A DNA stretch of 64,000 nucleotides from positions 62,001 through 126,000 of the IMG/VR virus record IMGVR_UViG_3300025309_000006; one strand, written 5' to 3'. The notes beneath the pieces were generated by a model. It did no database searches, was not told the DNA's origin, and worked only from the letters and a program-made list of their open reading frames with translations. Each line of letters starts with the position of its first letter. The stretch's first letter is position 1. Both the position numbers and the translations under genes were made by a program. The DNA comes from a virus. Positions 1 to 64,000 of the stretch are shown piece after piece.

Positions 1-1
1 T

Positions 2-946
2 CCTTGTATTGTTGGTGAAAAAGTATCACAAAAAACAGAAGAAAACAAATATATCACAACAGTTTCGAATGAAATATATTTAACTATTTCTCATACAGAA
101 ATAACCGAACAAATAAAAGTAAATGATGTATATAAAATCGGTTTACATTCTTACCAAATAGAAAGTTTACCAGACGATGTTTATATCGGTGGGCTTTTAG
201 TTTTTAAACTTAAGTATAGCGAAGTATCACAACAATTTCCAACTTACTCTATTCAAATTCTAAATGGCAACAATATCCAAGCAGATAAAAACAACACATT
301 ACAATTACAAATTCAAGTAAATGCAACAGTGAATAACATAACAACAATAGTTTCGCCTACTCCATTGCTCATATTTAACTCTTCTAATGATGGAATCTGT
401 ACAGTAGATTCAAATGGTTTATGTACTTTCCATTTAGAAAGTTCTCCTTCTTGGGATTTGGAAACCATTATTGATGAGGAAATGGTTCTAGATTTAGATA
501 AAACATATGAATTGACAGATGATGGTAAATTTTTGTTGAATGATTTGTTTGGTAGTGATGCTATACCGGGAGTTGTGATTAGTGTGAAGTTGGCTTTAGA
601 TGAAAGTGTAGTTGGATATGTAAATATTGATGTTTATGATGTACCGATGGATAATTATACAGTCAAGGTTAATGGTGAGCAGTCTATTATAAAAAATTAC
701 ACAGAAAATTACAGTTGTGTATTTAAAAATAATAGTATTGCTTATTCTGATGTATCAGTATTTTATTTAACTGGTGACGATGGTGTTTCTGTAACATCGC
801 TTGCTCAAATTACAAGTCAAGATAGTGTTGCTAATACTTGTACAATTAAAGGATTGGGATTGGGATATGTGAAATTGTGGGTTAAGAATGTTGGGGAAAC
901 AGTTGTTAGTGATGGATTTAGGATTCAGATTGAAAGTTTATTTTAA
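2..946 (+). CDS. Phage virion structural protein with C-terminal Ig-like domain (5' partial)
   Basis: The reading frame is open to the left edge of the window, so the start is missing and 314 residues are visible. The last ~75 residues form a beta-rich, bacterial Ig-like (BIG2-type) domain with the usual alternation of Ser/Thr/Val and a closing GLGLGYVKLWV segment. The upstream part is beta-rich and lacks a recognisable catalytic motif. The stop is 14 bases before the next gene, which has its own AAGGTGG site, so this is one operon with the tail genes downstream. A head, neck or tail decoration role is inferred from position; the exact protein is not recognised. Confidence 0.6.
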   Translation, partial: PCIVGEKVSQKTEENKYITTVSNEIYLTISHTEITEQIKVNDVYKIGLHSYQIESLPDDVYIGGLLVFKLKYSEVSQQFPTYSIQILNGNNIQADKNNTLQLQIQVNATVNNITTIVSPTPLLIFNSSNDGICTVDSNGLCTFHLESSPSWDLETIIDEEMVLDLDKTYELTDDGKFLLNDLFGSDAIPGVVISVKLALDESVVGYVNIDVYDVPMDNYTVKVNGEQSIIKNYTENYSCVFKNNSIAYSDVSVFYLTGDDGVSVTSLAQITSQDSVANTCTIKGLGLGYVKLWVKNVGETVVSDGFRIQIESLF

Positions 947-960
947 GGTGGTGATAAAGA

Positions 961-1482
961 ATGTCAATCAATAATGAATTAATTAAATTAGATGGTATTC
1001 AAAAATTATTATCTAATATTGGAAATAAAATAATTGAAAATAAAACTCTTATGAGATGTTTGCAGTATGATTCGGCAGATGCTTTATCATTACCCGAAGT
1101 AACAATGTCTCAGATTAAAAATCTAGTTGGTAAAGGGACTGACCCAAATAATGAACAAAAAATTTTCAAAATGCCGTTCTATGATAATGTTGTATCTGAT
1201 CCTCGTACAGAGATTAGATTTTTTATTCCTATATTTGAACCAAATAATATATATCTAACAAGTGTAGATATATGTTTTCAGATTGTAATTCATAATGCTA
1301 AATGGGATTTAGATGAAAATTATATTAAACCATTAGTTATGGTTAATGAAATACTAAAAGATTTTAATGGGCAAGACTTAGGTGGTATAGGTGTTTTACA
1401 ATTGACGTCATCAATTAAGGTTGCTAATTGGAATTCGAGTTTTTCTGGATATTTCTTTTATTTGAGTACGAGGTCTGTGTAA
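961..1482 (+). CDS. Putative phage tail-completion/terminator-type protein
   Basis: A 173-residue protein starting at ATG behind AAGGTGGTGA. It contains short segments (MRCLQYDSADAL, KIFKMPFYDNV, RFFIPIF) that resemble small head-tail connector or tail-terminator proteins of large Firmicute phages, which lie just upstream of the tube gene. No enzymatic motif is visible. The next gene starts four bases after its stop, so the two are probably translationally coupled. The role is inferred mainly from operon position and size. Confidence 0.45.
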   Translation: MSINNELIKLDGIQKLLSNIGNKIIENKTLMRCLQYDSADALSLPEVTMSQIKNLVGKGTDPNNEQKIFKMPFYDNVVSDPRTEIRFFIPIFEPNNIYLTSVDICFQIVIHNAKWDLDENYIKPLVMVNEILKDFNGQDLGGIGVLQLTSSIKVANWNSSFSGYFFYLSTRSV

Positions 1483-1485
1483 AAT

Positions 1486-2424
1486 ATGGATATATCACAA
1501 TATGATCAATATTTTATATATGATGAGCCTGTACAATATATATCTCAAAAATCTTCAAAGCGAAGATTAGAGATTGAAGCAGAAATTAATAATATTGAAT
1601 TAGACGAAATAAGTGATGAAGCAAAGATAAAAATATCTAAACTTAAGGATGAATATGAAAATTTAACATTATTAATATATCCAATTAGAATGTCAAAATA
1701 TCTTAATTTTCATATGTTAGCAAATTGCTTATTAATAGAAAAGAATAAAATACCAGACCCAAAAGTAATTAGTATGAGTTACTTGGATTTTCTGTTTTAT
1801 TTAATTGAAAATGATCAAAATGGTAATATTTATGCTCAGATGCTAACTGGAATTTTTAGTCTATGTTTAGGTATCGAAAGTAATAATATTCGATATATAA
1901 AGGACGAACAAGGAAAAATAAATCTTAATCTAAATATTAAATATATATGTAGAAAAAATGAAGAAGAAGTAACCAGATATAGGGAAGAGATACTTGATAA
2001 AACAGATTTTGACAATATAAAAAATATAATTATTTATCAAAATATACCTGACTATGATGACACTTATATTGATCCTAAAATGGAAAAAGCATTAAAAGAA
2101 GCTCAAGAATTTATAAATAAAAACAAAAAGAAAATGGCTTCTTTGGAAGATCAACTTATTTGTGTTTTAATAAGCACTTCTTTAAGTATGGAAGATATTT
2201 ATAATTTAACAATTAGAAAATTTTCTAAGATACTTCAAAGAGTTGATTATAAATTACATTATGAAATTTATAAAACTGCTTCTATGAGTGGTTTTGTAAA
2301 ATTTGAACAAGAAGTTGATCATTGGATGAGTGATTTATCTGTTGATGATAAATACGCTGATGTAAAGGTTGATTTTGAAGAGTTCAAAAATAAAGTTAAT
2401 GGTAAAGGTAATGTCAAAAAGTAA
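1486..2424 (+). CDS. Conserved-looking phage morphogenesis protein of unknown function
   Basis: A 312-residue protein, mostly helical and highly charged, with a possible coiled coil around residues 30-60. The C-terminal third (SLEDQLICVLISTSLSMEDI, then a KILQRVDYKLHYEIYKTAS segment and HWMSDL) looks like a tail-assembly or chaperone-type phage protein. It sits between the tail-completion candidate and the tube gene, four bases after the former. There is no strong ribosome binding site of its own, which fits translational coupling. Function not recognised. Confidence 0.5.
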   Translation: MDISQYDQYFIYDEPVQYISQKSSKRRLEIEAEINNIELDEISDEAKIKISKLKDEYENLTLLIYPIRMSKYLNFHMLANCLLIEKNKIPDPKVISMSYLDFLFYLIENDQNGNIYAQMLTGIFSLCLGIESNNIRYIKDEQGKINLNLNIKYICRKNEEEVTRYREEILDKTDFDNIKNIIIYQNIPDYDDTYIDPKMEKALKEAQEFINKNKKKMASLEDQLICVLISTSLSMEDIYNLTIRKFSKILQRVDYKLHYEIYKTASMSGFVKFEQEVDHWMSDLSVDDKYADVKVDFEEFKNKVNGKGNVKK

Positions 2425-2451
2425 TTTGTATTATAAAGGAGGAGATATAAC

Positions 2452-3510
2452 ATGGCAAAGAAATTTCTCGTTGGAGTTGGTTCTGTAACGGCTTTCAATA
2501 TTTCAACAGGAGACATTTTATTCCGCAGTCGTACAATTTTGGACGACTCAATTGATATTACAACCGCAAGTGAAGAAATCTCGGCGGGGCAAGGTAATGC
2601 ACTTCAGTACATTTATTATCATAGCGGAAGGTTTAGTGCAAAACTTACAGAAACACAATTTTCTCTCAATATGATTGGGCAAAACGTTGGTTCTTCAATT
2701 CTTACTGGTAAAAATGTTTGGACAGAAGAAAACGTTACTTTAGGAGTAGGTGGGACAGGAACAGTAGTAGGAACACCTATTTTAACACCAGATGTTAGTG
2801 GGGCAGATGTTTTTGGTTATGTCACAAATGCAGCAGGAGTTACAACTAAAATTACATTTAGTACCAAAGATTTTACTTTAGTTGGTGGAGCAGAAAATGA
2901 TATCGTATGTGTTCAATATTTTACTTTAGATTCTGCTGCCAGATATGTTACGGTTAATTCAAACTTCTTACCTTCAGTTGTTAGATTAGTAATTGATACA
3001 CAATTAGCAAGTTCTGATGAATCTAGTGCTGCGGGATCTAGTATTATTGGTAAAGTCCAGGTCGAGGTTCCAAGATTCCAGATCGCAGGAAGTCAATCAA
3101 TTTCAATGACTGCATCCGGCGTGGCGCAAACACCATTAGAGGGAATGGCTTTAAGTTTTGCAGGAACTGGTGGTTGTAATGGTTCTGGATATTATGCAAC
3201 TATCGCGGAGGTAATTGATGCTAATAATTGGTATGATAATGTAGGATTTTTGGCTATAGCAGATGATACTGTTGCTTTAACTCATCCATCAACTTCAACT
3301 TTGACAGTATGGGCAGTTCCTACAAATGGAGATGCGGCATTTAAAGCTCCAGCAGCAGATTTAAGTTTTACTAGTGGAACAGTTGGAACTTGTACCGTAG
3401 GTTTGCATACAGGTATTATAACCACAGTCGCTGGTGGAACATCTGTCATTACTTGTGTAATTACAAGTAAGAATACTGTTGGTACAACTGCCACTGTAAC
3501 TGTAAGTTAA
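2452..3510 (+). CDS. Major tail tube-like protein with C-terminal Ig-like domain
   Basis: 352 residues, ATG at 2452 behind a consensus AAAGGAGGAGA site, the strongest in this stretch, as expected for an abundant structural protein. The N-terminal ~230 residues have the Gly/Ser/Thr-rich beta character of phage tail tube proteins (VGVGSVTAF start, VQVEVPRFQIAG strand region). Residues ~275-352 form a BIG2/Ig-like domain of low-complexity Ser/Thr/Val/Gly strands, a common add-on to tube proteins. Its place between connector proteins and the tape measure module supports the call. G+C content appears somewhat higher than in neighbouring genes. Confidence 0.65.
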   Translation: MAKKFLVGVGSVTAFNISTGDILFRSRTILDDSIDITTASEEISAGQGNALQYIYYHSGRFSAKLTETQFSLNMIGQNVGSSILTGKNVWTEENVTLGVGGTGTVVGTPILTPDVSGADVFGYVTNAAGVTTKITFSTKDFTLVGGAENDIVCVQYFTLDSAARYVTVNSNFLPSVVRLVIDTQLASSDESSAAGSSIIGKVQVEVPRFQIAGSQSISMTASGVAQTPLEGMALSFAGTGGCNGSGYYATIAEVIDANNWYDNVGFLAIADDTVALTHPSTSTLTVWAVPTNGDAAFKAPAADLSFTSGTVGTCTVGLHTGIITTVAGGTSVITCVITSKNTVGTTATVTVS

Positions 3511-3532
3511 TTTTTAACTAAGGATTTATTTT

Positions 3533-3721
3533 ATGAGTATGAAATTATGTCAAAAAGGAATTCTTTTTCAAAATAGTTTAGAAGCATCTTTTAAATGTTC
3601 TATGGATAATTTACCATGCTGTTTTGTAAGATTTTGCGTACAAGATAGATGCTTTAAAATGCTCAGTAGTTATATAAGATGTAAAAACAATCAAGAGGTG
3701 ATTTCATGCCAAAAAGAGTAA
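3533..3721 (+). CDS. Small cysteine-rich protein, unknown
   Basis: 62 residues with eight cysteines (C6, C22, C29, C30, C35, C40, C49, C59). A ribosome binding site is weak (AAGGATTTATTTT before ATG). Its 3' end overlaps the next gene by 16 bases in another frame, typical of compact phage operons. The cysteine spacing suggests metal binding, but no family is recognised. It could be spurious, though the cysteine density and overlap with a well-formed downstream site argue for a real gene. Confidence 0.4.
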   Translation: MSMKLCQKGILFQNSLEASFKCSMDNLPCCFVRFCVQDRCFKMLSSYIRCKNNQEVISCQKE

Positions 3722-3999
3722 AAAATGAAGATAAAATTGAAGATACTGACAAAAATGATATAGAAATCATTAATATTGAGAAAGTAAAAGATGAAAAAGT
3801 TGTTCTTAAATTAAGAGAAGAAATTTGTAAAGTAGTATGGGTAAAATATAATTTTTTTGGGGTTGACTTTAAGGGATATGGAATTACTTTCAGTCTCGAT
3901 GATGGATATTTAGTAGATAATATTAAAGATAATATTAAAATCAAATATGAATCTGAAATTGGGAAAGAGGATTTTAAAGCATATCCTATGTTTAAATAA
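3706..3999 (+). CDS. Small charged protein at end of tail tube operon, unknown
   Basis: 97 residues, ATG at 3706 behind AAGAGGTGATTTC. The N-terminal half is very Lys/Glu/Asp-rich and helical; the C-terminal half (VVWVKYNFFGVDFKGYGITF) is beta-like. It is followed within three bases by a strong terminator, so it closes the transcription unit that includes the tube gene. Position after the tube would suit a tail-assembly chaperone-type or accessory protein, but no signature is visible. Confidence 0.5.
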   Translation: MPKRVKNEDKIEDTDKNDIEIINIEKVKDEKVVLKLREEICKVVWVKYNFFGVDFKGYGITFSLDDGYLVDNIKDNIKIKYESEIGKEDFKAYPMFK

Positions 4000-4001
4000 A
4001 A

Positions 4002-4055
4002 ATAAGGAGAAGTAGCAGAAGAAATAAAACGCTTCTCTCTTCTCCTTATTTTTTT
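4002..4055 (+). terminator. Rho-independent terminator after tail tube operon
   Basis: Inverted repeat ATAAGGAGAAG / CTTCTCCTTAT (11 bp) with an additional inner CAGAAG/CTTCTC pairing, followed directly by a run of seven T. It starts three bases after the stop of the preceding gene. Confidence 0.9.
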
Positions 4056-4213
4056 ACTATTTCCACCAAATTATATATCTCCAATAAATCACTGATTTTA
4101 TACTAAATATCAATATTTATGTCTTATAAAGTCATTGATATAAAAGGGTTTTATAAACCATAAAAACAATTATCAACTAAAACAAACAATAAAGAAAGGA
4201 AGTGCTCCATACA
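4056..4213 (+). promoter_or_regulatory. Intergenic leader of the collar-protein operon
   Basis: About 160 bases of A+T-rich sequence between a terminator and a new operon, so a promoter is expected here. I see TATAAA/TATACT-like boxes but no convincing -35/-10 pair. A small GGTTT-TAT-AAACC hairpin lies near 4147-4159. Confidence 0.3.
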
Positions 4214-5098
4214 ATGGCAAATGAATCAGGCAACATGGAACAAATACTTGGAACCTCAAACCTCAACAATGAAACACGCTTCATAAAAACAGATGATAAT
4301 GGAATTCTCCAAACTTCTACAATGTCCAATGGAGACACTCCTATGATTCTAGTAGACACAACTAGAGCTCCATCAATAGGAACAATTCTCCTTGCAAATG
4401 CAACATATACATCACCTGTTGTTGATAGACCAGAACAAGATATACCTGATGGGTATATGCGGATTTGGATACTAACAGATCAAAGTGGAAATCTTTATTT
4501 AGAAGAATCTCACAATGAAACAAGCTGGACAACTACATCATCTGCGGTTGTTTCGGCAGGAGTCTCAAATATATTAGCATGGACAAAATTAAGTAGAAGA
4601 TATTATAGATGCAGATATGTAAATGGTGCTACACCACAAACAAGTTTTATTATGATTCATTATACAAAAGGTGTTAATATTGATCCAGTCATGATAGCAG
4701 ATGGTGATATTGCTACATTAGGGGTAAAAGCTGATACTGCTAATATTGATCCAACAGCAAGTTCTTCAGTTAATGCTAATCTAAAAGGAATAATGAAATA
4801 CATTGTAGGAAATCTAATCAATAATCAAACAAATAAAGCAGTAACAGCAAGCACTAATATATTAGCATCAAATTATGTCGCATTAAATTATCAACAATCT
4901 ACATTAATGGTTTCTACAAGTGCTACAGGAATTTTATCTCTAGCTGTAGACGGTGTTCTTAGTAGTTTAAATAGTGGAGTTGCGCTTGATATAAATAAAT
5001 GGTATGCATTTGATGTTCTTTTATTGACTGGTTCAACTTATAATCTTCAATTATCTGTTGATGCAACTATGCAAGTAAAATGGGTTGGAGGTGCATAA
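4214..5098 (+). CDS. Phage structural (fibre/decoration-type) protein
   Basis: 294 residues from ATG 4214, with GGAAG 12 bases upstream; a GTG at 4202 is in frame but sits directly on that site, so it is less likely. The protein is Ser/Thr/Asn-rich and beta-rich, with ADGDIATLGVKADTANIDPTA and a following helical linker typical of virion fibre or decoration proteins. The next gene starts two bases after its stop and encodes a tail collar protein, which supports a receptor-binding or fibre complex. No enzymatic motif seen. Confidence 0.55.
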   Translation: MANESGNMEQILGTSNLNNETRFIKTDDNGILQTSTMSNGDTPMILVDTTRAPSIGTILLANATYTSPVVDRPEQDIPDGYMRIWILTDQSGNLYLEESHNETSWTTTSSAVVSAGVSNILAWTKLSRRYYRCRYVNGATPQTSFIMIHYTKGVNIDPVMIADGDIATLGVKADTANIDPTASSSVNANLKGIMKYIVGNLINNQTNKAVTASTNILASNYVALNYQQSTLMVSTSATGILSLAVDGVLSSLNSGVALDINKWYAFDVLLLTGSTYNLQLSVDATMQVKWVGGA

Positions 5099-5100
5099 AA

Positions 5101-5589
5101 ATGAAAATTTGCCCACCACAAGGTTTATCTAATATTAGTGGAATTACTGGAACAATTCAAATGTATGCAGGAACAACAGCACCTTCAGGATATCTGATTT
5201 GTGATGGTTCAGCAGTATCTAGAACGACTTATTCAGCATTATTTAGTGTGATAGGAATAAGTTATGGAGCAGGTAATGGAAGTAGTACATTTAATGTTCC
5301 AAATTTCAAAGGTAGGGTGCCTGTCGGATTAGACTCATCTCAAACTGAATTTGATGCGTTAAATAAAATTGGCGGAAGCAAAAATCATGTTTTAACTATC
5401 GAGGAAATGCCAGCGCACAAACACACATTTAATGATAATTATGGGGTTCAAAATGTTGAAGTTACATTTTATAATGGAACAGCAACTGATGAAATTGAAA
5501 GATGGGAGGATACATCTACTGTTGGAGGAGGTCTCGCGCATAATAATTTACAACCCTACTGTACAATTTCTTTTGTGATTAAAATTTAA
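5101..5589 (+). CDS. Tail collar domain protein
   Basis: 162 residues. ATG 5101 is chosen over the in-frame ATG at 5080 because GGAGGTG lies at the right distance upstream of 5101. The sequence matches the phage tail collar family: GTIQMYAGTTAPSGYLICDG near the N-terminus, STFNVPNFKGRVPVGLD in the middle, and a C-terminal NNLQPYCTISFVIKI, which is the classic collar-domain ending. Such proteins form the tip of tail fibres. It is the last gene of its transcription unit, followed by a hairpin at 5648. Confidence 0.88.
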   Translation: MKICPPQGLSNISGITGTIQMYAGTTAPSGYLICDGSAVSRTTYSALFSVIGISYGAGNGSSTFNVPNFKGRVPVGLDSSQTEFDALNKIGGSKNHVLTIEEMPAHKHTFNDNYGVQNVEVTFYNGTATDEIERWEDTSTVGGGLAHNNLQPYCTISFVIKI

Positions 5590-5647
5590 TATAAAAATAA
5601 ATATTTGGTTGTTTAAATAATTTGCAAGTTATTTAAATGTAAAACGA

Positions 5648-5674
5648 AGAGGCGTACTGCTATACGACTCTTTA
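5648..5674 (+). terminator. Probable terminator after collar gene
   Basis: AGAG-G-CGTA / TACG-A-CTCT hairpin followed by TTTATCC and a further TTTTC; the T run is imperfect. Confidence 0.5.
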
Positions 5675-5711
5675 TCCTATTTTCAAAGCTTTTTGGCAGA
5701 AAAGAGGTAAA

Positions 5712-7145
5712 ATGATGAAAAAATGTTTTTTAGATGAGTTGCCCAGATGGGGAAAAGCAGAAAAAGTAACAGATGGTAAACAAGGGACTATTAATTGGAA
5801 AGAATCAATAGGATATATTGTTAAATTCATTTATGATAATATTGAAGGGGAAATTGAAATTGTTGATTATAACAAAAGTTATCTAGATATAAAATACAAA
5901 GATGAGGATATATATAATATATATTCAGGCACTTTTACAAAATGTCAATTAGGTATTTTACTAAATAAAAAAACTAAAAAGTTTAGAGTAGAAATAGGTA
6001 CTATATTTAAAGACAACAAAAGAGATATAATTATTACAAATAAAGAATATAAAGATAATCCTTATAATAAAGGAAATAAATTGAAATGGTATAATTATAA
6101 GTGTAATAAGTGTGGATGGGATGAAGGATGGATAGAAGAAAGTGTCTTAATAAGAGGACAAGGTTGTTCATGTTGTACTGGTCAAATAGTAGTAGAAGGT
6201 ATAAATGACATTCCAACAGTTGCTCCTTGGATGGTAAAATACTTTCAAGGAGGGTACGATGAAGCAAAATTGTATACAAAAGGTTCTAATCACAAAATAT
6301 ATCCAATTTGTCCAGATTGTAATAAAGTAAAAAATAAATCTATGGAAGTATGTTCAATATATGCCAATCGCTCTATTGGGTGTAATTGCGGAGATGGAAT
6401 TAGTTATCCTAATAAAATTGTATTTCATCTATTGAGTCAATTAAATTCTGAATTTGTTTCTGAAGCTTCTTTTAATTGGACTACAAAAAGATATGATTTT
6501 TATTTATCCTTATTTAAAAGTATTGTAGAGGTACATGGTTTACAACATTATAAAGAAAAACAAAGATCAAAAACAAGTAGAAATCTCAAAGAAGAACAAA
6601 AAAATGATAAATGCAAAGAAGAATTAGCAAAAGAAAATGGAATTAATAATTACATAATAATTGATGCTAGATATTCTGAGTTAGAATTTATAAAAAGTAG
6701 TATATTAAATAGTAAACTAAATGAATTGTATGATTTGTCAAAAATTCAATGGATTAAATGTGAAGAATTCGCATTGTCGAATTTAACTAAAAAAGCATGT
6801 GAATTAAAATGTAATAATTTTAGCACAACTAAAATTGCTGAGATAATGAAATTAGGGGTAAGTACAGTTATAGCATATTTAAAAAGAGGAACGAAAATAG
6901 GATGGTGTAATTATAATCCCAAAGAAGAAATGATTAAGGCAGTTACTAATAATGGCAAAATGAATGGTAAACCAGTAGAAATATTTAAAAATAATATTTC
7001 TTTAGGAATATTTGAGAATTGTCATGAGTTAGACCGACAAAGCGAAAATGTTTTTGGAATTAAATTAAATTATAGTTCTATATCATCTGTCTGTCGTGGT
7101 GAAACAAATCATTATAAAGGATTCATTTTTAAGTATGTTATTTAA
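5712..7145 (+). CDS. Homing endonuclease: zinc-ribbon plus Vsr/EDxHD-like nuclease plus NUMOD
   Basis: 477 residues, ATG behind AAGAGG. Domains in order: an unknown N-terminal region; treble-clef/zinc-ribbon CxxC pairs near residues 133-156 (CNKCGW, CSCC) and 200-240 (CPDCNK, CNCG); a Vsr/EDxHD-like nuclease core with RYDFYL and VEVHGLQHY around residues 255-280 and a basic NLKEEQKNDK helix; a helix-turn-helix segment (TKIAEIMKLGVSTVIAYLKRG); and a C-terminal NUMOD-type DNA-recognition repeat ending YKGFIFKYVI. The same layout occurs in the protein at 55122-56834. The gene is free-standing between the collar gene and small unknown genes. The nuclease class is inferred from motif layout. Confidence 0.7.
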   Translation: MMKKCFLDELPRWGKAEKVTDGKQGTINWKESIGYIVKFIYDNIEGEIEIVDYNKSYLDIKYKDEDIYNIYSGTFTKCQLGILLNKKTKKFRVEIGTIFKDNKRDIIITNKEYKDNPYNKGNKLKWYNYKCNKCGWDEGWIEESVLIRGQGCSCCTGQIVVEGINDIPTVAPWMVKYFQGGYDEAKLYTKGSNHKIYPICPDCNKVKNKSMEVCSIYANRSIGCNCGDGISYPNKIVFHLLSQLNSEFVSEASFNWTTKRYDFYLSLFKSIVEVHGLQHYKEKQRSKTSRNLKEEQKNDKCKEELAKENGINNYIIIDARYSELEFIKSSILNSKLNELYDLSKIQWIKCEEFALSNLTKKACELKCNNFSTTKIAEIMKLGVSTVIAYLKRGTKIGWCNYNPKEEMIKAVTNNGKMNGKPVEIFKNNISLGIFENCHELDRQSENVFGIKLNYSSISSVCRGETNHYKGFIFKYVI

Positions 7146-7214
7146 CGATTTATTTCGTGTGTAACTATGTGATTAAATATTAATATAAAATAAATAAAAA
7201 GTAGGTGGTGTTTG

Positions 7215-7406
7215 GTGGCAAGTAAGAAAAACAAAAATAACCCAGATAATAAAGCAAATGGGAATGTAAAACAAAATAAATTAATATCGAGCGAATATTG
7301 TGAGAAGAACTGTTTAAATGTTGGTGAGTGTCAGAAATATAAAGATTATTTGGCTAGGATGGTAGTGCTACATAAAGTAGGAAAGGGATTGCTTTGCGAT
7401 AAGTAA
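7215..7406 (+). CDS. Small four-cysteine protein, unknown
   Basis: 63 residues from GTG 7215, with AGGTGGT five bases upstream; a TTG one codon earlier is possible. After a Lys/Asn-rich start it has a compact motif C-x3-C-x5-C (CEKNCLNVGEC) and a C-terminal Cys, suggesting one zinc site. Small proteins of this shape are common in phage early regions. It is followed by a terminator-like hairpin. Function unknown. Confidence 0.5.
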   Translation: MASKKNKNNPDNKANGNVKQNKLISSEYCEKNCLNVGECQKYKDYLARMVVLHKVGKGLLCDK

Positions 7407-7422
7407 ATATTTGCAGTAGATA

Positions 7423-7448
7423 AAGAGCATTTAGAAATAAGTGCTCTT
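7423..7448 (+). terminator. Terminator-like hairpin
   Basis: AAGAGCA / TGCTCTT stem with a 12-nt loop, followed by ATTTGTGTT; 17 bases after the preceding stop. Confidence 0.5.
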
Positions 7449-7497
7449 ATTTGTGTTGCAAAGTTGTGATGCAAATATATTGAAAGGAGGAACTAAA

Positions 7498-7725
7498 ATG
7501 AATGAGTTTATAAATGAAGAAAAAGTAGAAACAAAAACAATTCCAACAAAAGAAAAAGTAACATATTTGTACAATATCCTGCAAATCAACTATTATCTCA
7601 GTCATGGAATTTGCCCAAAACAAATTGGAATTAATTCAACTACAAAACGAGTATGGGCAGAATTTTCTTGGGAAGGCACTACGGAAATATTCGGAAAATG
7701 GTGTCAAAGAAAAGTCATTAAATAA
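7498..7725 (+). CDS. Small protein, unknown
   Basis: 75 residues from ATG 7498 behind a consensus AAAGGAGGAACTAAA site; an in-frame TTG 57 bases upstream lacks such a site. Sequence includes VTYLYNILQINYYLSHG and a Trp-containing C-terminus (WAEFSWEGTTEIFGKW). No motif or family is recognised. It precedes the antirepressor gene by 39 bases and is probably cotranscribed with it. Confidence 0.5.
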   Translation: MNEFINEEKVETKTIPTKEKVTYLYNILQINYYLSHGICPKQIGINSTTKRVWAEFSWEGTTEIFGKWCQRKVIK

Positions 7726-7764
7726 TACATTAAACAAATAAATTGAAGAAAGAAGGAATTTATA

Positions 7765-8538
7765 ATGGAGAATAAAAATAATAATGAATTAACTGTAATT
7801 AATGAGCAAGAGGTATTGGGTAAAACTTTTAGAATTTATGGAGATTTTGAAAATCCATTGTTTTTAGCAAAAGATATAGCAAATTGGATTGAACATAGCG
7901 ATACTTCTATGATGGTAAAAAATATTGATGACGATGAAAAGGTCACAAGTATTGTTTGTACCCTTGGTGGAAACCAATCTGCATTATTTCTTACAGAAGA
8001 TGGCATGTATGAAGTTCTTATGCAAAGCAGAAAACCAATTGCAAAACAATTTAAAAAGCAAGTTAAGATAATTTTGAAATCTATTCGTAAACATGGTACA
8101 TATATGACAGAGGAAGTAATAGAGAAGACGCTTACTGATCCAGATTTTATTATACAATTGGCTACGCAATTAAAAGAAGAAAGATTAAAAAGAATTTTGG
8201 CAGAAAATAAAATAGAAGAACAGAAACCATTGGTAGGATTCGCTGAAACTTGCTTAAAATCTAAAGATAATATTCTTGTACGTCAAGTTTCTAAAATAGC
8301 ACAAGATGAAGGAATTGATATTGGAGAGAAGAAATTATATAAAAAACTAAGAGAATGGGGATTAATTCTAACATCTTCTACTGAACCATCCCAAAGAGGA
8401 ATGAATTCATTATATTTTGTAGTAGAAGAGAAAAGTGTTGATACTCCTTATGGTGTAAAATTAAGCAGAATTACAAAAGTAAGTCCAAAGGGCCAAGTGT
8501 TTATAATTGAGAAATTGAAGAAAGAACTTTTACAGTAA
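7765..8538 (+). CDS. Phage antirepressor (BRO-N plus KilAC-like C-terminus)
   Basis: 257 residues. Residues ~10-110 match the BRO-N/antirepressor domain (GKTFRIYGDFENPLFLAKDIANWI, then FLTEDGMYEVLMQSRKPIAKQFKKQV). The C-terminal part, residues ~155-255, has the KilAC-type DNA-binding layout (VRQVSKIAQDEGIDIGEKKLYKKLREWG). Such proteins counter lysogeny repressors or regulate early gene switching and are a hallmark of temperate phages. ATG behind AGAAGGAATT. Followed by a terminator. Confidence 0.88.
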   Translation: MENKNNNELTVINEQEVLGKTFRIYGDFENPLFLAKDIANWIEHSDTSMMVKNIDDDEKVTSIVCTLGGNQSALFLTEDGMYEVLMQSRKPIAKQFKKQVKIILKSIRKHGTYMTEEVIEKTLTDPDFIIQLATQLKEERLKRILAENKIEEQKPLVGFAETCLKSKDNILVRQVSKIAQDEGIDIGEKKLYKKLREWGLILTSSTEPSQRGMNSLYFVVEEKSVDTPYGVKLSRITKVSPKGQVFIIEKLKKELLQ

Positions 8539-8575
8539 ATAAGATTAATAAATAAAATATATTAATTTAATAAAT

Positions 8576-8610
8576 AACAAAGGCATTGCTTTAGTGTGAT
8601 GTCTTTGTTT
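8576..8610 (+). terminator. Terminator after antirepressor
   Basis: AACAAAGGCAT / ATGTCTTTGTT stem with one G-T pair, loop of 12 nt, followed by TTTGATATT. Confidence 0.65.
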
Positions 8611-8639
8611 GATATTGGAATATTAGGAGATGAATTAAA

Positions 8640-9080
8640 ATTAATAATCAAGTTTTAATAACTTTAGATAAAAATACATTGGATGAATATAATAAATACT
8701 ATTTCAATAAATATCCAAGGAGAAAAGTTGCACCTATCAAGAAACCAATTCCACCATCACTTAACGAATATATTTCCATGATTCGTATGGCACAGAATAC
8801 ACTTAAAGGTAAATATAAAGAATTTTCAATATGGTTAGCAGAACATTACAAAATAAATAATCTTAATTTAGATAACGCAATTATTACATATACATTCTAT
8901 TTTAAAACTCATATAAGACACGATTTTGATAATCTTATGCTTACCCCTAAATTATGTAACGATGGGTTAGTAGATGCAGGAGTTTTTAAAGATGATTGTG
9001 GAGAGTTTTTAAAGTTGTATTTTAATGAATTTAAATATGATAAAACCAACCCTAGAGTTGAAATGTTGTTAGAATGGTAA
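8640..9080 (+). CDS. RusA-like Holliday junction resolvase with apparent ATT start
   Basis: About 146 residues if translation begins at ATT 8640; the first canonical in-frame start is TTG 8679, which would remove 13 residues. The longer form is preferred because AGGAG lies 10 bases upstream of 8640 and the ITLDKNTLDEYNKYYFNKYPRRK segment looks like the N-terminus of Firmicute RusA-like proteins. The family core is clear: IPPSLNEYI, then RHDFDNL with the acidic metal-binding DxDN, and DGLVDAGVFKDD. RusA enzymes cut Holliday junctions in phage recombination. The only ATG near the site (8630) is in another frame and stops after two codons. Confidence 0.75.
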   Translation: MNNQVLITLDKNTLDEYNKYYFNKYPRRKVAPIKKPIPPSLNEYISMIRMAQNTLKGKYKEFSIWLAEHYKINNLNLDNAIITYTFYFKTHIRHDFDNLMLTPKLCNDGLVDAGVFKDDCGEFLKLYFNEFKYDKTNPRVEMLLEW

Positions 9081-9213
9081 TTTTAATTGGTAATTGATAT
9101 TCTAAACCCCTTATATAACAACACTTTTCAAATTCTCTAAATGGGAATTTTTATAATTTACAGAGGTATTCAATAAAAATATCTAAAATAATTAAAAAAA
9201 GGAATGATTATTA

Positions 9214-9381
9214 ATGATTATCAAATCCAAAAGAATTAAAAGATTTCTATACAATTTAGGGTTTGAATTCTCAGTCTTAAATACAAATGGGAAAGAAGAA
9301 TATTCATTTCCTGAATCATCTCAATTAAAAGAATCTATAGATTTTTACTACAAAATAAGGAAGACTTTTGAAAGTCAATAA
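9214..9381 (+). CDS. Small DUF5659-like protein
   Basis: 55 residues, ATG 9214 with AAAAAAAGGAATG upstream. The pattern RFLYNLGFEFSVL, then EEYSFPESSQLKESIDFYYKI resembles the small phage family DUF5659 (hydrophobic FL-x3-GF, then Y-x-F-x2-S-x2-L). Two other proteins here (35785-35952 and 42682-42957) share this pattern. Function unknown. The helicase gene starts 29 bases after the stop. Confidence 0.5.
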   Translation: MIIKSKRIKRFLYNLGFEFSVLNTNGKEEYSFPESSQLKESIDFYYKIRKTFESQ

Positions 9382-9410
9382 CCTTAAAAACAAGGAGGTC
9401 GAAAGACTAA

Positions 9411-10877
9411 ATGGAAAAACAATACATAAGTGATCTAATTACAAGTGAAAACATTGACAATTGGACTTCAGACAAAATTGTATTTATAGAAGGGCCAACT
9501 GGAAGAGGTAAGAGTCATTTCATAAAACATACTTTATCAGATCATAATCCATTTAAGAAAATATTAATACTAGTCAATAGAACAATAATTAAGAAACAAT
9601 CCAAGAAAGAATTATTAAGAGTAGATATTGATAATATTACAATAATTACTTACCAACACCTAGCAACTCTAATATTAGAGAAAAAGACAGCAGAATTTGA
9701 AGGTTATAATTACATAATCTGTGATGAAGCACATCATTTTTGTGAAGAAAGTGAATTCATTTTTAATACTGATGTTTCATTTAATTGGGTTATGAGACAA
9801 TCAGGTATTAAAATATTTATGACTGCTACTGCATATTTTATTAAAAATTATTTAACCAAAGAATTAAAATTAGAAATAGATCATTATCATATCAAAAATG
9901 AATATGAGTTTATAGAAAAACTATACTTCTTTGAGAATGATGATGTAATTAAGAAATTGTTGTTTGACTTACCATCTGATGAAAAAGCAATATATTTTAC
10001 TAATGCTAAGAAAGCACATGAAATGAGCGAATTGCTAGAATCATGTGCTTTCTACTGTTCTAAGAATAATTATGATTATTCGAGATATGTAAATTCTGAA
10101 GTAGTTGCTTATATTGAAGAAAATGAGAAATTTGAAGAACAAGTTCTTTGCACAACTAAAGTTATGGATACAGGGGTTAATATTAAGGATGATTTTATTA
10201 GGCATATAATAGTAGATATTGCGGATTTATCAAGCATAATTCAATGCATTGGAAGAAAAAGAATCAAAGGTAGTGAGAAAATAATAGTTTATATAAAAGA
10301 TAAGAAAGGCAATTCTATTTCAAGAAAATTAGAAAACATTAAAGATAAATTAAGTTATGCAAATATTTTACGGGAAAAAGGTGACATCGCATTAGTACAA
10401 GAAAATGCTCATAAAAATACTTATGGGAATTTAATTTATGATATTATTAATAAGGATGAGTTGAGAATAGATAAGAAATTAAATGAGTTGATGTATTATA
10501 CATATAATCAAAATAAAATAATGTATGAAGGAATATTATTAGATAAGGAAAATGGTTTTAAGAATAAATTGTTTGAGAGGATGGGTATAGAAGATATGGC
10601 TTATACTTATCTAGAGGCAGAATTAGACGCATTAAAATTAGAACATATTTTGGACAGATTAGTTGGCGTTAAAATGTTTAAAGATGAACAGAAAGAATTT
10701 AAACAAATGCTACTAAAGGAATTATTGAATACACCAAAAGCAAATCACGGATCTATAGGATTAAAAACAATTAATTCTCTATTTGATGAAAATAAATTAA
10801 ATTTTCTAATGAATAGTAAAACTGAAAGAGCAGGAGAATTAAGAGGTAAAGCATATTGGGTAATATCTAAACTATAA
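9411..10877 (+). CDS. Superfamily 2 DNA/RNA helicase
   Basis: 488 residues, ATG behind AAGGAGGTCG. SF2 motifs are in order: Walker A GPTGRGKS (residues 28-35), DEAH box (105-108), motif III MTAT (137-140), a TTKVMDTGVNI motif V-like segment (~243) and IIQCIGRKR motif VI with arginine fingers (~276). The C-terminal ~150 residues are helical and unassigned. It resembles stand-alone phage helicases that unwind replication or recombination intermediates; the RusA-like resolvase upstream fits a recombination role. Substrate polarity cannot be judged from sequence. Confidence 0.85.
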   Translation: MEKQYISDLITSENIDNWTSDKIVFIEGPTGRGKSHFIKHTLSDHNPFKKILILVNRTIIKKQSKKELLRVDIDNITIITYQHLATLILEKKTAEFEGYNYIICDEAHHFCEESEFIFNTDVSFNWVMRQSGIKIFMTATAYFIKNYLTKELKLEIDHYHIKNEYEFIEKLYFFENDDVIKKLLFDLPSDEKAIYFTNAKKAHEMSELLESCAFYCSKNNYDYSRYVNSEVVAYIEENEKFEEQVLCTTKVMDTGVNIKDDFIRHIIVDIADLSSIIQCIGRKRIKGSEKIIVYIKDKKGNSISRKLENIKDKLSYANILREKGDIALVQENAHKNTYGNLIYDIINKDELRIDKKLNELMYYTYNQNKIMYEGILLDKENGFKNKLFERMGIEDMAYTYLEAELDALKLEHILDRLVGVKMFKDEQKEFKQMLLKELLNTPKANHGSIGLKTINSLFDENKLNFLMNSKTERAGELRGKAYWVISKL

Positions 10878-10885
10878 TATAATTT

Positions 10886-10944
10886 ATTGGTATGTTTTTT
10901 ACCAAATCATATATAATATATCTTTTGGTAATTTTCATACCAAT
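10886..10944. repeat. Two tandem TTGGTA-N7-TACCAA hairpins forming a larger inverted repeat
   Basis: Hairpins at 10887-10906 and 10924-10944 each have a TTGGTA/TACCAA stem, and together form an extended dyad (ATTGGTATG at the left end, CATACCAAT at the right). It lies nine bases after the helicase stop. It could be a bidirectional terminator or a tandem operator; there is no long T run after the second hairpin. Confidence 0.6.
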
Positions 10945-11316
10945 AATAACAAATAAAATAATAATTAATAAATCATATCCATGAAGTAATTTTGGGACAC
11001 CAAAATTGCGTAATGTTCCGTAGGACAAATATCAAATCAATAAAAACAACAAATAACCCAACGAAGCAAGGTCTTGTATTGCTATGTCGAAATACGCTTC
11101 TAGCCATTTCGCTAACGCTCAATGACTAGGATTTATTATTTGCTTAAATGATTTGTTAAATTTAATCCACTCATCACAAATTCTTAATAATAAATAAATA
11201 AAATTATTGTCGAAACAAATCACAATAAAAATCTAGCAATTTCCTCCTTTTTACTATATACTTAACACAACAAACAAATCCAAATAATCAAATTATAGTA
11301 AATGGAGGAAAGAAAT
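10945..11316 (+). promoter_or_regulatory. Leader of the CWB2 surface protein gene
   Basis: About 370 bases without a supported gene. It holds a repeated hairpin element (11058-11133), a TTTCCTCC segment at 11240-11247 that is perfectly complementary to the ribosome binding site GGAGGAAA at 11304-11311, and a weak -10-like TATACT at 11257. Whether TTTCCTCC is transcribed depends on the true start site. Confidence 0.45.
11058..11133. repeat. Copy A of a dispersed hairpin element
   Basis: The core at 11097-11133 (CTTCTAGCCATTTCGCT ... CTCAATGACTAGGATT) recurs with one difference at 42457-42493. Within it CTAGCCATT pairs with AATGACTAG (one mismatch). An upstream AACGAAGCAA block also recurs in copy B with one inserted base. 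Confidence 0.75.
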
Positions 11317-12933
11317 ATGAAAAGAAAACTATTCCCTAAAAAACTATTAACCACAATTTCCACAATCACATTATCCATTGCTCTATTATTCACATCCTCA
11401 TCTGTATTACCAACATTAGGTGCAACAAACACAAATCCAACAATTAATAGGCTCAGTGGTAATGACCGTTACGACACATCATCTCAAATTGCCAAGCAAG
11501 GGTGGTCTAATGGCTCAGATTCTTGTATTCTTGTCTATGGAGGTAATTATCCTGATGCACTCTCAGCAACACCTTTAGCAAAAAAACTTAATGCTCCAAT
11601 ATTGCTTACGGAAAACACATCGCTTACTCCAATAACAAAGCAGACAATAGTTGATCTGAATGTTAAAAACGTCACAATTATCGGTGGTACAGGTGTATTA
11701 TCATCTGCAATTGATACAGAATTGCAATCAATGAATATTAATGTAACTAGAATTTTTGGTCAAACTCAGTATGATACAGCTATAGAAATTGCTAAACAAT
11801 TCCCTTCTCCAAATGAACTAATAGTCTGCACTGGAGAAGAATTCTCTGACTCACTTTCAATTTCTCCTGTAGCATCAATTAAGCAAATACCGATTATATT
11901 GGTTCCTTCTGATAACATGCCAAGTTCAGTAAAAAATTATATTAATACAAATTCAGCAAATATTACGAAATCCTATATAATTGGAAATACAGACATAATT
12001 AATGATAATGTTGCCAATCAATTTCCAAATGTTGAAAAAATATCAGGTGCAACAAAATATGATAGAAATATAGCCATAAATCAAAAATTCAATAATCAAT
12101 TTAATTCAAATAATATTTGTCTTGCCACTGGTGAGCAATTTCCAGACGCTCTAAGTGGAAGTTCTTATGCATCCAAAATATCTTCTCCAATTATTTTAGT
12201 AAATAATGCTACTCCTAATGGTACGAAAAATTATTATCAGCAAAGATTAACAAATACTGATAATGTAATCGTTTTTGGTGGTACAGCAGTTGTTCCAGAT
12301 AGTGTAATACAAGGATTAGGCAATATAAGTAGTACAGATACGAATGTAAATGTACCTATTACTCCTATTGCACCAATTGCACCAATTGATATTGACAATA
12401 CTAATATTGTTAATAATTCAAATAATACTACTAATTCAAATAACAATAATACTACTACCATAATTAATAATGGATCTTCAAGTATAGATACTTCAACTGG
12501 TTGCATTAAAGGTTCTGTCACTTGGCAGTATAATAAATTTATTGGAACCAAAGCAGATGTCGGAGCAAAAATAGCTTTAATACCAAAAAATCTCAATAAA
12601 AATAGTGATAATCCAGTTTTTTCTTTAACATTATCACAAATACCTCAAGGTCAGAATGGAATTTATACTGCGAAAGCTAATGGATATGGAGAATATGAAA
12701 TTGCTGATGTTCCAGTTGGTAGTTATTATTTGTTAATTTCTTCTGTAAACACGAATAATAATATGACAATATCTTCAATTGATCAACAAATATTAAGCAA
12801 TTTATTGTCTTCAATGGATTGGAAATTTATTCAACCAACTTTAAAAATTCATAAGTATAATCTAATTAAAGTGCAGATAGAGGGTGGAAAAACCTTGACA
12901 GAAAGTTATGACTTTGGAAACACTTATATTTAG
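11317..12933 (+). CDS. Secreted CWB2-repeat surface protein with C-terminal regulatory-like beta domain
   Basis: 538 residues from ATG 11317 behind GGAGGAAAG (ATG 11302 in frame overlaps that site and is rejected). A signal peptide with a KRK/KK basic start and hydrophobic core ends near residue 35. Three cell-wall-binding type 2 repeats follow, marked by RLSGNDRYDTS, RIFGQTQYDTA and KISGATKYDRN, and by YGGNYPDAL, CTGEEFSDSL and ATGEQFPDAL. An Asn/Thr/Ile-rich linker (~residues 350-395) leads to a carboxypeptidase-regulatory-like domain (GYGEYEIADVPVGSYYLLIS). CWB2 repeats anchor clostridial surface proteins to wall polymers. Carriage here suggests lysogenic conversion of the host surface. 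Confidence 0.88.
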   Translation: MKRKLFPKKLLTTISTITLSIALLFTSSSVLPTLGATNTNPTINRLSGNDRYDTSSQIAKQGWSNGSDSCILVYGGNYPDALSATPLAKKLNAPILLTENTSLTPITKQTIVDLNVKNVTIIGGTGVLSSAIDTELQSMNINVTRIFGQTQYDTAIEIAKQFPSPNELIVCTGEEFSDSLSISPVASIKQIPIILVPSDNMPSSVKNYINTNSANITKSYIIGNTDIINDNVANQFPNVEKISGATKYDRNIAINQKFNNQFNSNNICLATGEQFPDALSGSSYASKISSPIILVNNATPNGTKNYYQQRLTNTDNVIVFGGTAVVPDSVIQGLGNISSTDTNVNVPITPIAPIAPIDIDNTNIVNNSNNTTNSNNNNTTTIINNGSSSIDTSTGCIKGSVTWQYNKFIGTKADVGAKIALIPKNLNKNSDNPVFSLTLSQIPQGQNGIYTAKANGYGEYEIADVPVGSYYLLISSVNTNNNMTISSIDQQILSNLLSSMDWKFIQPTLKIHKYNLIKVQIEGGKTLTESYDFGNTYI

Positions 12934-12970
12934 TTTAGAGTAAATTTTTTAAGTCAATTAATTCTTTATT

Positions 12971-12997
12971 GACCTCTGATTAGTCAGGGGTCTTTTT
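12971..12997 (+). terminator. Terminator after CWB2 gene
   Basis: GACCTCTGA / TCAGGGGTC stem with a 4-nt loop and five T. Confidence 0.88.
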
Positions 12998-13173
12998 GAT
13001 ATTTGTTTTTGATTTTAATGTTTTTATTGTCGTTATAAAATCGAATTACAAGCGTGAGGATTGACTGTGTTGAGTCAGAAATTTGTTGATTGTATTATCG
13101 TATGGGTCTAAATGATTTGTTGTGTGTGTTTTGAGAGGATTTGCGGTGATCATGTGATAAAATTATTAAAAGA
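12998..13173. other. Intergenic stretch, nothing assigned
   Basis: Between convergent genes. G/T-rich on the plus strand; a TGACT-N6-AGTCA dyad near 13063-13079 is the only structure seen. No open frame with a ribosome binding site. Confidence 0.4.
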
Positions 13174-13205
13174 ATAGAGACTCTAAGTTGGATTAGAGTC
13201 TCTAT
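13174..13205 (-). terminator. Terminator of minus-strand T5orf172 gene
   Basis: ATAGAGACTCTAA / TTAGAGTCTCTAT, 13 bp stem with a 6-nt loop. On the minus strand it is followed by TCTTTTAAT. Confidence 0.8.
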
Positions 13206-13233
13206 AAGAACAATTATAATTATAGTGTTTATA

Positions 13234-13977
13234 TTATTTATTCATTGATAATTCTATAATTAGCTCATTTTTATACCTAATTTTTTCATTATTGAGTCTA
13301 ATTATTTCCGTAGCATGATCAATTGCATTTGAAAGAACATTATTTAACTTTAACATATTTTCTTTAATATTTAGTCCATTTTTACACTCTGATAAAATCT
13401 TCTTAAATTCTTGTTTAATTTCTAAACTCTCATTTGGTATATATAATTCTGCACAATAATCTAAATCTAATACACTATTATTAGGTTTATTTAATTTACT
13501 AAGATCACAAGTTAAGAGATTTTTTAAAGTTTTAACATCTTGTGAATCTTCTTCAGTGTCTTCTGTTTTTACTTTTATATAATTTAAATAAGGTAAATTT
13601 TCTAAAATATCATTCAAACTTAAATCAAATAATTCTCCACTTTTTCTTCTCTTATTATCAAAGAATTCATGTAATATTTTTTCTGTTTCGTAGTAATTTA
13701 CATGTGGTTGTGATAATAACATTAATTTGCTGTTACTCTCACATTCATCTACAAGACTATAATTTTTAAATGTACTATTTATGTTTTGTATTCTAATTAT
13801 TGGATTTTTCGTACATCCAATTTTTAAGTAATCACCATATGGAACAATATATACATATCCAAAATAGGGAATGTCAGAATATATAGATTTAACATAATTA
13901 AATATACTGTTAATATGATTTCCGATATACCAAGGTTCTCCATTTATTTCGATGACTTTAACTTCTTCGTTTAACAT
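13234..13977 (-). CDS. T5orf172/MUG113-type GIY-YIG family protein
   Basis: 247 residues on the minus strand, ATG behind AAAGAGGTAGT. Residues ~37-130 match the T5orf172 (MUG113) branch of the GIY-YIG fold: FGYVYIVPYGDYLKIGCTKN, a following Arg-containing helix, and VNYYETEKILHEFFDNKRRKSGELFDL. The N-terminus (VKVIEINGEPWYIGNHI) resembles the start of BRO/antirepressor proteins, and the last ~50 residues are helical. It is divergent from an XRE regulator, with opposed consensus promoters between, so it may belong to an early regulatory switch. Endonuclease or regulator cannot be distinguished. Confidence 0.75.
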   Translation of the reverse strand: MLNEEVKVIEINGEPWYIGNHINSIFNYVKSIYSDIPYFGYVYIVPYGDYLKIGCTKNPIIRIQNINSTFKNYSLVDECESNSKLMLLSQPHVNYYETEKILHEFFDNKRRKSGELFDLSLNDILENLPYLNYIKVKTEDTEEDSQDVKTLKNLLTCDLSKLNKPNNSVLDLDYCAELYIPNESLEIKQEFKKILSECKNGLNIKENMLKLNNVLSNAIDHATEIIRLNNEKIRYKNELIIELSMNK

Positions 13978-14111
13978 TTGGTTACTACCTCTTTCTTTTT
14001 TAATTACTTTTATAATCTTTACACCCTTATGTATTGATTACCCAAGGCCCATCTCTGATAATAATATCACTTACTTTCTTTATTATATTTTCTATTTGAA
14101 CCTCCTTTATC

Positions 14112-14140
14112 ATTATACATGGATAAGTTTGATTTGTAAA
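14112..14140 (-). promoter_or_regulatory. Consensus promoter for the minus-strand T5orf172 gene
   Basis: On the minus strand TTTACA, 17-nt spacer, TATAAT. An ATGGATAA (plus strand 14119-14126) overlaps the upstream edge of the -10 and is repeated inverted at 14188-14195. Confidence 0.8.
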
Positions 14141-14157
14141 GTATAAAATAAAATTAA

Positions 14158-14187
14158 TTGACAATGTTTATATGAGTATGATATAAT
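14158..14187 (+). promoter_or_regulatory. Consensus promoter reading toward the XRE regulator
   Basis: TTGACA, 18-nt spacer, TATAAT. TTATCCAT (14188-14195) immediately follows the -10 and is the inverse of ATGGATAA at the opposing promoter, so both promoters may share an operator. Confidence 0.8.
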
Positions 14188-14303
14188 TTATCCATAAAGT
14201 TGATTCAAGTCTCTTCTATCCATTAATACATATACATATGCTTTATATTTTGTTAAGGCATGTGAGTTTGTGAATATGGTATAATAAATGGGAGAAGGGA
14301 TTG

Positions 14304-14513
14304 ATGGTTGTGGATAAAGTAGTTAAAAATAGATTAGGAGAAATATTGGGAGAAAGAGGAATATCTCAAACTTGGGTATCTAAAAAGACAGAAGTTACAA
14401 GACAAACAATATCTAATTTAATTAATCATAGATTTTGTCCAAGTTTAGAATTAGCTTTTAAAATATGTGATGCTTTAGGTTTAGAATTAACTGACGTATT
14501 TTATTACGAATAA
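14304..14513 (+). CDS. XRE/Cro-C1 family transcriptional regulator
   Basis: 69 residues, ATG 14304 behind GGGAGAAGGG; an in-frame TTG one codon upstream is less likely. Nearly the whole protein is one HTH_XRE domain: RLGEILGERGISQTWVSKKTEV, recognition helix TRQTISNLINHR, then LELAFKICDALGLELTDVF. Small single-domain Cro-like proteins of this kind control phage or plasmid switches. It is divergent from the T5orf172 gene, with a candidate shared operator (TTATCCAT dyad) between them. Confidence 0.88.
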   Translation: MVVDKVVKNRLGEILGERGISQTWVSKKTEVTRQTISNLINHRFCPSLELAFKICDALGLELTDVFYYE

Positions 14514-14542
14514 TATTAGTTAAAATATTTTCATATATTGTA

Positions 14543-14572
14543 TTGACATAGTATACATTCTCGTAGTATACT
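14543..14572 (+). promoter_or_regulatory. Promoter with overlapping dyad, upstream of the 211-residue unknown gene
   Basis: TTGACA, 18-nt spacer, TATACT. The dyad AGTATAC-N8-AGTATACT overlaps spacer and -10, so a repressor site is likely. Confidence 0.7.
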
Positions 14573-14631
14573 CTATTTGTAGGGAATAAAAACAAGTCCC
14601 TAACATTATTAGAGTAAAGGGGATAAGATTT

Positions 14632-15267
14632 ATGAAAAATACTAAACAAACTTCTAAATCCAAACTATCCTTCAATGACACAATGGAATTAAATATTCTC
14701 GAAACCTTAGAAGTTAGAACATCTCATTTATGTAATGAACTAAGACTCAATACAGACATCCACATTTCTTGGGCAGATTTATGTAAAATTATTTCTCCTT
14801 CTAATCCAATTAAAATTGCTGATAAAATTCATGCTTATTATAATGGTTTAGAAATTATGAATGATGAAGTTTATCATAAGATTTATGACTCCATTTATGA
14901 CATTGGTAAGAATGATGATAAATTCTATCATTGTGATGTTTTATGGATTAGTAGTATTTCTCAGATTATCTATGAGAATTTTAAGGATCAATGGGAAGTT
15001 GTAGTAAAAATTATGAAAGAAATACATAGTATGTATGGGAGTTTTGATTTAGACTTTATATTTAGCGAAGCAATTCTAACTATGAGAGAAAGATGTTTAA
15101 TTGGTGATGAATTGTTTACTTGTGTTTATGAGTATAAAAAGTGCAATGGATGTGTTGAGAAAGAGATTGATAAAAGTTATGAGGATTATTATGAATATGA
15201 AGAGGAAAATTATAGGTGTGATTATGGTGGTGATGATTTAGAATTGGGAAATAGGATTTTGCATTAG
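14632..15267 (+). CDS. Unknown acidic protein
   Basis: 211 residues, ATG behind AAAGGGGATAA. Predominantly helical, with a very acidic, Tyr-rich C-terminus (a YEDYYEYEEE segment) and cysteines at the C-terminal KKCNGC. No family recognised. It has its own strong promoter with an overlapping dyad and lies just downstream of the XRE regulator, so it is a candidate target of that regulator. Confidence 0.6.
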   Translation: MKNTKQTSKSKLSFNDTMELNILETLEVRTSHLCNELRLNTDIHISWADLCKIISPSNPIKIADKIHAYYNGLEIMNDEVYHKIYDSIYDIGKNDDKFYHCDVLWISSISQIIYENFKDQWEVVVKIMKEIHSMYGSFDLDFIFSEAILTMRERCLIGDELFTCVYEYKKCNGCVEKEIDKSYEDYYEYEEENYRCDYGGDDLELGNRILH

Positions 15268-15299
15268 TAAGATTGTGATTATTGTGGTTTGATTGTTTT

Positions 15300-15360
15300 A
15301 CAGAGGATAAAAGTTGAGAGTAATTAACTCAATGGGCAAACTCCACCCTCCTCTGTATTT
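15300..15360 (+). terminator. Terminator-like hairpin
   Basis: ACAGAGGA / TCCTCTGT outer stem enclosing a TTGAG/CTCAA pairing, followed by ATTTATATATTTTT. The long interior makes an attenuator or processed leader also possible. Confidence 0.5.
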
Positions 15361-15413
15361 ATATATTTTTATGGTTTAGGTGGAGTAAATAAAAATTGGA
15401 GGATGAAAGAGAT

Positions 15414-16562
15414 ATGAGTAAGAAATATACATATGAAGAAGTTAAGAAATTTGTTAATGATTTAGGATATGAATTAATTGGTGAATACAGAAATAGTCAT
15501 GAAAAAATAATCTTAAAAGATGTATTTGGTTATTATTATTCAATTAATTTAAATAATCTAAAAAACAATAAAATTCCTAGTAAATTCGGAATTGATAATC
15601 CGTATATAATTATAAATTTAAAATTGCTGTTAATTTTAAATTTTAATGAATTTTATTTAGTTGAAGATAATGATTATTCTGGAGTTAAAAGCAAAATAAT
15701 TTTAAAAGACAAATTTGGTTACTTTTATAGTGTTTCAGTGGATAGTTTACAACAAAATAAATATCCATTAAGATTCCACCCATCAAATCCTTTTAGTATT
15801 CAGAATATCAAATTATGGCTTAATTTAAATAATAAATCATTTAAATTAGTAAGTGCTCAGTATAAAGGAAATGATAAGCTTTTGATTTTTATAGATAAAA
15901 ATAGGTATTACTATAATTGTCGTTTTGCAGACATGCAAAGAGGCAAGGTTCCAGACAGATTTAATAAAAGCAATGTATTTACGATAGACAATATAAAACT
16001 TTGGTGTAAATTAACAAATAAAGATTTTGAATTATTAAGCAATAAATTTTTAGGGAGTGGCGATTATTTAAAATGGAAATGTTTAAAATGCAATGATGAA
16101 TTTGATAAAATTTGGGAAAATATTAAAGAAAATAGAGGTTGTCCAGCATGCAACAAATCTAAAGGGGAAAAGGAATGTAAAAGGGTTTTTCTTTCTAAGG
16201 GTTTTATTGAAATTACTCAAGAAGATTATAATAAACTATTAGATATTGATAAAAATCTTAATATATATATTATCTGTCAGAAAACTTTTGAAGGTTTATT
16301 AGGGATTAGAAATGGTTTATTATCATATGATTTCTTTATACCTAAATATAACTTGCTTATTGAATACCAAGGAGAATTTCATGATGGTAATGGAAATTAT
16401 TATATGAAGAAAAATCTTAAGAAGCAAAAAGAACATGACAGACGTAAGAGAGAATATAGTGAAAATAATAACATTAACTTATCAGAAATTTGGTATTGGG
16501 ATTATGATAATATAGAAAATATTTTAGATAAGATTTTAGACAAAGAAGAGTTTGCGGGTTAG
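15414..16562 (+). CDS. Zinc-ribbon plus EDxHD/Vsr-like nuclease (homing endonuclease type)
   Basis: 382 residues from ATG 15414; an in-frame TTG at 15396 is upstream but overlaps the GGAGG site. The N-terminal ~190 residues contain three or more imperfect ~60-residue repeats (IILKDVFGYYYSINLNNLKN; IILKDKFGYFYSVSVDSLQQ; IFIDKNRYYYNCRFADMQRG), probably DNA-reading modules. A zinc ribbon follows (CLKCNDEF, then CPACNKSKG, residues ~228-252). The C-terminal nuclease has YDFFIPKYNLLIEYQGEFHD and KEHDRRKREY, matching the EDxHD layout. Free-standing, next to a remnant frame at 16560. Confidence 0.75.
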   Translation: MSKKYTYEEVKKFVNDLGYELIGEYRNSHEKIILKDVFGYYYSINLNNLKNNKIPSKFGIDNPYIIINLKLLLILNFNEFYLVEDNDYSGVKSKIILKDKFGYFYSVSVDSLQQNKYPLRFHPSNPFSIQNIKLWLNLNNKSFKLVSAQYKGNDKLLIFIDKNRYYYNCRFADMQRGKVPDRFNKSNVFTIDNIKLWCKLTNKDFELLSNKFLGSGDYLKWKCLKCNDEFDKIWENIKENRGCPACNKSKGEKECKRVFLSKGFIEITQEDYNKLLDIDKNLNIYIICQKTFEGLLGIRNGLLSYDFFIPKYNLLIEYQGEFHDGNGNYYMKKNLKKQKEHDRRKREYSENNNINLSEIWYWDYDNIENILDKILDKEEFAG

Positions 16563-16702
16563 ATAAAAATCAATTCTATAAATCAAGAGATGATATTATC
16601 TTTATAGATTTATATCCTGATGACTTAAAGAATAATTGTGAAGGAGTGAAAGATAAATTAAGTAAAGTGTTGTCAGAATTAGAAGAGAAGCATAGTTTTT
16701 AA
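16560..16702 (+). pseudogene. Short open remnant without a start codon
   Basis: In a different frame from the preceding nuclease, an uninterrupted stretch encodes LDKNQFYKSRDDIIFIDLYP and continues to VLSELEEKHSF before a stop. It has no ATG/GTG/TTG start or ribosome binding site at its head and begins exactly at the stop of the nuclease gene. It could be the 3' end of a gene cut by nuclease insertion, or an extension lost by a frameshift. Confidence 0.35.
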
Positions 16703-16720
16703 TACAATTTCAAGTTTTTG

Positions 16721-16784
16721 TTGTATATGACCTCCTATTATCATATAATGAATATAACTTTAATAATTTAATAATAGGAGGTCA
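16721..16784 (+). promoter_or_regulatory. Lipoprotein promoter region with 14-bp inverted repeat covering the ribosome binding site
   Basis: TGACCTCCTATTAT (16728-16741) is the exact inverse of ATAATAGGAGGTCA (16771-16784), which contains the GGAGGT site of the lipoprotein gene. A TTGTAT-17-TATAAT promoter is also possible (16721-16749); in that case the left arm lies in the spacer, not the RNA. Read-through from upstream would give an RNA hairpin masking the site. Confidence 0.6.
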
Positions 16785-16793
16785 AAAAACAAT

Positions 16794-17285
16794 ATGAAAA
16801 AACAAATTACTATTTTATTAATCATTACAATGCTAACTATAGGACTAAGTGGTTGCTCAAATAACAAACAAGTTTCTTTTTCTTCTATAAATCTCAAACA
16901 AGAATTTATTAAAGAATTTACTTCATCGTTTACTGGTAGTGCAAACGATATCACAAAGTTTTCAGCAAACTTATATAATCAAGCAATGGCAGATAAGATT
17001 CCTGATAGAGAAACGTTTGAGTATAAGTACGACAATTTTTCTAAAATAAAAGCATCAAATGATAATGAAATAGATTTTAAACTTTATATCAATAGTTTTG
17101 CGAGAAATTATAAAGTATTGTCAGCAAATGAATTTACTTTAAAAAATGCAAAAACATTACTAGATGATGGCGTATTAAGTAAAGATGATTATAATCAAGA
17201 CATAGAAAAATCTAAAGTAGTTAAGGATAAATATCTACAGGAAATTAAGTCAGATATAGAAAGTATCTTAAAATATTACGAATAA
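16794..17285 (+). CDS. Small lipoprotein
   Basis: 163 residues, ATG ten bases after GGAGGTC. Type II signal peptide: KK basic start, hydrophobic ILLIITMLTIGL core, lipobox LSGC with Cys 21. The mature part is soluble, helical and charged, without a recognised domain. Lipoproteins within phage tail regions are often superinfection-exclusion factors acting at the membrane; that role here is inference from position. Its leader carries a perfect inverted repeat over the ribosome binding site, suggesting regulated expression separate from the tail operon it precedes. Confidence 0.8.
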   Translation: MKKQITILLIITMLTIGLSGCSNNKQVSFSSINLKQEFIKEFTSSFTGSANDITKFSANLYNQAMADKIPDRETFEYKYDNFSKIKASNDNEIDFKLYINSFARNYKVLSANEFTLKNAKTLLDDGVLSKDDYNQDIEKSKVVKDKYLQEIKSDIESILKYYE

Positions 17286-17303
17286 TAAGAAGGATGTGTA
17301 ATT

Positions 17304-17858
17304 ATGCAAGAAGCAAGTGTATTAACAATCGAAACTATTAGAGAAAACAATTACGATATTGAGGTATTGGATTTAACTATTAAAAATTATCTATCTCTAA
17401 CAGAGAAAAAGATATTAATTGAAAAAATATTAGATATTTGTATTATTGAAGGAGATATTAAGAAAATTGATTTTACTTTAAAAGAATTTGCATATGAGTA
17501 TATGTTAGTAAATTTATATGTTGGAATTAATATTGGAACAGAAGATATTGTTGAGATTTATGATGAACTTAAAGAGAAAGGTATAATTAATAAAATTATA
17601 ATCAATATCCCAGAATCAGAAATTAGATTCATTGATAATGTTTTACAAAAAGAAATTGAGCAAATTCAATTAGTAGATAATAGTTTGGCTAGTGCGGTTA
17701 GTAAGCAATTGAGTAAACTTGTAGAAAAACTTCCTGATAGCAATGAAATAAATAAAATGATTCCTAAATTAAGTAAGCAGATAAATAAAATATCTCCTGA
17801 TTCATTTAAATTTCTAACTGATGCTATAGGTTGGAGTAAAGGGAATAAAGATGCCTGA
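17304..17858 (+). CDS. Tail-module protein upstream of tape measure, possible assembly chaperone
   Basis: 184 residues, ATG behind AGAAGGATG. Acidic, helical N-terminal two thirds; the C-terminus has repeated KQLSKLVEKLP / KLSKQINKISP helices. The next gene overlaps its last eight bases in another frame. Tail assembly chaperones usually occupy this slot just before the tape measure, but no slippery frameshift site was recognised and the following frame is an independent gene with its own start. Function inferred from synteny only. Confidence 0.5.
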   Translation: MQEASVLTIETIRENNYDIEVLDLTIKNYLSLTEKKILIEKILDICIIEGDIKKIDFTLKEFAYEYMLVNLYVGINIGTEDIVEIYDELKEKGIINKIIINIPESEIRFIDNVLQKEIEQIQLVDNSLASAVSKQLSKLVEKLPDSNEINKMIPKLSKQINKISPDSFKFLTDAIGWSKGNKDA

Positions 17859-18333
17859 CTTTAAAGATTTAAATTCTTTGTTTTCTCATATTAAAAAGAA
17901 TGTTGCAAATGCTATGCAAGATGATATGGCAAGAAGTGTAAGAGATACTGTTCAAAAGTATCTCTTATCTACTGTTTATGCGAATGAGCACACAATGTAC
18001 ATTAGATCATTTGAAGTTTTGCGAGCCTTGACTATAGGAAAGGTTTCTGTAATTGGTGATGAAATATCAGTTAAAATTTATATAGACGCTGATAAAATCA
18101 TACCTAGAGATGGCCCAGAAGGTATGTGGGGTATTCATCAATCGTTTGATGGAAGTCCATATAATGAACAACTACCATTTACATTAGAATATGGTAATCA
18201 AAAATTCAATCCTTATTATAATACTCCAGCTTTTGAGTATATGAAATTAACAGTAGAAGAAATGAAGCAAACAAAAGAGCATATGATTAGATTAAAGGGA
18301 TATTTAAGAACAAAAGGAATAAAAACACATTAA
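17851..18333 (+). CDS. Phage morphogenesis protein, HK97-gp10-like or neck-type candidate
   Basis: 160 residues; ATG overlaps the preceding gene by eight bases. It begins with FKDLNSLFSHIKKNVANAM and has a TMYIRSFEVLRALTIGKVSV segment, a layout seen in small Firmicute phage head-tail or tail-completion proteins. No catalytic motif. A hairpin with a CCCTAC/GTAGGG stem follows before the tape measure gene. Confidence 0.45.
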   Translation: MPDFKDLNSLFSHIKKNVANAMQDDMARSVRDTVQKYLLSTVYANEHTMYIRSFEVLRALTIGKVSVIGDEISVKIYIDADKIIPRDGPEGMWGIHQSFDGSPYNEQLPFTLEYGNQKFNPYYNTPAFEYMKLTVEEMKQTKEHMIRLKGYLRTKGIKTH

Positions 18334-18347
18334 TTATATGAATCTAA

Positions 18348-18378
18348 ACTCCCTACTCTTTGAAGGTAGGGTATTTTC
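18348..18378 (+). terminator. Hairpin before tape measure gene
   Basis: CCCTAC / GTAGGG stem with a 9-nt loop, followed by TATTTTC. Similar in sequence to the hairpin at 24705 on the other side of the tape measure gene. Confidence 0.5.
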
Positions 18379-18411
18379 ATGCCCTAAATTATAAAAGAGA
18401 GGTGGATTAAT

Positions 18412-21400
18412 TTGGATGACTTAAATATATTAATCAAAGCGAAACTTTCATCAACAAAAAAAGAAATTGAAGATCAAATAGTTTCACTAAACGCAAAAAT
18501 TACAAAAGCTATTTCTGTAAAATTAAAAATTGATGCTTCTGGATTAAATAGCGTTACTACTGCAATTAATAAAGTAAAACAAACAGCACAACAAGCCAGT
18601 AATCAAAAAATTGATGTATTTAATAGAAAACAACTAGAAGCTGACGGAAGACAATTTTTTATGTCTTCTTCCAATATAGTTGAAAGAGTTAAAAAAGAGT
18701 TTAAATCTCTTGGAACAGTTGATGTGAATTTTTTAAAGAATTCTCAAAAAGATATAATTGGTTTTACAGCAAATGTAACAAAGGCAAATGGAGTTGTTGA
18801 GAAACTAAAATTCGATATAGCAAGAATACAATCTGGAAATAGCGTACAAAGAGGTTATGTTTTTAGTGGTGCAAATTTAATTGATAATAATGCCGGATCA
18901 AATATACAATCTGCATTGAACAAACTTCAAGTTTATGAAAACAAAATTGCAAAATTAAGAGTTGGATTTACCTCTCCCGCAACTGGTATAAAAGATGCAG
19001 AAAATCTGTCTGCATTAACTGCTCAATATAATAGGATTAAGTCAACCATTGACCAAGTAAGAGCAAGCAATACGAGTTTATCTAACGAACAAAGAAGAGG
19101 AATAATCCAAAATATTAGCAACTTAGAATTGCAAATATCAAGATATAGAGATTTACAACGTGTCATGGCAACAACAAATACTAGAACTTTAAGTGCTAAT
19201 GATATTTCATTATATCAAGGGAATATGGCAAATAGATTAGCTAGTTTACAAGTTGGTAAAGAAACTATTTTTGCACGACCAGAAATCCAAGCACAAGTAG
19301 CAAGATTAACAGCAGATGTGGCTAGATTTGGTACAGTTGGTGGAAGGTCGGTTAGAGAGTTAAATTTACAATTTGCTCAATTAACAACGTCTGTAAGAAG
19401 TGCTACAGCAGAAATTACAAGGATAAATGGTGCTGCCGATAGTTTTTTGACAACGCTTACAAAAAATTTCGGTAAGATGCTTGCGTGGGGTTTGGTGGAA
19501 ATTAAACTGCCGTTTGTAGTGAAAGTGATAATGTAACTACAAATCATGAGAGGGGAAATTCGAAAGAGGGTCATTGACCTAGTATCGAGAGGGCTTGTAT
19601 CACAAGTCTTTGTAACGCATAGGGATTGAGCAATATGATAGCAAAAATATCCCCAAGAGTCTCCTCCTTCTTATCACCTTTGTTTTATAAAAACAATGCG
19701 AAGAAAATATATGCTAAACTGGTCTGAATCGACAGACGTATCGTTTTGAAAATATAAACGTATGAAGGCAACTTCCAGAACATAGGGATAAAAAGCCTTA
19801 TGGATAATAACATTGAGCTACCGCAATGTACGCGCCACTCAGGTCTTTGCAGGCTGGTCTGACCACATTAAAAGAATTAGATGGATTAATGGTAAATATT
19901 GCCAAGGTAACTAATCTTAGTGCTGAAGCTATGGACAATTTAAAAAATAGTGCCTTTGAAGCGTCGAATGCTTTTGGACGTACTGCGCAAGACTATTTAA
20001 AATCAATCGGTGAATTTAGTCGTGCTGGATATGAAGGAAAATCAGCAGATTTAGCTAAAATTTCTTTATTATCACAAAACGTTGGTGAATTAACAGCAGA
20101 ACAAGCCAATAGTTTTTTACTTGCCACGGATGCTGCTTATAAATATAAGGGTAGTCAAGAAGAATTAATGAAAGTTCTTGATGGCGTAAATACTATTGAT
20201 AACAAGTTCGCAACTTCAATTCAAAAGGTTTCTGAAGGTATAACCGTGGCTGGATCTATATCTTCAAACGCATCAGTTGGAGTAAATGAACTAGCTTCAG
20301 CAGTTGGAGTTATGACTGCGGTGACACAACGTTCGGGAAATGAGGCTGGACGGGCATTTCGCAGTATTTTGATGAACATCAGACAAATTAAGGGAGAAAC
20401 TGAAGACGGAGAAATAATAGACGATGCTGCATTATCTAAATCAGCAGAAGCATTAGATAATGTTGGTATTAAAGTTCATGAATTGCGAAATGGTGTTGAA
20501 GAGATAAGAAATCCAATGGAAGTTCTTAAAGAATTATCTACCATTTGGGGTTCACTCAGTTCCATGAAAACTGCTCCAATTATAGATTCTTTGGGTGGAA
20601 AATTTAGAGGAAACCAGTTAGTGGCTCTAGTAGAAAATTTTGATATGTATGAAAAAATGCTTTCTGAATACTCTACTGCTTCCGGTTCGGCTATGACTGA
20701 GAATGAAGTGAGAATGGGCAGTTGGGAAACCAAGATTAATCAGCTCAGAAATGCAATAAATAATTTCTGGAATAATACTATTGACACAGGTTTTGTTAAA
20801 AGTATGATAGGTGGAATAACTCTATTAATAAACAACTTTGGTAATCTGAAAACTATTTTAGGATTAATATTTACCTTACTTGCAGTAAATAAAGGTACTG
20901 CTTTCTTAACATTCTTAAAGAACTTATCTTTATCTACTATGCTATTAAATTCTAGTCTAGTTCAAACACAAGCTAGATTAGCAGGAATGTCCTTCGCTCA
21001 AATCGGAGTAATGGGTACAACTACAGCATTAACTTTTGCAATTAAAGGTTTATGGGCTACTATGCTTGCTAATCCAATTGGTTTAGTTGTAGGTGCTGTT
21101 ACTGCTGTCATAGTGGCATTTGATTTTATGGGAGCCAGAGCAGAAAGTTCTGCAAAAAAACAAAAAGAAGCATTTGATGAACTTAATAGAAGCATTAGTT
21201 CTCTTAAGCAACAAACAGCAGAAAGTAAGAATTTAGCAAACCAATATGAATCTTTATCTGCTATTACATCTCGTAATAGCAATGAGGAGGCTAAATTAGC
21301 CGAAGTTAAAGATCGTTTAATTGCTCAATTTCCTGATCTAATTGAAGGATACGATGCTGAAGGTCGCTCAATAATAGGTTCATCAGAAGCAATTAAACAA

Positions 21401-24400
21401 GCAATCAAAGAAAATGAAGAATTATTGGCGATTAAACAAGAACAAATGTCTAATACATTTGTTACTGATGGTTCAAATAATTTCTCTCAATTACAAAAAG
21501 ATCAAGAAAGATTGGATTTATTAACTCAGCATAAAAAAGAATATTTAAAGACGATTGATGATATTAATAATGGAAACCAAGTTAAATTTGATGAATATGG
21601 AAATGATTCATTAGTAATTGCTAAAAATAATTTAAAAGGTATAAAAGACGAATTATCTACGCTTAGTACAAAAATCCTTGAAAGTAGAAAAGATTTATCA
21701 GTTTTAACAGATTCGTTTTTAAAAAGTGGCGATTCTGCACAATCTTTAGGTAAAGAAGTAGTTACAAAATTAATCTATGATTTGAGTAAACTTAAAGACG
21801 AAAGTAAAATTACAGGTGAAGAGTTTACTAAAATATTCGATGGTCTTAAAAGTTCTGATTTTTCTTCTGAATTAAGCAAAGCAAAAACAGAATTAGAAGA
21901 ATTAGCAAAAAGTGGGGCAAGCAAAGATGTAATTGGTAACACTTACGAAAAAGCAATTTCTGATTTGTCTCCATATTTAAAAGCATTAGGAATTAATGGA
22001 GAAGAAGCAGGGAAAATATTAAAAGATATGCTCAATCTCCCCAATGCCACAGAAACATCTAATAAAATAAATACTGTAACTACATCCCTCAAATCACTCC
22101 AAAAAACTCTCTCTGATTCTTCATCTGCAATTACCGAAATTCAATCTGCTCTCGATGAATACGCAGAGAATAAAGCTTTTTCGCTTGACACTCTAGTAGC
22201 ACTTGGCGATAAACATGAAAGCCTAATAGGAATCCTTGGCGACGAAAAAGCTGTTCATCAAGAATTAACAAACATTATAGAACAAGAGCAAGAAAAAGCC
22301 AGACAAGCATATATTACCATGCTTAATGATAGTGAAGATTTCTATAATAAAAATATTGAAGGTATACAAAAGTTTGTTGCTGGACTAGATGGTGCTCGTG
22401 AAGTCGATCTATCTGGAGCAAAATCATTAGCTGAAGCAAAATTAAAAGTTGAAAATGAGTTGATGAAAAATTTAGCCGGAATGTGGTCGCAATATTACGA
22501 TGCACAAGGTAATATGACCAATGCTAATATTATTGATGGCGGTAGAACTATTGTAGGCCAAGACGGTAAAGAAACCTATATTACTCCTGAAATGAGATCA
22601 CAACTTAAGGCGTATTATGATGCTTCTTCGGCAGTTAAGAAGAAATTTGATGACATTGCAATGAGTGGAACAAAAAGCATTGATTTTTCTAAACTTGGCA
22701 TGTCTAAAAGCGACAATAAGAAAGACAAAGAAAAACCCCAAATCGAATCCACAACAGAAGCCCTCATCAATCAAATCCAACAAGAATATCTCCTTCAAAA
22801 AGCCAAATCGGATTCAATCCAAAAAGACCTCTCTCAAGCACAATCCCAAAAAGACTACCAAAAAACTCTCTCCCTAACTAATTCCCTAATTTCCTCACAA
22901 GCTCAAGAATTATCCCTTCTTAACACAGCTCGTTCCAAAATAAACCAAGCAAAAGATTCTGCTATATCATCTGCATCCTCTCAATTTGGAGATGTTAGTG
23001 AAAGATGGTTTACTGGAAATGACAATCAAGAAAGCGTTGCATATATTGAAGAACATAATAAAGCATCAGAAAAAACTCGTGAGATAATGGATGAGACTTT
23101 TAAATCACTTCAATTACTTCGTAATGCTTGGATGTCTAATAAATCTGCTATGGATGAAAATGCAGAATCACAAAAAGTTCTTCAATCCACCCTCCCCGAC
23201 ATAAACTACTCCATCGTAACAGACCAAATATCCAAGTTTAATTCCTCCATAGACTCTCTAAATTCTCAACTTGACCTATCTAAAGCTAGAATGTCTCTTC
23301 TGGAAAATACTTCATCAGATTACAGTAAAGAATTATCTCTCCAAACATCTCTTTACAAACAATTATCTGATGAACAATTAAAATCAATTGCTTATATGAC
23401 TCAACAATTAGCAAGTGATAATTTATCTATTGAGGCAAAAAAAGAACTTTCAAAATCAATAGAAGAAGCAACTCTGTCTCAGCTAAATTATCAAAAAGCA
23501 ATTCAAGATTCAGCAAAACAACTCGCTACAGATGTAATCGAAGCTCAAAAAGCACTAGAACAAGCAGAGTTAGATGCAGAAGAAGAAATCCTGAAAGCAT
23601 ACATCAAACGTAGAGAAGAAAAAATAAAAGGTATTCAAGAAGAGATTGATGCTCTAGAAAAGAAAAATGAAAAAGAAGAAGAATCGGAAGAAAGAGCAAA
23701 GCGTCTCTTAGATATCGAAGAAAAAAAACAAAAACTTAATAATGTCTTAAATGAGGAAAATACTAGAATTCTTGTAGGTGATACTTGGACTTGGCAAGCA
23801 AACCCGAATGATGTAAAGTCTGCACAGGATGATCTAAAATCTGCTCAAGAAGACTATCTAGACTGGGAAGATGATGTCAACCTAAAACATCAAAGAGCGA
23901 CTCTTCAAGCAGAAATAGATTATCAACAATCACTAATCGACACAAAACAAGCATCATTCGATGCTCAAAAACTCCAATTTGATGAACAATGGGTAAATTT
24001 AGATGCAATGTCAACTCAATTATTAGAACAATATGAAAACAACGTTGATTCTGTAGTTGCAATTTTAAGTGAAAAATTAGTATCACTAAATGCTCAATTA
24101 GCAGAAATTGTAAATGCATCTACTTCTCTTCCAGATAGTTTATCAGGCGGTAGTAATAGTGGAAGTTCAGGTTCATCTGGTTCTTCATCTTCAAATGAAA
24201 ATGATTTTAATGTAACAAAAAGAGGTAGTTATAATCCTGATACTGGTAATTATTCTATAACAGATGAAGATGGAAATACTCACAATGGAAATGGTTCGTT
24301 AGAAGATTATGAGAATGATTTTGACAGGTATCATGATGGTGGCTGGGTTGGTGATAAACCTAAAAATTTAAAATTAAATGAAATTCCAGCTATTCTTCAA

Positions 24401-24655
24401 AAAGGTGAATTTGTTTTAAGTGAAAAAATGCTTAGTGGTTTACCTAATTTTATGGATATTACAAAAAATTATATGAATAATATTAAATTGCCTCAAATGC
24501 CTAATTTCATTAATAATGTGAGTAATGTTAATAAAAGTGGCAGTAATGGAGGGAATATTATTATTCAAAATCAAACAATAATTACGCCTAATGTCGATAA
24601 TTTTAAATCACAAATGTCTAGTTTAATGAGAATGACAAAAACTCAGGATTTTTAA
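18412..24655 (+). CDS. Tape measure protein, gene split by an intron (exons 18412..19496 and 19816..24655)
   Basis: TTG start at 18412 behind AGAGAGGTGG. Removing 19497-19815 joins GKMLAWGLV to ATAMYAPLRSLQAG in frame and restores the W-x7-Y-x-P pattern of TP901-1-type tape measure proteins; total 1,974 residues. Exon 2 opens with the PhageMin_Tail domain, followed by two hydrophobic stretches (~LLINNFGNLKTILGLIF and ~GLVVGAVTAVIVAFDF), long coiled coils, a Ser/Gly linker and a C-terminal HDGGWVGD...IPAILQKGEF motif. Tape measure length sets tail length; at ~1.5 A per residue this predicts a tail near 300 nm. Without splicing, exon 1 runs on to a stop at 19536. Confidence 0.85.
19497..19815 (+). 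other. ORF-less intervening sequence, probable group I intron, in the tape measure gene
   Basis: About 319 nt. The preferred 5' junction follows a T (TTGGT|GG) and the 3' end is a G (AACATTG|A), as in group I introns; exon lengths 1,085 and 4,840 sum to a multiple of three. Visible helices: TTTGTAGT/ACTACAAA (P2-like), GGTCA-TT-GACC, GGCTTGT/ACAAGTC, GTTTT/AAAAC, GTCTG/CAGAC and a GNRA-capped GAAG-GCAA-CTTC. A 4-bp P1 with a GCCG guide is possible. I could not fit P3/P7 by eye, so the class is provisional. The 5' junction could be shifted to 19493. Confidence 0.65.
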
Positions 24656-24704
24656 TATCTCTCCTTTTTTATGCAATTAAATAAGTTATTTTACAATCGT
24701 GTGC

Positions 24705-24736
24705 GGAACTCCCACTCTTTTAGGTGTGGGAGTTCC
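24705..24736 (+). terminator. Strong hairpin after tape measure gene
   Basis: GGAACTCCCAC / GTGGGAGTTCC, 11 bp perfect stem with a 10-nt loop, no T run. 49 bases after the tape measure stop. It may be an mRNA processing or partial termination site. Confidence 0.6.
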
Positions 24737-24818
24737 AGTTTGGGTTCAAGAAAAGAAAAAACAAAGTTTATTTAAAAATTTGAAACAAGAGAAAAGATTA
24801 ACAAAAGACAGGAGGTGG

Positions 24819-26006
24819 ATGGGATTGGGTTTATATTCCCCAAATTATTTATCCCCAAGTAACCAAACAGTCGATGCTTTAGATATTATAGATTTTTCTT
24901 GCAAAATACAAGGAAGTTACATAGATTTCTATCAACTTAAAATCTATTCAATGTCAAATGCTCTCATATTTGATTCTTCTAAAATATCGCTAGGAAGTAA
25001 TTTATTATACCAAGATGATGTTTTGACATATTCATTAGATGCTTCAACTCTGACAAATGGGAATCAATATTTCTTTACATTTACTGTATTCCAAAGTACA
25101 TTATCAGCAACTTCAAGACAAACACCATTTTATTGTTTTTCAACCCCAATTCTAACGATGACAATTCCTGCTGAAATTACATCAAAGAAATATTCGTTCG
25201 TAGCTACATACTTTCAAACAGAATATATTTCTACCAATTATTTTTATATGGTTTTCTTAAATTCTGATGATGAAGTTATATTAACAACTCCAAATAGTTA
25301 TTCGGGAGCACTCCAATATGAGTTTGATGGATTTATCAATAATACGATTTATAAAGTTTATACAGTCGTAGTAAATCAACAAAACGTTATGACTCAAAGT
25401 ATAACTTATACTTTCACTGTAAACTACGCACTACCATCCCTAACAACAATTCCTACAGCTACTCTCCTACCAGACTTATCAGCCACTAAGATTAATTGGA
25501 GTCCTGTTGTTCAAGTCACAGGCTCTATTACAGGTACAAGTGAATATATATCTGGGTTATTTACTCCAACAAACACAGGATTAAAATTAGATACTGGTTG
25601 GGATAGCGCAGATACAGTTGATGACACAATAACATTTGATGATACAGCAACTTATGATTTAAATTATGGTGGAGCAATTTTATTTAATGATTTATTTGGA
25701 AAAGTTTCAGAAAACTATGTAGAATTTGAAGTTGATATTCCATTAGAATCTACTTCTCAAGTTGTATATATTCCCAATTTAGATTTTGCAGGTGGTAAAA
25801 TGGTTCGTCAGGAAAATTCTATAACTGGTGATTTTTATGAAGTTGGATATAATCCAGAAATTGGATGCTATTATTATAATTCTAATAATTTTATTGTAAA
25901 TGGCGCTCCAAAAGAATTTATTTATAGTCCAATTTTAATAGCAATTAAAGGAATTGAGGTTTTAATAATATCAAATAATGTGATTTATGAGCAATTACAT
26001 CCATAA
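24819..26006 (+). CDS. Tail tip/distal tail-type structural protein
   Basis: 395 residues from ATG 24819 with GGAGGTGG just upstream; TTG 24825 has better spacing and is an alternative. Earlier in-frame GTG starts fall before the hairpin and lack a site. All-beta protein with repeated fibronectin-III-like units (FSCKIQGSYIDFYQLKIYS; YSFVATYFQTEYISTNYFYMV) and a concanavalin-like C-terminal half. Located between the tape measure and hub genes, the usual slot of distal tail proteins. G+C is typical for the operon. Confidence 0.6.
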   Translation: MGLGLYSPNYLSPSNQTVDALDIIDFSCKIQGSYIDFYQLKIYSMSNALIFDSSKISLGSNLLYQDDVLTYSLDASTLTNGNQYFFTFTVFQSTLSATSRQTPFYCFSTPILTMTIPAEITSKKYSFVATYFQTEYISTNYFYMVFLNSDDEVILTTPNSYSGALQYEFDGFINNTIYKVYTVVVNQQNVMTQSITYTFTVNYALPSLTTIPTATLLPDLSATKINWSPVVQVTGSITGTSEYISGLFTPTNTGLKLDTGWDSADTVDDTITFDDTATYDLNYGGAILFNDLFGKVSENYVEFEVDIPLESTSQVVYIPNLDFAGGKMVRQENSITGDFYEVGYNPEIGCYYYNSNNFIVNGAPKEFIYSPILIAIKGIEVLIISNNVIYEQLHP

Positions 26007-26025
26007 TTAGAAAGATGGTGAATAA

Positions 26026-26883
26026 ATGATTCTTTCAGGTTTATTCCTTGGTGTAAGTTATTTTCAAAAAGTAATAGGAATTCCATCTCCAGTGCCAAAA
26101 ATTTATGATTCGATAAAAATCTATGGTGCTTCAACGATCGACAAACTACAAATAAAAAATATAGAAGTTGATAATACAACTTTGCAAAATACTATTATTA
26201 CAGATAGTCTTTTTTGGGGGCCAAATCATATTTTGTTGGCAGAATTCGAGAATAATTTAATTGGTGGAAATGTTGCAAATCTTGATTCTCCTGTAACGCA
26301 TTGGCAAATTAGTAGGAGAGAATCTGGTAGTGATGTATTGAAGATTTTGGGTACAGTTGTAGTAGGAACAACGGAATTCATAGATTATTTGTGTCAGCAA
26401 GGAAAAACATATATTTATGAAGTAAATGCGATAAATGCCAACCAAATTAGCGAAGCCTTTGTTACAGAAGCAGTGGAAATGGATTTCTATGGTTATTATT
26501 TGGTTTCAGAAGATGAAGGTTTGGCATATAAATTTGACTTAAATGTTCAATCAGGTGCAAATGAATATGCAGAAGATGTAATTTTTTATGACGGATATGG
26601 TAAATATCCTGCAAAAGCTATAGGTCAAAGAAAATATTTAAAAACAAGTATTTCAGCTATTTGTGCAACAGTAGATATAAACGGACAATTATTGCAAAGC
26701 GTGGAATATATGGATACATTAAGAGATTTTATAACAAATGGTAAAAGTAAAATATACAAAACAAGGAAAGGTTCGATACATCGGGTCTTTACACATAATT
26801 ATAAAGAACCTATATGGAATGACGCAATTGGGCAACAAATTCAAGTTGTGACTTTTGATATAGTCGAAGACGCTAATGTTTAG
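26026..26883 (+). CDS. Tail tip-associated structural protein with fibronectin III-like region
   Basis: 285 residues, ATG behind AAGATGGTGAATAA. The middle (HWQISRRESGSDVLKILGTV then GKTYIYEVNAINANQ) is a fibronectin type III-like repeat. The C-terminal ~100 residues (AICATVDINGQLLQSVEYMDTLRDFI... PIWNDAIGQQIQVVTFDIVE) resemble tail proteins that bind the hub. Follows the distal tail-type gene by 19 bases in the same operon. Exact family not recognised. Confidence 0.55.
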   Translation: MILSGLFLGVSYFQKVIGIPSPVPKIYDSIKIYGASTIDKLQIKNIEVDNTTLQNTIITDSLFWGPNHILLAEFENNLIGGNVANLDSPVTHWQISRRESGSDVLKILGTVVVGTTEFIDYLCQQGKTYIYEVNAINANQISEAFVTEAVEMDFYGYYLVSEDEGLAYKFDLNVQSGANEYAEDVIFYDGYGKYPAKAIGQRKYLKTSISAICATVDINGQLLQSVEYMDTLRDFITNGKSKIYKTRKGSIHRVFTHNYKEPIWNDAIGQQIQVVTFDIVEDANV

Positions 26884-26928
26884 AGTTATATAAAAGTTTA
26901 ACCCGCTTGCGACTGGGAGGTGACTAAA

Positions 26929-28068
26929 ATGGCAACATTCCAAGATTATTTAAATGTCTTAAATTCTGGCACTTATAAGCAAAAAATAAGAGTTCAGTTT
27001 TTAAGATCGGAAGACGAATCTGTACGAGAAGATGTAACTTCTCTAGTTGAAAATGCTTCTGGTTCAATTAATATCCAACGAGCTAACGGAATTCGTCGCA
27101 CATGCGACATAACTTTATTTAATTTAGATGGCGAATATATACCCAATATTGATAATTTTTGGATTAGGCAGAAATTTCAGGTTTGGCTTGGTTTGGAAAT
27201 GCCAGATGGTAGTGATTATTTTATACCGCAAGGATTGTATATAGTTGATGATCCAAGTACAAGTTCAAAATTTAGCGAATCTAAGATAATAATTCATGGA
27301 GTTGATAAGTTTGGAATTTTATCTGAAATAGGAGGAGAATTAGAAACAACTTATATTATTCCATTGGGGACAAATTTAATTACTGCGATAAATACCACAC
27401 TGGCATTGATAAACGACCCTAAAACACCAATTATTGATTTATCTCTTGTTTCTAAAACAGTCCCATATACCATGATATATGAAGTTGGACAAAAAATTGG
27501 TGACATCCTTATTGATCTTGCTCAACTCTATTCTTGTAGTGCCTACTATGATTCTTTGGGGCAACTTAATATTGAAAAAGACATTGAAGATGATATTAAG
27601 CCATCTCAATGGGATTTTTCCGATACTAATCAATTTTTTTACAGAGGCGCGGTTAATAAATATAAATGGAGCGAAATGTATAATGCAGTAAAAGTAACAT
27701 CCTCAAATATCAATGGATTATCTTATACTCATACAGCCAGAGACATAAATTTATCTTCTCCAACTTCTATTCAGAATACGGGTTTCGAGAGAGTATTCCC
27801 ATATACCTCTGACAAATTGAGCACATTACAACAGGTTACTGATTTGGCTAATTATATTTTAAAAAGAAAAATTGCTTTACAAAATGAGGTGCAAATAACT
27901 TCAATTCCTATGTATCATTTAGATTGTGATTTGGTTACGACAGTTACAGATAATAATTTAAAATTAACAAAAGAACGATTACTTATCAATTCGCTTACCA
28001 TACCACTATCAACAGGTGGAGAAATGAGTTTAAATTGTGTAAAATCCAAAGAAATACCCTTTATATAA
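26929..28068 (+). CDS. Tail hub/baseplate protein (gp44/XkdQ-like)
   Basis: 379 residues; ATG 26929 behind GGGAGGTG; GTG at 26920 overlaps that site. The N-terminus (KIRVQFLRSEDESVREDVTSLV, INIQRANGIRRTCDITLFN) and the following PQGLYIVDDPSTSS match tail-associated hub proteins of the XkdQ/gp44-like group that connect tube to spike. A central TMIYEVGQKIGDILIDLAQL region and a C-terminal ILKRKIALQNEVQITSIPMY segment also fit. The next gene is a small gpV-like protein, the normal neighbour. Confidence 0.65.
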   Translation: MATFQDYLNVLNSGTYKQKIRVQFLRSEDESVREDVTSLVENASGSINIQRANGIRRTCDITLFNLDGEYIPNIDNFWIRQKFQVWLGLEMPDGSDYFIPQGLYIVDDPSTSSKFSESKIIIHGVDKFGILSEIGGELETTYIIPLGTNLITAINTTLALINDPKTPIIDLSLVSKTVPYTMIYEVGQKIGDILIDLAQLYSCSAYYDSLGQLNIEKDIEDDIKPSQWDFSDTNQFFYRGAVNKYKWSEMYNAVKVTSSNINGLSYTHTARDINLSSPTSIQNTGFERVFPYTSDKLSTLQQVTDLANYILKRKIALQNEVQITSIPMYHLDCDLVTTVTDNNLKLTKERLLINSLTIPLSTGGEMSLNCVKSKEIPFI

Positions 28069-28097
28069 TAATTTTAAAAAGTAGGTGAAAATTAAAA

Positions 28098-28388
28098 ATG
28101 GACTTAAACTCATCAGAATTTGCTCAATTTTTAGATAAACTTATTGAAAAAAAAGCAAGACAAATAATTCAAGCTGAATATGCAAAATTTGGAAATCTAA
28201 AAGGATGGGTTGCTACAATAGTAGGAGTTGCAGGTGATAATAGCACAGCAGATGTTCAACGCATTGGTGAATCTGTTACTATCCCATCACTTTTAAATAA
28301 AACTGGTGTAACCCTTTTGATAGGTGACGAAGTAGAATTACACAGCTTATCCTCGCTTTCCAATTCTTACATCGGAATAAAAAAATAA
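28098..28388 (+). CDS. Small DUF2577-like baseplate/tail protein
   Basis: 96 residues, ATG behind GTAGGTGAAAA. A helical N-terminus (SSEFAQFLDKLIEKKARQII) is followed by an OB-like beta region (WVATIVGVAGDNSTADVQRI, then TLLIGDEVELHSL), the layout of DUF2577/spike-associated proteins. It follows the hub gene by 29 bases. Function as hub or spike adaptor is inferred. Confidence 0.55.
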   Translation: MDLNSSEFAQFLDKLIEKKARQIIQAEYAKFGNLKGWVATIVGVAGDNSTADVQRIGESVTIPSLLNKTGVTLLIGDEVELHSLSSLSNSYIGIKK

Positions 28389-28441
28389 TAATATTTCTCA
28401 AACTAATCCTACAATTTTTAAGAAAGGAGTGAAATTTTCTC

Positions 28442-30097
28442 ATGACAACAACTCCTCTATATCTCAATATAGACAATGGTATTTTTGAAGGGACAATAAA
28501 ATCAAATAATAAAATAATCACTTCGCCCCAAACTTTATTTTCTTCATATCCGTTAGATTCAAATTGGACGCAACATGGTAGTGGATGGACAACTGATAAC
28601 AATAAAGTTACATTTAATAATACAACATCTTCTAATACCTATTTAGATGAAATTTATACAATTGATCAAACAGTAATTAAAAAAATTATATTTAGAATTA
28701 CAGCTAGTGGATTAAATATTATTCCATTCACTGGTGATGATTTTTCAATTAAATTAACTTTAACTGATGCTGGTGGATTGAGTGGTAATATATTAGCAAC
28801 AGAAACGCTTGCTTTCCCTTCTGGTACTTGGTCAGAACAACAATTCACTATTAGTTTGACACCATCTGCTCCAGCAAAATATATTTATGTTTACATTTTT
28901 ACACGCAATTCAATTGGTCAATTAACATTTTGGGATGCAGAATGTTTTCAAGAAGGAGACGCGGCCAGAACAAATGGCAAATGGACTTCTAACATTCAAG
29001 ATTTAGCCAAAGTAACACAACTTCCTATTACAAGTGGGCATATTCCTTTGAAAAATGTTTATTTTTACTATGGATATTTAGAAGATGTGGATGGAATGAA
29101 TAATGTTGAATACAGTATTGATAGATTAAATAAGGCAGATATAATAATTACTCATGAACCAAGTTTACTTAACACTAGACAATTGGTTGTAGTTAATTCA
29201 CTTATTGCAGATAGTAAAGAAGTTTATGGATATGCAATAGTTGGGTCTACAGATGTATTAGAAGTGCCAGGATTTGTGATAGCGGCAAAGGCAATTATGG
29301 ATCGTTGTTTCACATCGGGTTATGATGGTGTATTCTTTGATTGCTTTGGTTATGACTGGAAGGTTACAAGAGCACAACAAAACGAACTAATTGATTATGC
29401 TCATGCCAAAACTCCTGCTCTTAAGGTATTCGCAAATGCTTGGATTCCTGCAGATTGCCTAGATGATGTTGTGAATGCTACTTATAATCCAACTGGTGTA
29501 GTAACAAAACTTACTACAAACGATTGGGTATTGTTAGAAAGTTTTTATTGTAATGCTTCGGGGTATAAAACTTTTCCAGATGCTTTTAATAAATATGCCA
29601 CTACTGTATCTCTAGCAACTCCATTGGGTGTTAAAGTTTGTGGGTTGTCTTATGCATTGCCAACAACTTTATTGACAGATTTTAGAGACTGGGTTAACAC
29701 TTATGTTTTAGCATCAGGATTTGGAATGCAAGGTTTTCAATATAGTACTGATATAGGAAGTGAGGATTTAAATTGGCCTTTGGAAATTTTTATTCCTCCA
29801 AATATTGGTACAACATTAATATCCTCATTTGCACAAGTTCAAGCAGACACATATGAAGCGAAAACAAATGAGGGCATTATTTTGTTCACGTCTACGGATT
29901 CCCCATTGAAAAGAGAATATAAGTCTTTTATTTTACCGTCTTCATTTAATGTTGTAACATACTTACCACAAATCAATGCTACAAGAGTTAGTATTATAAA
30001 TTATTCAAGTGCAGATAAAATTACATGGACTAAATTGGATAGTTTATCTGGAATAACGGACAGGTATTTTAAAACAGAAATAAGTGTCAGGAATTAA
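28442..30097 (+). CDS. Tail-associated glycosidase-like (GH114-type TIM barrel) protein
   Basis: 551 residues, ATG behind AAAGGAGTG. Residues ~1-180 are a beta-sandwich, carbohydrate-binding-like region. Residues ~200-450 form a TIM-barrel-like domain: NVYFYYGYLEDVDGM, KEVYGYAIVGSTD, GYDGVFFDCFGYDW (candidate catalytic Asp near 299), LKVFANAW and WVLLESFYC (candidate catalytic Glu near 365). This resembles GH114 / endo-polygalactosaminidase-like glycosidases. The C-terminus is a small beta domain. In the tail operon it probably degrades a host capsule or exopolysaccharide during adsorption. Substrate unknown. Confidence 0.7.
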   Translation: MTTTPLYLNIDNGIFEGTIKSNNKIITSPQTLFSSYPLDSNWTQHGSGWTTDNNKVTFNNTTSSNTYLDEIYTIDQTVIKKIIFRITASGLNIIPFTGDDFSIKLTLTDAGGLSGNILATETLAFPSGTWSEQQFTISLTPSAPAKYIYVYIFTRNSIGQLTFWDAECFQEGDAARTNGKWTSNIQDLAKVTQLPITSGHIPLKNVYFYYGYLEDVDGMNNVEYSIDRLNKADIIITHEPSLLNTRQLVVVNSLIADSKEVYGYAIVGSTDVLEVPGFVIAAKAIMDRCFTSGYDGVFFDCFGYDWKVTRAQQNELIDYAHAKTPALKVFANAWIPADCLDDVVNATYNPTGVVTKLTTNDWVLLESFYCNASGYKTFPDAFNKYATTVSLATPLGVKVCGLSYALPTTLLTDFRDWVNTYVLASGFGMQGFQYSTDIGSEDLNWPLEIFIPPNIGTTLISSFAQVQADTYEAKTNEGIILFTSTDSPLKREYKSFILPSSFNVVTYLPQINATRVSIINYSSADKITWTKLDSLSGITDRYFKTEISVRN

Positions 30098-30117
30098 AAA
30101 GGAGGAAAAATACATAA

Positions 30118-30846
30118 ATGGCTAAATCAAATCTTCCAAATAATAGTCTAACAAATGATAATCTTACAGCAGAAGCAATTCATTTAACAACATTATACAA
30201 TACAAAACCTCGCTCAAGCTCAGGTCAAGCGAGTTTCATATCTTCAACTTCTGGAGTTACTTATACGACATTAGGTTCGGCATATGATAATCAAGGACAA
30301 GAGGGGTTATTACAAGTATTACAATTAGCACTTGATAGTTATCTTGTTACAGCAGATGATTATAATGGAATTACTGATAGTATTACACAAGTTACTGATG
30401 ATCTTATTACGCATTCTAATAATACTTCTAATCCGCACGCTGTAACTGCCACTCAAATAGAGGCAATTCCCCTAACTCAAAAAGGAGTCGCAAATGGGGT
30501 TGCTACCTTGAATTCAAGTGGTTATCCAGTCGAAAAGACATATGTAACTGGTTCATATACAGGTGATGGTTTAGCATCAAGAAATATAATCTTAGGCTTT
30601 CAACCTTCTGCCGTTTTTGTGATGTTAAGTTATGGTATAAGACATGTCAATGCTTACGATTACGATAGTGGATTAGCAATAGCTGGATATCCAGCTCAAG
30701 CAAATTCCGATGTTGGATTAAAGACGCTTATTGCAGTTATAAGTACAGGGTTTAATGTAGGACATTATACTTTTTTTTCTGGCACCACCTATATTATATC
30801 GAATAATCAAAACACCATAAAATATAATTATATAGCATTTAGATAA
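30118..30846 (+). CDS. Tail fibre protein
   Basis: 242 residues, ATG behind AAAAGGAGGAAA. It contains the phage fibre repeat HSNNTSNPHAVTATQIEAI (H-x-NPH-x-V-T pattern), followed by a glycine-rich beta region and a C-terminal NYIAFR ending typical of fibre knobs. Acts in host recognition; partner is likely the fibre-assembly protein encoded next. Confidence 0.75.
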   Translation: MAKSNLPNNSLTNDNLTAEAIHLTTLYNTKPRSSSGQASFISSTSGVTYTTLGSAYDNQGQEGLLQVLQLALDSYLVTADDYNGITDSITQVTDDLITHSNNTSNPHAVTATQIEAIPLTQKGVANGVATLNSSGYPVEKTYVTGSYTGDGLASRNIILGFQPSAVFVMLSYGIRHVNAYDYDSGLAIAGYPAQANSDVGLKTLIAVISTGFNVGHYTFFSGTTYIISNNQNTIKYNYIAFR

Positions 30847-30863
30847 GATAAGGAGAGAAGAAA

Positions 30864-31556
30864 ATGATAATTCATAAATCTACTAAAAGCGTAGAAACAA
30901 GTTCGATAAGTACAAATAAAAACTTTGGCAATTATGAAAATGTATTTGTAGTTGATGATTCAAGTGAATTAGGACAAAAAATACTAATTAATCAACCATA
31001 TTTTGATTTCGTATTAGATAATGATGGAAATTTGATTGATATAATTCCAATAGAAAGACCACCACAACAACCTCAACCACTATCAGAAATAGAAACACTT
31101 CGCCTAGAACAAGTCCAAACAAAATCAGAATTAATTACTATTAAACAAACTTTTAATTTAATTCCCCCTATTGAAAATACAATAACATTGGAAGATTATC
31201 AGAAGAATAAAATTTATGAGTTAAGTTTGGAATGTGAACAGGAAATACTTGCAGGATTCTATTCTTCATGTCGAGGAACACAGGAGTGGTTTACTAACAC
31301 TAGAGACGATCAAAACCGAGTTATAAGTCAAGCAACATTAGCAACTCTCAATCCTTCCTTTATTCCAGAATGGAAAAGTGCGTCTGAAACAATTTGCACT
31401 CCGTTTACTATGGAACAAATCGTACAATTAGCAACAGAAGGTGCAACTTTTATGACAGAAAGGATTAAGGTGTTTGAAATCTTACGAAATCAAGTTGTGG
31501 CATGTAAGACTATTGAATGTGTGGGTGAGATAGTGTGGGAAAATTATGTATGGTAA
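30864..31556 (+). CDS. DUF4376-like tail fibre assembly-type protein
   Basis: 230 residues, ATG behind AAGGAGAG. N-terminal beta region ending in a proline-rich PPQQPQPLSEIETLRLEQVQ linker, then a C-terminal helical domain (NKIYELSLECEQEILAGFYSS...TRDDQNRVISQATL) that matches DUF4376 of Firmicute phages. These proteins follow fibre genes and probably assist assembly or cap the fibre. The next gene overlaps by 11 bases. Confidence 0.7.
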   Translation: MIIHKSTKSVETSSISTNKNFGNYENVFVVDDSSELGQKILINQPYFDFVLDNDGNLIDIIPIERPPQQPQPLSEIETLRLEQVQTKSELITIKQTFNLIPPIENTITLEDYQKNKIYELSLECEQEILAGFYSSCRGTQEWFTNTRDDQNRVISQATLATLNPSFIPEWKSASETICTPFTMEQIVQLATEGATFMTERIKVFEILRNQVVACKTIECVGEIVWENYVW

Positions 31557-31998
31557 GCAGTTAATAAAATATCTATCTCTCTTCTTTATTATGGGTATGA
31601 TTTATTTCACCTTAGAGGGAGTGTGGCGTAGCAATGCAAATATAATTATGTTACTAATAGGTGGAATTTGTAGTGTATTAATTGGATTGCTTAATGAGTA
31701 TCCACAATATTATAAATTAAAAATATATCAACAAACTTTAATTGGAACTTTTATAGTTTTAATTGTCGAGTTTGTTTCTGGTATGTTTTTTAATGTGTTT
31801 TTAGAGATGAACCTATGGAATTACTCAGATACATGGGGGAATTTATATAGACAGATTTGTATCCCATATACAATATTGTGGATGCTAATAGTTCCATTCT
31901 GTATTTTTGTTGATGATTGGCTTAGATTCAAATTATATAATGAATGTGAAATGTATAGTTTAAAAGAAATATATTTAGACTTAATCAAACTAAAATAA
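31546..31998 (+). CDS. Four-helix membrane protein, CmpB/ABC-transporter-permease-like family
   Basis: 150 residues with about four hydrophobic segments (LSLFFIMGMIYFTLEG; IIMLLIGGICSVLIGLL; LIGTFIVLIVEFVSGMFF; YTILWMLIVPFCIFV). The segment EMNLWNYSDTWGNLYRQICIPYTILW matches the family annotated as putative ABC transporter permease/CmpB. It overlaps the fibre-assembly gene by 11 bases, so it belongs to the late operon. A lysis, membrane or exclusion role is possible; not determinable from sequence. Confidence 0.6.
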   Translation: MYGKQLIKYLSLFFIMGMIYFTLEGVWRSNANIIMLLIGGICSVLIGLLNEYPQYYKLKIYQQTLIGTFIVLIVEFVSGMFFNVFLEMNLWNYSDTWGNLYRQICIPYTILWMLIVPFCIFVDDWLRFKLYNECEMYSLKEIYLDLIKLK

Positions 31999-32043
31999 AA
32001 ATAACCAAATGGAATGACATTTTAAAGGAGGTGAAAATAAAAA

Positions 32044-32286
32044 ATGGCAACTTCTATCGTATCTTCGAATGATTTTTACACTACAATTATTAACAATGAA
32101 ATTATAACATTTGAATCTCCATTATCTGGTATAACTATTGAAGCAAAAGATCAAATTTCTATTAAAATTAATAATTCAGATACTATGGCTACTTCTTTTT
32201 TAATCATTACTGATGCATTAATTAATTCAATGCAAATTATGTCTCCTAGTGGAACACAAGTTAAGTGGTATGGTACAGCTTTTTAG
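32044..32286 (+). CDS. Small beta-rich structural protein, unknown
   Basis: 80 residues, ATG behind a perfect AAAGGAGGTG site. Ser/Thr/Ile-rich beta protein ending QVKWYGTAF, similar in its ending to the virion protein at 4214-5098 (QVKWVGGA). The strong site and position in the fibre cluster suggest a virion decoration protein. Confidence 0.5.
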   Translation: MATSIVSSNDFYTTIINNEIITFESPLSGITIEAKDQISIKINNSDTMATSFLIITDALINSMQIMSPSGTQVKWYGTAF

Positions 32287-32339
32287 TTTCGTTTTAATAA
32301 ACAAAATAAATAAATACATAAAAGAAAGGTCGTGTTTTT

Positions 32340-33053
32340 GTGGCTTTAATAGAATTAGGAACTCTTAGGGATTATTGGAAGAAAGTATATGACAGTATCA
32401 TAGCACATGATGCTGTTGATTCAGGAGATCCCCTTAAAATTGGTGGGAAAGCGTCTACTGATGCACCGACTGCTGTATCAGTAGGCGACAGAGTTAATGC
32501 GTGGTTTGATTTAAATGGAAGATTAATGGTTAAAAATGATCAGTCTTTACCAACTGGAGCATCAACAGAAGCAAAACAGGATACTTTAATAGCAAAAGAT
32601 TTTGCTACTCAAACAACTTTGGCATCATTATTGGCAAAAGTAATATCTGCTCCTGCAACAGAAGCTAAACAGGATACAATTATTACATACGTAGATCAAT
32701 TAGAAACAATATTAACTGCAATTAAGGATACAGCGGGAATAAAAAAAATAACAGATCCTATTATTATTGCCGATAAAGAAGCAACTGCTTTTGAACAAGT
32801 AACTGTAGATAATACAGCAGGAGGAACTATTTTAACTTCTGCAACTTATGCAACAAATACAAAAGCTTACATAACAGTAGAAAATAATAATATTAGATTT
32901 AGAATTGATGGTGGAATACCAACTGCAACATTAGGCCACTTAGTAGCAATGGGAAGTTTAATTGAGTTAAATAGTAATAGTGATATTGTTAATTTTAAGG
33001 GTATTGCAATTTCTGAAACAAGTGCTGTACTAAATTGTACTTATTTAAGTTAA
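32340..33053 (+). CDS. Virion structural protein with EAKQD repeats
   Basis: 237 residues, GTG start behind AAAGG. N-terminus GTLRDYWKKVYDSIIAHDAVDSGDPLKIGG followed by two TEAKQDT motifs (near residues 79 and 102) separated by a helical coil, then a beta C-terminal domain. This layout recurs in Firmicute phage structural proteins of unknown detail. Part of the fibre/spike cluster. Confidence 0.55.
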   Translation: MALIELGTLRDYWKKVYDSIIAHDAVDSGDPLKIGGKASTDAPTAVSVGDRVNAWFDLNGRLMVKNDQSLPTGASTEAKQDTLIAKDFATQTTLASLLAKVISAPATEAKQDTIITYVDQLETILTAIKDTAGIKKITDPIIIADKEATAFEQVTVDNTAGGTILTSATYATNTKAYITVENNNIRFRIDGGIPTATLGHLVAMGSLIELNSNSDIVNFKGIAISETSAVLNCTYLS

Positions 33054-33117
33054 TAAGAAAGAATTTTTTAAATAACTAATAAGCAAATATAAAATAATAA
33101 TAAGGAGGAATTATAAA

Positions 33118-33471
33118 ATGGGATTTATTACAAATCCAAGTCCAGTTTTAGGAAACGACCCTAATAATTTACCCAAACAAATGTCTGTTACTGAGAGTGG
33201 TGTAGTGAACGTATCTGTAAATGGGAGTTTACCGAACCAAACTTTAGCAGAACAACTCACTGACGTTGATGCAGTAGTCAATGTTTTAACCTTTTCTGCA
33301 AACATAGAAGCAATTGAGATATATCACGAAGAAGCAACTTGGCAAACATTCATAGTTAACGGATTAACGATTATTGTCCCTGCTGGTGGTTATCGAACTC
33401 CTATTGCTGGTGTAGTTGGTTTAACTGTTACTATCCCTGCTATATCATGCATTGTAGGGAGGTTGGTATAA
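33118..33471 (+). CDS. Small structural protein, unknown
   Basis: 117 residues, ATG behind AAGGAGGAATTA. Beta-rich with a Gly/Pro/Val-rich C-terminus (GLTIIVPAGGYRTPIAGVVG). The spike gene begins two bases after its stop, so it may be an adaptor or capping partner of the spike. No recognised family. Confidence 0.5.
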   Translation: MGFITNPSPVLGNDPNNLPKQMSVTESGVVNVSVNGSLPNQTLAEQLTDVDAVVNVLTFSANIEAIEIYHEEATWQTFIVNGLTIIVPAGGYRTPIAGVVGLTVTIPAISCIVGRLV

Positions 33472-33473
33472 AA

Positions 33474-35537
33474 ATGTTTGGATATAATCCACCACCTATC
33501 GAAAGTTCTTACCCTCGTGTGTCTGGGGAAAAAATCATAAAGAAACATCGCATTCTCTTTGTTGGGCCACATCAAACGTTAGGCGCAAGCCATATGCCTT
33601 TGCCAATCGAAGCGTTCCAAGGTGGGTATTTGTGCGAAGTATGTTCGTGGGAATCACTTGTTTTTAATGCAAATGATTGGAAAAATGAAGTTGATGTTAT
33701 AGTAATAAATACTCAATCAGAATTATGTATTACTAATTTTGTAACGGGGGTTGAAATAAAAACAGCGATTAGTACAATGATGTCTGCTGGAGTAAAGTTG
33801 ATTCTTTTTTTAGGTGATGCAACTTATAATATTAGGGTTTTTGCTGCCGATGGAACATATACAAGTACTAGTTTGGCGAGTTTATTAGGTGGCCTATCGT
33901 CTGGCCCTTCAAAAAACTTTTCTGCACAAACTGGAACATTTCAACATAGTGACCCCTATCCATTTGGGACTACGGAAATATTACAATCAGGGATTATCCC
34001 TTCAACTTCTGGAAGCTTGGATCTTATCGCTAGTGATCCATTGGTTGTTTTCCCCGTTAAAGCTGTTCAGAGTGAAGTTGTTGCAAAAATGGTTGCCTAT
34101 AAACCTAATTCATTTTTCGTAGTAGCACATGGAGGTGGTTCGGGAGCAACGGCAAGTGTTCAAGCGTATTGGAAATACGTGAAAAGTAACGTACTGATAG
34201 ATATCTTGCTTGGTAAGGATAATAACGCAAGATTAGCACTAGATGCTCAAAATGGCAGGAAAATAGCAGCGTTAGGCGTTGATCTGGACGTTACTACAGA
34301 CCTTGCGGCAGCACAATCACTACATGAATCGTTTGGATCAAATATTCCCATGGAGTGGGGTCTAGTTGCTGATAATGTTACAGATGATGTAGCGGGATTT
34401 TATCGAGGACTGCCCGGTATAACGAGACTCGTATCACATACTAAATCCCACTATAACACTGTTATTACGGTTACGGATGAATTGCATACAATACCATCAA
34501 GTCAATTAGTAAGGCTTAACAGGCCTTTTAAAGCTATGTTGACATCCGTAAAAACTGTTGATGATGTAACCACGTTTACTAGAAAAACGGGGGATATAAT
34601 TAGAACGGGTTCAGACGTTGGTAAATATGTAATAAATGGAGCAACCGACATAGGATCAGTAGGGCAGTTGCTTGACGGGTATCTTAAATTTAATTCTGCA
34701 GATGTAGGCAAACAATTGAAAATCACTTATACATGCAGTGATGAAGCTGCAGAGGTTATAGGTAGTTTAAATACATTGAAGGCTAAAGGTGCATTGACCA
34801 AGTCTGTCGTGTACACGACGATGGGTGCCCATTCTGTTGAACCTTCATCACTTTTAATGGCAGAAGAAGAAGAGGTAATTATTGCTGACTATCTACCGTT
34901 TCCATCATATTCACGGGCTTGGCATACTTCTAGAACTCAGAAAAAGATGCCTTTCATGCTTGGAACTACATTGCAATCAGTGGCGACATGGAATTCTTCG
35001 AATGATTCAAGTTGGTATCAGACTACTAAAGCTGATGCGAAAGTAACATATATAACTGATGCTATTACTAGGTGTAATTCATTGGATATACCATATGTAT
35101 TCTACATGCACGATTTTCCGATATCTGAAACTGCTTTGGGTGGTGCATGGTTAGGTGCTGGATACGCTGACTGGAAGAAAGCGTCATATGAAGAAACTAA
35201 AGCATATTTGCAGGAAATGTACACTTGGGTAATTGCCCAATTAGTCGCACAAAATCCGTTCTGGATGACGAGGGGGGAATATGTTGAAAGATATTATTAC
35301 CTCAATAAATATCTTTCTTATGATATTGTAGAAGCCAATAATGGATATAAAATTTCCGTTAAAAATAATGGGAGAAAAGATATTAAGGGGATTACTCTTA
35401 GACTTCCATTCGACTCTGATCCAACCGTTGTTAGATTGCTAAATGGAGCCGATGTATTCAGTTCTTACACAAATGAAGTAAAAACTGTATGGTTTGATTT
35501 AGTGGCGGGGAGTTCTTCTGTGTTAATGGTTCACTAA
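33474..35537 (+). CDS. Tail spike with NodB-like polysaccharide deacetylase domain
   Basis: 687 residues from ATG 33474 behind GGGAGG. An N-terminal Rossmann-like region (KHRILFVGPHQTLGASHM...VIVINTQ) precedes a domain with NodB (carbohydrate esterase 4) motifs: GVDLD near residue 270 as metal/base aspartates, HTKSHYN near 322-328 as the metal-binding H-x3-H, and a late YMHDFPI. The C-terminus is an Ig-like beta domain. It is visibly richer in G+C than its neighbours, pointing to recent acquisition. Likely deacetylates a host surface glycan during adsorption. Followed by a terminator. Confidence 0.65.
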   Translation: MFGYNPPPIESSYPRVSGEKIIKKHRILFVGPHQTLGASHMPLPIEAFQGGYLCEVCSWESLVFNANDWKNEVDVIVINTQSELCITNFVTGVEIKTAISTMMSAGVKLILFLGDATYNIRVFAADGTYTSTSLASLLGGLSSGPSKNFSAQTGTFQHSDPYPFGTTEILQSGIIPSTSGSLDLIASDPLVVFPVKAVQSEVVAKMVAYKPNSFFVVAHGGGSGATASVQAYWKYVKSNVLIDILLGKDNNARLALDAQNGRKIAALGVDLDVTTDLAAAQSLHESFGSNIPMEWGLVADNVTDDVAGFYRGLPGITRLVSHTKSHYNTVITVTDELHTIPSSQLVRLNRPFKAMLTSVKTVDDVTTFTRKTGDIIRTGSDVGKYVINGATDIGSVGQLLDGYLKFNSADVGKQLKITYTCSDEAAEVIGSLNTLKAKGALTKSVVYTTMGAHSVEPSSLLMAEEEEVIIADYLPFPSYSRAWHTSRTQKKMPFMLGTTLQSVATWNSSNDSSWYQTTKADAKVTYITDAITRCNSLDIPYVFYMHDFPISETALGGAWLGAGYADWKKASYEETKAYLQEMYTWVIAQLVAQNPFWMTRGEYVERYYYLNKYLSYDIVEANNGYKISVKNNGRKDIKGITLRLPFDSDPTVVRLLNGADVFSSYTNEVKTVWFDLVAGSSSVLMVH

Positions 35538-35590
35538 TCTTCGCTAAAGACTGCTAAATCGAAGGTTGGTAAAAACAACTAATAATTCAA

Positions 35591-35621
35591 AGAGAGTGTA
35601 AACATACACTCTCTAATTTTA
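35591..35621 (+). terminator. Terminator after spike gene
   Basis: AGAGAGTGTA / TACACTCTCT 10-bp stem with a 4-nt loop and AATTTT. Confidence 0.85.
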
Positions 35622-35729
35622 TACTTATTTAATTATATTTATAATATAGTTAATTTTAACAACCGTTTAAAAACTTGATTCTCTAGGGTATTAAATTATT
35701 TTAAAAATTAAATAAAACATATAACAAAA

Positions 35730-35759
35730 AGAGGGTAAATCTACTACCCTCTCTATTTT
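35730..35759 (+). terminator. Second terminator upstream of small gene
   Basis: AGAGGGTA / TACCCTCT stem, 7-nt loop, then CTATTTTC. The ~110 bases between the two terminators are A+T-rich with no supported gene. Confidence 0.7.
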
Positions 35760-35784
35760 CTATGTCTAAAAAGGAGGATTTAAT

Positions 35785-35952
35785 ATGAATGTTTATAATT
35801 GTTTTTCACAAAAATTAGCAGGGTTTCTCCTTATAAATGGATTTTCAATTACAGGTATCAAATCAGATTTAAAAAATACAGGTAGAACTATTTACTTATT
35901 TCAAAATAGTGAATATCTTCAATTGGCGATTAAAAAATATAAAACTGTTTAA
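35785..35952 (+). CDS. Small DUF5659-like protein
   Basis: 55 residues, ATG 35785 behind AAGGAGGATTT. SQKLAGFLLINGFSITGI followed by TIYLFQNSEYLQLAIKKY fits the DUF5659 pattern and parallels the proteins at 9214 and 42682. The interrupted HNH gene follows by 26 bases. Function unknown. Confidence 0.6.
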   Translation: MNVYNCFSQKLAGFLLINGFSITGIKSDLKNTGRTIYLFQNSEYLQLAIKKYKTV

Positions 35953-36453
35953 TAAAAGAAAGAAGGTCTGTTTAAAAAATGTCTAAAAGAATAAATTGGA
36001 AAGCAACAAAAACATATGATGAGTATATAGAAATGTTTAAATCTGCGTGTGAAGAACTAGGTAGGTCTATTACTCCTTCAGAATTAGAAAAGCATAAATT
36101 TGATTTACCATCTGCTATATGGTTAGTTAAAAATTATCCACACGATACTATAAAAACATATGATGATTTTCTTAAGTATTTAGGGTTTGAACCAATAAAG
36201 AAGCATAATAAACATAAAAAGTACAATTTTGAAATCGCTTTTGAAGAATTTGCAAAAAGAGGACTTTATTTACCGCCACAAGAGTATACAAGTTGTGCAA
36301 TAAAAATGAAATTTATTTGTCCTCATCATCCAGATATTATTCAAAAGAAATCACTAAATAGTATAATATTTGGGAGAAAAGCAAAACACCCAGAATATAA
36401 TTACAATATGTGTAATTTATGCTTTAAAGAAAGACAAAAAGGCGAGATAAGTA

Positions 36454-36681
36454 ATGCTTGGAAAGGAGGTTAATAAAAGTAGACAAATAATTATTCTTTA
36501 TAAAGATAGACTTCTTAGATTTGGTTTTGAATTAATAGAAGATTTAATTCAAATTATTACTGTATTTAGTTGCAGACTTCAAGGGAAACGAGCAAACAGA
36601 ACTAGAAAAATGATTGATGATTTAATTAAGGAAGGAGATGAGGAAATTGATAAAGGGAATCAAAGTGATGCTTGTACCTAA
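36454..36681 (+). CDS. Small ORF at the left end of the TnpB element
   Basis: 75 codons from ATG 36454, but the ATG is in the HNH gene and only codons after ~36473 are element-derived. The element part (SRQIIILYKDRLLRFGFELI...RLQGKRANRTRKMIDDLIKEGDEEIDKG) is charged and helical and overlaps the tnpB start by 44 bases. A native start is not obvious. It may be an accessory protein or simply a fused remnant; not recognised. Confidence 0.35.
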   Translation: MLGKEVNKSRQIIILYKDRLLRFGFELIEDLIQIITVFSCRLQGKRANRTRKMIDDLIKEGDEEIDKGNQSDACT

Positions 36682-37828
36682 CAATAAGCAGAATACATTA
36701 ATGTTTCAAAATGCTGGAGTTAAAAGATGGGCTTTCAATTGGGCATTAGGTAGAGAAAAGGAAAATTATGCTAATGGTGGTAAGTTTATTTCTGATAATG
36801 ATCTTAGGAAAGAATTAACTCAATTAAAGCAAACTAAAGAGTTTAGTTGGTTAAACAATGTTTCTAATAATGTACCTAAACAGGCAGTTAAAGATGCTTG
36901 CATTGCATATCAGAGATTCTTTAAAGGTCAAGCAAAATTCCCTAAGTTCAAAACTCGAAAGAAATCTCCTCCTAAATTTTATCAAGACAATATTAAAATT
37001 CAATTCACATCTACTCATGTTAAATTTGAAGGATTTGCTAAAAGTAAAAAGGCAAATAAGCAAAAGTTGAACTGGGTGAGATTAGCTGAACACAATAGAA
37101 TTCCTTTTGGTAAAGATGTTAAGTATATTAATCCAAGAGTGTCGTTTGATGGTTTAAATTGGTTTATTAGCGTAGGGATTGAATATCCTGATAATGTTGA
37201 AACTCCATTAAATGAAGGAATTGGCATTGATTTAGGAATTAAAGATTTAGCGATATGTTCTGATGAAAAAACTTATGGGAATATCAATAAAAATAAGAAA
37301 ATGAAACGATTAGAAAAGCAAAAGAAGCGATTACAAAGACAAGTTTCTAAGAAATATGAAGATAACCGTGATGGTTTGAAATATATTAAAACCAAGAATA
37401 TTATTAAGTTGGAACTTAAGATAAAATCAGTTCAGCATAAACTTAATGGCACTAGAGATAATTATCTCCATCAAACAACTTCTGAGATAGTGGGACGAGA
37501 ACCAAGTCATATTACTATTGAAGATTTGAACATTCAAGGAATGATGAAGAACAGAAACCTATCCAAAGCAATTCAACAACAATCTTTGTATGAATTTGGT
37601 AGACAGTTGAAGTATAAAGGATTGTGGAATCATATTGAGATTAGAATTGCTGACAGATGGTATCCAAGCTCAAAGACATGTCATGATTGTGGTAAAGTTA
37701 ACAAGTTGTTAAATTTAAATGACAGAGAATGGGTTTGTACTGGTTGTGGAAGTATTTTAGACAGGGATTATAATGCTTCATTAAATTTAAGAGATACTAA
37801 CAATTACAAGATATTTAAAGTAGTATAG
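36638..37828 (+). CDS. tnpB: RNA-guided endonuclease TnpB
   Basis: 396 residues; ATG 36638 lies directly against AAGGAAGGAG, and TTG 36647 has better spacing and may be used. Intact RuvC-type active site: Asp in GIDLGIKDLAIC (~196), Glu in ITIEDLNIQGM (~294), and Asp in ILDRDYNASLNL (~375). A zinc ribbon CHDCGK...CTGCG sits between (~347-368). The N-terminal OrfB-type domain begins KGIKVMLVPNNKQ. TnpB uses an RNA from the right end of its element to cut DNA next to a target motif, helping element retention. No truncation seen. Confidence 0.93.
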   Translation: MRKLIKGIKVMLVPNNKQNTLMFQNAGVKRWAFNWALGREKENYANGGKFISDNDLRKELTQLKQTKEFSWLNNVSNNVPKQAVKDACIAYQRFFKGQAKFPKFKTRKKSPPKFYQDNIKIQFTSTHVKFEGFAKSKKANKQKLNWVRLAEHNRIPFGKDVKYINPRVSFDGLNWFISVGIEYPDNVETPLNEGIGIDLGIKDLAICSDEKTYGNINKNKKMKRLEKQKKRLQRQVSKKYEDNRDGLKYIKTKNIIKLELKIKSVQHKLNGTRDNYLHQTTSEIVGREPSHITIEDLNIQGMMKNRNLSKAIQQQSLYEFGRQLKYKGLWNHIEIRIADRWYPSSKTCHDCGKVNKLLNLNDREWVCTGCGSILDRDYNASLNLRDTNNYKIFKVV

Positions 37829-37999
37829 GTAAAAACATATACTCGGACGTTGCCGAGGAATTTAAGCTCTTGGAGTGTTAAGCAACTTGAGTAGCATTAG
37901 AAATAATGTGAAAAAGAACACGATGAATGGAAAATGAAACATAGAGTTATAACTTATTTGTTTAATTTATAACTTCTTATAAGTTTTCAGTAACGGTTA
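37780..37999 (+). ncRNA. Predicted omega RNA (reRNA) at the right end of the TnpB element
   Basis: The sequence from the tnpB 3' end to the element border contains stable stems, CTCGG/CCGAG (37842-37857) and AACTT/AAGTT (37971-37985). By analogy with characterised TnpB systems, the RNA overlaps the 3' coding end and continues into flanking DNA as guide, here beginning TTCTTCATTAAAT at 38000. Boundaries are inferred from the family. Confidence 0.6.
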
Positions 38000-38421
38000 T
38001 TCTTCATTAAATATCTTATTAAGAGAACATATTGATCAATGGAAAAAAGATTCTATGATAAATTGTAACTACAAATGCGTAATAACAGGTGAAAATTTCG
38101 ATATAATTCATCATTTATATTCATTTAATAAAATAATCAGGGAAGTGATGGAGAAAACAAAATTGCCAGTTTATACAATGGTAAATAAGTATACAGATGA
38201 AGAATTAGACTTGATAAAACAAACAAATATTAAAATACATAATAAATATCCTTTAGGGGTTTGTCTGAGAAAAGATATACATAATTTATACCACCATATT
38301 TATGGGGATGACAATACACATGAACAATTTGAGGAGTTTAAAATAAGATATAATTCCGAAGAGTTTAAGAATGTAATATAATTTAATGTAAATAAAAATT
38401 TTATAAGAAGGTGAAATAAAA

Positions 38422-39276
38422 GTGAAAATATTTATTAACGCTGGTCATGGCCCAAAAGGAGTTAATAGTTCAGATTCAAATGGAATAGATCCAGGAGCAA
38501 TTGGAGCAACAGGATATAAAGAATACATAGAAACAAAAGAAATAGCAGATTTAGTATCTACAAAACTGAAATTTAATGGACTTGAAACATTAGTAATTCA
38601 AGATGGTGATTTATGGGATGTAACAAATCAGTCAAATGCTTGGAAAAGTGATTATTTTATTAGTATACACTGTAATTCGTACTCAGATTCTTCGGCAAAT
38701 GGTGTAGAAATTTTTTCATTAGCAACTACAGGGAAAGGTAGAGCACTAGCACAATCAGTACATAAAGAACTCATTCCTGCTACTGGATTGTTTGACAGAG
38801 GTTTAAAAACAGCAAATTACTATGTACTTAGGGAAACTGATTGCCCTGCTATTTTAACAGAAATTGGATTTATTTCTAATCCTAAAGAAGAAGCATTAAT
38901 GAAAGATTCTACATGGGATGATAAGGTTTCGAGTGCTATAGCAAGAGGAATTTGTAATTTTATTGGATTGGCTTATAAAGAGCAAATTGTTCAAACTATT
39001 CAGTCAACAATAAATAATAGTCAAGGAGATGATAATGTATTAAATGCTGTGCTTGGTTTCTCTCTCAATGACTTAGGTGCTTGTATGTTAGTTTCTCAGA
39101 AATTAAATAATTGTGCAATTTACTTTAGAAACACAGATAAGACTTTTAATCAAGATTGCTTAAAAGCCGATACTTTATATGTTGTAGGAGGAAGTACAGT
39201 TGGACATAAAAAAGAGAAATTGCTATCTGGTAAAGAAGCAAAAGATACATTGCAAAAAGTTGTAGATATTTTGTAA
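38422..39276 (+). CDS. Endolysin: N-acetylmuramoyl-L-alanine amidase (Amidase_3)
   Basis: 284 residues, GTG start behind AAGGTGAAA. Residues 1-180 form an Amidase_3 domain: zinc ligands in NAGHG (His 9), a Glu in EYIETKE (37-40) and SIHCNS (His 83), and the catalytic Glu in LTEIGF (Glu 147). A linker (IQSTINNSQGDD) leads to a ~75-residue C-terminal domain (VLGFSLNDLGACMLVSQKL...LYVVGGSTVG) that resembles a single CWB2-like or related clostridial wall-binding unit. No signal peptide, so export depends on the holins encoded downstream. Confidence 0.9.
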   Translation: MKIFINAGHGPKGVNSSDSNGIDPGAIGATGYKEYIETKEIADLVSTKLKFNGLETLVIQDGDLWDVTNQSNAWKSDYFISIHCNSYSDSSANGVEIFSLATTGKGRALAQSVHKELIPATGLFDRGLKTANYYVLRETDCPAILTEIGFISNPKEEALMKDSTWDDKVSSAIARGICNFIGLAYKEQIVQTIQSTINNSQGDDNVLNAVLGFSLNDLGACMLVSQKLNNCAIYFRNTDKTFNQDCLKADTLYVVGGSTVGHKKEKLLSGKEAKDTLQKVVDIL

Positions 39277-39326
39277 TTTGTATTGTAATTTAATTATTTA
39301 TATATTCAGTTGTCATATATGTAGGT

Positions 39327-39447
39327 GGCAGATATTTACTGAATTGCCCTCAGTTTTTTATCTGCCGAATCCTGATTGTAATGTTAGTAGCACTACAACC
39401 ATTAATTCATTATACCATACAAAATAAATTTAGTAAAGAGGAGGGCA
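39327..39447 (+). promoter_or_regulatory. Structured leader of holin gene with anti-Shine-Dalgarno
   Basis: GGCAGATA / TATCTGCC (39327-39366) forms a hairpin whose loop holds TTGCCCTC, perfectly complementary to GAGGGCAA over the holin ribosome binding site (~39440-39447). The two pairings are mutually competitive, so a translation switch is possible. Nothing else is supported in the 180-base gap. Confidence 0.45.
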
Positions 39448-39457
39448 AGTATTATTT

Positions 39458-39871
39458 ATGGAAAATATAGCGAAAGAGGTGTTGGAAGTGGATGAGAAAG
39501 AGGTAAAAATAATTCTTGACGATCATGGAACCCGTATTCAAAAATTAGAACTTGATAATGTATTTATAAAAGAAAAATTGAATTCAATATCTTCACAAGT
39601 AATTGATACAAAAGATGAGGTTAGTGATCTTAAATCTGCTGTAGCAAGATTAGAATCAACTGTATTGACAACTAATAATTCCATTTTAACAACTCTAACA
39701 CAAGTCGTCACCAATACTTCGAACAATCAAACACAGATAGTAACAACTACAAGCTCAAATAAGAAGGATATAATTATAAATTCTATTAAAATTGGAGGAT
39801 CAATTGTAGTAATTATAATTTTAGGTTTATTTGCAGCAAAAGGAATTAGTGTAACAGTTCCAATATTTTAG
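39458..39871 (+). CDS. XhlA/BhlA-like holin or holin-associated protein
   Basis: 137 residues, ATG ten bases after GAGGGC. A long N-terminal coiled coil with a DNVFIKEKLNSISSQVIDTKDEVSDL heptad pattern is followed by a Thr/Asn-rich stretch and one C-terminal membrane helix (IGGSIVVIIILGLFAAKG). Coiled coil plus single helix next to an amidase is the XhlA/haemolysin layout. It probably controls endolysin release. Confidence 0.75.
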   Translation: MENIAKEVLEVDEKEVKIILDDHGTRIQKLELDNVFIKEKLNSISSQVIDTKDEVSDLKSAVARLESTVLTTNNSILTTLTQVVTNTSNNQTQIVTTTSSNKKDIIINSIKIGGSIVVIIILGLFAAKGISVTVPIF

Positions 39872-39930
39872 TATTTAATAGATAAAATTAAATAAAATAA
39901 AATAATTAAAAGAAAGAAGGTAAATATATT

Positions 39931-40116
39931 ATGCAAAATCAAAATAGATTCAAATCATGGGGATTATGGCTCTCAGTTGCTTCACTTGTAACGTTTGTTA
40001 GTAAGACTTATATTGGATATGAAATTCCTCAAGCTGATGAATTGGTTAATTTAATTCTTGTAACTTTAACTGGATTTGGGATTCTTAATAATCCTAGTGA
40101 TGGAGATAAATTTTAA
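39931..40116 (+). CDS. Small phi LC3-type holin
   Basis: 61 residues, ATG behind AAAGAAGG. Begins NRFKSWGLWLSVASLVTFV, continues with a second hydrophobic segment (LVNLILVTLTGFGIL) and ends NNPSDGDKF, the signature of phi LC3/phage holin 1 proteins (which end in DPT-type G-D tails). Two membrane spans; forms the membrane lesion that lets the amidase reach the wall. Last gene of the lysis cassette. Confidence 0.85.
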   Translation: MQNQNRFKSWGLWLSVASLVTFVSKTYIGYEIPQADELVNLILVTLTGFGILNNPSDGDKF

Positions 40117-40171
40117 TTAAATTATAATTTATTTAGATTGTAAACCAATAAACCCTAATTATTACAAATAT

Positions 40172-40251
40172 AAACACTCTCTAAGCGTTTAGAAATGTCT
40201 CTACCATACAAACTTACACAACATCAATTCAAACAGCTTAGAGAGTGTTTT
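40172..40251 (+). terminator. Long-loop hairpin after lysis cassette
   Basis: AAACACTCTCTAAGC / GCTTAGAGAGTGTTT: 15-bp perfect stem with a 49-nt loop, followed by TCTGTGG. Stable, but the large loop is unusual for a terminator; it may be a processing site or a small RNA. Confidence 0.6.
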
Positions 40252-40459
40252 CTGTGGATATTAGATTATTGTGGGCCTGAAAAGTGTTGCTATGATTGGG
40301 TTTTAAAATGTGTCTGACTGACAAGAATTTTCAATTTTTAAGAGTTAATTCACTAAGGTCGCATTGGGTGTAATTAATTTAAAATGCTAATTTGATAGGG
40401 ATGGTTTGAGATTGTTTTGAGAGGGATTTATGAAAATAAATTTCCTCTCTTTATTTATG
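40252..40459. other. Intergenic stretch between convergent genes
   Basis: No supported gene. A GAGAGGGATTTAT / ATAAATTTCCTCTC hairpin (40419-40449) lies just past the end of the minus-strand HNH gene. Its T-rich side faces the plus direction, so it may stop plus-strand transcription. Confidence 0.5.
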
Positions 40460-41071
40460 CTATCCATATTTTTCTTTTTGCTTTAACAGAGTTTTCTTTT
40501 TACGTTTACGATTTTGTTGCTCCTTTTTAATTTTACTATCCTTAACATTTTGTAATCGTTTCCATTTTGGTATTAAAATATATTCTTTATATTCTTCATA
40601 AGACATATTATCTTTTTCTATATTGCAATCGCCACAACAACAAACTAAATTATCTTCGTTGAATTCTCCACCTTTGCTCTTTGGAATTAAATGGTCAACA
40701 GTATCTCCTTTAACTCCACAATAATGACATTTATAATTGTCACGTTCATTAACATTGTATCTAACAATCCAACTCTCATCTTCATGATTTGGCATATAAA
40801 TTGTATCTGATTTATAAACCTGTGCTTTATCTTCATTTACTAAAGAAATGGCTTCATCAAGAGAGATTAACTTTTTGGAAATTAAATATTTACTTCTAAG
40901 AATTATGTTTTTCAAGGAGATATCTAAATTTTTTAATCCAATGTTTATACTTTTATATTCTATCATTTTATTCACAGCTTTTTCTATTTCACATTGAATA
41001 CATTGTTTTGTTTTAGAGCCTCTAAATTGAGAATCATCTTTTTCGATTTCGCATTTAGTGCATCTTCTCAT
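40460..41071 (-). CDS. HNH endonuclease with N-terminal zinc ribbon
   Basis: 203 residues, minus strand, ATG behind AAGGAGGTATCC. Two CxxC pairs at the N-terminus (RCTKCEIEKDD...CIQCEIEK) form a zinc ribbon. The HNH core is complete: RDNYKCHYCG, GDTVDHLIPKSKGG, and NLVCCCGDCNIEKDNMS (residues ~110-160). The tail is very Lys/Arg-rich and probably binds DNA. It is transcribed against its neighbours, as free-standing homing endonucleases often are. Confidence 0.85.
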   Translation of the reverse strand: MRRCTKCEIEKDDSQFRGSKTKQCIQCEIEKAVNKMIEYKSINIGLKNLDISLKNIILRSKYLISKKLISLDEAISLVNEDKAQVYKSDTIYMPNHEDESWIVRYNVNERDNYKCHYCGVKGDTVDHLIPKSKGGEFNEDNLVCCCGDCNIEKDNMSYEEYKEYILIPKWKRLQNVKDSKIKKEQQNRKRKKKTLLKQKEKYG

Positions 41072-41249
41072 ATGGGGATACCTCCTTGGTAGGTGATTTT
41101 GGTTTTGTGGGTATATAAGTATTATATCGCATTTTTAATGGTTTTATAACTAGGGAGTTACAAGAGATGTGACTCTTTTTATTATGTAGAAAATTAATTT
41201 ACAAATCAAAGAACTACTTAGAGAGTAGTGAAAACTATTCTAACATTTC
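41072..41249. other. Intergenic stretch upstream of structured element
   Basis: Divergent region between the minus-strand HNH gene and the plus-strand nuclease fusion. GAGTTAC / GTGACTC followed by TTTTT near 41157-41182 resembles a terminator of a short transcript. No open frame with a ribosome binding site. Confidence 0.35.
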
Positions 41250-41395
41250 TTTCATTCTTATTTTATTAGTAAGAAACGGCGAAGAGAAGAGTTAGGATTT
41301 TCTTGACTTTTCTCTAAGTGATTTTTGTATATGGAAACAATTCTTCGCCGTTTTGTTTTTGTATTGAAATTACTAATAAAAATAAGAAAGAAGTG
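41250..41395 (+). other. Long imperfect hairpin, candidate structured RNA or MITE-like element
   Basis: Outer arms TTCTTATTTTATTAGTAA (41255-41272) and its inverse at 41370-41388 (one bulge), then AAACGGCGAAGA (41274-41285) with its exact inverse at 41342-41353, and an inner AGAGAAGAG/CTTTTCTCT hairpin. The whole ends just before the ribosome binding site of the next gene. Confidence 0.65.
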
Positions 41396-41406
41396 ATAAA
41401 AATTAA

Positions 41407-42072
41407 ATGGAAAAGCAAATTTTAAATCACGTTAAACAATTAATACTTTTGCCAGATGGGATAAACACAACTGTTGAAATGGTTTCAGAATATTACGAAG
41501 TTAAAGACAATGCAATGCGTCATTTAATATTAAGACACAATGAAGAATTAAAAAATAGTGGATTATATGTCATAGAAGGAATTCAACTAAAATCATTTAA
41601 AATAATAAACAGTATAAAATCAAGAGCAAGATCATTAACTATTGTTCCAGTAAAAGCAATATTAAAATTTAGTACATTATTAGCCAGTTCTAATATCGCA
41701 CAAGAAGTCAGAGAAGAATTGGTAAAACAAAATCCTAAACTATATGAAGAGTTGACAAATGGGCATAGATTGCAATTTAAGAAATTTGAGCAAAAATATG
41801 AAGAATATTTAAATTTTTCTTTTGGAGTAGAAAATATTCAAAAGCAAGTAAATTGTGGTGGTTATCTGATAGATTTTGTGTTGTTTAATACTATAGCTAT
41901 AGAAATAGATGAGAATGGACATTCTTCATATTCTAATGAAAAAGAAATAATAAGAGAAAAACATATAAGAAGTGAAGGCTATAATATTGTTAGATTTAAC
42001 CCACATAAGCAAAAACCATATGAATTAATGGGGATGATATTAAAGATGACAGATGTCCTGCCAGGACTTTAG
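41407..42072 (+). CDS. Antirepressor-like N-terminus fused to a DUF559/Vsr-like nuclease domain
   Basis: 221 residues, ATG behind AAGAAGTGATAA. Residues 1-110 (INTTVEMVSEYYEVKDNAMRHLILRHNEEL, then SLTIVPVKAILKFSTLLASSNIAQEV) resemble the conserved helical part of BRO/ORF6-type phage regulators. Residues ~135-215 carry a restriction-endonuclease-like core: GGYLIDFVLFNTIAIEIDENGHSS, where Asp and E-x-D are candidate metal ligands, and GYNIVRFNP. A DNA-reading plus cutting fusion is suggested. It is preceded by a 145-nt hairpin and followed immediately by a large palindrome. Confidence 0.6.
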   Translation: MEKQILNHVKQLILLPDGINTTVEMVSEYYEVKDNAMRHLILRHNEELKNSGLYVIEGIQLKSFKIINSIKSRARSLTIVPVKAILKFSTLLASSNIAQEVREELVKQNPKLYEELTNGHRLQFKKFEQKYEEYLNFSFGVENIQKQVNCGGYLIDFVLFNTIAIEIDENGHSSYSNEKEIIREKHIRSEGYNIVRFNPHKQKPYELMGMILKMTDVLPGL

Positions 42073-42112
42073 TCAAATGACAAAGTGACACTTGGTCACA
42101 CTGTCATTTGAC
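42072..42112. repeat. Large palindrome at the end of the nuclease fusion gene
   Basis: GTCAAATGACA and GTGAC on the left pair with GTCAC and TGTCATTTGAC on the right (16 bp in two blocks, 5-nt loop). No T run. It could be a terminator core, an operator or a resolution site. Confidence 0.7.
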
Positions 42113-42256
42113 ACAGATGAACAATATGAGAAGATTAGAGATCATTGGAGAAAGTATCATATTGTTTTAGAATTAGATATTTAACAATACATAAATAATA
42201 TTTATTAAGATTTTGTGGAGTTGCTGAAAAGTAACTCCTTTAATATTGAAAATTTT

Positions 42257-42325
42257 TAGTCAATGGCTGATAGGAGTAATTAACCTGTCAAAAAGAAGGT
42301 TCCAACCTACCTTCGCCATTGACTA
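42257..42325. other. Multi-stem structured element
   Basis: TAGTCAATGGC pairs exactly with GCCATTGACTA (11 bp) and encloses a GAAGGT/ACCTTC hairpin (42295-42314). Candidate small RNA or leader. Confidence 0.55.
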
Positions 42326-42420
42326 TTTTATATACAAAAAGGTTGGAGTACAATACAAAATTTGAAAGGTTGGGATACGAAATGAAAATTAAATTAATTA
42401 TTGACAAAGTATAAGAGAAC

Positions 42421-42493
42421 CTAACGAAAGCAATGTATCGGTCAAAGCGTTGACCTCTTCTAGCCATTTCGCTATCGCTCAATGACTAGGATT
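42421..42493. repeat. Copy B of the dispersed hairpin element
   Basis: 42457-42493 repeats 11097-11133 with one A/T change in the loop; AACGAAAGCAA upstream matches AACGAAGCAA of copy A. A GGTCAA/TTGACC hairpin lies between the blocks in this copy. Confidence 0.75.
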
Positions 42494-42538
42494 ATAATTT
42501 AATCTATTTTTAATAATATGAAGGTGGTGTTAATAACT

Positions 42539-42679
42539 ATGTCAAAATACATAAAAACAAATGATAACCAAATTATCAATAAAGAAACTGGAGAAATAAT
42601 AGAAGAACAAGAAAATCAATTTGAAAGAAAGTTAAAACATAGAGTATCACAAGTGAGATATAAAAAGGAGGACATTTAA
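42539..42679 (+). CDS. Small charged protein, unknown
   Basis: 46 residues, ATG behind AAGGTGGTG. MSKYIKTNDNQIINKETGEI followed by a Glu/Lys-rich helix. Its 3' end contains the AAAAAGGAGG site of the next gene, whose ATG is two bases past the stop, so the two are coupled. Not recognised. Confidence 0.5.
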   Translation: MSKYIKTNDNQIINKETGEIIEEQENQFERKLKHRVSQVRYKKEDI

Positions 42680-42681
42680 TT

Positions 42682-42957
42682 ATGGAAGTTTTATTTAGGT
42701 ATAGTGATTCTAATTTTTGCGCTTATTTAAATTATCTCGGATTTGAACATGTTGGGTTTGATATTGTAGAAAAAAGAGGGAATAAACCTAAAGTATTTTT
42801 ACATTTTGAAGGAAATAAAGAAGATTTTATTAATATTTATAAAAATTATAATTCTAATGATATTTCATTAAATCTTATAGAATTTGGTAAAAGTAAAAAT
42901 AGTATTCTCAAAATTGTTCGAGAACACTTGGGAAACTATTTAAGAAGTAAGAAGTAA
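42682..42957 (+). CDS. DUF5659-like small protein
   Basis: 91 residues, ATG behind AAAGGAGGACATTTAATT. SDSNFCAYLNYLGFEHVGFDIV and KVFLHFEGNKEDFINIYKNY fit the DUF5659 pattern seen also at 9214 and 35785, with a longer basic C-terminus (SKNSILKIVREHLGNYLRSKK). Function unknown. Confidence 0.55.
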   Translation: MEVLFRYSDSNFCAYLNYLGFEHVGFDIVEKRGNKPKVFLHFEGNKEDFINIYKNYNSNDISLNLIEFGKSKNSILKIVREHLGNYLRSKK

Positions 42958-43110
42958 AATAGGAATCTAATTTTGAAATCCCTATTCTAGCAAGAGTTTA
43001 AAGGTTTTAAAAATAATATATTTTGCATATAAGTGTTTTCTTACTGCACCACATGCAGTTACTTTAGAAATACCCGTAAAAGCTTATAAAGGAAGGGGTT
43101 GCATTTGATT

Positions 43111-43758
43111 ATGCCAACTGATTTAGAAAAACAAATTGATATACAATGGCACAAACTTGATGATGATCGTTACGTTTATCTTCTTACAGGGGAATCGTTT
43201 AATAATTTAGAATATTTGGGAGCAGTTAAGAGAGAAATTGAAAATGCTCAGTTAAAAGATTTTCATGAACATTCAAAGTTGCTAAGAAAATATGGCATTG
43301 ATGTAAATAGAAAAATTAAAAACAAAGGTGATAAAACACCAATTGAAACAACATGTATTGCTTGGAAAGATACAAAGAAGGACTTATTCATTAAAGTATA
43401 TAGAGGTGAAGGAGTCGAATTAATTATGAATAAGACATTGGATATTTTTGAAAAGGGATTTATGTTTACTATTCAGTCATTTGTTGAATTCAGAACAAAT
43501 TGTGTAATTATAGACAGGGAATTCCCTACAGTAGAATATCTAGCAGAGTTAGCAGGTATGAGTCCTAGAAAGGCAAATGATATTATAAAGTCTTTAGAAA
43601 AGAAGAATATAATTAAGAGGTATAAAGATGGATTACATAAGAAAATATTTGTTAATCCTCATTATATGTGTGCAGGAGCGATTATTGAAGGTGAGATACC
43701 TTCTTATTTTGTGTCTGAAATAGAAGAAGAAACTATGGAATTATTTAATAGGCAATAA
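43111..43758 (+). CDS. Winged-helix protein, RepL-like replication initiator candidate
   Basis: 215 residues from ATG 43111; TTG 43105 is nearer the AAAGGAAGGGG site and could be the start. The C-terminal half has a winged helix: FPTVEYLAELAGMSPRKANDIIKSLEKKNIIKRYKDG followed by KKIFVNPHYMCAGA, closely resembling the end of RepL-type plasmid initiators (turn to VNP). The N-terminal half is unassigned. It could initiate plasmid-state replication or act as a transcriptional regulator. An ACTGC/GCAGT hairpin lies upstream (~43032). Confidence 0.5.
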   Translation: MPTDLEKQIDIQWHKLDDDRYVYLLTGESFNNLEYLGAVKREIENAQLKDFHEHSKLLRKYGIDVNRKIKNKGDKTPIETTCIAWKDTKKDLFIKVYRGEGVELIMNKTLDIFEKGFMFTIQSFVEFRTNCVIIDREFPTVEYLAELAGMSPRKANDIIKSLEKKNIIKRYKDGLHKKIFVNPHYMCAGAIIEGEIPSYFVSEIEEETMELFNRQ

Positions 43759-43783
43759 ATAAATTTGAGGAGGTCATTTAATT

Positions 43784-44548
43784 ATGAGCATGGGAATTTA
43801 TAAAATAGAAAATATGATTAATGGAAAAATATACGTAGGCAGTTCTAAAAATATAGAGAACAGATGGAGTCAACATAGAAGTTTATTAAAATCAGGAAAA
43901 CATCACTCACAGCATTTGCAATATGCATGGGATAAATATAATGAAAGCAATTTCAAATTTGATATTATTGAAGACATGATTACACAAGAGGATTTATTTG
44001 TAAGAGAACAATATTGGATGGATAAATTACAATGTTATAATCCTAAAATTGGATATAATATTTCAATATTAGCTAATGCTTGTTTAATGAATGATAATTA
44101 TGATTTTAAAGAAATTATACAAGAAGAAAATGAATTAGCAAATAAACATAAAATAATATACATGATTATAGATAAGAAAAATGAAGAATTGATTTATAGA
44201 GGTATGCAGGATAGATATCTCGTTGAACATATATTTAGTGACTTTATATATTATCTATACAGATATTTTGAAAGTATTGATTTTAAATCTTTTGATAATA
44301 TAATTCTATATACAGATAAAGGGAATCTAACCATGAAAGATTTTCAAGGAATAAATACAGAAATATGCAAAGACAATATTTATAAATTAAACTTTAAAAA
44401 GGTTATTATTGAAAATGGCCATGGAGGGCAAAGAGAAGTTCTTTATAAGAATAGTTTTGAGTTTTATGAAATAAAAGAAAGTAAAGACGGTTATATGACA
44501 ATTAGGGTTTATGATGGTTTTGATGTAATAAACTATATACTTGAATAA
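43784..44548 (+). CDS. GIY-YIG endonuclease (homing type)
   Basis: 254 residues, ATG behind GAGGAGGTC. Residues 1-90 are a full GIY-YIG domain: GIYKIENMINGKIYVGSSKNIENRWSQH (GIY, YVG, catalytic Arg), FKFDIIEDM and VREQYWMDKL (Glu-Gln-Tyr-Trp metal motif). The remaining ~160 residues are unassigned and beta/helical. Such proteins are homing endonucleases or relatives. It is followed by a second GIY-YIG gene about 130 bases downstream. Confidence 0.85.
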   Translation: MSMGIYKIENMINGKIYVGSSKNIENRWSQHRSLLKSGKHHSQHLQYAWDKYNESNFKFDIIEDMITQEDLFVREQYWMDKLQCYNPKIGYNISILANACLMNDNYDFKEIIQEENELANKHKIIYMIIDKKNEELIYRGMQDRYLVEHIFSDFIYYLYRYFESIDFKSFDNIILYTDKGNLTMKDFQGINTEICKDNIYKLNFKKVIIENGHGGQREVLYKNSFEFYEIKESKDGYMTIRVYDGFDVINYILE

Positions 44549-44611
44549 AATAAAAAATACTATACAGATGTTCAATTGCAGAATATTACTAATTGGATGT
44601 TAGGAGTCCAG

Positions 44612-44680
44612 ATGAAGATTAAATATAAAACACTTTGTAAGAAATGTCATGCAACATCTCATGACAAAGGAGGAATATGA
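44612..44680 (+). CDS. 22-residue CxxCH peptide
   Basis: ATG 44612 behind TTAGGAG. Encodes a basic mini-protein with CKKCHATSH, resembling one zinc knuckle. The stop overlaps the ATG of the next gene (ATGA), suggesting translational coupling. May be a leader peptide or the remnant of an HNH protein. Confidence 0.35.
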   Translation: MKIKYKTLCKKCHATSHDKGGI

Positions 44681-45447
44681 TGATGATTATCAATAATATC
44701 AATGAGCAAAATGATAATATACAGGATAACTTAGTTTATAAATTCTATAATATAAATAATGAATTGCTGTATGTTGGCATTACCAATAATATGAAAATTA
44801 GATTAAAGCAACACAAGCAGGACAAAGAATGGTTTGATGAAATTAAAAGAATATACATCACTGAAAAAATGACTAGAAATGAAGCTCATATTTATGAAAT
44901 ATTCTATATTGCAAATGAAAATCCTTTATATAATATAGACTATATCAATGGTGGCAAAGTTGGTTTTGTGATAAGCGAATTATTATTCAAAGATTACAAG
45001 AAAGAGAGAAGAAAGAGGATAAACGTTGATATTGTTTTGAGAATGTATAATGAAGGTAAATCAATAGAGGAAATAGCCACAGAATTAAAATACTCTACTG
45101 AATACATTGCTAAAAACTTGAGATCAAAATTAATAGAATTAAGGGAAGTTAAACCAAATCGTAGAAATGGGAAAAATGAAAGATTTGAAATGTTTGTTAA
45201 TTGTCTTACATACTTGTCTAATAAAAAATATTTTACAATAGAAGATATTGTATATAAGTTCATGAATGATTATGAATGTACAGAGGAAACTGCAAAAACA
45301 TATTATAAAGACGAGTTTGCAGTTTTACTTATTGAAGAGGTTAATAAAATAGGTTTGAAAAGAATTAGAGCGAATAAAGTTATTAAAGAGCAATTTGGAA
45401 TGGATGGTGAAGGATACCCCTTTATAATTTGCAAAGATGGTGAATAA
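44677..45447 (+). CDS. GIY-YIG (UvrC-N/URI-like) endonuclease with HTH
   Basis: 256 residues, starting at a triple ATG behind AAAGGAGGAAT. Residues ~17-95 form a compact GIY-YIG domain (LVYKFYNINNELLYVGITNNMKIRLKQH; EAHIYEIFYIANENPLYN). Residues ~120-150 are a resolvase-like HTH (VLRMYNEGKSIEEIATELKYSTEYIAKNLRSKL). The C-terminal helical region is unassigned. The small-domain plus HTH layout suits a site-specific endonuclease. Confidence 0.8.
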   Translation: MMMIINNINEQNDNIQDNLVYKFYNINNELLYVGITNNMKIRLKQHKQDKEWFDEIKRIYITEKMTRNEAHIYEIFYIANENPLYNIDYINGGKVGFVISELLFKDYKKERRKRINVDIVLRMYNEGKSIEEIATELKYSTEYIAKNLRSKLIELREVKPNRRNGKNERFEMFVNCLTYLSNKKYFTIEDIVYKFMNDYECTEETAKTYYKDEFAVLLIEEVNKIGLKRIRANKVIKEQFGMDGEGYPFIICKDGE

Positions 45448-45480
45448 AACTTAATATAAAACACTAAAATAAAATATTCC

Positions 45481-45509
45481 TTGACATTTGTTGCCTCATG
45501 ATGTATAAT
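45481..45509 (+). promoter_or_regulatory. Consensus promoter
   Basis: TTGACA, 17-nt spacer, TATAAT, 28 bases before a small gene with an AGTGAGGTGA ribosome binding site. Confidence 0.88.
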
Positions 45510-45537
45510 TATTGCAAAGTGAGGTGATAATATTATT

Positions 45538-45702
45538 ATGAGTTTAACAGATGATGCTTTAGAAACTGCCAAATATGTTAATGATTTATTAAATGGTGAC
45601 TCCCAAAAACTAAAAAGGATTTATGAACATCTTTGTGTACATGATATTATAATGTATCATGCTTCAAAAGAACAAATGCTTGATATTTTTAAAGATATCT
45701 AA
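45538..45702 (+). CDS. Small helical protein, unknown
   Basis: 54 residues, ATG 45538 behind GTGAGGTGATAAT and a consensus promoter. MSLTDDALETAKYVNDLLNG, then RIYEHLCVHDIIMYHASKEQ. Acidic, helical; not recognised. It is the only gene between this promoter and the next one at 45839, so it is likely expressed independently and strongly. Confidence 0.6.
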   Translation: MSLTDDALETAKYVNDLLNGDSQKLKRIYEHLCVHDIIMYHASKEQMLDIFKDI

Positions 45703-45838
45703 TCTCCCATTGACATAAATCCTAAAATAATATATCATAACAAACATAAGTGATTAATTTTCATTTTTCATTTATAAACTCTTTCTTTCATCCTCAAGAG
45801 GGAGTCTTTGTAATGAAGATTTCCTCATTTTTTACCTT

Positions 45839-45867
45839 TTGACTTTCCTATACTCGTCCTCTATAAT
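45839..45867 (+). promoter_or_regulatory. Promoter of the small-gene operon 45890-47782
   Basis: TTGACT, 17-nt spacer, TATAAT, 22 bases before the ATG. Another TTGACA-17-TATCAT lies at ~45708-45736. The gap 45703-45838 otherwise holds only a weak ATGA/TCAT-TTTTT hairpin. Confidence 0.85.
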
Positions 45868-45889
45868 TAGTATAATGGAGAGTGATTAA

Positions 45890-46564
45890 ATGATTATTTT
45901 GGATGATAATAAAATACAATTCACTGTACAAAGACAAAAACACATTATTGGGAGTAAATTATTTCCTGTTTCATCAAAAAGTAAATTACAAGTATTTAAC
46001 TCTGAATATACAGAAGAATTAGATAAAAACGATCCTAAAATACTTCAATTTACTAAACTTGTTGATCAATGTAAATTTGAAATGGGCCATGCTTATACTA
46101 GTTCTGATATTATTCTTCAGATTGCAAATGCGATAAATTTAGAAGCAAAATTCTTTTCGGGTTGGTTAATTTATCCTTTTAGCAATACATTTCCTAGTCA
46201 TCACGCATGGACAGTAATTAATGGTAATAGCGTTGTAGATGTAATGCAATTCCCTGAAGAAATTGATATAATGATGAAAACTGATATGACTGATCCTGAT
46301 TTTAAGAGGAAACTTGCCATTAAATTAGTTGAGATAAGGAAGAAAGAAAAACCTCTTTCTGAATCATGTTTCTTCGGTAAAATTAATTATGATTGGGTTT
46401 ATTATGTCGGTAGTCCAGATACTTCTGAAAATGCAAAAAGGATATTTAGGGAATTAATTTCAAAATACCCTAATCATCCTGCTTATATTCGTAAAGGGGT
46501 AAGAGAGTCAAATGGCAGAACTGAATTGCAGAATTTAATTAACGAGGAAATGGAGAGTGATTAA
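45890..46564 (+). CDS. Transglutaminase-like fold protein with Ala at the expected Cys position
   Basis: 224 residues; leader is short, with only GAGAG before the ATG. The region EMGHAYTSSDIILQIANAIN...FFSGWLIYPF...HHAWTVINGNSVVDV aligns with KIGKCYELSLQYILANP...LIHGYI...DHAWCINGDKIHDE of the protein at 46890-47273. In the latter a Cys-His-Asp triad is visible; here the Cys is Ala while His and Asp remain. It could be an inactive regulator or use the nearby QCKFE cysteine. Function unknown. Confidence 0.5.
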   Translation: MIILDDNKIQFTVQRQKHIIGSKLFPVSSKSKLQVFNSEYTEELDKNDPKILQFTKLVDQCKFEMGHAYTSSDIILQIANAINLEAKFFSGWLIYPFSNTFPSHHAWTVINGNSVVDVMQFPEEIDIMMKTDMTDPDFKRKLAIKLVEIRKKEKPLSESCFFGKINYDWVYYVGSPDTSENAKRIFRELISKYPNHPAYIRKGVRESNGRTELQNLINEEMESD

Positions 46565-46566
46565 AT

Positions 46567-46866
46567 ATGTTAAATGATATTATTTCCAAAGTATTAAACA
46601 AGTTTTTAGATGGAAATATCGAGAGTATAGATTGTTATTCTAGGGGAAATTGTAGGTTTGATTTAATTACACAAAACAAAATTTCATACAAAGATTTTGT
46701 TAAGAAAACGAAGAATATTATATCAGAAAATGATATTTCTAGTTATGATGAAGAAGATTCTGAGTATCTTGAAGTCACTATTGAATTAACTGAAGATTTT
46801 ATAAACAAAATTATTAATCATATAAAATGTGATTGCATGAATGAATTTGAGGAAATGAAAAAGTAA
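46567..46866 (+). CDS. Small acidic protein, unknown
   Basis: 99 residues, ATG two bases after the preceding stop and behind GAGAGTGATTAAAT. Helical, acidic, with a central DIISSYDEEDSEYLEVTIEL-like strand region and a C-terminal IKCDCMNEFEEM with paired cysteines. Lies between the two transglutaminase-like genes in one operon; possibly a partner. Not recognised. Confidence 0.5.
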   Translation: MLNDIISKVLNKFLDGNIESIDCYSRGNCRFDLITQNKISYKDFVKKTKNIISENDISSYDEEDSEYLEVTIELTEDFINKIINHIKCDCMNEFEEMKK

Positions 46867-46889
46867 CTAGAGAAAAGAGGATAAAACAG

Positions 46890-47273
46890 ATGAAATCTAA
46901 TGTCATTAATATCAATCGTTCTAAAATTGGCAAATGCTATGAATTAAGTTTGCAATATATACTCGCTAACCCTAATTGGAAATTAATTCATGGATATATC
47001 TCAAACCAACAACCACCGAACCAAACTATTGATCATGCTTGGTGTATTAATGGTGATAAAATTCATGATGAAATATTTGAGAAGGATTTTCATACAGATT
47101 TGTATACTGCTTTATTTGCTCCAAAGATTGTCAAGAAGTATAAATTCAATGAAATGATAGAGAAAATGAATGAGTTTGAAACTTATGGGCCTTGGCATGA
47201 TGTAGATGAGTTTAATGGAGATTATTATGATGAGCATGGGGATTTAAGGGATGAATATAAAGGGAAGAAGTGA
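46890..47273 (+). CDS. Transglutaminase/papain-like fold protein with Cys-His-Asp triad
   Basis: 127 residues, ATG behind AGAAAAGAGGAT. GKCYELSLQYILANPNWKLIHGYI gives a nucleophile Cys at a helix start, DHAWCINGDKIHDE gives the His and Asp; the arrangement resembles small transglutaminase-like/cysteine peptidase proteins found in phages. The C-terminus is acidic (DVDEFNGDYYDEHGDLRDEY). Paralogue of 45890-46564. The reaction is unknown. Confidence 0.6.
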   Translation: MKSNVININRSKIGKCYELSLQYILANPNWKLIHGYISNQQPPNQTIDHAWCINGDKIHDEIFEKDFHTDLYTALFAPKIVKKYKFNEMIEKMNEFETYGPWHDVDEFNGDYYDEHGDLRDEYKGKK

Positions 47274-47278
47274 TAATA

Positions 47279-47782
47279 ATGGCAAAAGCAAAGGTAAAAC
47301 TTATTATGACCGCAATATTAGAGGTTGAAATTGATCCGGCTAAAATATTTGATCTTGATGAATTCCCAGAAGATAATCAACCAATGATTGAAGATGCAAT
47401 AAAGAGTGTAATTGAAGGATATCTTGATACACCCCTTTATTTTATAAAGGATGAGAATACTGAAATTGGAATTAAACATGAGGTATTAGAATACAAATTA
47501 CCGATTCAAGAGTATAAAGGGAATAATAAGGTAAAAATAGATTATTCTAATGATAACTATATTATTAAGAACAAATCGGTTAAATTTATTAAAGGAATAT
47601 TTAAAGATGAAATTGGTGTATTTAAACGAATAATTAAAAATACGGGCGGTGGTATATATTTATGCGAAATTTATGTTGTAGAAGAATTAGAACAATACAA
47701 GTCAGATTATTTTGTATTTGTTGATAACAATGTTCAAAAACTGTGGGAAGATAAGTCAAATGATTTTGTAGCAGAAGAGTGA
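47279..47782 (+). CDS. Unknown beta-rich protein
   Basis: 167 residues from ATG 47279 behind GGGAAGAAGTG; an in-frame GTG at 47270 overlaps the previous stop. The N-terminal KVKLIMTAILEVEIDPAKIFD is a beta-strand then helix, and the C-terminus SVKFIKGIFKDEIGVFKRII...GIYLCEIYVVEEL suggests a small beta-barrel (KOW-like spacing). Last gene of the operon. Not recognised. Confidence 0.5.
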   Translation: MAKAKVKLIMTAILEVEIDPAKIFDLDEFPEDNQPMIEDAIKSVIEGYLDTPLYFIKDENTEIGIKHEVLEYKLPIQEYKGNNKVKIDYSNDNYIIKNKSVKFIKGIFKDEIGVFKRIIKNTGGGIYLCEIYVVEELEQYKSDYFVFVDNNVQKLWEDKSNDFVAEE

Positions 47783-47835
47783 TTAAATATATACTCCTGT
47801 TGAGCCTAATATAATATCAGAAGGAGAAGTGAAGA

Positions 47836-47997
47836 ATGCAACAAACAGAAAAAGACAATAAATTTTTTGAGGAAATGATTTGTAAAGGATTCTTCGATAA
47901 ATTACACAATATGAAATTAATTACCGACTCTGAACACAAAAATTGTATCAGTGGGTATGATGAGTTTTATAAGGATAAGGATGCAGAACTTAAATAA
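47836..47997 (+). CDS. Small protein, unknown
   Basis: 53 residues, ATG 47836 behind AGAAGGAGAAG. Acidic, with MQQTEKDNKFFEEMICKGFF and a CISGYDEFYKDKD tail. A GGG-N10-CCC-TTTT hairpin overlaps the stop and may be a weak terminator. Not recognised. Confidence 0.45.
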   Translation: MQQTEKDNKFFEEMICKGFFDKLHNMKLITDSEHKNCISGYDEFYKDKDAELK

Positions 47998-48058
47998 GGG
48001 AAGTAAAAATCCCTTTTCTCTTTCTATCTTATCATAAATATAAAAATAAAATTTATAC

Positions 48059-48087
48059 TTGACAACATTATTTGCTAGTGGTATGAT
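48059..48087 (+). promoter_or_regulatory. Consensus promoter with leader
   Basis: TTGACA, 17-nt spacer, TATGAT. The transcript would carry a 9-codon leader ORF (48118-48147) before the gene at 48211. Confidence 0.85.
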
Positions 48088-48117
48088 GAGAGAGTAGAAA
48101 GTGAGGTGAGGAAATAT

Positions 48118-48147
48118 ATGATTGTATTAACAAATATCAATACATAA
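48118..48147 (+). CDS. Nine-residue leader peptide candidate
   Basis: ATG behind a very good GTGAGGTGAGG site encodes MIVLTNINT then stops, 63 bases before the next ATG. The good site on such a short frame suggests a leader peptide or a truncated start. No clear attenuator follows. Confidence 0.4.
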   Translation: MIVLTNINT

Positions 48148-48210
48148 ATTATTAAGTTCACAATCTCCATAAAGTAAAAAATAAAATAATGAAAGTAGGT
48201 TAATTTATAA

Positions 48211-48735
48211 ATGTTTAATGTAAAAGAAATTAAAACTGGCAATGTCTTTGAGGTTTTTCAAGTGTTCGATTATACATATCTAAATAAAAATCAATTTGTA
48301 TTTTTAATGTATGATTATAGTATCAATGAATGGGCTATGTCAGATAGTAAGTATTTTGAGCCACTTACAGATATAAGCAAAGCTATTACAGAAGAAAAAT
48401 CTGGTTTTGTGAAAGGTCTATTTAGTGGATTTAAAGGATTATCTACTGAGAGTGTAATGGAAAGATTAAGTGAGTCATGGGAATCTATACCACAATGTAT
48501 TAAAGAAAATATTTGTTTGTCTCTTGGCAGCAAGGGGAACAGTGAAAAACTTATGGTTGTTTTGGATGAGTTTTCTAAACAAAACAAATTGTATATAGAA
48601 AAAGAAGAAGAACGTAAACGATTAGAAGACTTGTTAAAATCTAAACAAGATGAGCATAGTAAGAAAATTTCTATTTTACAGGAAGAGTTTAATAACGCTG
48701 AAAAATTAATTAATGAAAAGTTAAAAGGATTGTAA
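48211..48735 (+). CDS. Unknown protein with C-terminal coiled coil
   Basis: 174 residues, ATG behind AAAGTAGG. The N-terminal ~60 residues are beta-like (VKEIKTGNVFEVFQVFDY), the middle includes KSGFVKGLFSGFKGL, and the C-terminal ~55 residues are a Lys/Glu coiled coil. Driven by the strong promoter at 48059. Not recognised. A TAAACCC/GGGGTTTA hairpin follows. Confidence 0.5.
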   Translation: MFNVKEIKTGNVFEVFQVFDYTYLNKNQFVFLMYDYSINEWAMSDSKYFEPLTDISKAITEEKSGFVKGLFSGFKGLSTESVMERLSESWESIPQCIKENICLSLGSKGNSEKLMVVLDEFSKQNKLYIEKEEERKRLEDLLKSKQDEHSKKISILQEEFNNAEKLINEKLKGL

Positions 48736-48795
48736 GATTAAACCCATAGCAGAGGGGTTTATACTCTGCTTAATAATTACAAAGGTTGTGATTAT

Positions 48796-49302
48796 ATGCT
48801 ATATATAATTGGTTATTTTGATGGAAGCGTTAAAAATGAAAAAGCCATAGGTGTTTGGACTTATAGTTTATATGAAAAATTAAATAAACAATCTCCAAGG
48901 ACTAAAATAAAAACTGAGAGAGGTTGGGATTATTGTTTTTACGCAAATAGCATACAAGCCGAATTTATTGGGTTAATTGGTTTATTAGATAAATTAAAGC
49001 AATATTTCGAGATTGGTTTTATTAATTTTTTATTAATTAATGGAGATTGCGAGAGTATTATCAATCAAATTAAATACAAAAAATCAACTGACAACGAAAT
49101 ACTTAAAGACTATTTATTATTAGCAAAAGAATTGGTATCTATGTGTGAAGTTCCTATTGATCTTCAATGGATTCCTAGAAGCAAGAATAAATCTGCGGAT
49201 AAATTGTGCAAAATGGTATGGGAAGATTTGAAGAATAAAATGAGGAATACTAAAAATATATTTGGAAGTAATCAACCAGAAAATATTTTAGAATTTATTT
49301 AG
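48796..49302 (+). CDS. RNase H-like protein
   Basis: 168 residues, ATG behind AAAGGTTGTG. The RNase H fold active site is visible: Asp 9 in GYFDGS, Glu 56 in SIQAEFIGL, Asp 84 in LINGDCESI, and Asp 135 in NKSADKLC. The IPRSKNKSAD turn is typical of type 1 RNase H. It probably removes RNA primers or acts on RNA-DNA hybrids during element replication. Expressed just after a coiled-coil unknown gene, possibly cotranscribed. Confidence 0.85.
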   Translation: MLYIIGYFDGSVKNEKAIGVWTYSLYEKLNKQSPRTKIKTERGWDYCFYANSIQAEFIGLIGLLDKLKQYFEIGFINFLLINGDCESIINQIKYKKSTDNEILKDYLLLAKELVSMCEVPIDLQWIPRSKNKSADKLCKMVWEDLKNKMRNTKNIFGSNQPENILEFI

Positions 49303-49405
49303 TTTTTTGTTAGTGAATTGTTAGAGCAATAAATAAATTAAACAGGTGAGAACTTGCAAGTTTTAATTGGTAGCTACCCTCCCTGATCAGGAGGAGAGAA
49401 AGAAA

Positions 49406-50533
49406 TTGGAAAACAATATATATTATGTTTATGAATATATACGACTAGACACAAATGAGCCATTTTATGTAGGAAAAGGCTGTAAGAATAGATGGTGTAA
49501 CACCAAACAGAGAAATAAATATTTTAAAAACATAATTAGTAAAATTCCAGTAGCAGTACATATTTTACATGAAAATTTATCCGAAATTGAAGCATTTGAA
49601 TATGAATGTTGGTATATCAATGAATACAAATATAATATGAGTTATGATTTAACCAATATTATCGATGGTGGAGAAGGAGGGGATACAAGATCAGGAAACT
49701 CAGAAGAAAACATCAAACTAAATAAAAAGCAAAGTATTTCCAGCAGAGGAATGAACGCTATATTGAATGAGGAAAAAGTCAAAAAAATAAAGATAGAAAT
49801 ATTAAATAATATAGATATGCACTATATAGCTAAAAAATACAGTGTAAACTATACCACTATTTGTAAAATTAAAACATGTAAAAATTGGGAATGGGTATGT
49901 AGTGAGTTAAATAATAAATTATTAACTATGAATAAAGATCAAGATGATAAAATAATTGATTATTATTACAGCAACCCACATTTATCAATGGTTCAGATTG
50001 GTTTAGATTTAAATACAGCATATGGAAGAGTTCGGAAATTAATAAGTGATAAAATAAAATTAGAATCAAGGAATATTATAGGCGTAAACCTAAAGAACCA
50101 ACTTTATAAGAGTAGAATTACAATAAAAGGAAAGGAGATTCATCTTGGTCATTACAGAGAATTAAAATATGCAGAAAAGGTTAGATTAATTGCCGAAATA
50201 GTATATTTAAAAGATAAATCTCCGCAGAAACACAAGTTAAAAAAATACGACTTAGACTTTAAAGATATTGATATAAATACTTTAAATGAATTTATCAATA
50301 AATATTCAACTAAATCAACCGTTAAAATTATTTGTTTGACTACAGGAGTTATTTTTAATAGTTTCAAAGAAGCCGAAAATTTCTATAGAATCAATAATTT
50401 TAGCAAGAATGGTTATTTGTGTTTAACAGGGAAGAGAAAAACTTTTGGCAAGCATCCAATTACAGGTGAACCTCTAAAATGGCAATACTACGATGAATAC
50501 ATAAAATCAAACCAACTCCCAACCGCAATATAA
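49406..50533 (+). CDS. GIY-YIG homing endonuclease with HTH and NUMOD1
   Basis: 375 residues; TTG 49406 is chosen because AGGAGGAG lies seven bases upstream, while the TTG at 49367 has no site. Domains: GIY-YIG (YYVYEYIRLDTNEPFYVGKGCKNRW...EAFEYECWYINEY, residues ~4-85); a glycine-rich linker (DGGEGGDTRSGN); NUMOD-type HTH (MHYIAKKYSVNYTTICKIKTCKNW); an AP2-like strand region; and C-terminal NUMOD1 (IICLTTGVIFNSFKEAENFY...LTGKRKTFGKHP). The ribosome binding site sits in a CTCC/GGAG hairpin (49378-49394). Confidence 0.88.
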   Translation: MENNIYYVYEYIRLDTNEPFYVGKGCKNRWCNTKQRNKYFKNIISKIPVAVHILHENLSEIEAFEYECWYINEYKYNMSYDLTNIIDGGEGGDTRSGNSEENIKLNKKQSISSRGMNAILNEEKVKKIKIEILNNIDMHYIAKKYSVNYTTICKIKTCKNWEWVCSELNNKLLTMNKDQDDKIIDYYYSNPHLSMVQIGLDLNTAYGRVRKLISDKIKLESRNIIGVNLKNQLYKSRITIKGKEIHLGHYRELKYAEKVRLIAEIVYLKDKSPQKHKLKKYDLDFKDIDINTLNEFINKYSTKSTVKIICLTTGVIFNSFKEAENFYRINNFSKNGYLCLTGKRKTFGKHPITGEPLKWQYYDEYIKSNQLPTAI

Positions 50534-50568
50534 CTATATAACTATATTTATATATAGTTATATAGTTA
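50531..50568. repeat. 16-bp perfect A+T-rich palindrome
   Basis: TAACTATATAACTATA and its exact inverse, 6-nt loop, overlapping the 3' end of the homing endonuclease gene. It could be a terminator core or a protein-binding site; no T run. Confidence 0.65.
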
Positions 50569-50611
50569 TAAATATAAATAAATAATTTAATATACTTAAA
50601 GGAGTGATAAA

Positions 50612-50824
50612 ATGAATAAAAATTGGACAGAAGAAGATATTATTAAAGCAAGAGAAATGTTAGACAAAGCTATAAAAGAGAAAGATTATTTATATTATCC
50701 GGAAAATTCAGATAGATGTATTTTAGATAAATTTAAGATAAGGAGTCAACAGTGGTACAACCAATTTCACTCCAAACTGCAATATAACCAAATAAATAAA
50801 TATAAAGGAGAATTAACATGGTAG
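50612..50824 (+). CDS. Small protein, unknown
   Basis: 70 residues, ATG behind AAAGGAGTG. NWTEEDIIKAREMLDKAIKEKD suggests a helical start resembling a SANT/Myb-like helix; C-terminus aromatic and basic. Overlaps the next gene by seven bases, which is typical translational coupling. Not recognised. Confidence 0.5.
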   Translation: MNKNWTEEDIIKAREMLDKAIKEKDYLYYPENSDRCILDKFKIRSQQWYNQFHSKLQYNQINKYKGELTW

Positions 50825-51141
50825 CAATAAGAAGGGTATACATAGACATTGATTGGACAAAAATGCAAACTTTACATAAGAAAATAACCTCTTCTCATAT
50901 TGATTGTATGAAAACAAAATGGAGTCCTTTTAGAGATGAATGGAAGCAAGGTTTTGATAGTGATTGTTGTTGTGGTCATTGTACTAATACTGAGCATTGT
51001 TTTGAAGCATTTAGGGATAAAAGATGTCATCTAGAAAATCATTTTAAACCTATAATCGTTGAGTTTGAGAAGAAATCATGTTGGGACGATGAAGAGGTAA
51101 ATATATTTAATATAATATCGTTGAAAGGAGGTGAACACTAA
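50818..51141 (+). CDS. Cysteine-rich small protein, unknown
   Basis: 107 residues; ATG overlaps the preceding gene and has AAAGGAGAA upstream. The middle has a dense Cys/His cluster (DSDCCCGHCTNTEHCFEAFRDKRCHLENHF), probably a zinc site. The next gene begins at its stop (TAATG). No family recognised. Confidence 0.55.
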   Translation: MVAIRRVYIDIDWTKMQTLHKKITSSHIDCMKTKWSPFRDEWKQGFDSDCCCGHCTNTEHCFEAFRDKRCHLENHFKPIIVEFEKKSCWDDEEVNIFNIISLKGGEH

Positions 51142-51281
51142 TGACAGAATTAGAACATAAAGAACTAGTAGAAAGTCTAAATCAAATGATGGTAGAGATT
51201 ATAAAAGTCAAAGAATTACAAAAAGTCCTTGTAGGTATATCTGGGATAGATATTAATCAAGAAGATTGGAAGAATTATTAA
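51141..51281 (+). CDS. Small helical protein, unknown
   Basis: 46 residues; ATG overlaps the preceding stop, behind a perfect AAAGGAGGTGA. Coiled-coil-like (ELEHKELVESLNQMMVEIIK, then ISGIDINQEDWKNY). Part of the four-gene operon 50612-51500. Not recognised. Confidence 0.5.
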   Translation: MTELEHKELVESLNQMMVEIIKVKELQKVLVGISGIDINQEDWKNY

Positions 51282-51302
51282 TATTTTAGGAGGTGATATA
51301 AA

Positions 51303-51500
51303 ATGGAAATAACAACTATGACTCTAGAAGAAGCAGAAAAGATTGGTTACGTTGCAAAAATCAAAGAACTCTACTGTGAATTAAAATCAGTTTGGCCTAC
51401 ATTTTCAGAAAAAACTAGAGACAATTTGACAATGTTGCTTGGTGGTTTGAAGGATAAAAGTGAAGTTATGGCTTTGATGGGTAAGGAAGATGATAGGTAA
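51303..51500 (+). CDS. Small protein, unknown
   Basis: 65 residues, ATG behind TTAGGAGGTGA. Helical, EEAEKIGYVAKIKELYCELKS then SEKTRDNLTMLLGGLKD. End of the small-gene operon. Not recognised. Confidence 0.5.
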   Translation: MEITTMTLEEAEKIGYVAKIKELYCELKSVWPTFSEKTRDNLTMLLGGLKDKSEVMALMGKEDDR

Positions 51501-51592
51501 AAGAGTAATGGTAACACTCTCTGGGAAATAATTTATGTAGTTAGAGTAAATAAAAAATAAATGGGTGATGGCCGACATTAAGGAGAAAAAAT

Positions 51593-52228
51593 ATGATTTA
51601 TTTATTAGATGGTTTAGAATTTAATGTTAGTAATATAGTGGAGTTTCTAGACTCTTATCAAAACAAAATTACCTCTTATAATGGATTTAATATGCAACAA
51701 ATAATTCTTGATAAGTTACTCGAAGGAATAAAAACAAATCAATTAATACATACACAATGGTTAAGAGGGATTGGCAAAACTCATACATTAATTGCGTTAG
51801 CAAAAGAAGCAGATTGTATTGTATTAGAACCAAATGTAGCTGTGGCATCTGCTATAGCAAAAAGGGAAAATTATTCAAAAGTATACCCTGCATCCATTGA
51901 TTTTCTGAGAGGTAATACTTTAAGTAATTATGGCTATAGGTACAGCAAAGATAATCCTTTGGAAGTTGTTGTGGACGAAGGAGTAACAAATATTAAAGCT
52001 ATTGAAGATATTGGATTTAAAGTAGTTACTGGATTTTATACTCCTAAGAAAGAAGATGAAATTTCATTTAATGATAAAGTAACGAGAACTCTTATGAATG
52101 AAATTGAAGCTCTTACTCCTAAGTTAGAATTAACAAGGGAAAGTAAAGATTATGGAACATATAAGAATTTAATTAATGCTTATAGAGAGGTGTTAAATCT
52201 TATGAGATATTTTCCAGATAATCATTAA
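51593..52228 (+). CDS. Small P-loop ATPase-like protein
   Basis: 211 residues, ATG behind TAAGGAGAAAAA. Residues ~54-63 (THTQWLRGIGKTHTL region) form a degenerate Walker A of the R-G-x-G-K-T type that lacks the first glycine; VVVDEG near residue 123 fits Walker B. The segment QIILDKLLEGIKTNQLIHTQWL upstream is typical of small phage ATPases (terminase-like or AAA-related). It is too short for a terminase or helicase. Followed by a strong bidirectional terminator. Confidence 0.6.
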   Translation: MIYLLDGLEFNVSNIVEFLDSYQNKITSYNGFNMQQIILDKLLEGIKTNQLIHTQWLRGIGKTHTLIALAKEADCIVLEPNVAVASAIAKRENYSKVYPASIDFLRGNTLSNYGYRYSKDNPLEVVVDEGVTNIKAIEDIGFKVVTGFYTPKKEDEISFNDKVTRTLMNEIEALTPKLELTRESKDYGTYKNLINAYREVLNLMRYFPDNH

Positions 52229-52241
52229 ATAATAGCAAACA

Positions 52242-52278
52242 AATACTCCCAACCGCTTTTGGTGGTTAGGAGTATTTT
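52242..52278. terminator. Bidirectional terminator between convergent genes
   Basis: AATACTCC-c-AACC / GGT-gg-TT-a-GGAGTATT stem, T-rich on both strands; serves the P-loop gene and the minus-strand zinc-ribbon gene. Confidence 0.8.
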
Positions 52279-52288
52279 AATATAATAG

Positions 52289-52537
52289 TTATTTAAGTTT
52301 ATCTAATTCGTCTAAATCAATAATAACTTCCTTAAAAAACATAAGATATCCACATTCAGTACAAATGTAAGTAATAGTTGGGAATGGGCCAGAAATACCA
52401 ATTGCATCAAATTCCATTCTTGCATTCATACCAAAAGTTTTTACTTTTTTAGATTGGCATATTGGACAGGTTTTAGATTGATTAGATATGGTTTGTTTGT
52501 TGATAGTGCGTAGATTTTCTTGTGTAGAATCTTCCAT
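52289..52537 (-). CDS. Zinc-ribbon protein, unknown role
   Basis: 82 residues, minus strand, ATG behind ATAGGGAGGTAATC. Two CxxC pairs, CPICQSKK (residues ~24-27) and CTECGYLMF (~59-62), make a complete zinc ribbon; the C-terminus is acidic (IIDLDELDKLK). Short phage zinc ribbons can bind nucleic acid or RNA polymerase. First of three minus-strand genes of the same block. Confidence 0.6.
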   Translation of the reverse strand: MEDSTQENLRTINKQTISNQSKTCPICQSKKVKTFGMNARMEFDAIGISGPFPTITYICTECGYLMFFKEVIIDLDELDKLK

Positions 52538-52614
52538 ATTATGATTACCTCCCTATGTTTGATGATTATATTTGGTTAATTTAGCATGTCCATTTTGTTG
52601 GATTAATAATTACT

Positions 52615-53424
52615 CTATTTAAATCTAATCTCTTTAACATCAATTAAACAATCTGGATCTATAATAATTTCACTCTCTCCTCTTTTATCAATATAAGCAA
52701 GAATATCTTCAATTTTAATCATTGCTTCATATAACTCTCCCCTATATTTATTGAACCTTGTAGCAAAGAATTTAGCTTTTTCTTTATCAATTGTCCAAGA
52801 AAAAGCTTTTTGATAAGGTGTAGATTTAGTATTTTGTCCTCGATATATTTTGACCAATCCATTAACATCTGGTTTAATATTTTCATTTAAATTTTCTTTA
52901 GGTTTGTATTTGAAAATATTAAGAAAGAAGTCTTTGTTAAGGTTTGAGAAACCATACTCAGAACGGCTGTAGATGTCCTCAAAGCAATCGTATTTCTGTT
53001 CATCAGGTATATCATCAAATGATTGAATATAGAAGTCTAGAGCAATTTTCTTTTCAATAAGGAAAAATAATTTGTTGTATTGCTTTTTAGAGATATAATT
53101 ATTCATACTTTCTTCAATTTTTTCAATTCTCTGTTTAGTATGCCAACTAGTCAATGATTCTATATTGAATACACCTATATCTACCATGACAGGGCCAGAG
53201 ATGTAGGTAAAAGGTGTTAGAAAATTATCAGTAAAGTAGAAGTTAGATATTGGTTTATCAAGGTATTGTACGGCTTCTAGTATGGTTTGATAAGGTGGTA
53301 TTTCATATTCAGTTTCTTCCATTATTTTGATTCTAAATTGATTATCTGAGAAGAGTGATGCAGGGATTAATGAATTTTTGTTTAGGTTTCCATGAGATAG
53401 TTTGAATATGTCGCTTATGTTCAT
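52615..53424 (-). CDS. Putative ADP-ribosyltransferase
   Basis: 269 residues, minus strand, ATG behind AAAGGAGTT. The C-terminal ~80 residues have the R-S-E layout of ADP-ribosyltransferases: VKIYRGQN with the NAD-contacting Arg (~194), AFSWTIDKEKAKFFATRF (S-x-T strand and following helix), and RGESEIIIDP with the candidate catalytic Glu (~249). The N-terminal ~180 residues are unassigned and probably choose the target. Phage enzymes of this type modify host RNA polymerase or defence proteins. The activity is inferred from motifs. Confidence 0.55.
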   Translation of the reverse strand: MNISDIFKLSHGNLNKNSLIPASLFSDNQFRIKIMEETEYEIPPYQTILEAVQYLDKPISNFYFTDNFLTPFTYISGPVMVDIGVFNIESLTSWHTKQRIEKIEESMNNYISKKQYNKLFFLIEKKIALDFYIQSFDDIPDEQKYDCFEDIYSRSEYGFSNLNKDFFLNIFKYKPKENLNENIKPDVNGLVKIYRGQNTKSTPYQKAFSWTIDKEKAKFFATRFNKYRGELYEAMIKIEDILAYIDKRGESEIIIDPDCLIDVKEIRFK

Positions 53425-53457
53425 ATTGTTAACTCCTTTGTGTTTATAATGTTTATT

Positions 53458-54507
53458 CTATTTTAATAAGTCGAAATCCATTATTGTTTTCTTGAACCGT
53501 AGATAAAGTTTTCCACACATCTCATCTGCTTCGATTCCAAATATAGATGAATCAACGCCTAACACCTTAATAATTTCTTTAAATTGTGGCAGATTAATTT
53601 TCTTTTTACCTTTTTCAATATTGTATAATTCATCTAATTTTAGATTGGAATTTTTAGTAAAGTTAGATGTAGATATTTTCTTTAACTTTCTTACTCTTTT
53701 AATATTAAATCCCATATAATTGCCATTTTTTATAGCTTGATCAATTTCTAATTGGATATAAAAGTTTTTTGTGCTGATTTGTTTTTCTTTTTCGGTTAAT
53801 GTATCTGGTCGTTTATTATGGTGTTGTTTTAGTTGTTTTGGTTTTTGCGTATTTTTATCTATAGTTAATATATCTGTCCGGCTTTTATTTACAGGAGATT
53901 TGATTGCGAAGTCCATTATACTTGATTTGAATCGTACATACAATTTTCCATAAAGTTCATTTTCTTCAAGATTAAATATAGAATAATCAATATTAAGTGA
54001 ATCATATATTTTTACAAATTCTGATAAACAAATTCTAGTTTTACCAGATTCAATTTTAGTTAGTTCATACGATTTTATACCAATGTTTTCAGATAATTTA
54101 GCAACACTTATTTTCTGTATTTTTCGTATTCTTTTTATGTTAGTTCCCATGTAGTTACCTTTTTCTATTGCTTTTTTAGTTTCTATTTGAAGATAAAAAT
54201 CTTTTGTATTTTTATTAATGATATTTAATTTTTTAGCATTTTTATCATTAAGTCTTTTTACTTTAATTTTACAACGATAACATAAAGAAGATAAGTTTTT
54301 GTATTTAAAAATTTTACCACATTTTTCGCATTTATCATATATTGTAACTTCTTCTTTAATATTTTGAGCACGCAATAAACTTTTATCACAGTCGATACAT
54401 TTTAATGTTGTAGAATTTTCTGGTAATGGTTTAGCACATTTGATACATAAATTGTATGCGATTCTAATTTTTTGAATATCATTATAATTTATAAGATTTA
54501 TGTCCAT
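53458..54507 (-). CDS. Zinc-ribbon regulator with a duplicated XRE-type HTH module
   Basis: 349 residues, minus strand, ATG behind GGAGGTTGTCAC. N-terminal three CxxC pairs (CIKCAKPL, CIDCDKS, CEKCGK...CYRCK). Then two ~100-residue copies of one module: DFYLQIETKKAIEKGNYMG / NFYIQLEIDQAIKNGNYMG, each followed by an XRE HTH (KRIRKIQKISVAKLSENIG; KRVRKLKKISTSNFTKNSN) and ending GKLYVRFKSSIMDFA / GKLYLRFKKTIMDFD. The duplication suggests binding to a long or dimeric operator as a monomer. Target unknown. Confidence 0.8.
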   Translation of the reverse strand: MDINLINYNDIQKIRIAYNLCIKCAKPLPENSTTLKCIDCDKSLLRAQNIKEEVTIYDKCEKCGKIFKYKNLSSLCYRCKIKVKRLNDKNAKKLNIINKNTKDFYLQIETKKAIEKGNYMGTNIKRIRKIQKISVAKLSENIGIKSYELTKIESGKTRICLSEFVKIYDSLNIDYSIFNLEENELYGKLYVRFKSSIMDFAIKSPVNKSRTDILTIDKNTQKPKQLKQHHNKRPDTLTEKEKQISTKNFYIQLEIDQAIKNGNYMGFNIKRVRKLKKISTSNFTKNSNLKLDELYNIEKGKKKINLPQFKEIIKVLGVDSSIFGIEADEMCGKLYLRFKKTIMDFDLLK

Positions 54508-55121
54508 GTGACAACCTCCATTTCGACAATGATGGTTATATTATAGCATATTTAGTTGTTTTGTTCAAATTTGAGGTAATATGAAATTAATAAAATAATA
54601 AAAACAAACAAAAAAGAAACGAAGATTGGCTGTACACACCAAATTCTTCATTTTAGCAGAGACCTTGAGATAATAAAAGCCATTGAGTTAGTTTGAGCTA
54701 GAAGAATGCTGAAAATAACTCAATGTGCTTATTGTAGCATGGATTGGGTTGAGTTGTAAAGGTTAGGGTTTTTGGGATGGATATATTATCCCATAAAAGT
54801 ATGTTTTTATTTTGTTTGAAATAATGGTTTTGAAAGTGGCTTATAGCAAGGGTTGTAGAGGTGGTAATTGTTGGGATTTGGGTTATTTGGAGGGATTTTT
54901 GAGGTAAATTAGTTAGAATTTAATATTTTTTATTTTTAAAGAGCTGTTGAGGTTCTTTTTGTTTTGTTTTGTTTGGGTAGAAATTGAAATTGAATTTAAT
55001 ATTGGTTGGATAGGAGTCAGGCCAGACTTTTATCTGTAAAACGAGGCACTTGAGTTTTCCTTAGAACTTGAGTGTCTTATTCCAATTGTGGCTCTTATTA
55101 AGGAAAGGGGATAGATTTATT
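54508..55121. other. 614-base intergenic region with several hairpins
   Basis: Divergent region. Holds GAAGATTGG / CCAAATTCTTC (54621-54649), CATTGAGTTA / TAACTCAATG (54681-54725, perfect 10 bp), and a terminator-like AGGCACT-AGTT / AACT-AGTGTCT hairpin (55044-55078) just upstream of the endonuclease. No supported gene; the middle is G/T-rich on the plus strand. Confidence 0.5.
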
Positions 55122-56834
55122 ATGGGATTGATAACAAAAGAGGTTTGGGTAGAAGTAGGTAAAAATTTAAAACATTATGAAAAATTAAATTATTTTATAC
55201 CAAAATCAATAAATAAGTACGGAAAATTAACTGTTTCAAGAGGAACTAGAATATTAGTTAAAGTAGAAGATTTGCCTAATCGTTCTGCTGTATTTGTTGA
55301 TTGTGAATGTAACGGTTGCGGAAAAGAAATAAATAGAATACCGTGGTATAATTATAAAAGATCAGTAGTAGACGATAATAAATATTATTGTCATCAATGT
55401 GCAAAGGCTGGTCATAAAGAATGGATAAGTTTCTTTAGATGGTGTTACTTAAATTTATATAAAGAATTAGCAGATTATATTTTATCCAGATGGGATTATG
55501 AATTGAATATTGATAAAAATGGTAAATTAATAACACCAAAAGATATTAGTCATTCATCACAAGGTATTAACGGAAAAGGATATTGGTTTAAGTGTTTAGA
55601 ACATCCAGAGCATCTATCAGAACAGAAAAGTATTAGCGGTTTTGTCGGAGGGACTCGTAGTATTACTTGCAATCAATGTAATAAGGTCTCCATTACATAC
55701 CCTGCTCTCATTAAATATTTAGTAAATGAAGCTGATATGTATAAATACTCTCTTGGTTCAAATGAACAAATCCCTATGAGATGTCCATATTGTGGATATG
55801 AGAAGGATATTACAATTCCTGTTTTTATAAGAGTTGGATTTGGATGTTCAAGATGTTCAGACGGTGTGTCGTTCAGTCAAAAATTTATAGCATGTTTTTT
55901 AGAGCAGATATTAGATAAAGATTTTACAATAGAACTAAGTAAAAAAACTTTAAAATGGTGTGATAACTATAGATATGATTTTTATACAGAAAAATTAAAC
56001 GGAATTATTATAGAGGCAATGGGTATACAGCACTACGAAGAATCTTTTAGAAAAATAAGTAAAAAAGCTAGAAGTTTAGAAGAAGAACAAAAGAATGACA
56101 GAGATAAAGAACAATTAGCAAAAGAAAATAATATTGAAAATTATATAGTTTTGGATTGTAGAAAAAGTGAAATGAATTGGATTAAAAATAGTATCATGAA
56201 TAGTAATTTACCAAAATTATTAAATTTTATGGAAAAAGATATAGATTGGTTGAAATGTGGCGAAGCAGGTTATTCAAGTTTGATTAAGATTGCTTGTGAT
56301 TATTGGAATAGTGGAATAAAGAGTGTCAGAGAGATAGCAGAGAAAATGAAATTACATAGTGCTACAATTTCAAGATATCTTAAACAAGGTACTGAGTTAA
56401 ATTGGTGTGATTATGGTGGGAAAGCAGAGATGTTTCGTAAGGTAATATGTTTAACCACAGGGGAAGTTTTTAATAGTGTTACGGAAGCTGAAAATAAATA
56501 TAATACTTCTCATATTTCAGATTGTTGCAAGGGAAATAAAAAGACATCTGGAAAACTTTTAGATGGAACTAAACTTGTGTGGGTTTATTATGAAGAATAT
56601 ATATTAAGAACAGAGGAAGAAATTACAAGTATTTTAAATAATTCAAAAAATATTCGGAATGTAAAAATAATATGTACAACAACTGGTGAAAAATTTGAAA
56701 AAATATCTGATGCGGAAATCAAATATAATATTTCTGCACAAAGTATATCTAAATGTTGTAAAGGTAAATTAAATTCAGCAGGTAAACATCCCAATACAGG
56801 AGAGAAAATGGTTTGGAAAATATTTGATAAATAA
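55122..56834 (+). CDS. Large homing endonuclease: zinc ribbons, Vsr/EDxHD-like nuclease, HTH, two NUMOD repeats
   Basis: 570 residues from ATG 55122 behind AAGGAAAGGGG; the TTG frame upstream crosses a hairpin. Order: zinc-binding pairs (CNGCGKEI, CHQCAK; CNQCNK; CPYCGYEK, CSRCSDG), a nuclease core RYDFYTEKLNGIIIEAMGIQHYEE with basic EEEQKNDRDKEQLAKEN, an HTH (VREIAEKMKLHSATISRYLKQG) and two NUMOD-like repeats (ICLTTGEVFNSVTEAENKY; ICTTTGEKFEKISDAEIKY). It shares the core and HTH region with 5712-7145, so the two are paralogues with different tails. Confidence 0.8.
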   Translation: MGLITKEVWVEVGKNLKHYEKLNYFIPKSINKYGKLTVSRGTRILVKVEDLPNRSAVFVDCECNGCGKEINRIPWYNYKRSVVDDNKYYCHQCAKAGHKEWISFFRWCYLNLYKELADYILSRWDYELNIDKNGKLITPKDISHSSQGINGKGYWFKCLEHPEHLSEQKSISGFVGGTRSITCNQCNKVSITYPALIKYLVNEADMYKYSLGSNEQIPMRCPYCGYEKDITIPVFIRVGFGCSRCSDGVSFSQKFIACFLEQILDKDFTIELSKKTLKWCDNYRYDFYTEKLNGIIIEAMGIQHYEESFRKISKKARSLEEEQKNDRDKEQLAKENNIENYIVLDCRKSEMNWIKNSIMNSNLPKLLNFMEKDIDWLKCGEAGYSSLIKIACDYWNSGIKSVREIAEKMKLHSATISRYLKQGTELNWCDYGGKAEMFRKVICLTTGEVFNSVTEAENKYNTSHISDCCKGNKKTSGKLLDGTKLVWVYYEEYILRTEEEITSILNNSKNIRNVKIICTTTGEKFEKISDAEIKYNISAQSISKCCKGKLNSAGKHPNTGEKMVWKIFDK

Positions 56835-56840
56835 TATTAT

Positions 56841-56882
56841 AGAGAGTAATCACAAAATTAATGTGATTACTCTCTATTTTTT
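56841..56882. terminator. Bidirectional terminator
   Basis: AGAGAGTAATCACA / TGTGATTACTCTCT, 14-bp perfect stem, 7-nt loop, ATTTTTT on the plus strand; also the end of the minus-strand operon. Confidence 0.92.
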
Positions 56883-56888
56883 ACGCTT

Positions 56889-58346
56889 TTAATTTTCCAT
56901 TACATGATTGATAATTAAAGTGGCGATATCCTTCTGAACCTTTGAAGAATTCACAAGTTTCGATCCCTCCCTAAGACAGAAATTCCATATAGGATTACTC
57001 CTACTTAGAAATTTTTTGTCTGACAACTTTGTAAGTCTATTCTCCCAATCATTTTCCTTGCGTAATCTATTAGCAAGAGCAAAGAAACCTGATATAAACA
57101 TATTTTCTAAAATAAAATTCTGCTTTCTTTGTTCCGATTTTGCTTCAATATCAATATTGCCCATTGCTTCAGGGAATATATTACTAATTAATTCATCCCA
57201 AAATTTAACAAGATATAAACCAATCTCTTCTGCTTCTTTTGGATTTAATGCTTTAAATTGTGCTACATTATCAAGTAGAGTTTTATAAGTGATAATTTTA
57301 TTGCTTGATTTTGAAATTGTTCCAGAAACTAACTCTATCTTACCTTTGAGCAAACTTTGATTCGCAATTATGTCAACAATTTTGCGATTTTCATTGAAAA
57401 CATCATGAAAAGCCAACCTAGTACGACTTACAGCCTTACCTTTTGAATTTGCTTCTACAAAAAGATTTTCTGACTCTGAGTGAGACAAATTAAAAATCAC
57501 CACTGGTATATAAAATTCTCTAGGATCTTTTATGCTAAGAGCATCCTTTTTGAATCGTTTAACCCAAATCTTCATACTTTCTAACCTATGGGCTGCATCG
57601 CAGATGGTTAAAGCATGTTGTCCAGATAAAGTATTGTCATCTTCGTTAAAGTGAAGTGGTTCAGGATATTCTTTTGCATAATTTAATAATACTTGACCAG
57701 CATCCATAGAACCGTCTAACATTTTTGATAAGATAGTTTTAACATTGGCAGTATAAATTAATGGTTTTTCCTCTCCTTTTGCGGTGGTACGCGAACCTCT
57801 CTGAACTGAGGGATCGTATATCACTGAAGGAGTTTTTCCAGAGTACATTTCATTTAGTTGATAACAATTTAATGTTGTGATCCATTTGTAAATAGAACCA
57901 TTACGATAAACGGGTTGGCAATTTGGTATTGACCAAAAATATCCATCTTCTTTATTATTGCTTTCTTTCCCAGTCTTAACCTTATTACTTAAACTACCAA
58001 ACACAGGCATATTGGCATTCCCCATATTTCTTTCTCTCATTTTTTTCTTTAGTTCTTCATCAGATTCTACAACTTTATCAATTTTATCAACTTCAATAAT
58101 CTTATCACTCCTATCTTCTTCCCATTTTTCATCCTCATCAATAATTTCATCCAAACTTTCAAATCCTGCTGAAGTTTCACTCATAGTTTTGCTAAATTCT
58201 TGTGTCATCGTATTGATTGCCTCTTCCTTAACTTGATTAACTACATTAGTGTTTGTCTGAGCAAGTCTGTCTCTACTTTTTCTTCCCATGTCTTCTTCTC
58301 CTTCCATAGTTTCCTTGACTAATTTATTAACCATATCAATAATCAT
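56889..58346 (-). CDS. DGQHR/DndB-like (ParB-nuclease-related) protein
   Basis: 485 residues, minus strand, ATG behind AAAGGCGG; an internal ATG near 58287 with its own GGAAGGAGAAG could give a shorter form. The N-terminal ~130 residues are acidic and low complexity. The core contains IYDPSVQRGSRTT, then LSGQHALTICDAAHRLESM, a variant of the D-G-Q-H-R/aHR motif, and VFNLSHSESENLFVEANSKGKAVSRTRL, matching the DGQHR domain of DndB-like proteins. Function could be regulation, partition-like binding or DNA modification control. It ends the conjugation-type operon. Confidence 0.65.
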   Translation of the reverse strand: MIIDMVNKLVKETMEGEEDMGRKSRDRLAQTNTNVVNQVKEEAINTMTQEFSKTMSETSAGFESLDEIIDEDEKWEEDRSDKIIEVDKIDKVVESDEELKKKMRERNMGNANMPVFGSLSNKVKTGKESNNKEDGYFWSIPNCQPVYRNGSIYKWITTLNCYQLNEMYSGKTPSVIYDPSVQRGSRTTAKGEEKPLIYTANVKTILSKMLDGSMDAGQVLLNYAKEYPEPLHFNEDDNTLSGQHALTICDAAHRLESMKIWVKRFKKDALSIKDPREFYIPVVIFNLSHSESENLFVEANSKGKAVSRTRLAFHDVFNENRKIVDIIANQSLLKGKIELVSGTISKSSNKIITYKTLLDNVAQFKALNPKEAEEIGLYLVKFWDELISNIFPEAMGNIDIEAKSEQRKQNFILENMFISGFFALANRLRKENDWENRLTKLSDKKFLSRSNPIWNFCLREGSKLVNSSKVQKDIATLIINHVMEN

Positions 58347-58420
58347 AATAAAACCGCCTTTCTATGACTATATCATATTTATACACAAAAACATAGAGAA
58401 TAATACCTAAATTTTCTTAA

Positions 58421-58450
58421 AAATAAAGAAAAAGAATGATTTCTCATTCT
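58421..58450 (-). terminator. Terminator inside the minus-strand operon
   Basis: AGAATGA / TCATTCT with a 4-nt loop; on the minus strand followed by TTTTCTTTATTTTT. Separates the small gene 58453-58620 from the DGQHR gene, which therefore probably has its own promoter. Confidence 0.75.
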
Positions 58451-58452
58451 TT

Positions 58453-58620
58453 CTAATCAATAATTATCCCTTTTTCTCTTAGAAAATCCTCTTCTGCAAG
58501 TAATATTTCCTCAATAAGATTCTCGTTAACTCCTGTCCTTTGAGCAATTTGTTGAATCATAAGATCAACATCAATCGTCGGTTTGCTAAAACTATTGATG
58601 ATGTTCCCTAAAATTCCCAT
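58453..58620 (-). CDS. Small protein of conjugation operon, unknown
   Basis: 55 residues, minus strand, ATG behind TAAGGAGATGG. MGILGNIINSFSKPTIDVDL, then QQIAQRTGVNENLIEEILLA, a short helical acidic protein; the middle resembles a small HTH-like helix pair. It starts 13 bases after the rep-relaxation stop, so it is cotranscribed. Not recognised. Confidence 0.5.
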   Translation of the reverse strand: MGILGNIINSFSKPTIDVDLMIQQIAQRTGVNENLIEEILLAEEDFLREKGIIID

Positions 58621-58633
58621 TATAGCCATCTCC

Positions 58634-59401
58634 TTATTTCATTTTCCATACCGTGATATCTGGAATTATTCTTATCTTTTTCATATTTGGATATTGAGTA
58701 AAAATATAAAAATTTTCTCTTAATTCTTCTATTTGAGCGATGTTAACTTGTTTGCCTAAGTTAGTTAATCTTCTAAACCCTGCTGAATTAGTTAACCAAA
58801 ACAATTGAGGAAACCCCTTTACCTTCTGAGATACTTTTTCGTAAATATCAATCTTTTCTTTCAGTTGTTTTTTAGATTCTGTCCCTGCGTCAATTTCAAA
58901 TAACAAGGTGGTGTCTTGTTCATCCTTAGTTAACACAATCAATATATCTGATCTAAAAATATATTGCTTACCATTTTCTCTATCCTTGTATTTATAAATG
59001 AATTCAGGTTTATATTGCTTAATAAAAATCTTATTTAAATTTTGCTCCCGAATCAGCAAAGCATAAATTTCATTAACTAATAGTTGATGAGTATAATCTG
59101 AAGGTAGTTTAGATAAATTCACTCCACCAATTTGGCAAAGTAATTTACCTGCCGTAACTAAGGATTCGCCATTTAATGCCACTGGAGTTCTTTTAATAAA
59201 TTCTAATCTTTCTATTTTAGCTAGTCTTCGATTACAAACAGTTAAACTTTGTTTAGATTGAAAGAACATTATTTGAATCTGAGTTCTGGAAAAAATTTTA
59301 AAATCTCTAATACTTCTTATTATCTCTAAATCTCTCCCCGTTAAATGGGCGTACTTTTGTCCCAAAATCAATTTTTCCAACATCAAATCTTTGCTGATCA
59401 T
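58634..59401 (-). CDS. Replication-relaxation family protein
   Basis: 255 residues, minus strand; ATG 59401 behind AGAGGTGATTG, six codons inside the end of the coupling ATPase gene. N-terminal winged helix: LTGRDLEIIRSIRDFKIFSRTQIQIMFF...CNRRLAKIERLEFIKR. The C-terminal part (HQLLVNEIYALLI; FRSDILIVL; LLFEIDAGTESKKQLKEKIDIYEK) is the restriction-endonuclease-like fold of the replication-relaxation family. Such proteins assist plasmid mobilisation or replication in Firmicutes. Overlap with the VirD4-like gene supports one operon. Confidence 0.85.
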   Translation of the reverse strand: MISKDLMLEKLILGQKYAHLTGRDLEIIRSIRDFKIFSRTQIQIMFFQSKQSLTVCNRRLAKIERLEFIKRTPVALNGESLVTAGKLLCQIGGVNLSKLPSDYTHQLLVNEIYALLIREQNLNKIFIKQYKPEFIYKYKDRENGKQYIFRSDILIVLTKDEQDTTLLFEIDAGTESKKQLKEKIDIYEKVSQKVKGFPQLFWLTNSAGFRRLTNLGKQVNIAQIEELRENFYIFTQYPNMKKIRIIPDITVWKMK

Positions 59402-61010
59402 TGTCAATCACCTCTATATTAAAATCTGGTTCGGGGATATAATCCGATTCCAAAATTTCTTCCATAATTTCATCAACAGAACGTAAATATTTTTGACTAT
59501 TTTGATTAATAGCATCTGGTATTTGCTTGCGTAAAGGTTTGGTTGGAGGATCACATTTAATAATAGATATACTTTTTTCACTTTTGTATAAAAATCTACA
59601 GAGTGCATGATATTTAGGAAGATTAAGAATAGCATATCTGTTAGACATATCTTTTTCTTCATCTCCTGTTTCAAATTCTTTAAACAGTGTTTGTGCTCCT
59701 CCTCTACCTATAGCAAAAGATATAATCTGAGGTTGTACTTCTAACATCATTCTAATAAGTGATTGAATTTGAGTTTGTTCTGGAGACTGGAAGAAAAAAT
59801 GTAAGCATAGTCGGTATTTTCTTGCTTCTGTTAAAATTTCTTCAATTCCAGCCTCATTTGACAAATACATTTGGGGTTCGTCAAGAAAAAGCATGAAAAT
59901 CCTCCTTTTATTTTTATCTGTAATATCAAATCTTGATAAAGCTGCAATCCAAAACTTAGAAATAATTAGAGGGATCAGTATCTCAATATTAACTTTTCCG
60001 ACAGCAACTTTTGGGGCTTTAATTAAAAGTATTTTTCCTTCATCCATTATCGTCCTGAAGTCAATAGTAGATTTGTTTTGACATATAATTGATTTCAAAT
60101 AATCATTATTAGTAAGATTTCCTACTTTGTTTAACAATGGTTTAATCATATCTCTTTTAACTGATGGAGGTTGGGCTTCAAATCTGTCCCAATATCTAAC
60201 AACAGAAGCGTTCCTTTTGTTTTTTCTTAAAGACTTTACTATTTGTTCACGATATTCTACTTCAGTTAACATTTTGATAATTCCTAAAAGAGTTTTAGGA
60301 TAATCAGTTTGTTTAAGAATCGCGTTCAATGAATTTGATAAAAGATCCTCACTTGCAAAACCTATTTGTTCTCCGAATCTTTTTTTGAAAAATGAAATTA
60401 TCTCTGCATGAATAAAGTGGGGAAACTGTTTCTCAACTTTTTCATCAAATTCTAAGAGATTAATTCCTGGAAGAAAATCTTTATTGGAAAAGTCTAATAA
60501 AACAACATCCTCTAATCTATTTTCTGGGATAGACATTAAAATATTGTCAATTAATGCTCCATCTGCTACGTCTATAACACAAAATCCTGCGGTATTGAAA
60601 TTTTGTAAATTGTTAATTTTAGATATTTGGATTGCAATATTTTCAGCCAAATTTGTCTTGCCACTCCCAGGTGAACCCACGTATATAGAATTTTTGCTAA
60701 GGTCGTCAAAATGATCTATAGGATAACTAATTACATTTTTTGTATTTAAATCTTTGCCCATTACTATACCATTACCTTTGAGTAAAAATTTACTAGGTTT
60801 TAACACTACCCTATCTCCTAACGAATTTTTATCATCGCCAAACTTCAAATTAGGTAATTTATAATCTGGAATACCTTGACCTAAAATACCATTTGAAATC
60901 ATTTGAACTGTATAACCAAGACATCCTAACACAAATTTACTGCTATATAGAGCAGAATATTTTCCTGATTTAATGGTTAAGTCTTTAATCTTATTAATTT
61001 TATCTCCCAC
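59307..61010 (-). CDS. VirD4/TraG-like coupling ATPase
   Basis: 567 residues, minus strand; GTG 61010 has AAAGGGG nine bases upstream, an in-frame TTG 61019 is closer than ideal. Walker A GSPGSGKTN (~112-120), Walker B IFMLFLDEPQMYL (~370-382), and an ARKYRLCLHFFFQSPEQ motif after it, as in type IV secretion coupling/HerA-FtsK ATPases. No N-terminal membrane helices. The C-terminal ~100 residues are acidic. Couples DNA substrates to the secretion channel. Overlaps both neighbours. Confidence 0.85.
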   Translation of the reverse strand: MGDKINKIKDLTIKSGKYSALYSSKFVLGCLGYTVQMISNGILGQGIPDYKLPNLKFGDDKNSLGDRVVLKPSKFLLKGNGIVMGKDLNTKNVISYPIDHFDDLSKNSIYVGSPGSGKTNLAENIAIQISKINNLQNFNTAGFCVIDVADGALIDNILMSIPENRLEDVVLLDFSNKDFLPGINLLEFDEKVEKQFPHFIHAEIISFFKKRFGEQIGFASEDLLSNSLNAILKQTDYPKTLLGIIKMLTEVEYREQIVKSLRKNKRNASVVRYWDRFEAQPPSVKRDMIKPLLNKVGNLTNNDYLKSIICQNKSTIDFRTIMDEGKILLIKAPKVAVGKVNIEILIPLIISKFWIAALSRFDITDKNKRRIFMLFLDEPQMYLSNEAGIEEILTEARKYRLCLHFFFQSPEQTQIQSLIRMMLEVQPQIISFAIGRGGAQTLFKEFETGDEEKDMSNRYAILNLPKYHALCRFLYKSEKSISIIKCDPPTKPLRKQIPDAINQNSQKYLRSVDEIMEEILESDYIPEPDFNIEVIDNDQQRFDVGKIDFGTKVRPFNGERFRDNKKY

Positions 61011-62511
61011 TATACTCAACCCCTTTCATTTCTTCGTAATTAGTGTTGAATAGAAGATATTCTTTATCATCAAATATTGGTCTAAAAGCATATTGCTTAG
61101 TTCCTATAGTCATCCAACCTTGTCCTTTCTCAATTCTAGATAAGTAGTCAATAATGTGAGGTGGTATATTCATATAATTACTAATATGTTGCAACTCTAA
61201 AGAAGTTAAATGAAGAATTAAAGTATTGGCACAATTTTTAATAATTAATTCAATATCATCCTTAGAGCAATCAGTGAGGTTCTGGGTGCAAACAAAAATG
61301 CCCACCCCTCTCTTACGATAACCTTTAGCAATTGCTACAACTCTCTTAATTACTGCATCCGTTTTTAAAATATTCCATGCTTCATCAATTACAATAAGAC
61401 AATCTTTAAATTCAGTTTTGAGTAAGAACTTTTCAAAATCCTTAGATATAATAACAATATTCCTTGAAGTTAATTTAGCATATTCACCAGTGATATCAAG
61501 AATATAAATTTTCTTATGTGCAGATATTTTCTTTATAATTGACTTTACTGCAAAACTCTTGCCACTTCCTGAAATTCCAAAAATGAAAAATGAATTATTA
61601 AATGTCTCTGCAAAGTTAATTTTAATTAATTGATGGTTTTGATAATCATATCCAATAGTAATACCTTTGCCGGAAACATATCTTACAAATGGATAGAAAT
61701 TACTAATTGCACTTGTTAAAAATACTTTTAACTCCTTTACATGATCAATTTCTTTGTATGCTCTGAAATTCTTGAAACAATTAAAATGTTCACAATTAGC
61801 AAACTTAAATCTTATCTGCATACCATCTAAAAGCATAGATATTTGCTTTGTTTTTGTTTCTAATTGTTCAAGTGTTTGTCCTTTAATTAAGATATATAAT
61901 CCAACCATGCAAAGTTTTTCTTCATTTCCCATAAGATCAACCATTGTTTTTTGTAACTTCTCTACAATTTCATCTTCTACAAAAAACTCTTGATTTGGGT
62001 TCTTTGAGGCTTTCCAATTTACATTTGCTTCAGTAGTATCAATTCTTTTTTTTACGGCCTTTACAGCCTCTTCTTGTGGCAATGGAAAGATAGTAATAGC
62101 AATCTCAGTGTCAGGAATCATTAGATTGTTTATGAATCCCACAGAAAGCATTTGAGGATATTGGATAACTTTAATTAATTTAGCAAAATATTTTTCATTG
62201 TTTTCAGTGACAGAAATATACTTCCTAAATTCTTTAATTTGGATATTGCTTGAAGTTGAACATTCAGATTGAGCATAGTCCATTCCCGAATTACGCAGGT
62301 TTTCACAAATATCAGAATTGGTAATTAGATAATAACTTGATTCGTTTATTTGTGTATCTTTGTTTAAATAATTTAAATCAGTTTTACAAATTATCCTTGA
62401 TGAATCATTTAGAGAATTTAGCAAATATTTAAACTTGGATCTGAGTAATATTTGATCTTCTTTTGTTGCTAAAAGATAGTTTGCTTTTGGGTAAAGTTGA
62501 TATTGAAACAT
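61000..62511 (-). CDS. VirB4-like conjugation ATPase
   Basis: 503 residues, minus strand. The C-terminal half is an ATPase: Walker A GISGSGKSFAVK (~314), KKIYILDITGEYAKL, Walker B CLIVIDEAWNIL (~374), RKRGVGIFVCTQNLTD and SLELQHISNYMNIP, all standard VirB4/TraE features. The N-terminal half is the pilus-assembly domain, with VDLMGNEEKLCMVGLYILIKG. Starts inside the 3' end of the PrgI gene (83-base overlap). Powers channel assembly. Confidence 0.9.
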   Translation of the reverse strand: MFQYQLYPKANYLLATKEDQILLRSKFKYLLNSLNDSSRIICKTDLNYLNKDTQINESSYYLITNSDICENLRNSGMDYAQSECSTSSNIQIKEFRKYISVTENNEKYFAKLIKVIQYPQMLSVGFINNLMIPDTEIAITIFPLPQEEAVKAVKKRIDTTEANVNWKASKNPNQEFFVEDEIVEKLQKTMVDLMGNEEKLCMVGLYILIKGQTLEQLETKTKQISMLLDGMQIRFKFANCEHFNCFKNFRAYKEIDHVKELKVFLTSAISNFYPFVRYVSGKGITIGYDYQNHQLIKINFAETFNNSFFIFGISGSGKSFAVKSIIKKISAHKKIYILDITGEYAKLTSRNIVIISKDFEKFLLKTEFKDCLIVIDEAWNILKTDAVIKRVVAIAKGYRKRGVGIFVCTQNLTDCSKDDIELIIKNCANTLILHLTSLELQHISNYMNIPPHIIDYLSRIEKGQGWMTIGTKQYAFRPIFDDKEYLLFNTNYEEMKGVEYSGR

Positions 62512-62776
62512 TTTGTTTTGTCATTCCTTTCCACTTAAATTTAAAGAAAGATACTACTCCTTGGTCTATATCTGTTTTCGTAAGAATTGCTGTAGGAATA
62601 CCAATATTTGGTAATATAAATAATTTTAAATAAATAGGTAAAGTTGTATTAAAAACCGATAATCCAAGTATAACCCCACCTATTAAATAAATAGTTTGTT
62701 TCCCTGTAAGTCCATAAAATATTTCATCCTTCATTTCAATAATTTGATTTGTGTCGAACATTTCAGTATTTAACAT
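62429..62776 (-). CDS. PrgI family conjugation protein
   Basis: 115 residues, minus strand, ATG directly after AAGGAGGTAATTTA. N-terminal MFDTNQIIEMKDEIFYGLTGKQ leads to two hydrophobic segments (TIYLIGGVILGLSVF; LPIYLKLFILPNIGIPTAIL) and ends FFKFKWKGM...KSKLSFS. This is the PrgI/VirB3-type organisation of Gram-positive conjugation systems. The last ~28 codons overlap VirB4. The tail RRSNITQIQV is basic. Confidence 0.82.
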   Translation of the reverse strand: MLNTEMFDTNQIIEMKDEIFYGLTGKQTIYLIGGVILGLSVFNTTLPIYLKLFILPNIGIPTAILTKTDIDQGVVSFFKFKWKGMTKQNVSISTLPKSKLSFSNKRRSNITQIQV

Positions 62777-62780
62777 TAAA

Positions 62781-63776
62781 TTACCTCCTTCTACTCGCTC
62801 CTCTTCTTGAAGACATCATACCTCCCATTCTACCAAATCCACTATATCTAATAAGTTTTCTAGGGCTTAATCCATATTTTATCTCTCTAAACATAGCAAC
62901 TGGATTCGGAGCTTGGTGTCCATAACTAATCCATTGTTGAACATATGAAGGTGCTTTTAGCATAAATGATCCTGCCGATATACAAAGCATAATATGATAA
63001 AGTCCTCCGTGATTTGATTTTGATATTGAAGACTCAAATCCTAACCAAATCACCATAATAATCGCATGGATAATTGGAGCAATTAAGTTATCTAATAATT
63101 CATCAATCCATACCTGTCTCATATTTTGATGTTTGGGAAATAAACATAGATAGAAAAATATAGGTGCTGTAGCAACTAGAAACATAATAGAAATCATTCT
63201 CATGAAATAAAACCATATTAAATTGACTAATATCATTGCAAAAATTAAAGTGAATATAATTAGACCTAAACCATACTGTGGAGTTAAAGCTCTGACCATT
63301 TGTGCTTCTGAACCGCCTAGAGATAGAATAACAATGGTAAATTTGTTTGTTGCATCTATTATCATTGGAAGTGCAATTATTGCAATATTTACAATGACCA
63401 TTGATTGAGCTATCTTCACAATATATTCTGTACTCTGATATTTACTACTTTTATTCATAATTTGCATAATTCCAAAATATACAATTCCTGCTATTGAGAA
63501 TGTCATTATGATCTTTAAGAAGAAATAGTATAAAGATAATATTGTAGGATTTTCTGCCAATACATTAGGCGTGTGAAGAAATAATTGTGTAAAATTTTGA
63601 ACTAGAGAATCAGTAATAAAATGTTCTAATCTTCCATTTACTGTAGAAATATCTTGAGGTGTAGGTGCATTAAATAAAGCATCATTAACATTTTGAACTG
63701 TTTCTAGGGATGGAGGTGTGATAAAAAATTTAATTATAGCATCTCCTGCTTCTCCAACAGTGAGCAATGGAATCAT
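62781..63776 (-). CDS. VirB6/TrbL-like polytopic membrane protein
   Basis: 331 residues, minus strand. About six hydrophobic segments (residues ~82-105, 120-145, 165-190, 190-215, 230-250, 255-275), including IIFTLIFAMILVNLIWFYFMRMISIMF, where the invariant Trp/Tyr-rich pattern fits the VirB6/TrbL core. The C-terminus is glycine/arginine-rich (MGGMMSSRRGASRRR). Stops four bases before PrgI, so they are coupled. Inner-membrane channel component. Confidence 0.8.
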   Translation of the reverse strand: MIPLLTVGEAGDAIIKFFITPPSLETVQNVNDALFNAPTPQDISTVNGRLEHFITDSLVQNFTQLFLHTPNVLAENPTILSLYYFFLKIIMTFSIAGIVYFGIMQIMNKSSKYQSTEYIVKIAQSMVIVNIAIIALPMIIDATNKFTIVILSLGGSEAQMVRALTPQYGLGLIIFTLIFAMILVNLIWFYFMRMISIMFLVATAPIFFYLCLFPKHQNMRQVWIDELLDNLIAPIIHAIIMVIWLGFESSISKSNHGGLYHIMLCISAGSFMLKAPSYVQQWISYGHQAPNPVAMFREIKYGLSPRKLIRYSGFGRMGGMMSSRRGASRRR

Positions 63777-63806
63777 CCCCTTTATGAAGTTATAATAATT
63801 TTAATC

Positions 63807-64000
63807 TTAAAATTTTGGCATTGTTGGAAATACTCCTTTAAGTATTGTCCAGACAATCTTCACTACCCAAGGCCCAACAATTATAGTTATACATCCACGG
63901 ATTACCGATTCCTTAAGCTCTTTGGATTGAGCTTTCCAATTTCCATTTCCAATGACATCCATGACACCAGCCCAGACTATCATGATCATAGCTAAACCAA
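63807..64000 (-). CDS. Small membrane protein, VirB2/pilin-like (5' partial)
   Basis: Minus strand; the frame is open to the right window edge, so the start is missing. Visible: GLAMIMIVWAGVMDVIGNGN, then a helical KAQSKELKESVIRGC and a hydrophobic ITIIVGPWVVKIVWTIL. Two short hydrophobic stretches around a charged loop and location just before VirB6 fit the VirB2/TrbC-like pilin of Gram-positive conjugation operons. The call is by position and topology. Confidence 0.5.
   Translation of the reverse strand, partial: GLAMIMIVWAGVMDVIGNGNWKAQSKELKESVIRGCITIIVGPWVVKIVWTILKGVFPTMPKF

Follow-up and report, generated by a model that had tools for sequence, protein, structure and literature searches.

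A conserved cassette resembling a minimal Gram-positive type IV secretion system in large tailed phages

Introduction

Tailed phages are thought to travel between cells as particles. The systems with which the present locus is best compared are the conjugation machinery of monoderm bacteria (the MPF-FATA type, which in plasmids and ICEs of Bacillota has VirB4 proteins of the CD1110 type) and the relaxase-poor type IV secretion systems (T4SS) of Patescibacteria. VirB8, as judged by profile searches, is not universal in monoderm systems. Phage-plasmids, P1-like and others, combine phage genes with partition and replication genes, and the P1-like ones are reported to gain a relaxase or oriT mainly upon conversion to plasmids (PMC10879196). 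The 'conjugative prophage' Phi1207.3, a prophage transferable between streptococci, was later called a temperate phage (PMC4260502, PMC9927172; discussed in PMC5154133), and the accessible parts of these three accounts make no mention of a T4SS. The open-access literature that was searched yielded no description of a complete phage-encoded T4SS, nor of any intact phage, phage-plasmids included, that has the channel genes of one.

Two Bacillus phages are nevertheless relevant. Phage G, generally regarded as virulent, encodes a protein (gp155) whose GenBank note already reads 'type IV secretory pathway protein; VirB-like'. The virulent phage SPO1 possesses genes for a replication-relaxation (Replic_Relax) protein, a VirD4-like protein and ParM (27.3, 27.4 and 27.9) on one strand together with a ParR-like gene; this is a subset only, with no VirB4 match and no VirB6 or pilin identified.

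Here, we describe a window of 64,000 nucleotides (62-126 kb of the 230,300-bp viral contig IMGVR_UViG_3300025309_000006, hereafter G000) in which an operon of T4SS-like genes accompanies the genes of a tailed phage.

Phage and secretion genes on one molecule

Profile searches located terminase and portal genes at contig positions 48096-51595 of G000, on the same molecule as the T4SS operon; a major capsid protein was not picked up by family search. The portal is 34% identical over 89% to those of SPbeta-group phages (e.g. SPR and BUCT082), to which the head module is akin. G000 differs from these phages in its size (~230 kb or more, versus 120-135 kb), in its T4SS cassette and in that no serine recombinase was found in it. 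Two phage-side features of the window are:

18412-24655, plus strand: tail tape-measure gene in two open reading frames (phrog_4211, 1e-108)
38422-39276, plus strand: endolysin of 284 aa (phrog_435, 6e-55)

The preliminary description had reported a tailed-phage tail and lysis module on the same molecule as a secretion operon, and had named a terminase among the features to look for; tape measure, endolysin, terminase and linkage are all borne out. The ~1,974-residue tape measure that it listed does exist as a gene, but this length presupposes joining two reading frames, of 374 aa (18412-19536) and 1609 aa (19826-24655), which are separated by an out-of-frame insert of ~290 bp, as judged from the frames and from tblastn against the tape measure of a relative. 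A comparison of the insert with Rfam found no known intron family.

It was suggested from the outset that the assembly might have fused a phage with a conjugative element to give a chimera. The ends of G000 are open, terminal repeats are absent and an end-to-end junction query for circularity gave no match, while identical contigs may stem from related samples of a single site. Against this, a second contig is identical to G000 (100%) across 184,833 bp, two further contigs have stretches of 52.8 kb and 42.2 kb in common with it, and the linkage recurs in a divergent relative (G004) and in the complete genome of the cultured phage G, which leaves a chimera with a negligible probability. The notion of chromosomal neighbours parted by a prophage attachment site was likewise considered and is disfavoured. 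Since the contig is shared, the G004 operon is under selection and a same-order cassette occurs in phage G and in a 175-kb contig (IMGVR_UViG_3300042923_001771, hereafter L117), a one-off plasmid fusion is the wrong reading; this is a conserved, phage-borne, minimal T4SS of Gram-positive type. Nucleotide searches of phage records with the DNA of the window gave no match, and contigs from bacterial and archaeal genomes, scanned twice with VirB4 and VirD4, revealed no relatives.

The secretion operon

The operon, which continues beyond the window, includes the following genes:

contig 126649-127230 (just beyond the window, upstream), minus strand: secreted M23 cell-wall peptidase (PF01551, 2.8e-27)
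63807-64058 (running 58 bp beyond the window), minus strand: VirB2-like pilin of 83 aa (PF18895, TrbC/VirB2, phrog_3528)
62781-63776, minus strand: VirB6/TrbL-like polytopic membrane protein of 331 aa (phrog_3750, 3e-6)
62429-62776, minus strand: PrgI/VirB3-like protein of 115 aa (PF12666 PrgI, 3.3e-5)
61000-62511, minus strand: VirB4-type ATPase of 503 aa (Walker A GISGSGKS, DEAW motif)
59307-61019, minus strand: VirD4-like coupling ATPase of 570 aa (Walker A GSPGSGKT; phrog_5156, 1.6e-70)
58634-59407, minus strand: Replic_Relax protein of 257 aa (PF13814, 6.8e-12, over the cut-off)
58453-58629, minus strand: open reading frame of 58 aa between the Replic_Relax and DndB-like genes
56889-58346, minus strand: DndB/DGQHR-like protein of 485 aa, the final gene of the same-strand run (PF14072, 3.8e-17)

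All six genes originally proposed (VirB2-like, VirB6-like, PrgI, VirB4, VirD4-like and replication-relaxation) are present on the minus strand within 56889-64000. Like the monoderm machinery, the set includes an ATPase of VirB4 type that bears the Walker A and DEAW motifs, VirB6-like and VirB3/PrgI-like membrane proteins adjoining it, a VirB2-like pilin and a wall hydrolase in the VirB1 role, with the VirD4-like ATPase as the candidate coupling protein; it differs from that machinery in its shorter VirB4, in its tailed-phage carrier and in that neither TcpC/VirB8 nor a relaxase of the families tested was found. The M23 peptidase has the catalytic HxxxD and HxH motifs; a hydrolase of this kind also occurs in L117, and none was identified adjoining the phage G cassette.

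For the VirB4 protein, a PDB profile search returned the Thermoanaerobacter VirB4 domain (4ag5/4ag6) as the top match at 5e-21, with HerA at just 3e-8, and the protein matches NCBIfam NF045971 (CD1110 VirB4) at 1e-31, under the equivalog cut-off. It is 28% identical to gp155 of phage G, with a dN/dS of 0.12 between G000 and G004. The PHROGs label on this family, 'terminase large subunit', is an annotation trap, as is the note 'MsbA-like' on the VirD4-like gene of phage G.

The pilin, with two hydrophobic segments, scores under the Pfam cut-off for both PF18895 T4SS_pilin (9.5e-4) and TrbC/VirB2 (6e-3) and matches phrog_3528 at 2e-7; it aligns with the L117 pilin and with gp150 of phage G, which itself exceeds the cut-off for PF18895 (3.7e-6), and the three have a GNG...K.LK motif in common. 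The VirB6-like protein (five hydrophobic segments, dN/dS 0.12) was recognised via its phage homologues, being 22% identical to gp153 of phage G, which matches PF19597 TrbL_4 at 1.8e-11. The PrgI-like protein, at 24.8 bits, lies slightly under the Pfam cut-off of 27; its L117 homologue reaches 2.4e-5, and its dN/dS is 0.18.

The VirD4-like protein is a P-loop ATPase of phrog_5156 at the expected operon position, 27% identical to gp156 of phage G and 24-25% to gp27.4 of SPO1, with a dN/dS of 0.075. Its plasmid matches carry annotations of conjugative DNA transfer or TraM recognition, but direct coupling-protein (T4CP) profile scores are weak (TraG-D_C 0.09, CD1115 0.04), and the VirD4-like assignment is weaker than that of VirB4. 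The Replic_Relax protein matches phrog_9381, 'replication initiation by nicking', at 3e-15 and has homologues in SPO1 (27.3) and phage G (gp146), with invariant D154, E171-x-D173 and T176-E177; to our knowledge, no nicking activity has been demonstrated for such a protein. AlphaFold models of the VirD4-like (pLDDT 41) and Replic_Relax (pLDDT 46) proteins were of insufficient quality to support a fold search.

The DndB-like gene, absent from the preliminary list, matches phrog_5732 at 1e-31 and the PADLOC DndB model at 4e-7. Just beyond the window, the operon also holds genes for ParM (PF17989, 1.2e-6) and for a ParR-like ribbon-helix-helix (RHH) protein, the latter assigned by reading the sequence, with no family match. 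Four operator-like, iteron-like repeats of 11 bp lie directly before parM. A promoter scan gave no signal over chance level.

Conservation in other phages

The operon proteins of G004 are 73-92% identical to those of G000 (the DndB-like gene left out), and every channel gene is under purifying selection (dN/dS 0.08-0.20), although the tape measures of the two phages are only 24% identical. The overlap of 83 bp between the PrgI and VirB4 genes is found in both G000 and G004, and the VirB4 and VirD4 genes overlap by 17-20 bp. The DndB-like gene is also kept in G004 (46% identity over 474 aligned residues; 39% by tblastn), and a similar open reading frame of 54 aa occupies the matching position between it and the Replic_Relax gene.

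The same order of pilin, TrbL/VirB6, PrgI-like, VirB4 and VirD4-like genes recurs in phage G (NC_023719; gp146, gp150-gp156) and in L117. In the former, gp150 is the pilin, gp153 TrbL, gp155 VirB4 and gp156 VirD4, with gp154 between TrbL and VirB4 and gp146 as the Replic_Relax protein; in the latter, the order is M23, pilin, VirB6, PrgI, VirB4, VirD4, and a Replic_Relax gene is likewise present. These two are related to one another, and their lineage has little else in common with G000 and G004. The cassette proteins are only 18-28% identical to those of G000, the VirD4-like protein carries an N-terminal extension of ~250 aa, and Replic_Relax lies on the opposite strand. The virion lineages differ as well, a tail sheath being annotated in phage G and the portal of G000 being SPbeta-like.

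A Replic_Relax gene accompanies the VirD4-like gene in G000, G004, L117, phage G and SPO1, while ParM and ParR-like genes adjoin it in G000, SPO1 and a portal-bearing relative, contig G037. Among 35 portal-bearing relatives, VirB4 was found in none and VirD4 in one (G037), figures which are not evidence of absence, as most of these contigs end before the expected place of the operon.

Possible functions of the cassette

On the basis of sequence and gene order, we put at roughly 0.9 the probability that a conserved cassette, consisting of a minimal Gram-positive (monoderm) T4SS and a Replic_Relax protein, is present in large tailed phages whose hosts are of Bacillota type. The cassette has the marks of a genuine machine that these phages maintain, and the uses proposed for it are hypothetical. 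Its presence, complete and selectively maintained, in at least two very different lineages of large phages means that some phages retain conjugation-type machinery.

The mechanism that we favour, at somewhat less than even odds, is that an infected or carrier cell exports phage nucleoprotein upon contact with another cell. The M23 peptidase would open the cell wall locally, VirB6, VirB3, VirB4 and the pilin would form a membrane channel, and ParM-ParR, by binding the site adjoining parM, would bring phage DNA to the membrane. Replic_Relax would then feed the VirD4-like ATPase, which would export the nucleoprotein into a touching neighbour, providing contact-dependent spread as a route additional to phage particles. 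The completeness of the channel set, whose genes follow one another on a single strand at close and conserved distances, the identity of VirB4, the secreted M23 peptidase upstream, the same-order set in two phage lineages, the purifying selection and the DNA-side partners of the VirD4-like gene (Replic_Relax, ParM and ParR-like) all argue for export. The missing relaxase, TcpC/VirB8 and oriT, the undemonstrated nicking and the weaker VirD4-like assignment argue against it; moreover, conjugation offers a lytic phage little benefit except where infection proceeds slowly or without lysis. That giant tailed phages, phage G included, encode functional machinery akin to conjugation, by which the phage genome or its nucleoprotein passes directly from cell to cell without a virion, seems doubtful to us; if true, it would constitute a virion-independent transmission route common to very different phage lineages. 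Since phage G is in culture, one can test directly whether a T4SS serves a phage in spread, in exclusion or in the delivery of effectors.

The absence of a recognised relaxase or oriT would also suit a protein or exclusion device, acting on touching cells or on the envelope of the infected cell without DNA transfer, whether by effector delivery or by blocking superinfection or rival elements. The T4SS of Patescibacteria shows that a monoderm system without a relaxase can be retained for other functions (PMC12102498), and the G000 operon, judging by strand and neighbours, sits among early/replication genes and not late virion genes, so its products could act early. Such a device is a serious, if unlikely, contender: none of the operon's genes was recognised as effector-like, and the VirD4-like gene is accompanied by Replic_Relax and, in three phages, by ParMR. 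A further reading is an intracellular role, in which the VirD4-like ATPase, Replic_Relax and ParMR would serve to anchor phage DNA at the membrane or to move it there, for carrier-state genome segregation or the feeding of packaging, with the channel genes as accessories. SPO1 (ParM, ParR-like, VirD4-like, Replic_Relax) and G037 (ParM, ParR-like, VirD4-like), neither with a detected VirB4, and the iteron-like repeats immediately before parM are in keeping with this; a pilin, VirB6, PrgI, VirB4 and a secreted wall peptidase fit poorly with a purely internal role, and the channel genes are all under purifying selection, which renders it improbable.

Import on the model of the archaeal Ced system, by which the infected cell would take in DNA from its neighbours or from lysed cells, appears very improbable: VirB4 matches CedB (2.6e-13) and the VirD4-like protein CedD (8e-5) among NCBIfam models, far under the cut-off, whereas the VirB4-conjugation families score much higher (1e-31), and Replic_Relax and M23 fit export better. 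Still less credible, and already disfavoured, is membership of a DndB/HerA-type defence island. The DndB-like gene does end the operon, and the ATPases match HerA and mads_8 models weakly (VirD4-like profile versus DptH, 0.04); yet the proteins scanned in the vicinity of the operon included none identified as of DndCDE type, VirB4 scores exceed those of HerA, and pilin, VirB6, PrgI and M23 genes are present.

The wider proposal of a conjugative phage-plasmid is only partly supported. Phage genes (terminase, portal, tail, lysis) coexist in G000 with plasmid replication and partition features, namely ParM, the ParR-like protein, the iteron-like repeats and a DnaA_N-containing replication protein (8e-12), which fit a plasmid-like state. 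The lack of an integrase, invoked in favour of a plasmid state, holds for the G000 record, in which none was found, but is weakened by a sister contig that encodes an XerD-like recombinase at 206.6 kb, in a stretch beyond the reach of G000. The cassette also occurs in phage G, and a ParM/VirD4/Replic_Relax subset in SPO1; therefore, such genes alone do not imply plasmid life. The protein at 43099-43758, described as RepL-like, was not confirmed as RepL and matches phage replication-initiation families weakly (2.4e-5 over 49 residues).

Conjugation as such did not find support either. With positive controls matching, relaxase PF03432 was not found in G000, PF02486 was not found in G000, G003, G004 or the L117 record, and TcpC/VirB8 (PF12642) had no match in four records, although a very divergent VirB8 could escape this profile; PF01076 gave no match, but its control was also silent. 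No convincing oriT candidate was seen near Replic_Relax, where the only perfect inverted repeat (56839-56877) lies past the 3' end of the operon and could be a terminator.

The type IV secretion cassette and its viral context

The 230,300-bp IMG/VR viral contig G000, whose positions 62001-126000 form the window, belongs to a large phage with an SPbeta-like head. Adding 62000 to a window position gives the position on the contig. Family searches of the contig named no major capsid protein; its plus strand carries terminase, portal, tape measure and endolysin genes, with DNA polymerase III alpha, ribonucleotide reductase, a RecD-like helicase and an NAD-dependent ligase farther along. The type IV secretion system (T4SS) operon lies on the minus strand, with partition and replication genes upstream.

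Features of G000 (contig coordinates, strand, assignment; operon in transcriptional order)
48096-49937, plus: terminase large subunit (TerL_ATPase 5e-4 and Terminase_6C 7e-4, both below cut-off; phrog_9 2e-7)
49970-51595, plus: portal (phrog_2739 1e-48; 34% identity over 89% with SPbeta-group phages)
131919-132890, strand opposite to parM and beyond it: DnaA_N-containing replication protein
129072 to ~129962, minus: ParM actin (PF17989 1.2e-6; phrog_691 partition protein 2e-27)
128857-129111, minus: small ParR-like protein (ribbon-helix-helix-like by reading; no family match)
126649-127230, minus: M23 peptidase (PF01551 2.8e-27; hydrophobic, signal-like N-terminal segment)
between M23 and pilin genes, minus: 65-aa hydrophobic ORF
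125807-126058, minus: VirB2-like pilin (just under Pfam cut-off)
124781-125776, minus: VirB6-like (recognised via phage homologues)
124429-124776, minus: PrgI/VirB3 (just under Pfam cut-off)
123000-124511, minus: VirB4
121307-123019, minus: VirD4-like
120634-121407, minus: Replic_Relax
between Replic_Relax and DndB-like genes, minus: 58-aa ORF
118889-120346, minus: DndB-like protein, last in the operon

The operon genes overlap or almost touch, and PrgI and VirB4 share 83 bp both here and in the divergent relative G004. The firmest of the predicted assignments is VirB4, whose profile has a Thermoanaerobacter VirB4 domain as its best solved match (5e-21) and scores HerA proteins much lower; the protein also matches the conjugation family VirB4 CD1110 (1e-31, below the equivalog cut-off). 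The VirD4-like protein scored weakly against direct coupling-protein profiles, and its putative assignment draws on where the gene lies, its P-loop, the PHROG family it falls in and its homologues on plasmids. PHROGs gives the VirB4 family phrog_2666 (window 61000-62511) the name 'terminase large subunit', a trap for annotators through which T4SS genes of phages can be overlooked. Immediately ahead of the parM ribosome-binding site lies a perfect palindrome of four 10- to 11-bp units (TTGTAATACAA, TTGTAAGACA, TGTCTTACAA and TTGTATTACAA), one base separating the middle two; by resemblance it is a putative parC/operator.

Linkage and selection

The preliminary description placed a T4SS operon and tailed-phage genes on one molecule, and this linkage stands. 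The sister contig G003 is 100% identical to G000 over 184,833 bp, a stretch covering head, tail, lysis and T4SS genes, and the surroundings of the operon are confirmed over 52.8 and 42.2 kb by G001 and G002. These three contigs may stem from related sampling at a single site and so are not fully independent; G004 provides an independent case. The operon proteins of G004 share 73-92% identity with those of G000 (the DndB-like protein less), against 24% for the tape measure, about 42% for the endolysin and about 37-40% for the polymerase. An assembly chimera was rejected on the long identical stretches together with G004. No terminal repeats were present in G000, and its ends were not joined in the relatives tested.

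Synonymous and non-synonymous counts between G000 and G004 gave dN/dS values of 0.075 (VirD4), 0.085 (Replic_Relax), 0.117 (VirB4), 0.119 (VirB6), 0.16 (pilin), 0.18 (PrgI) and 0.20 (M23), and these genes are therefore maintained. Within the operon, dS lies for the most part between 0.2 and 1.1, with 1.9 for Replic_Relax; most of these values fall below those of the genes for tape measure, endolysin, polymerase and reductase (1.2-1.5), a difference compatible with more recent exchange of the operon as a module.

Where G000 is compared with G003 (contig 25817 and 210649), the right arms past a sharp breakpoint are non-identical, one stretch being 88% identical, and probably reflect strain-level switching of early-gene regions within the population. 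The G003 right arm (L022-L033; 186317-189410) holds nicotinamide phosphoribosyltransferase-like and ribose-phosphate pyrophosphokinase-like genes close together, by reading a possible NARP1-like layout for phage NAD+ rebuilding.

The cassette in other phages

The complete genome of the cultured Bacillus phage G encodes a T4SS pilin (gp150, over cut-off), TrbL_4 (gp153, 1.8e-11), a PrgI-like protein (gp154, from position and alignment only), VirB4 (gp155), a VirD4-like protein (gp156) and Replic_Relax (gp146, 4e-25). Its 175-kb relative IMGVR_UViG_3300042923_001771 (L117; VirB4 66% identical) has M23, pilin, VirB6, PrgI, VirB4 and VirD4-like genes ordered as in G000, with the Replic_Relax gene divergently oriented. 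SPO1 has only ParM, ParR-like, VirD4-like and Replic_Relax proteins, and the portal-bearing 25.7-kb contig G037 has ParM, ParR-like and VirD4-like proteins, VirB4 not being found there; the DNA-side subset is therefore wider spread than the channel. Neither T4SSs nor tailed phages are new in kind, and annotations of single cassette genes already exist for phage G and SPO1-like phages; in the open-access literature searched, no description was found of a complete minimal T4SS maintained as a phage cassette.

A plasmid state had also been favoured, and indeed no integrase was found in the G000 record. However, G003, which extends farther, encodes a 186-aa recombinase with a XerD-like catalytic domain, a candidate integrase or dimer resolvase. 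The cassette is also carried by phage G, which is usually considered virulent; both observations weaken the plasmid inference.

Proposed function

The predicted parts of the cassette, their order, the selection on them and their recurrence are established at the level of sequence. The M23 peptidase would open the cell wall, VirB6, PrgI, VirB4 and pilin would form a channel, the VirD4-like ATPase would recruit the substrate, and Replic_Relax and ParMR would handle DNA. In plasmid R1, ParM stimulates transfer and makes contact with both the coupling protein and the VirB4-like ATPase (PMC4949242). Because of these presumed roles and that precedent, the reading we tentatively prefer is that phage nucleoprotein is exported into adjoining cells in contact (probability roughly 0.45).

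No relaxase was matched by PF03432 in G000 or by PF02486 in G000, G003, G004 and L117, no profile matched VirB8/TcpC in these four records, and no convincing oriT candidate lay near Replic_Relax of G000. These results leave some probability for two other readings. Delivery of protein, or a role in exclusion, seems about half as probable as nucleoprotein export, and positioning of DNA inside the cell somewhat less probable still. For use without a relaxase there is a precedent in the Patescibacteria T4SS (PMC12102498).

Homing elements and other features

A match to the RAGATH-18 structured RNA (window 37867-37934, plus strand; 48.4 bits, over the Rfam gathering score) lies between tail/lysis genes. 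In the tape-measure gene (window 18412-24655), an out-of-frame insert of ~290 bp separates ORFs of 374 and 1609 aa; it is intron-like, and no Rfam intron family matched. The ribonucleotide reductase large subunit (contig 146331-149597) contains an intein with a LAGLIDADG domain. A large homing-endonuclease-like protein occurs in three copies (~68% DNA identity; window 55068-56834, contig 130047-131552 and 206818-208554), two of which flank the T4SS region, and with several further GIY-YIG/HNH-type ORFs, homing elements form a heavy load in G000.
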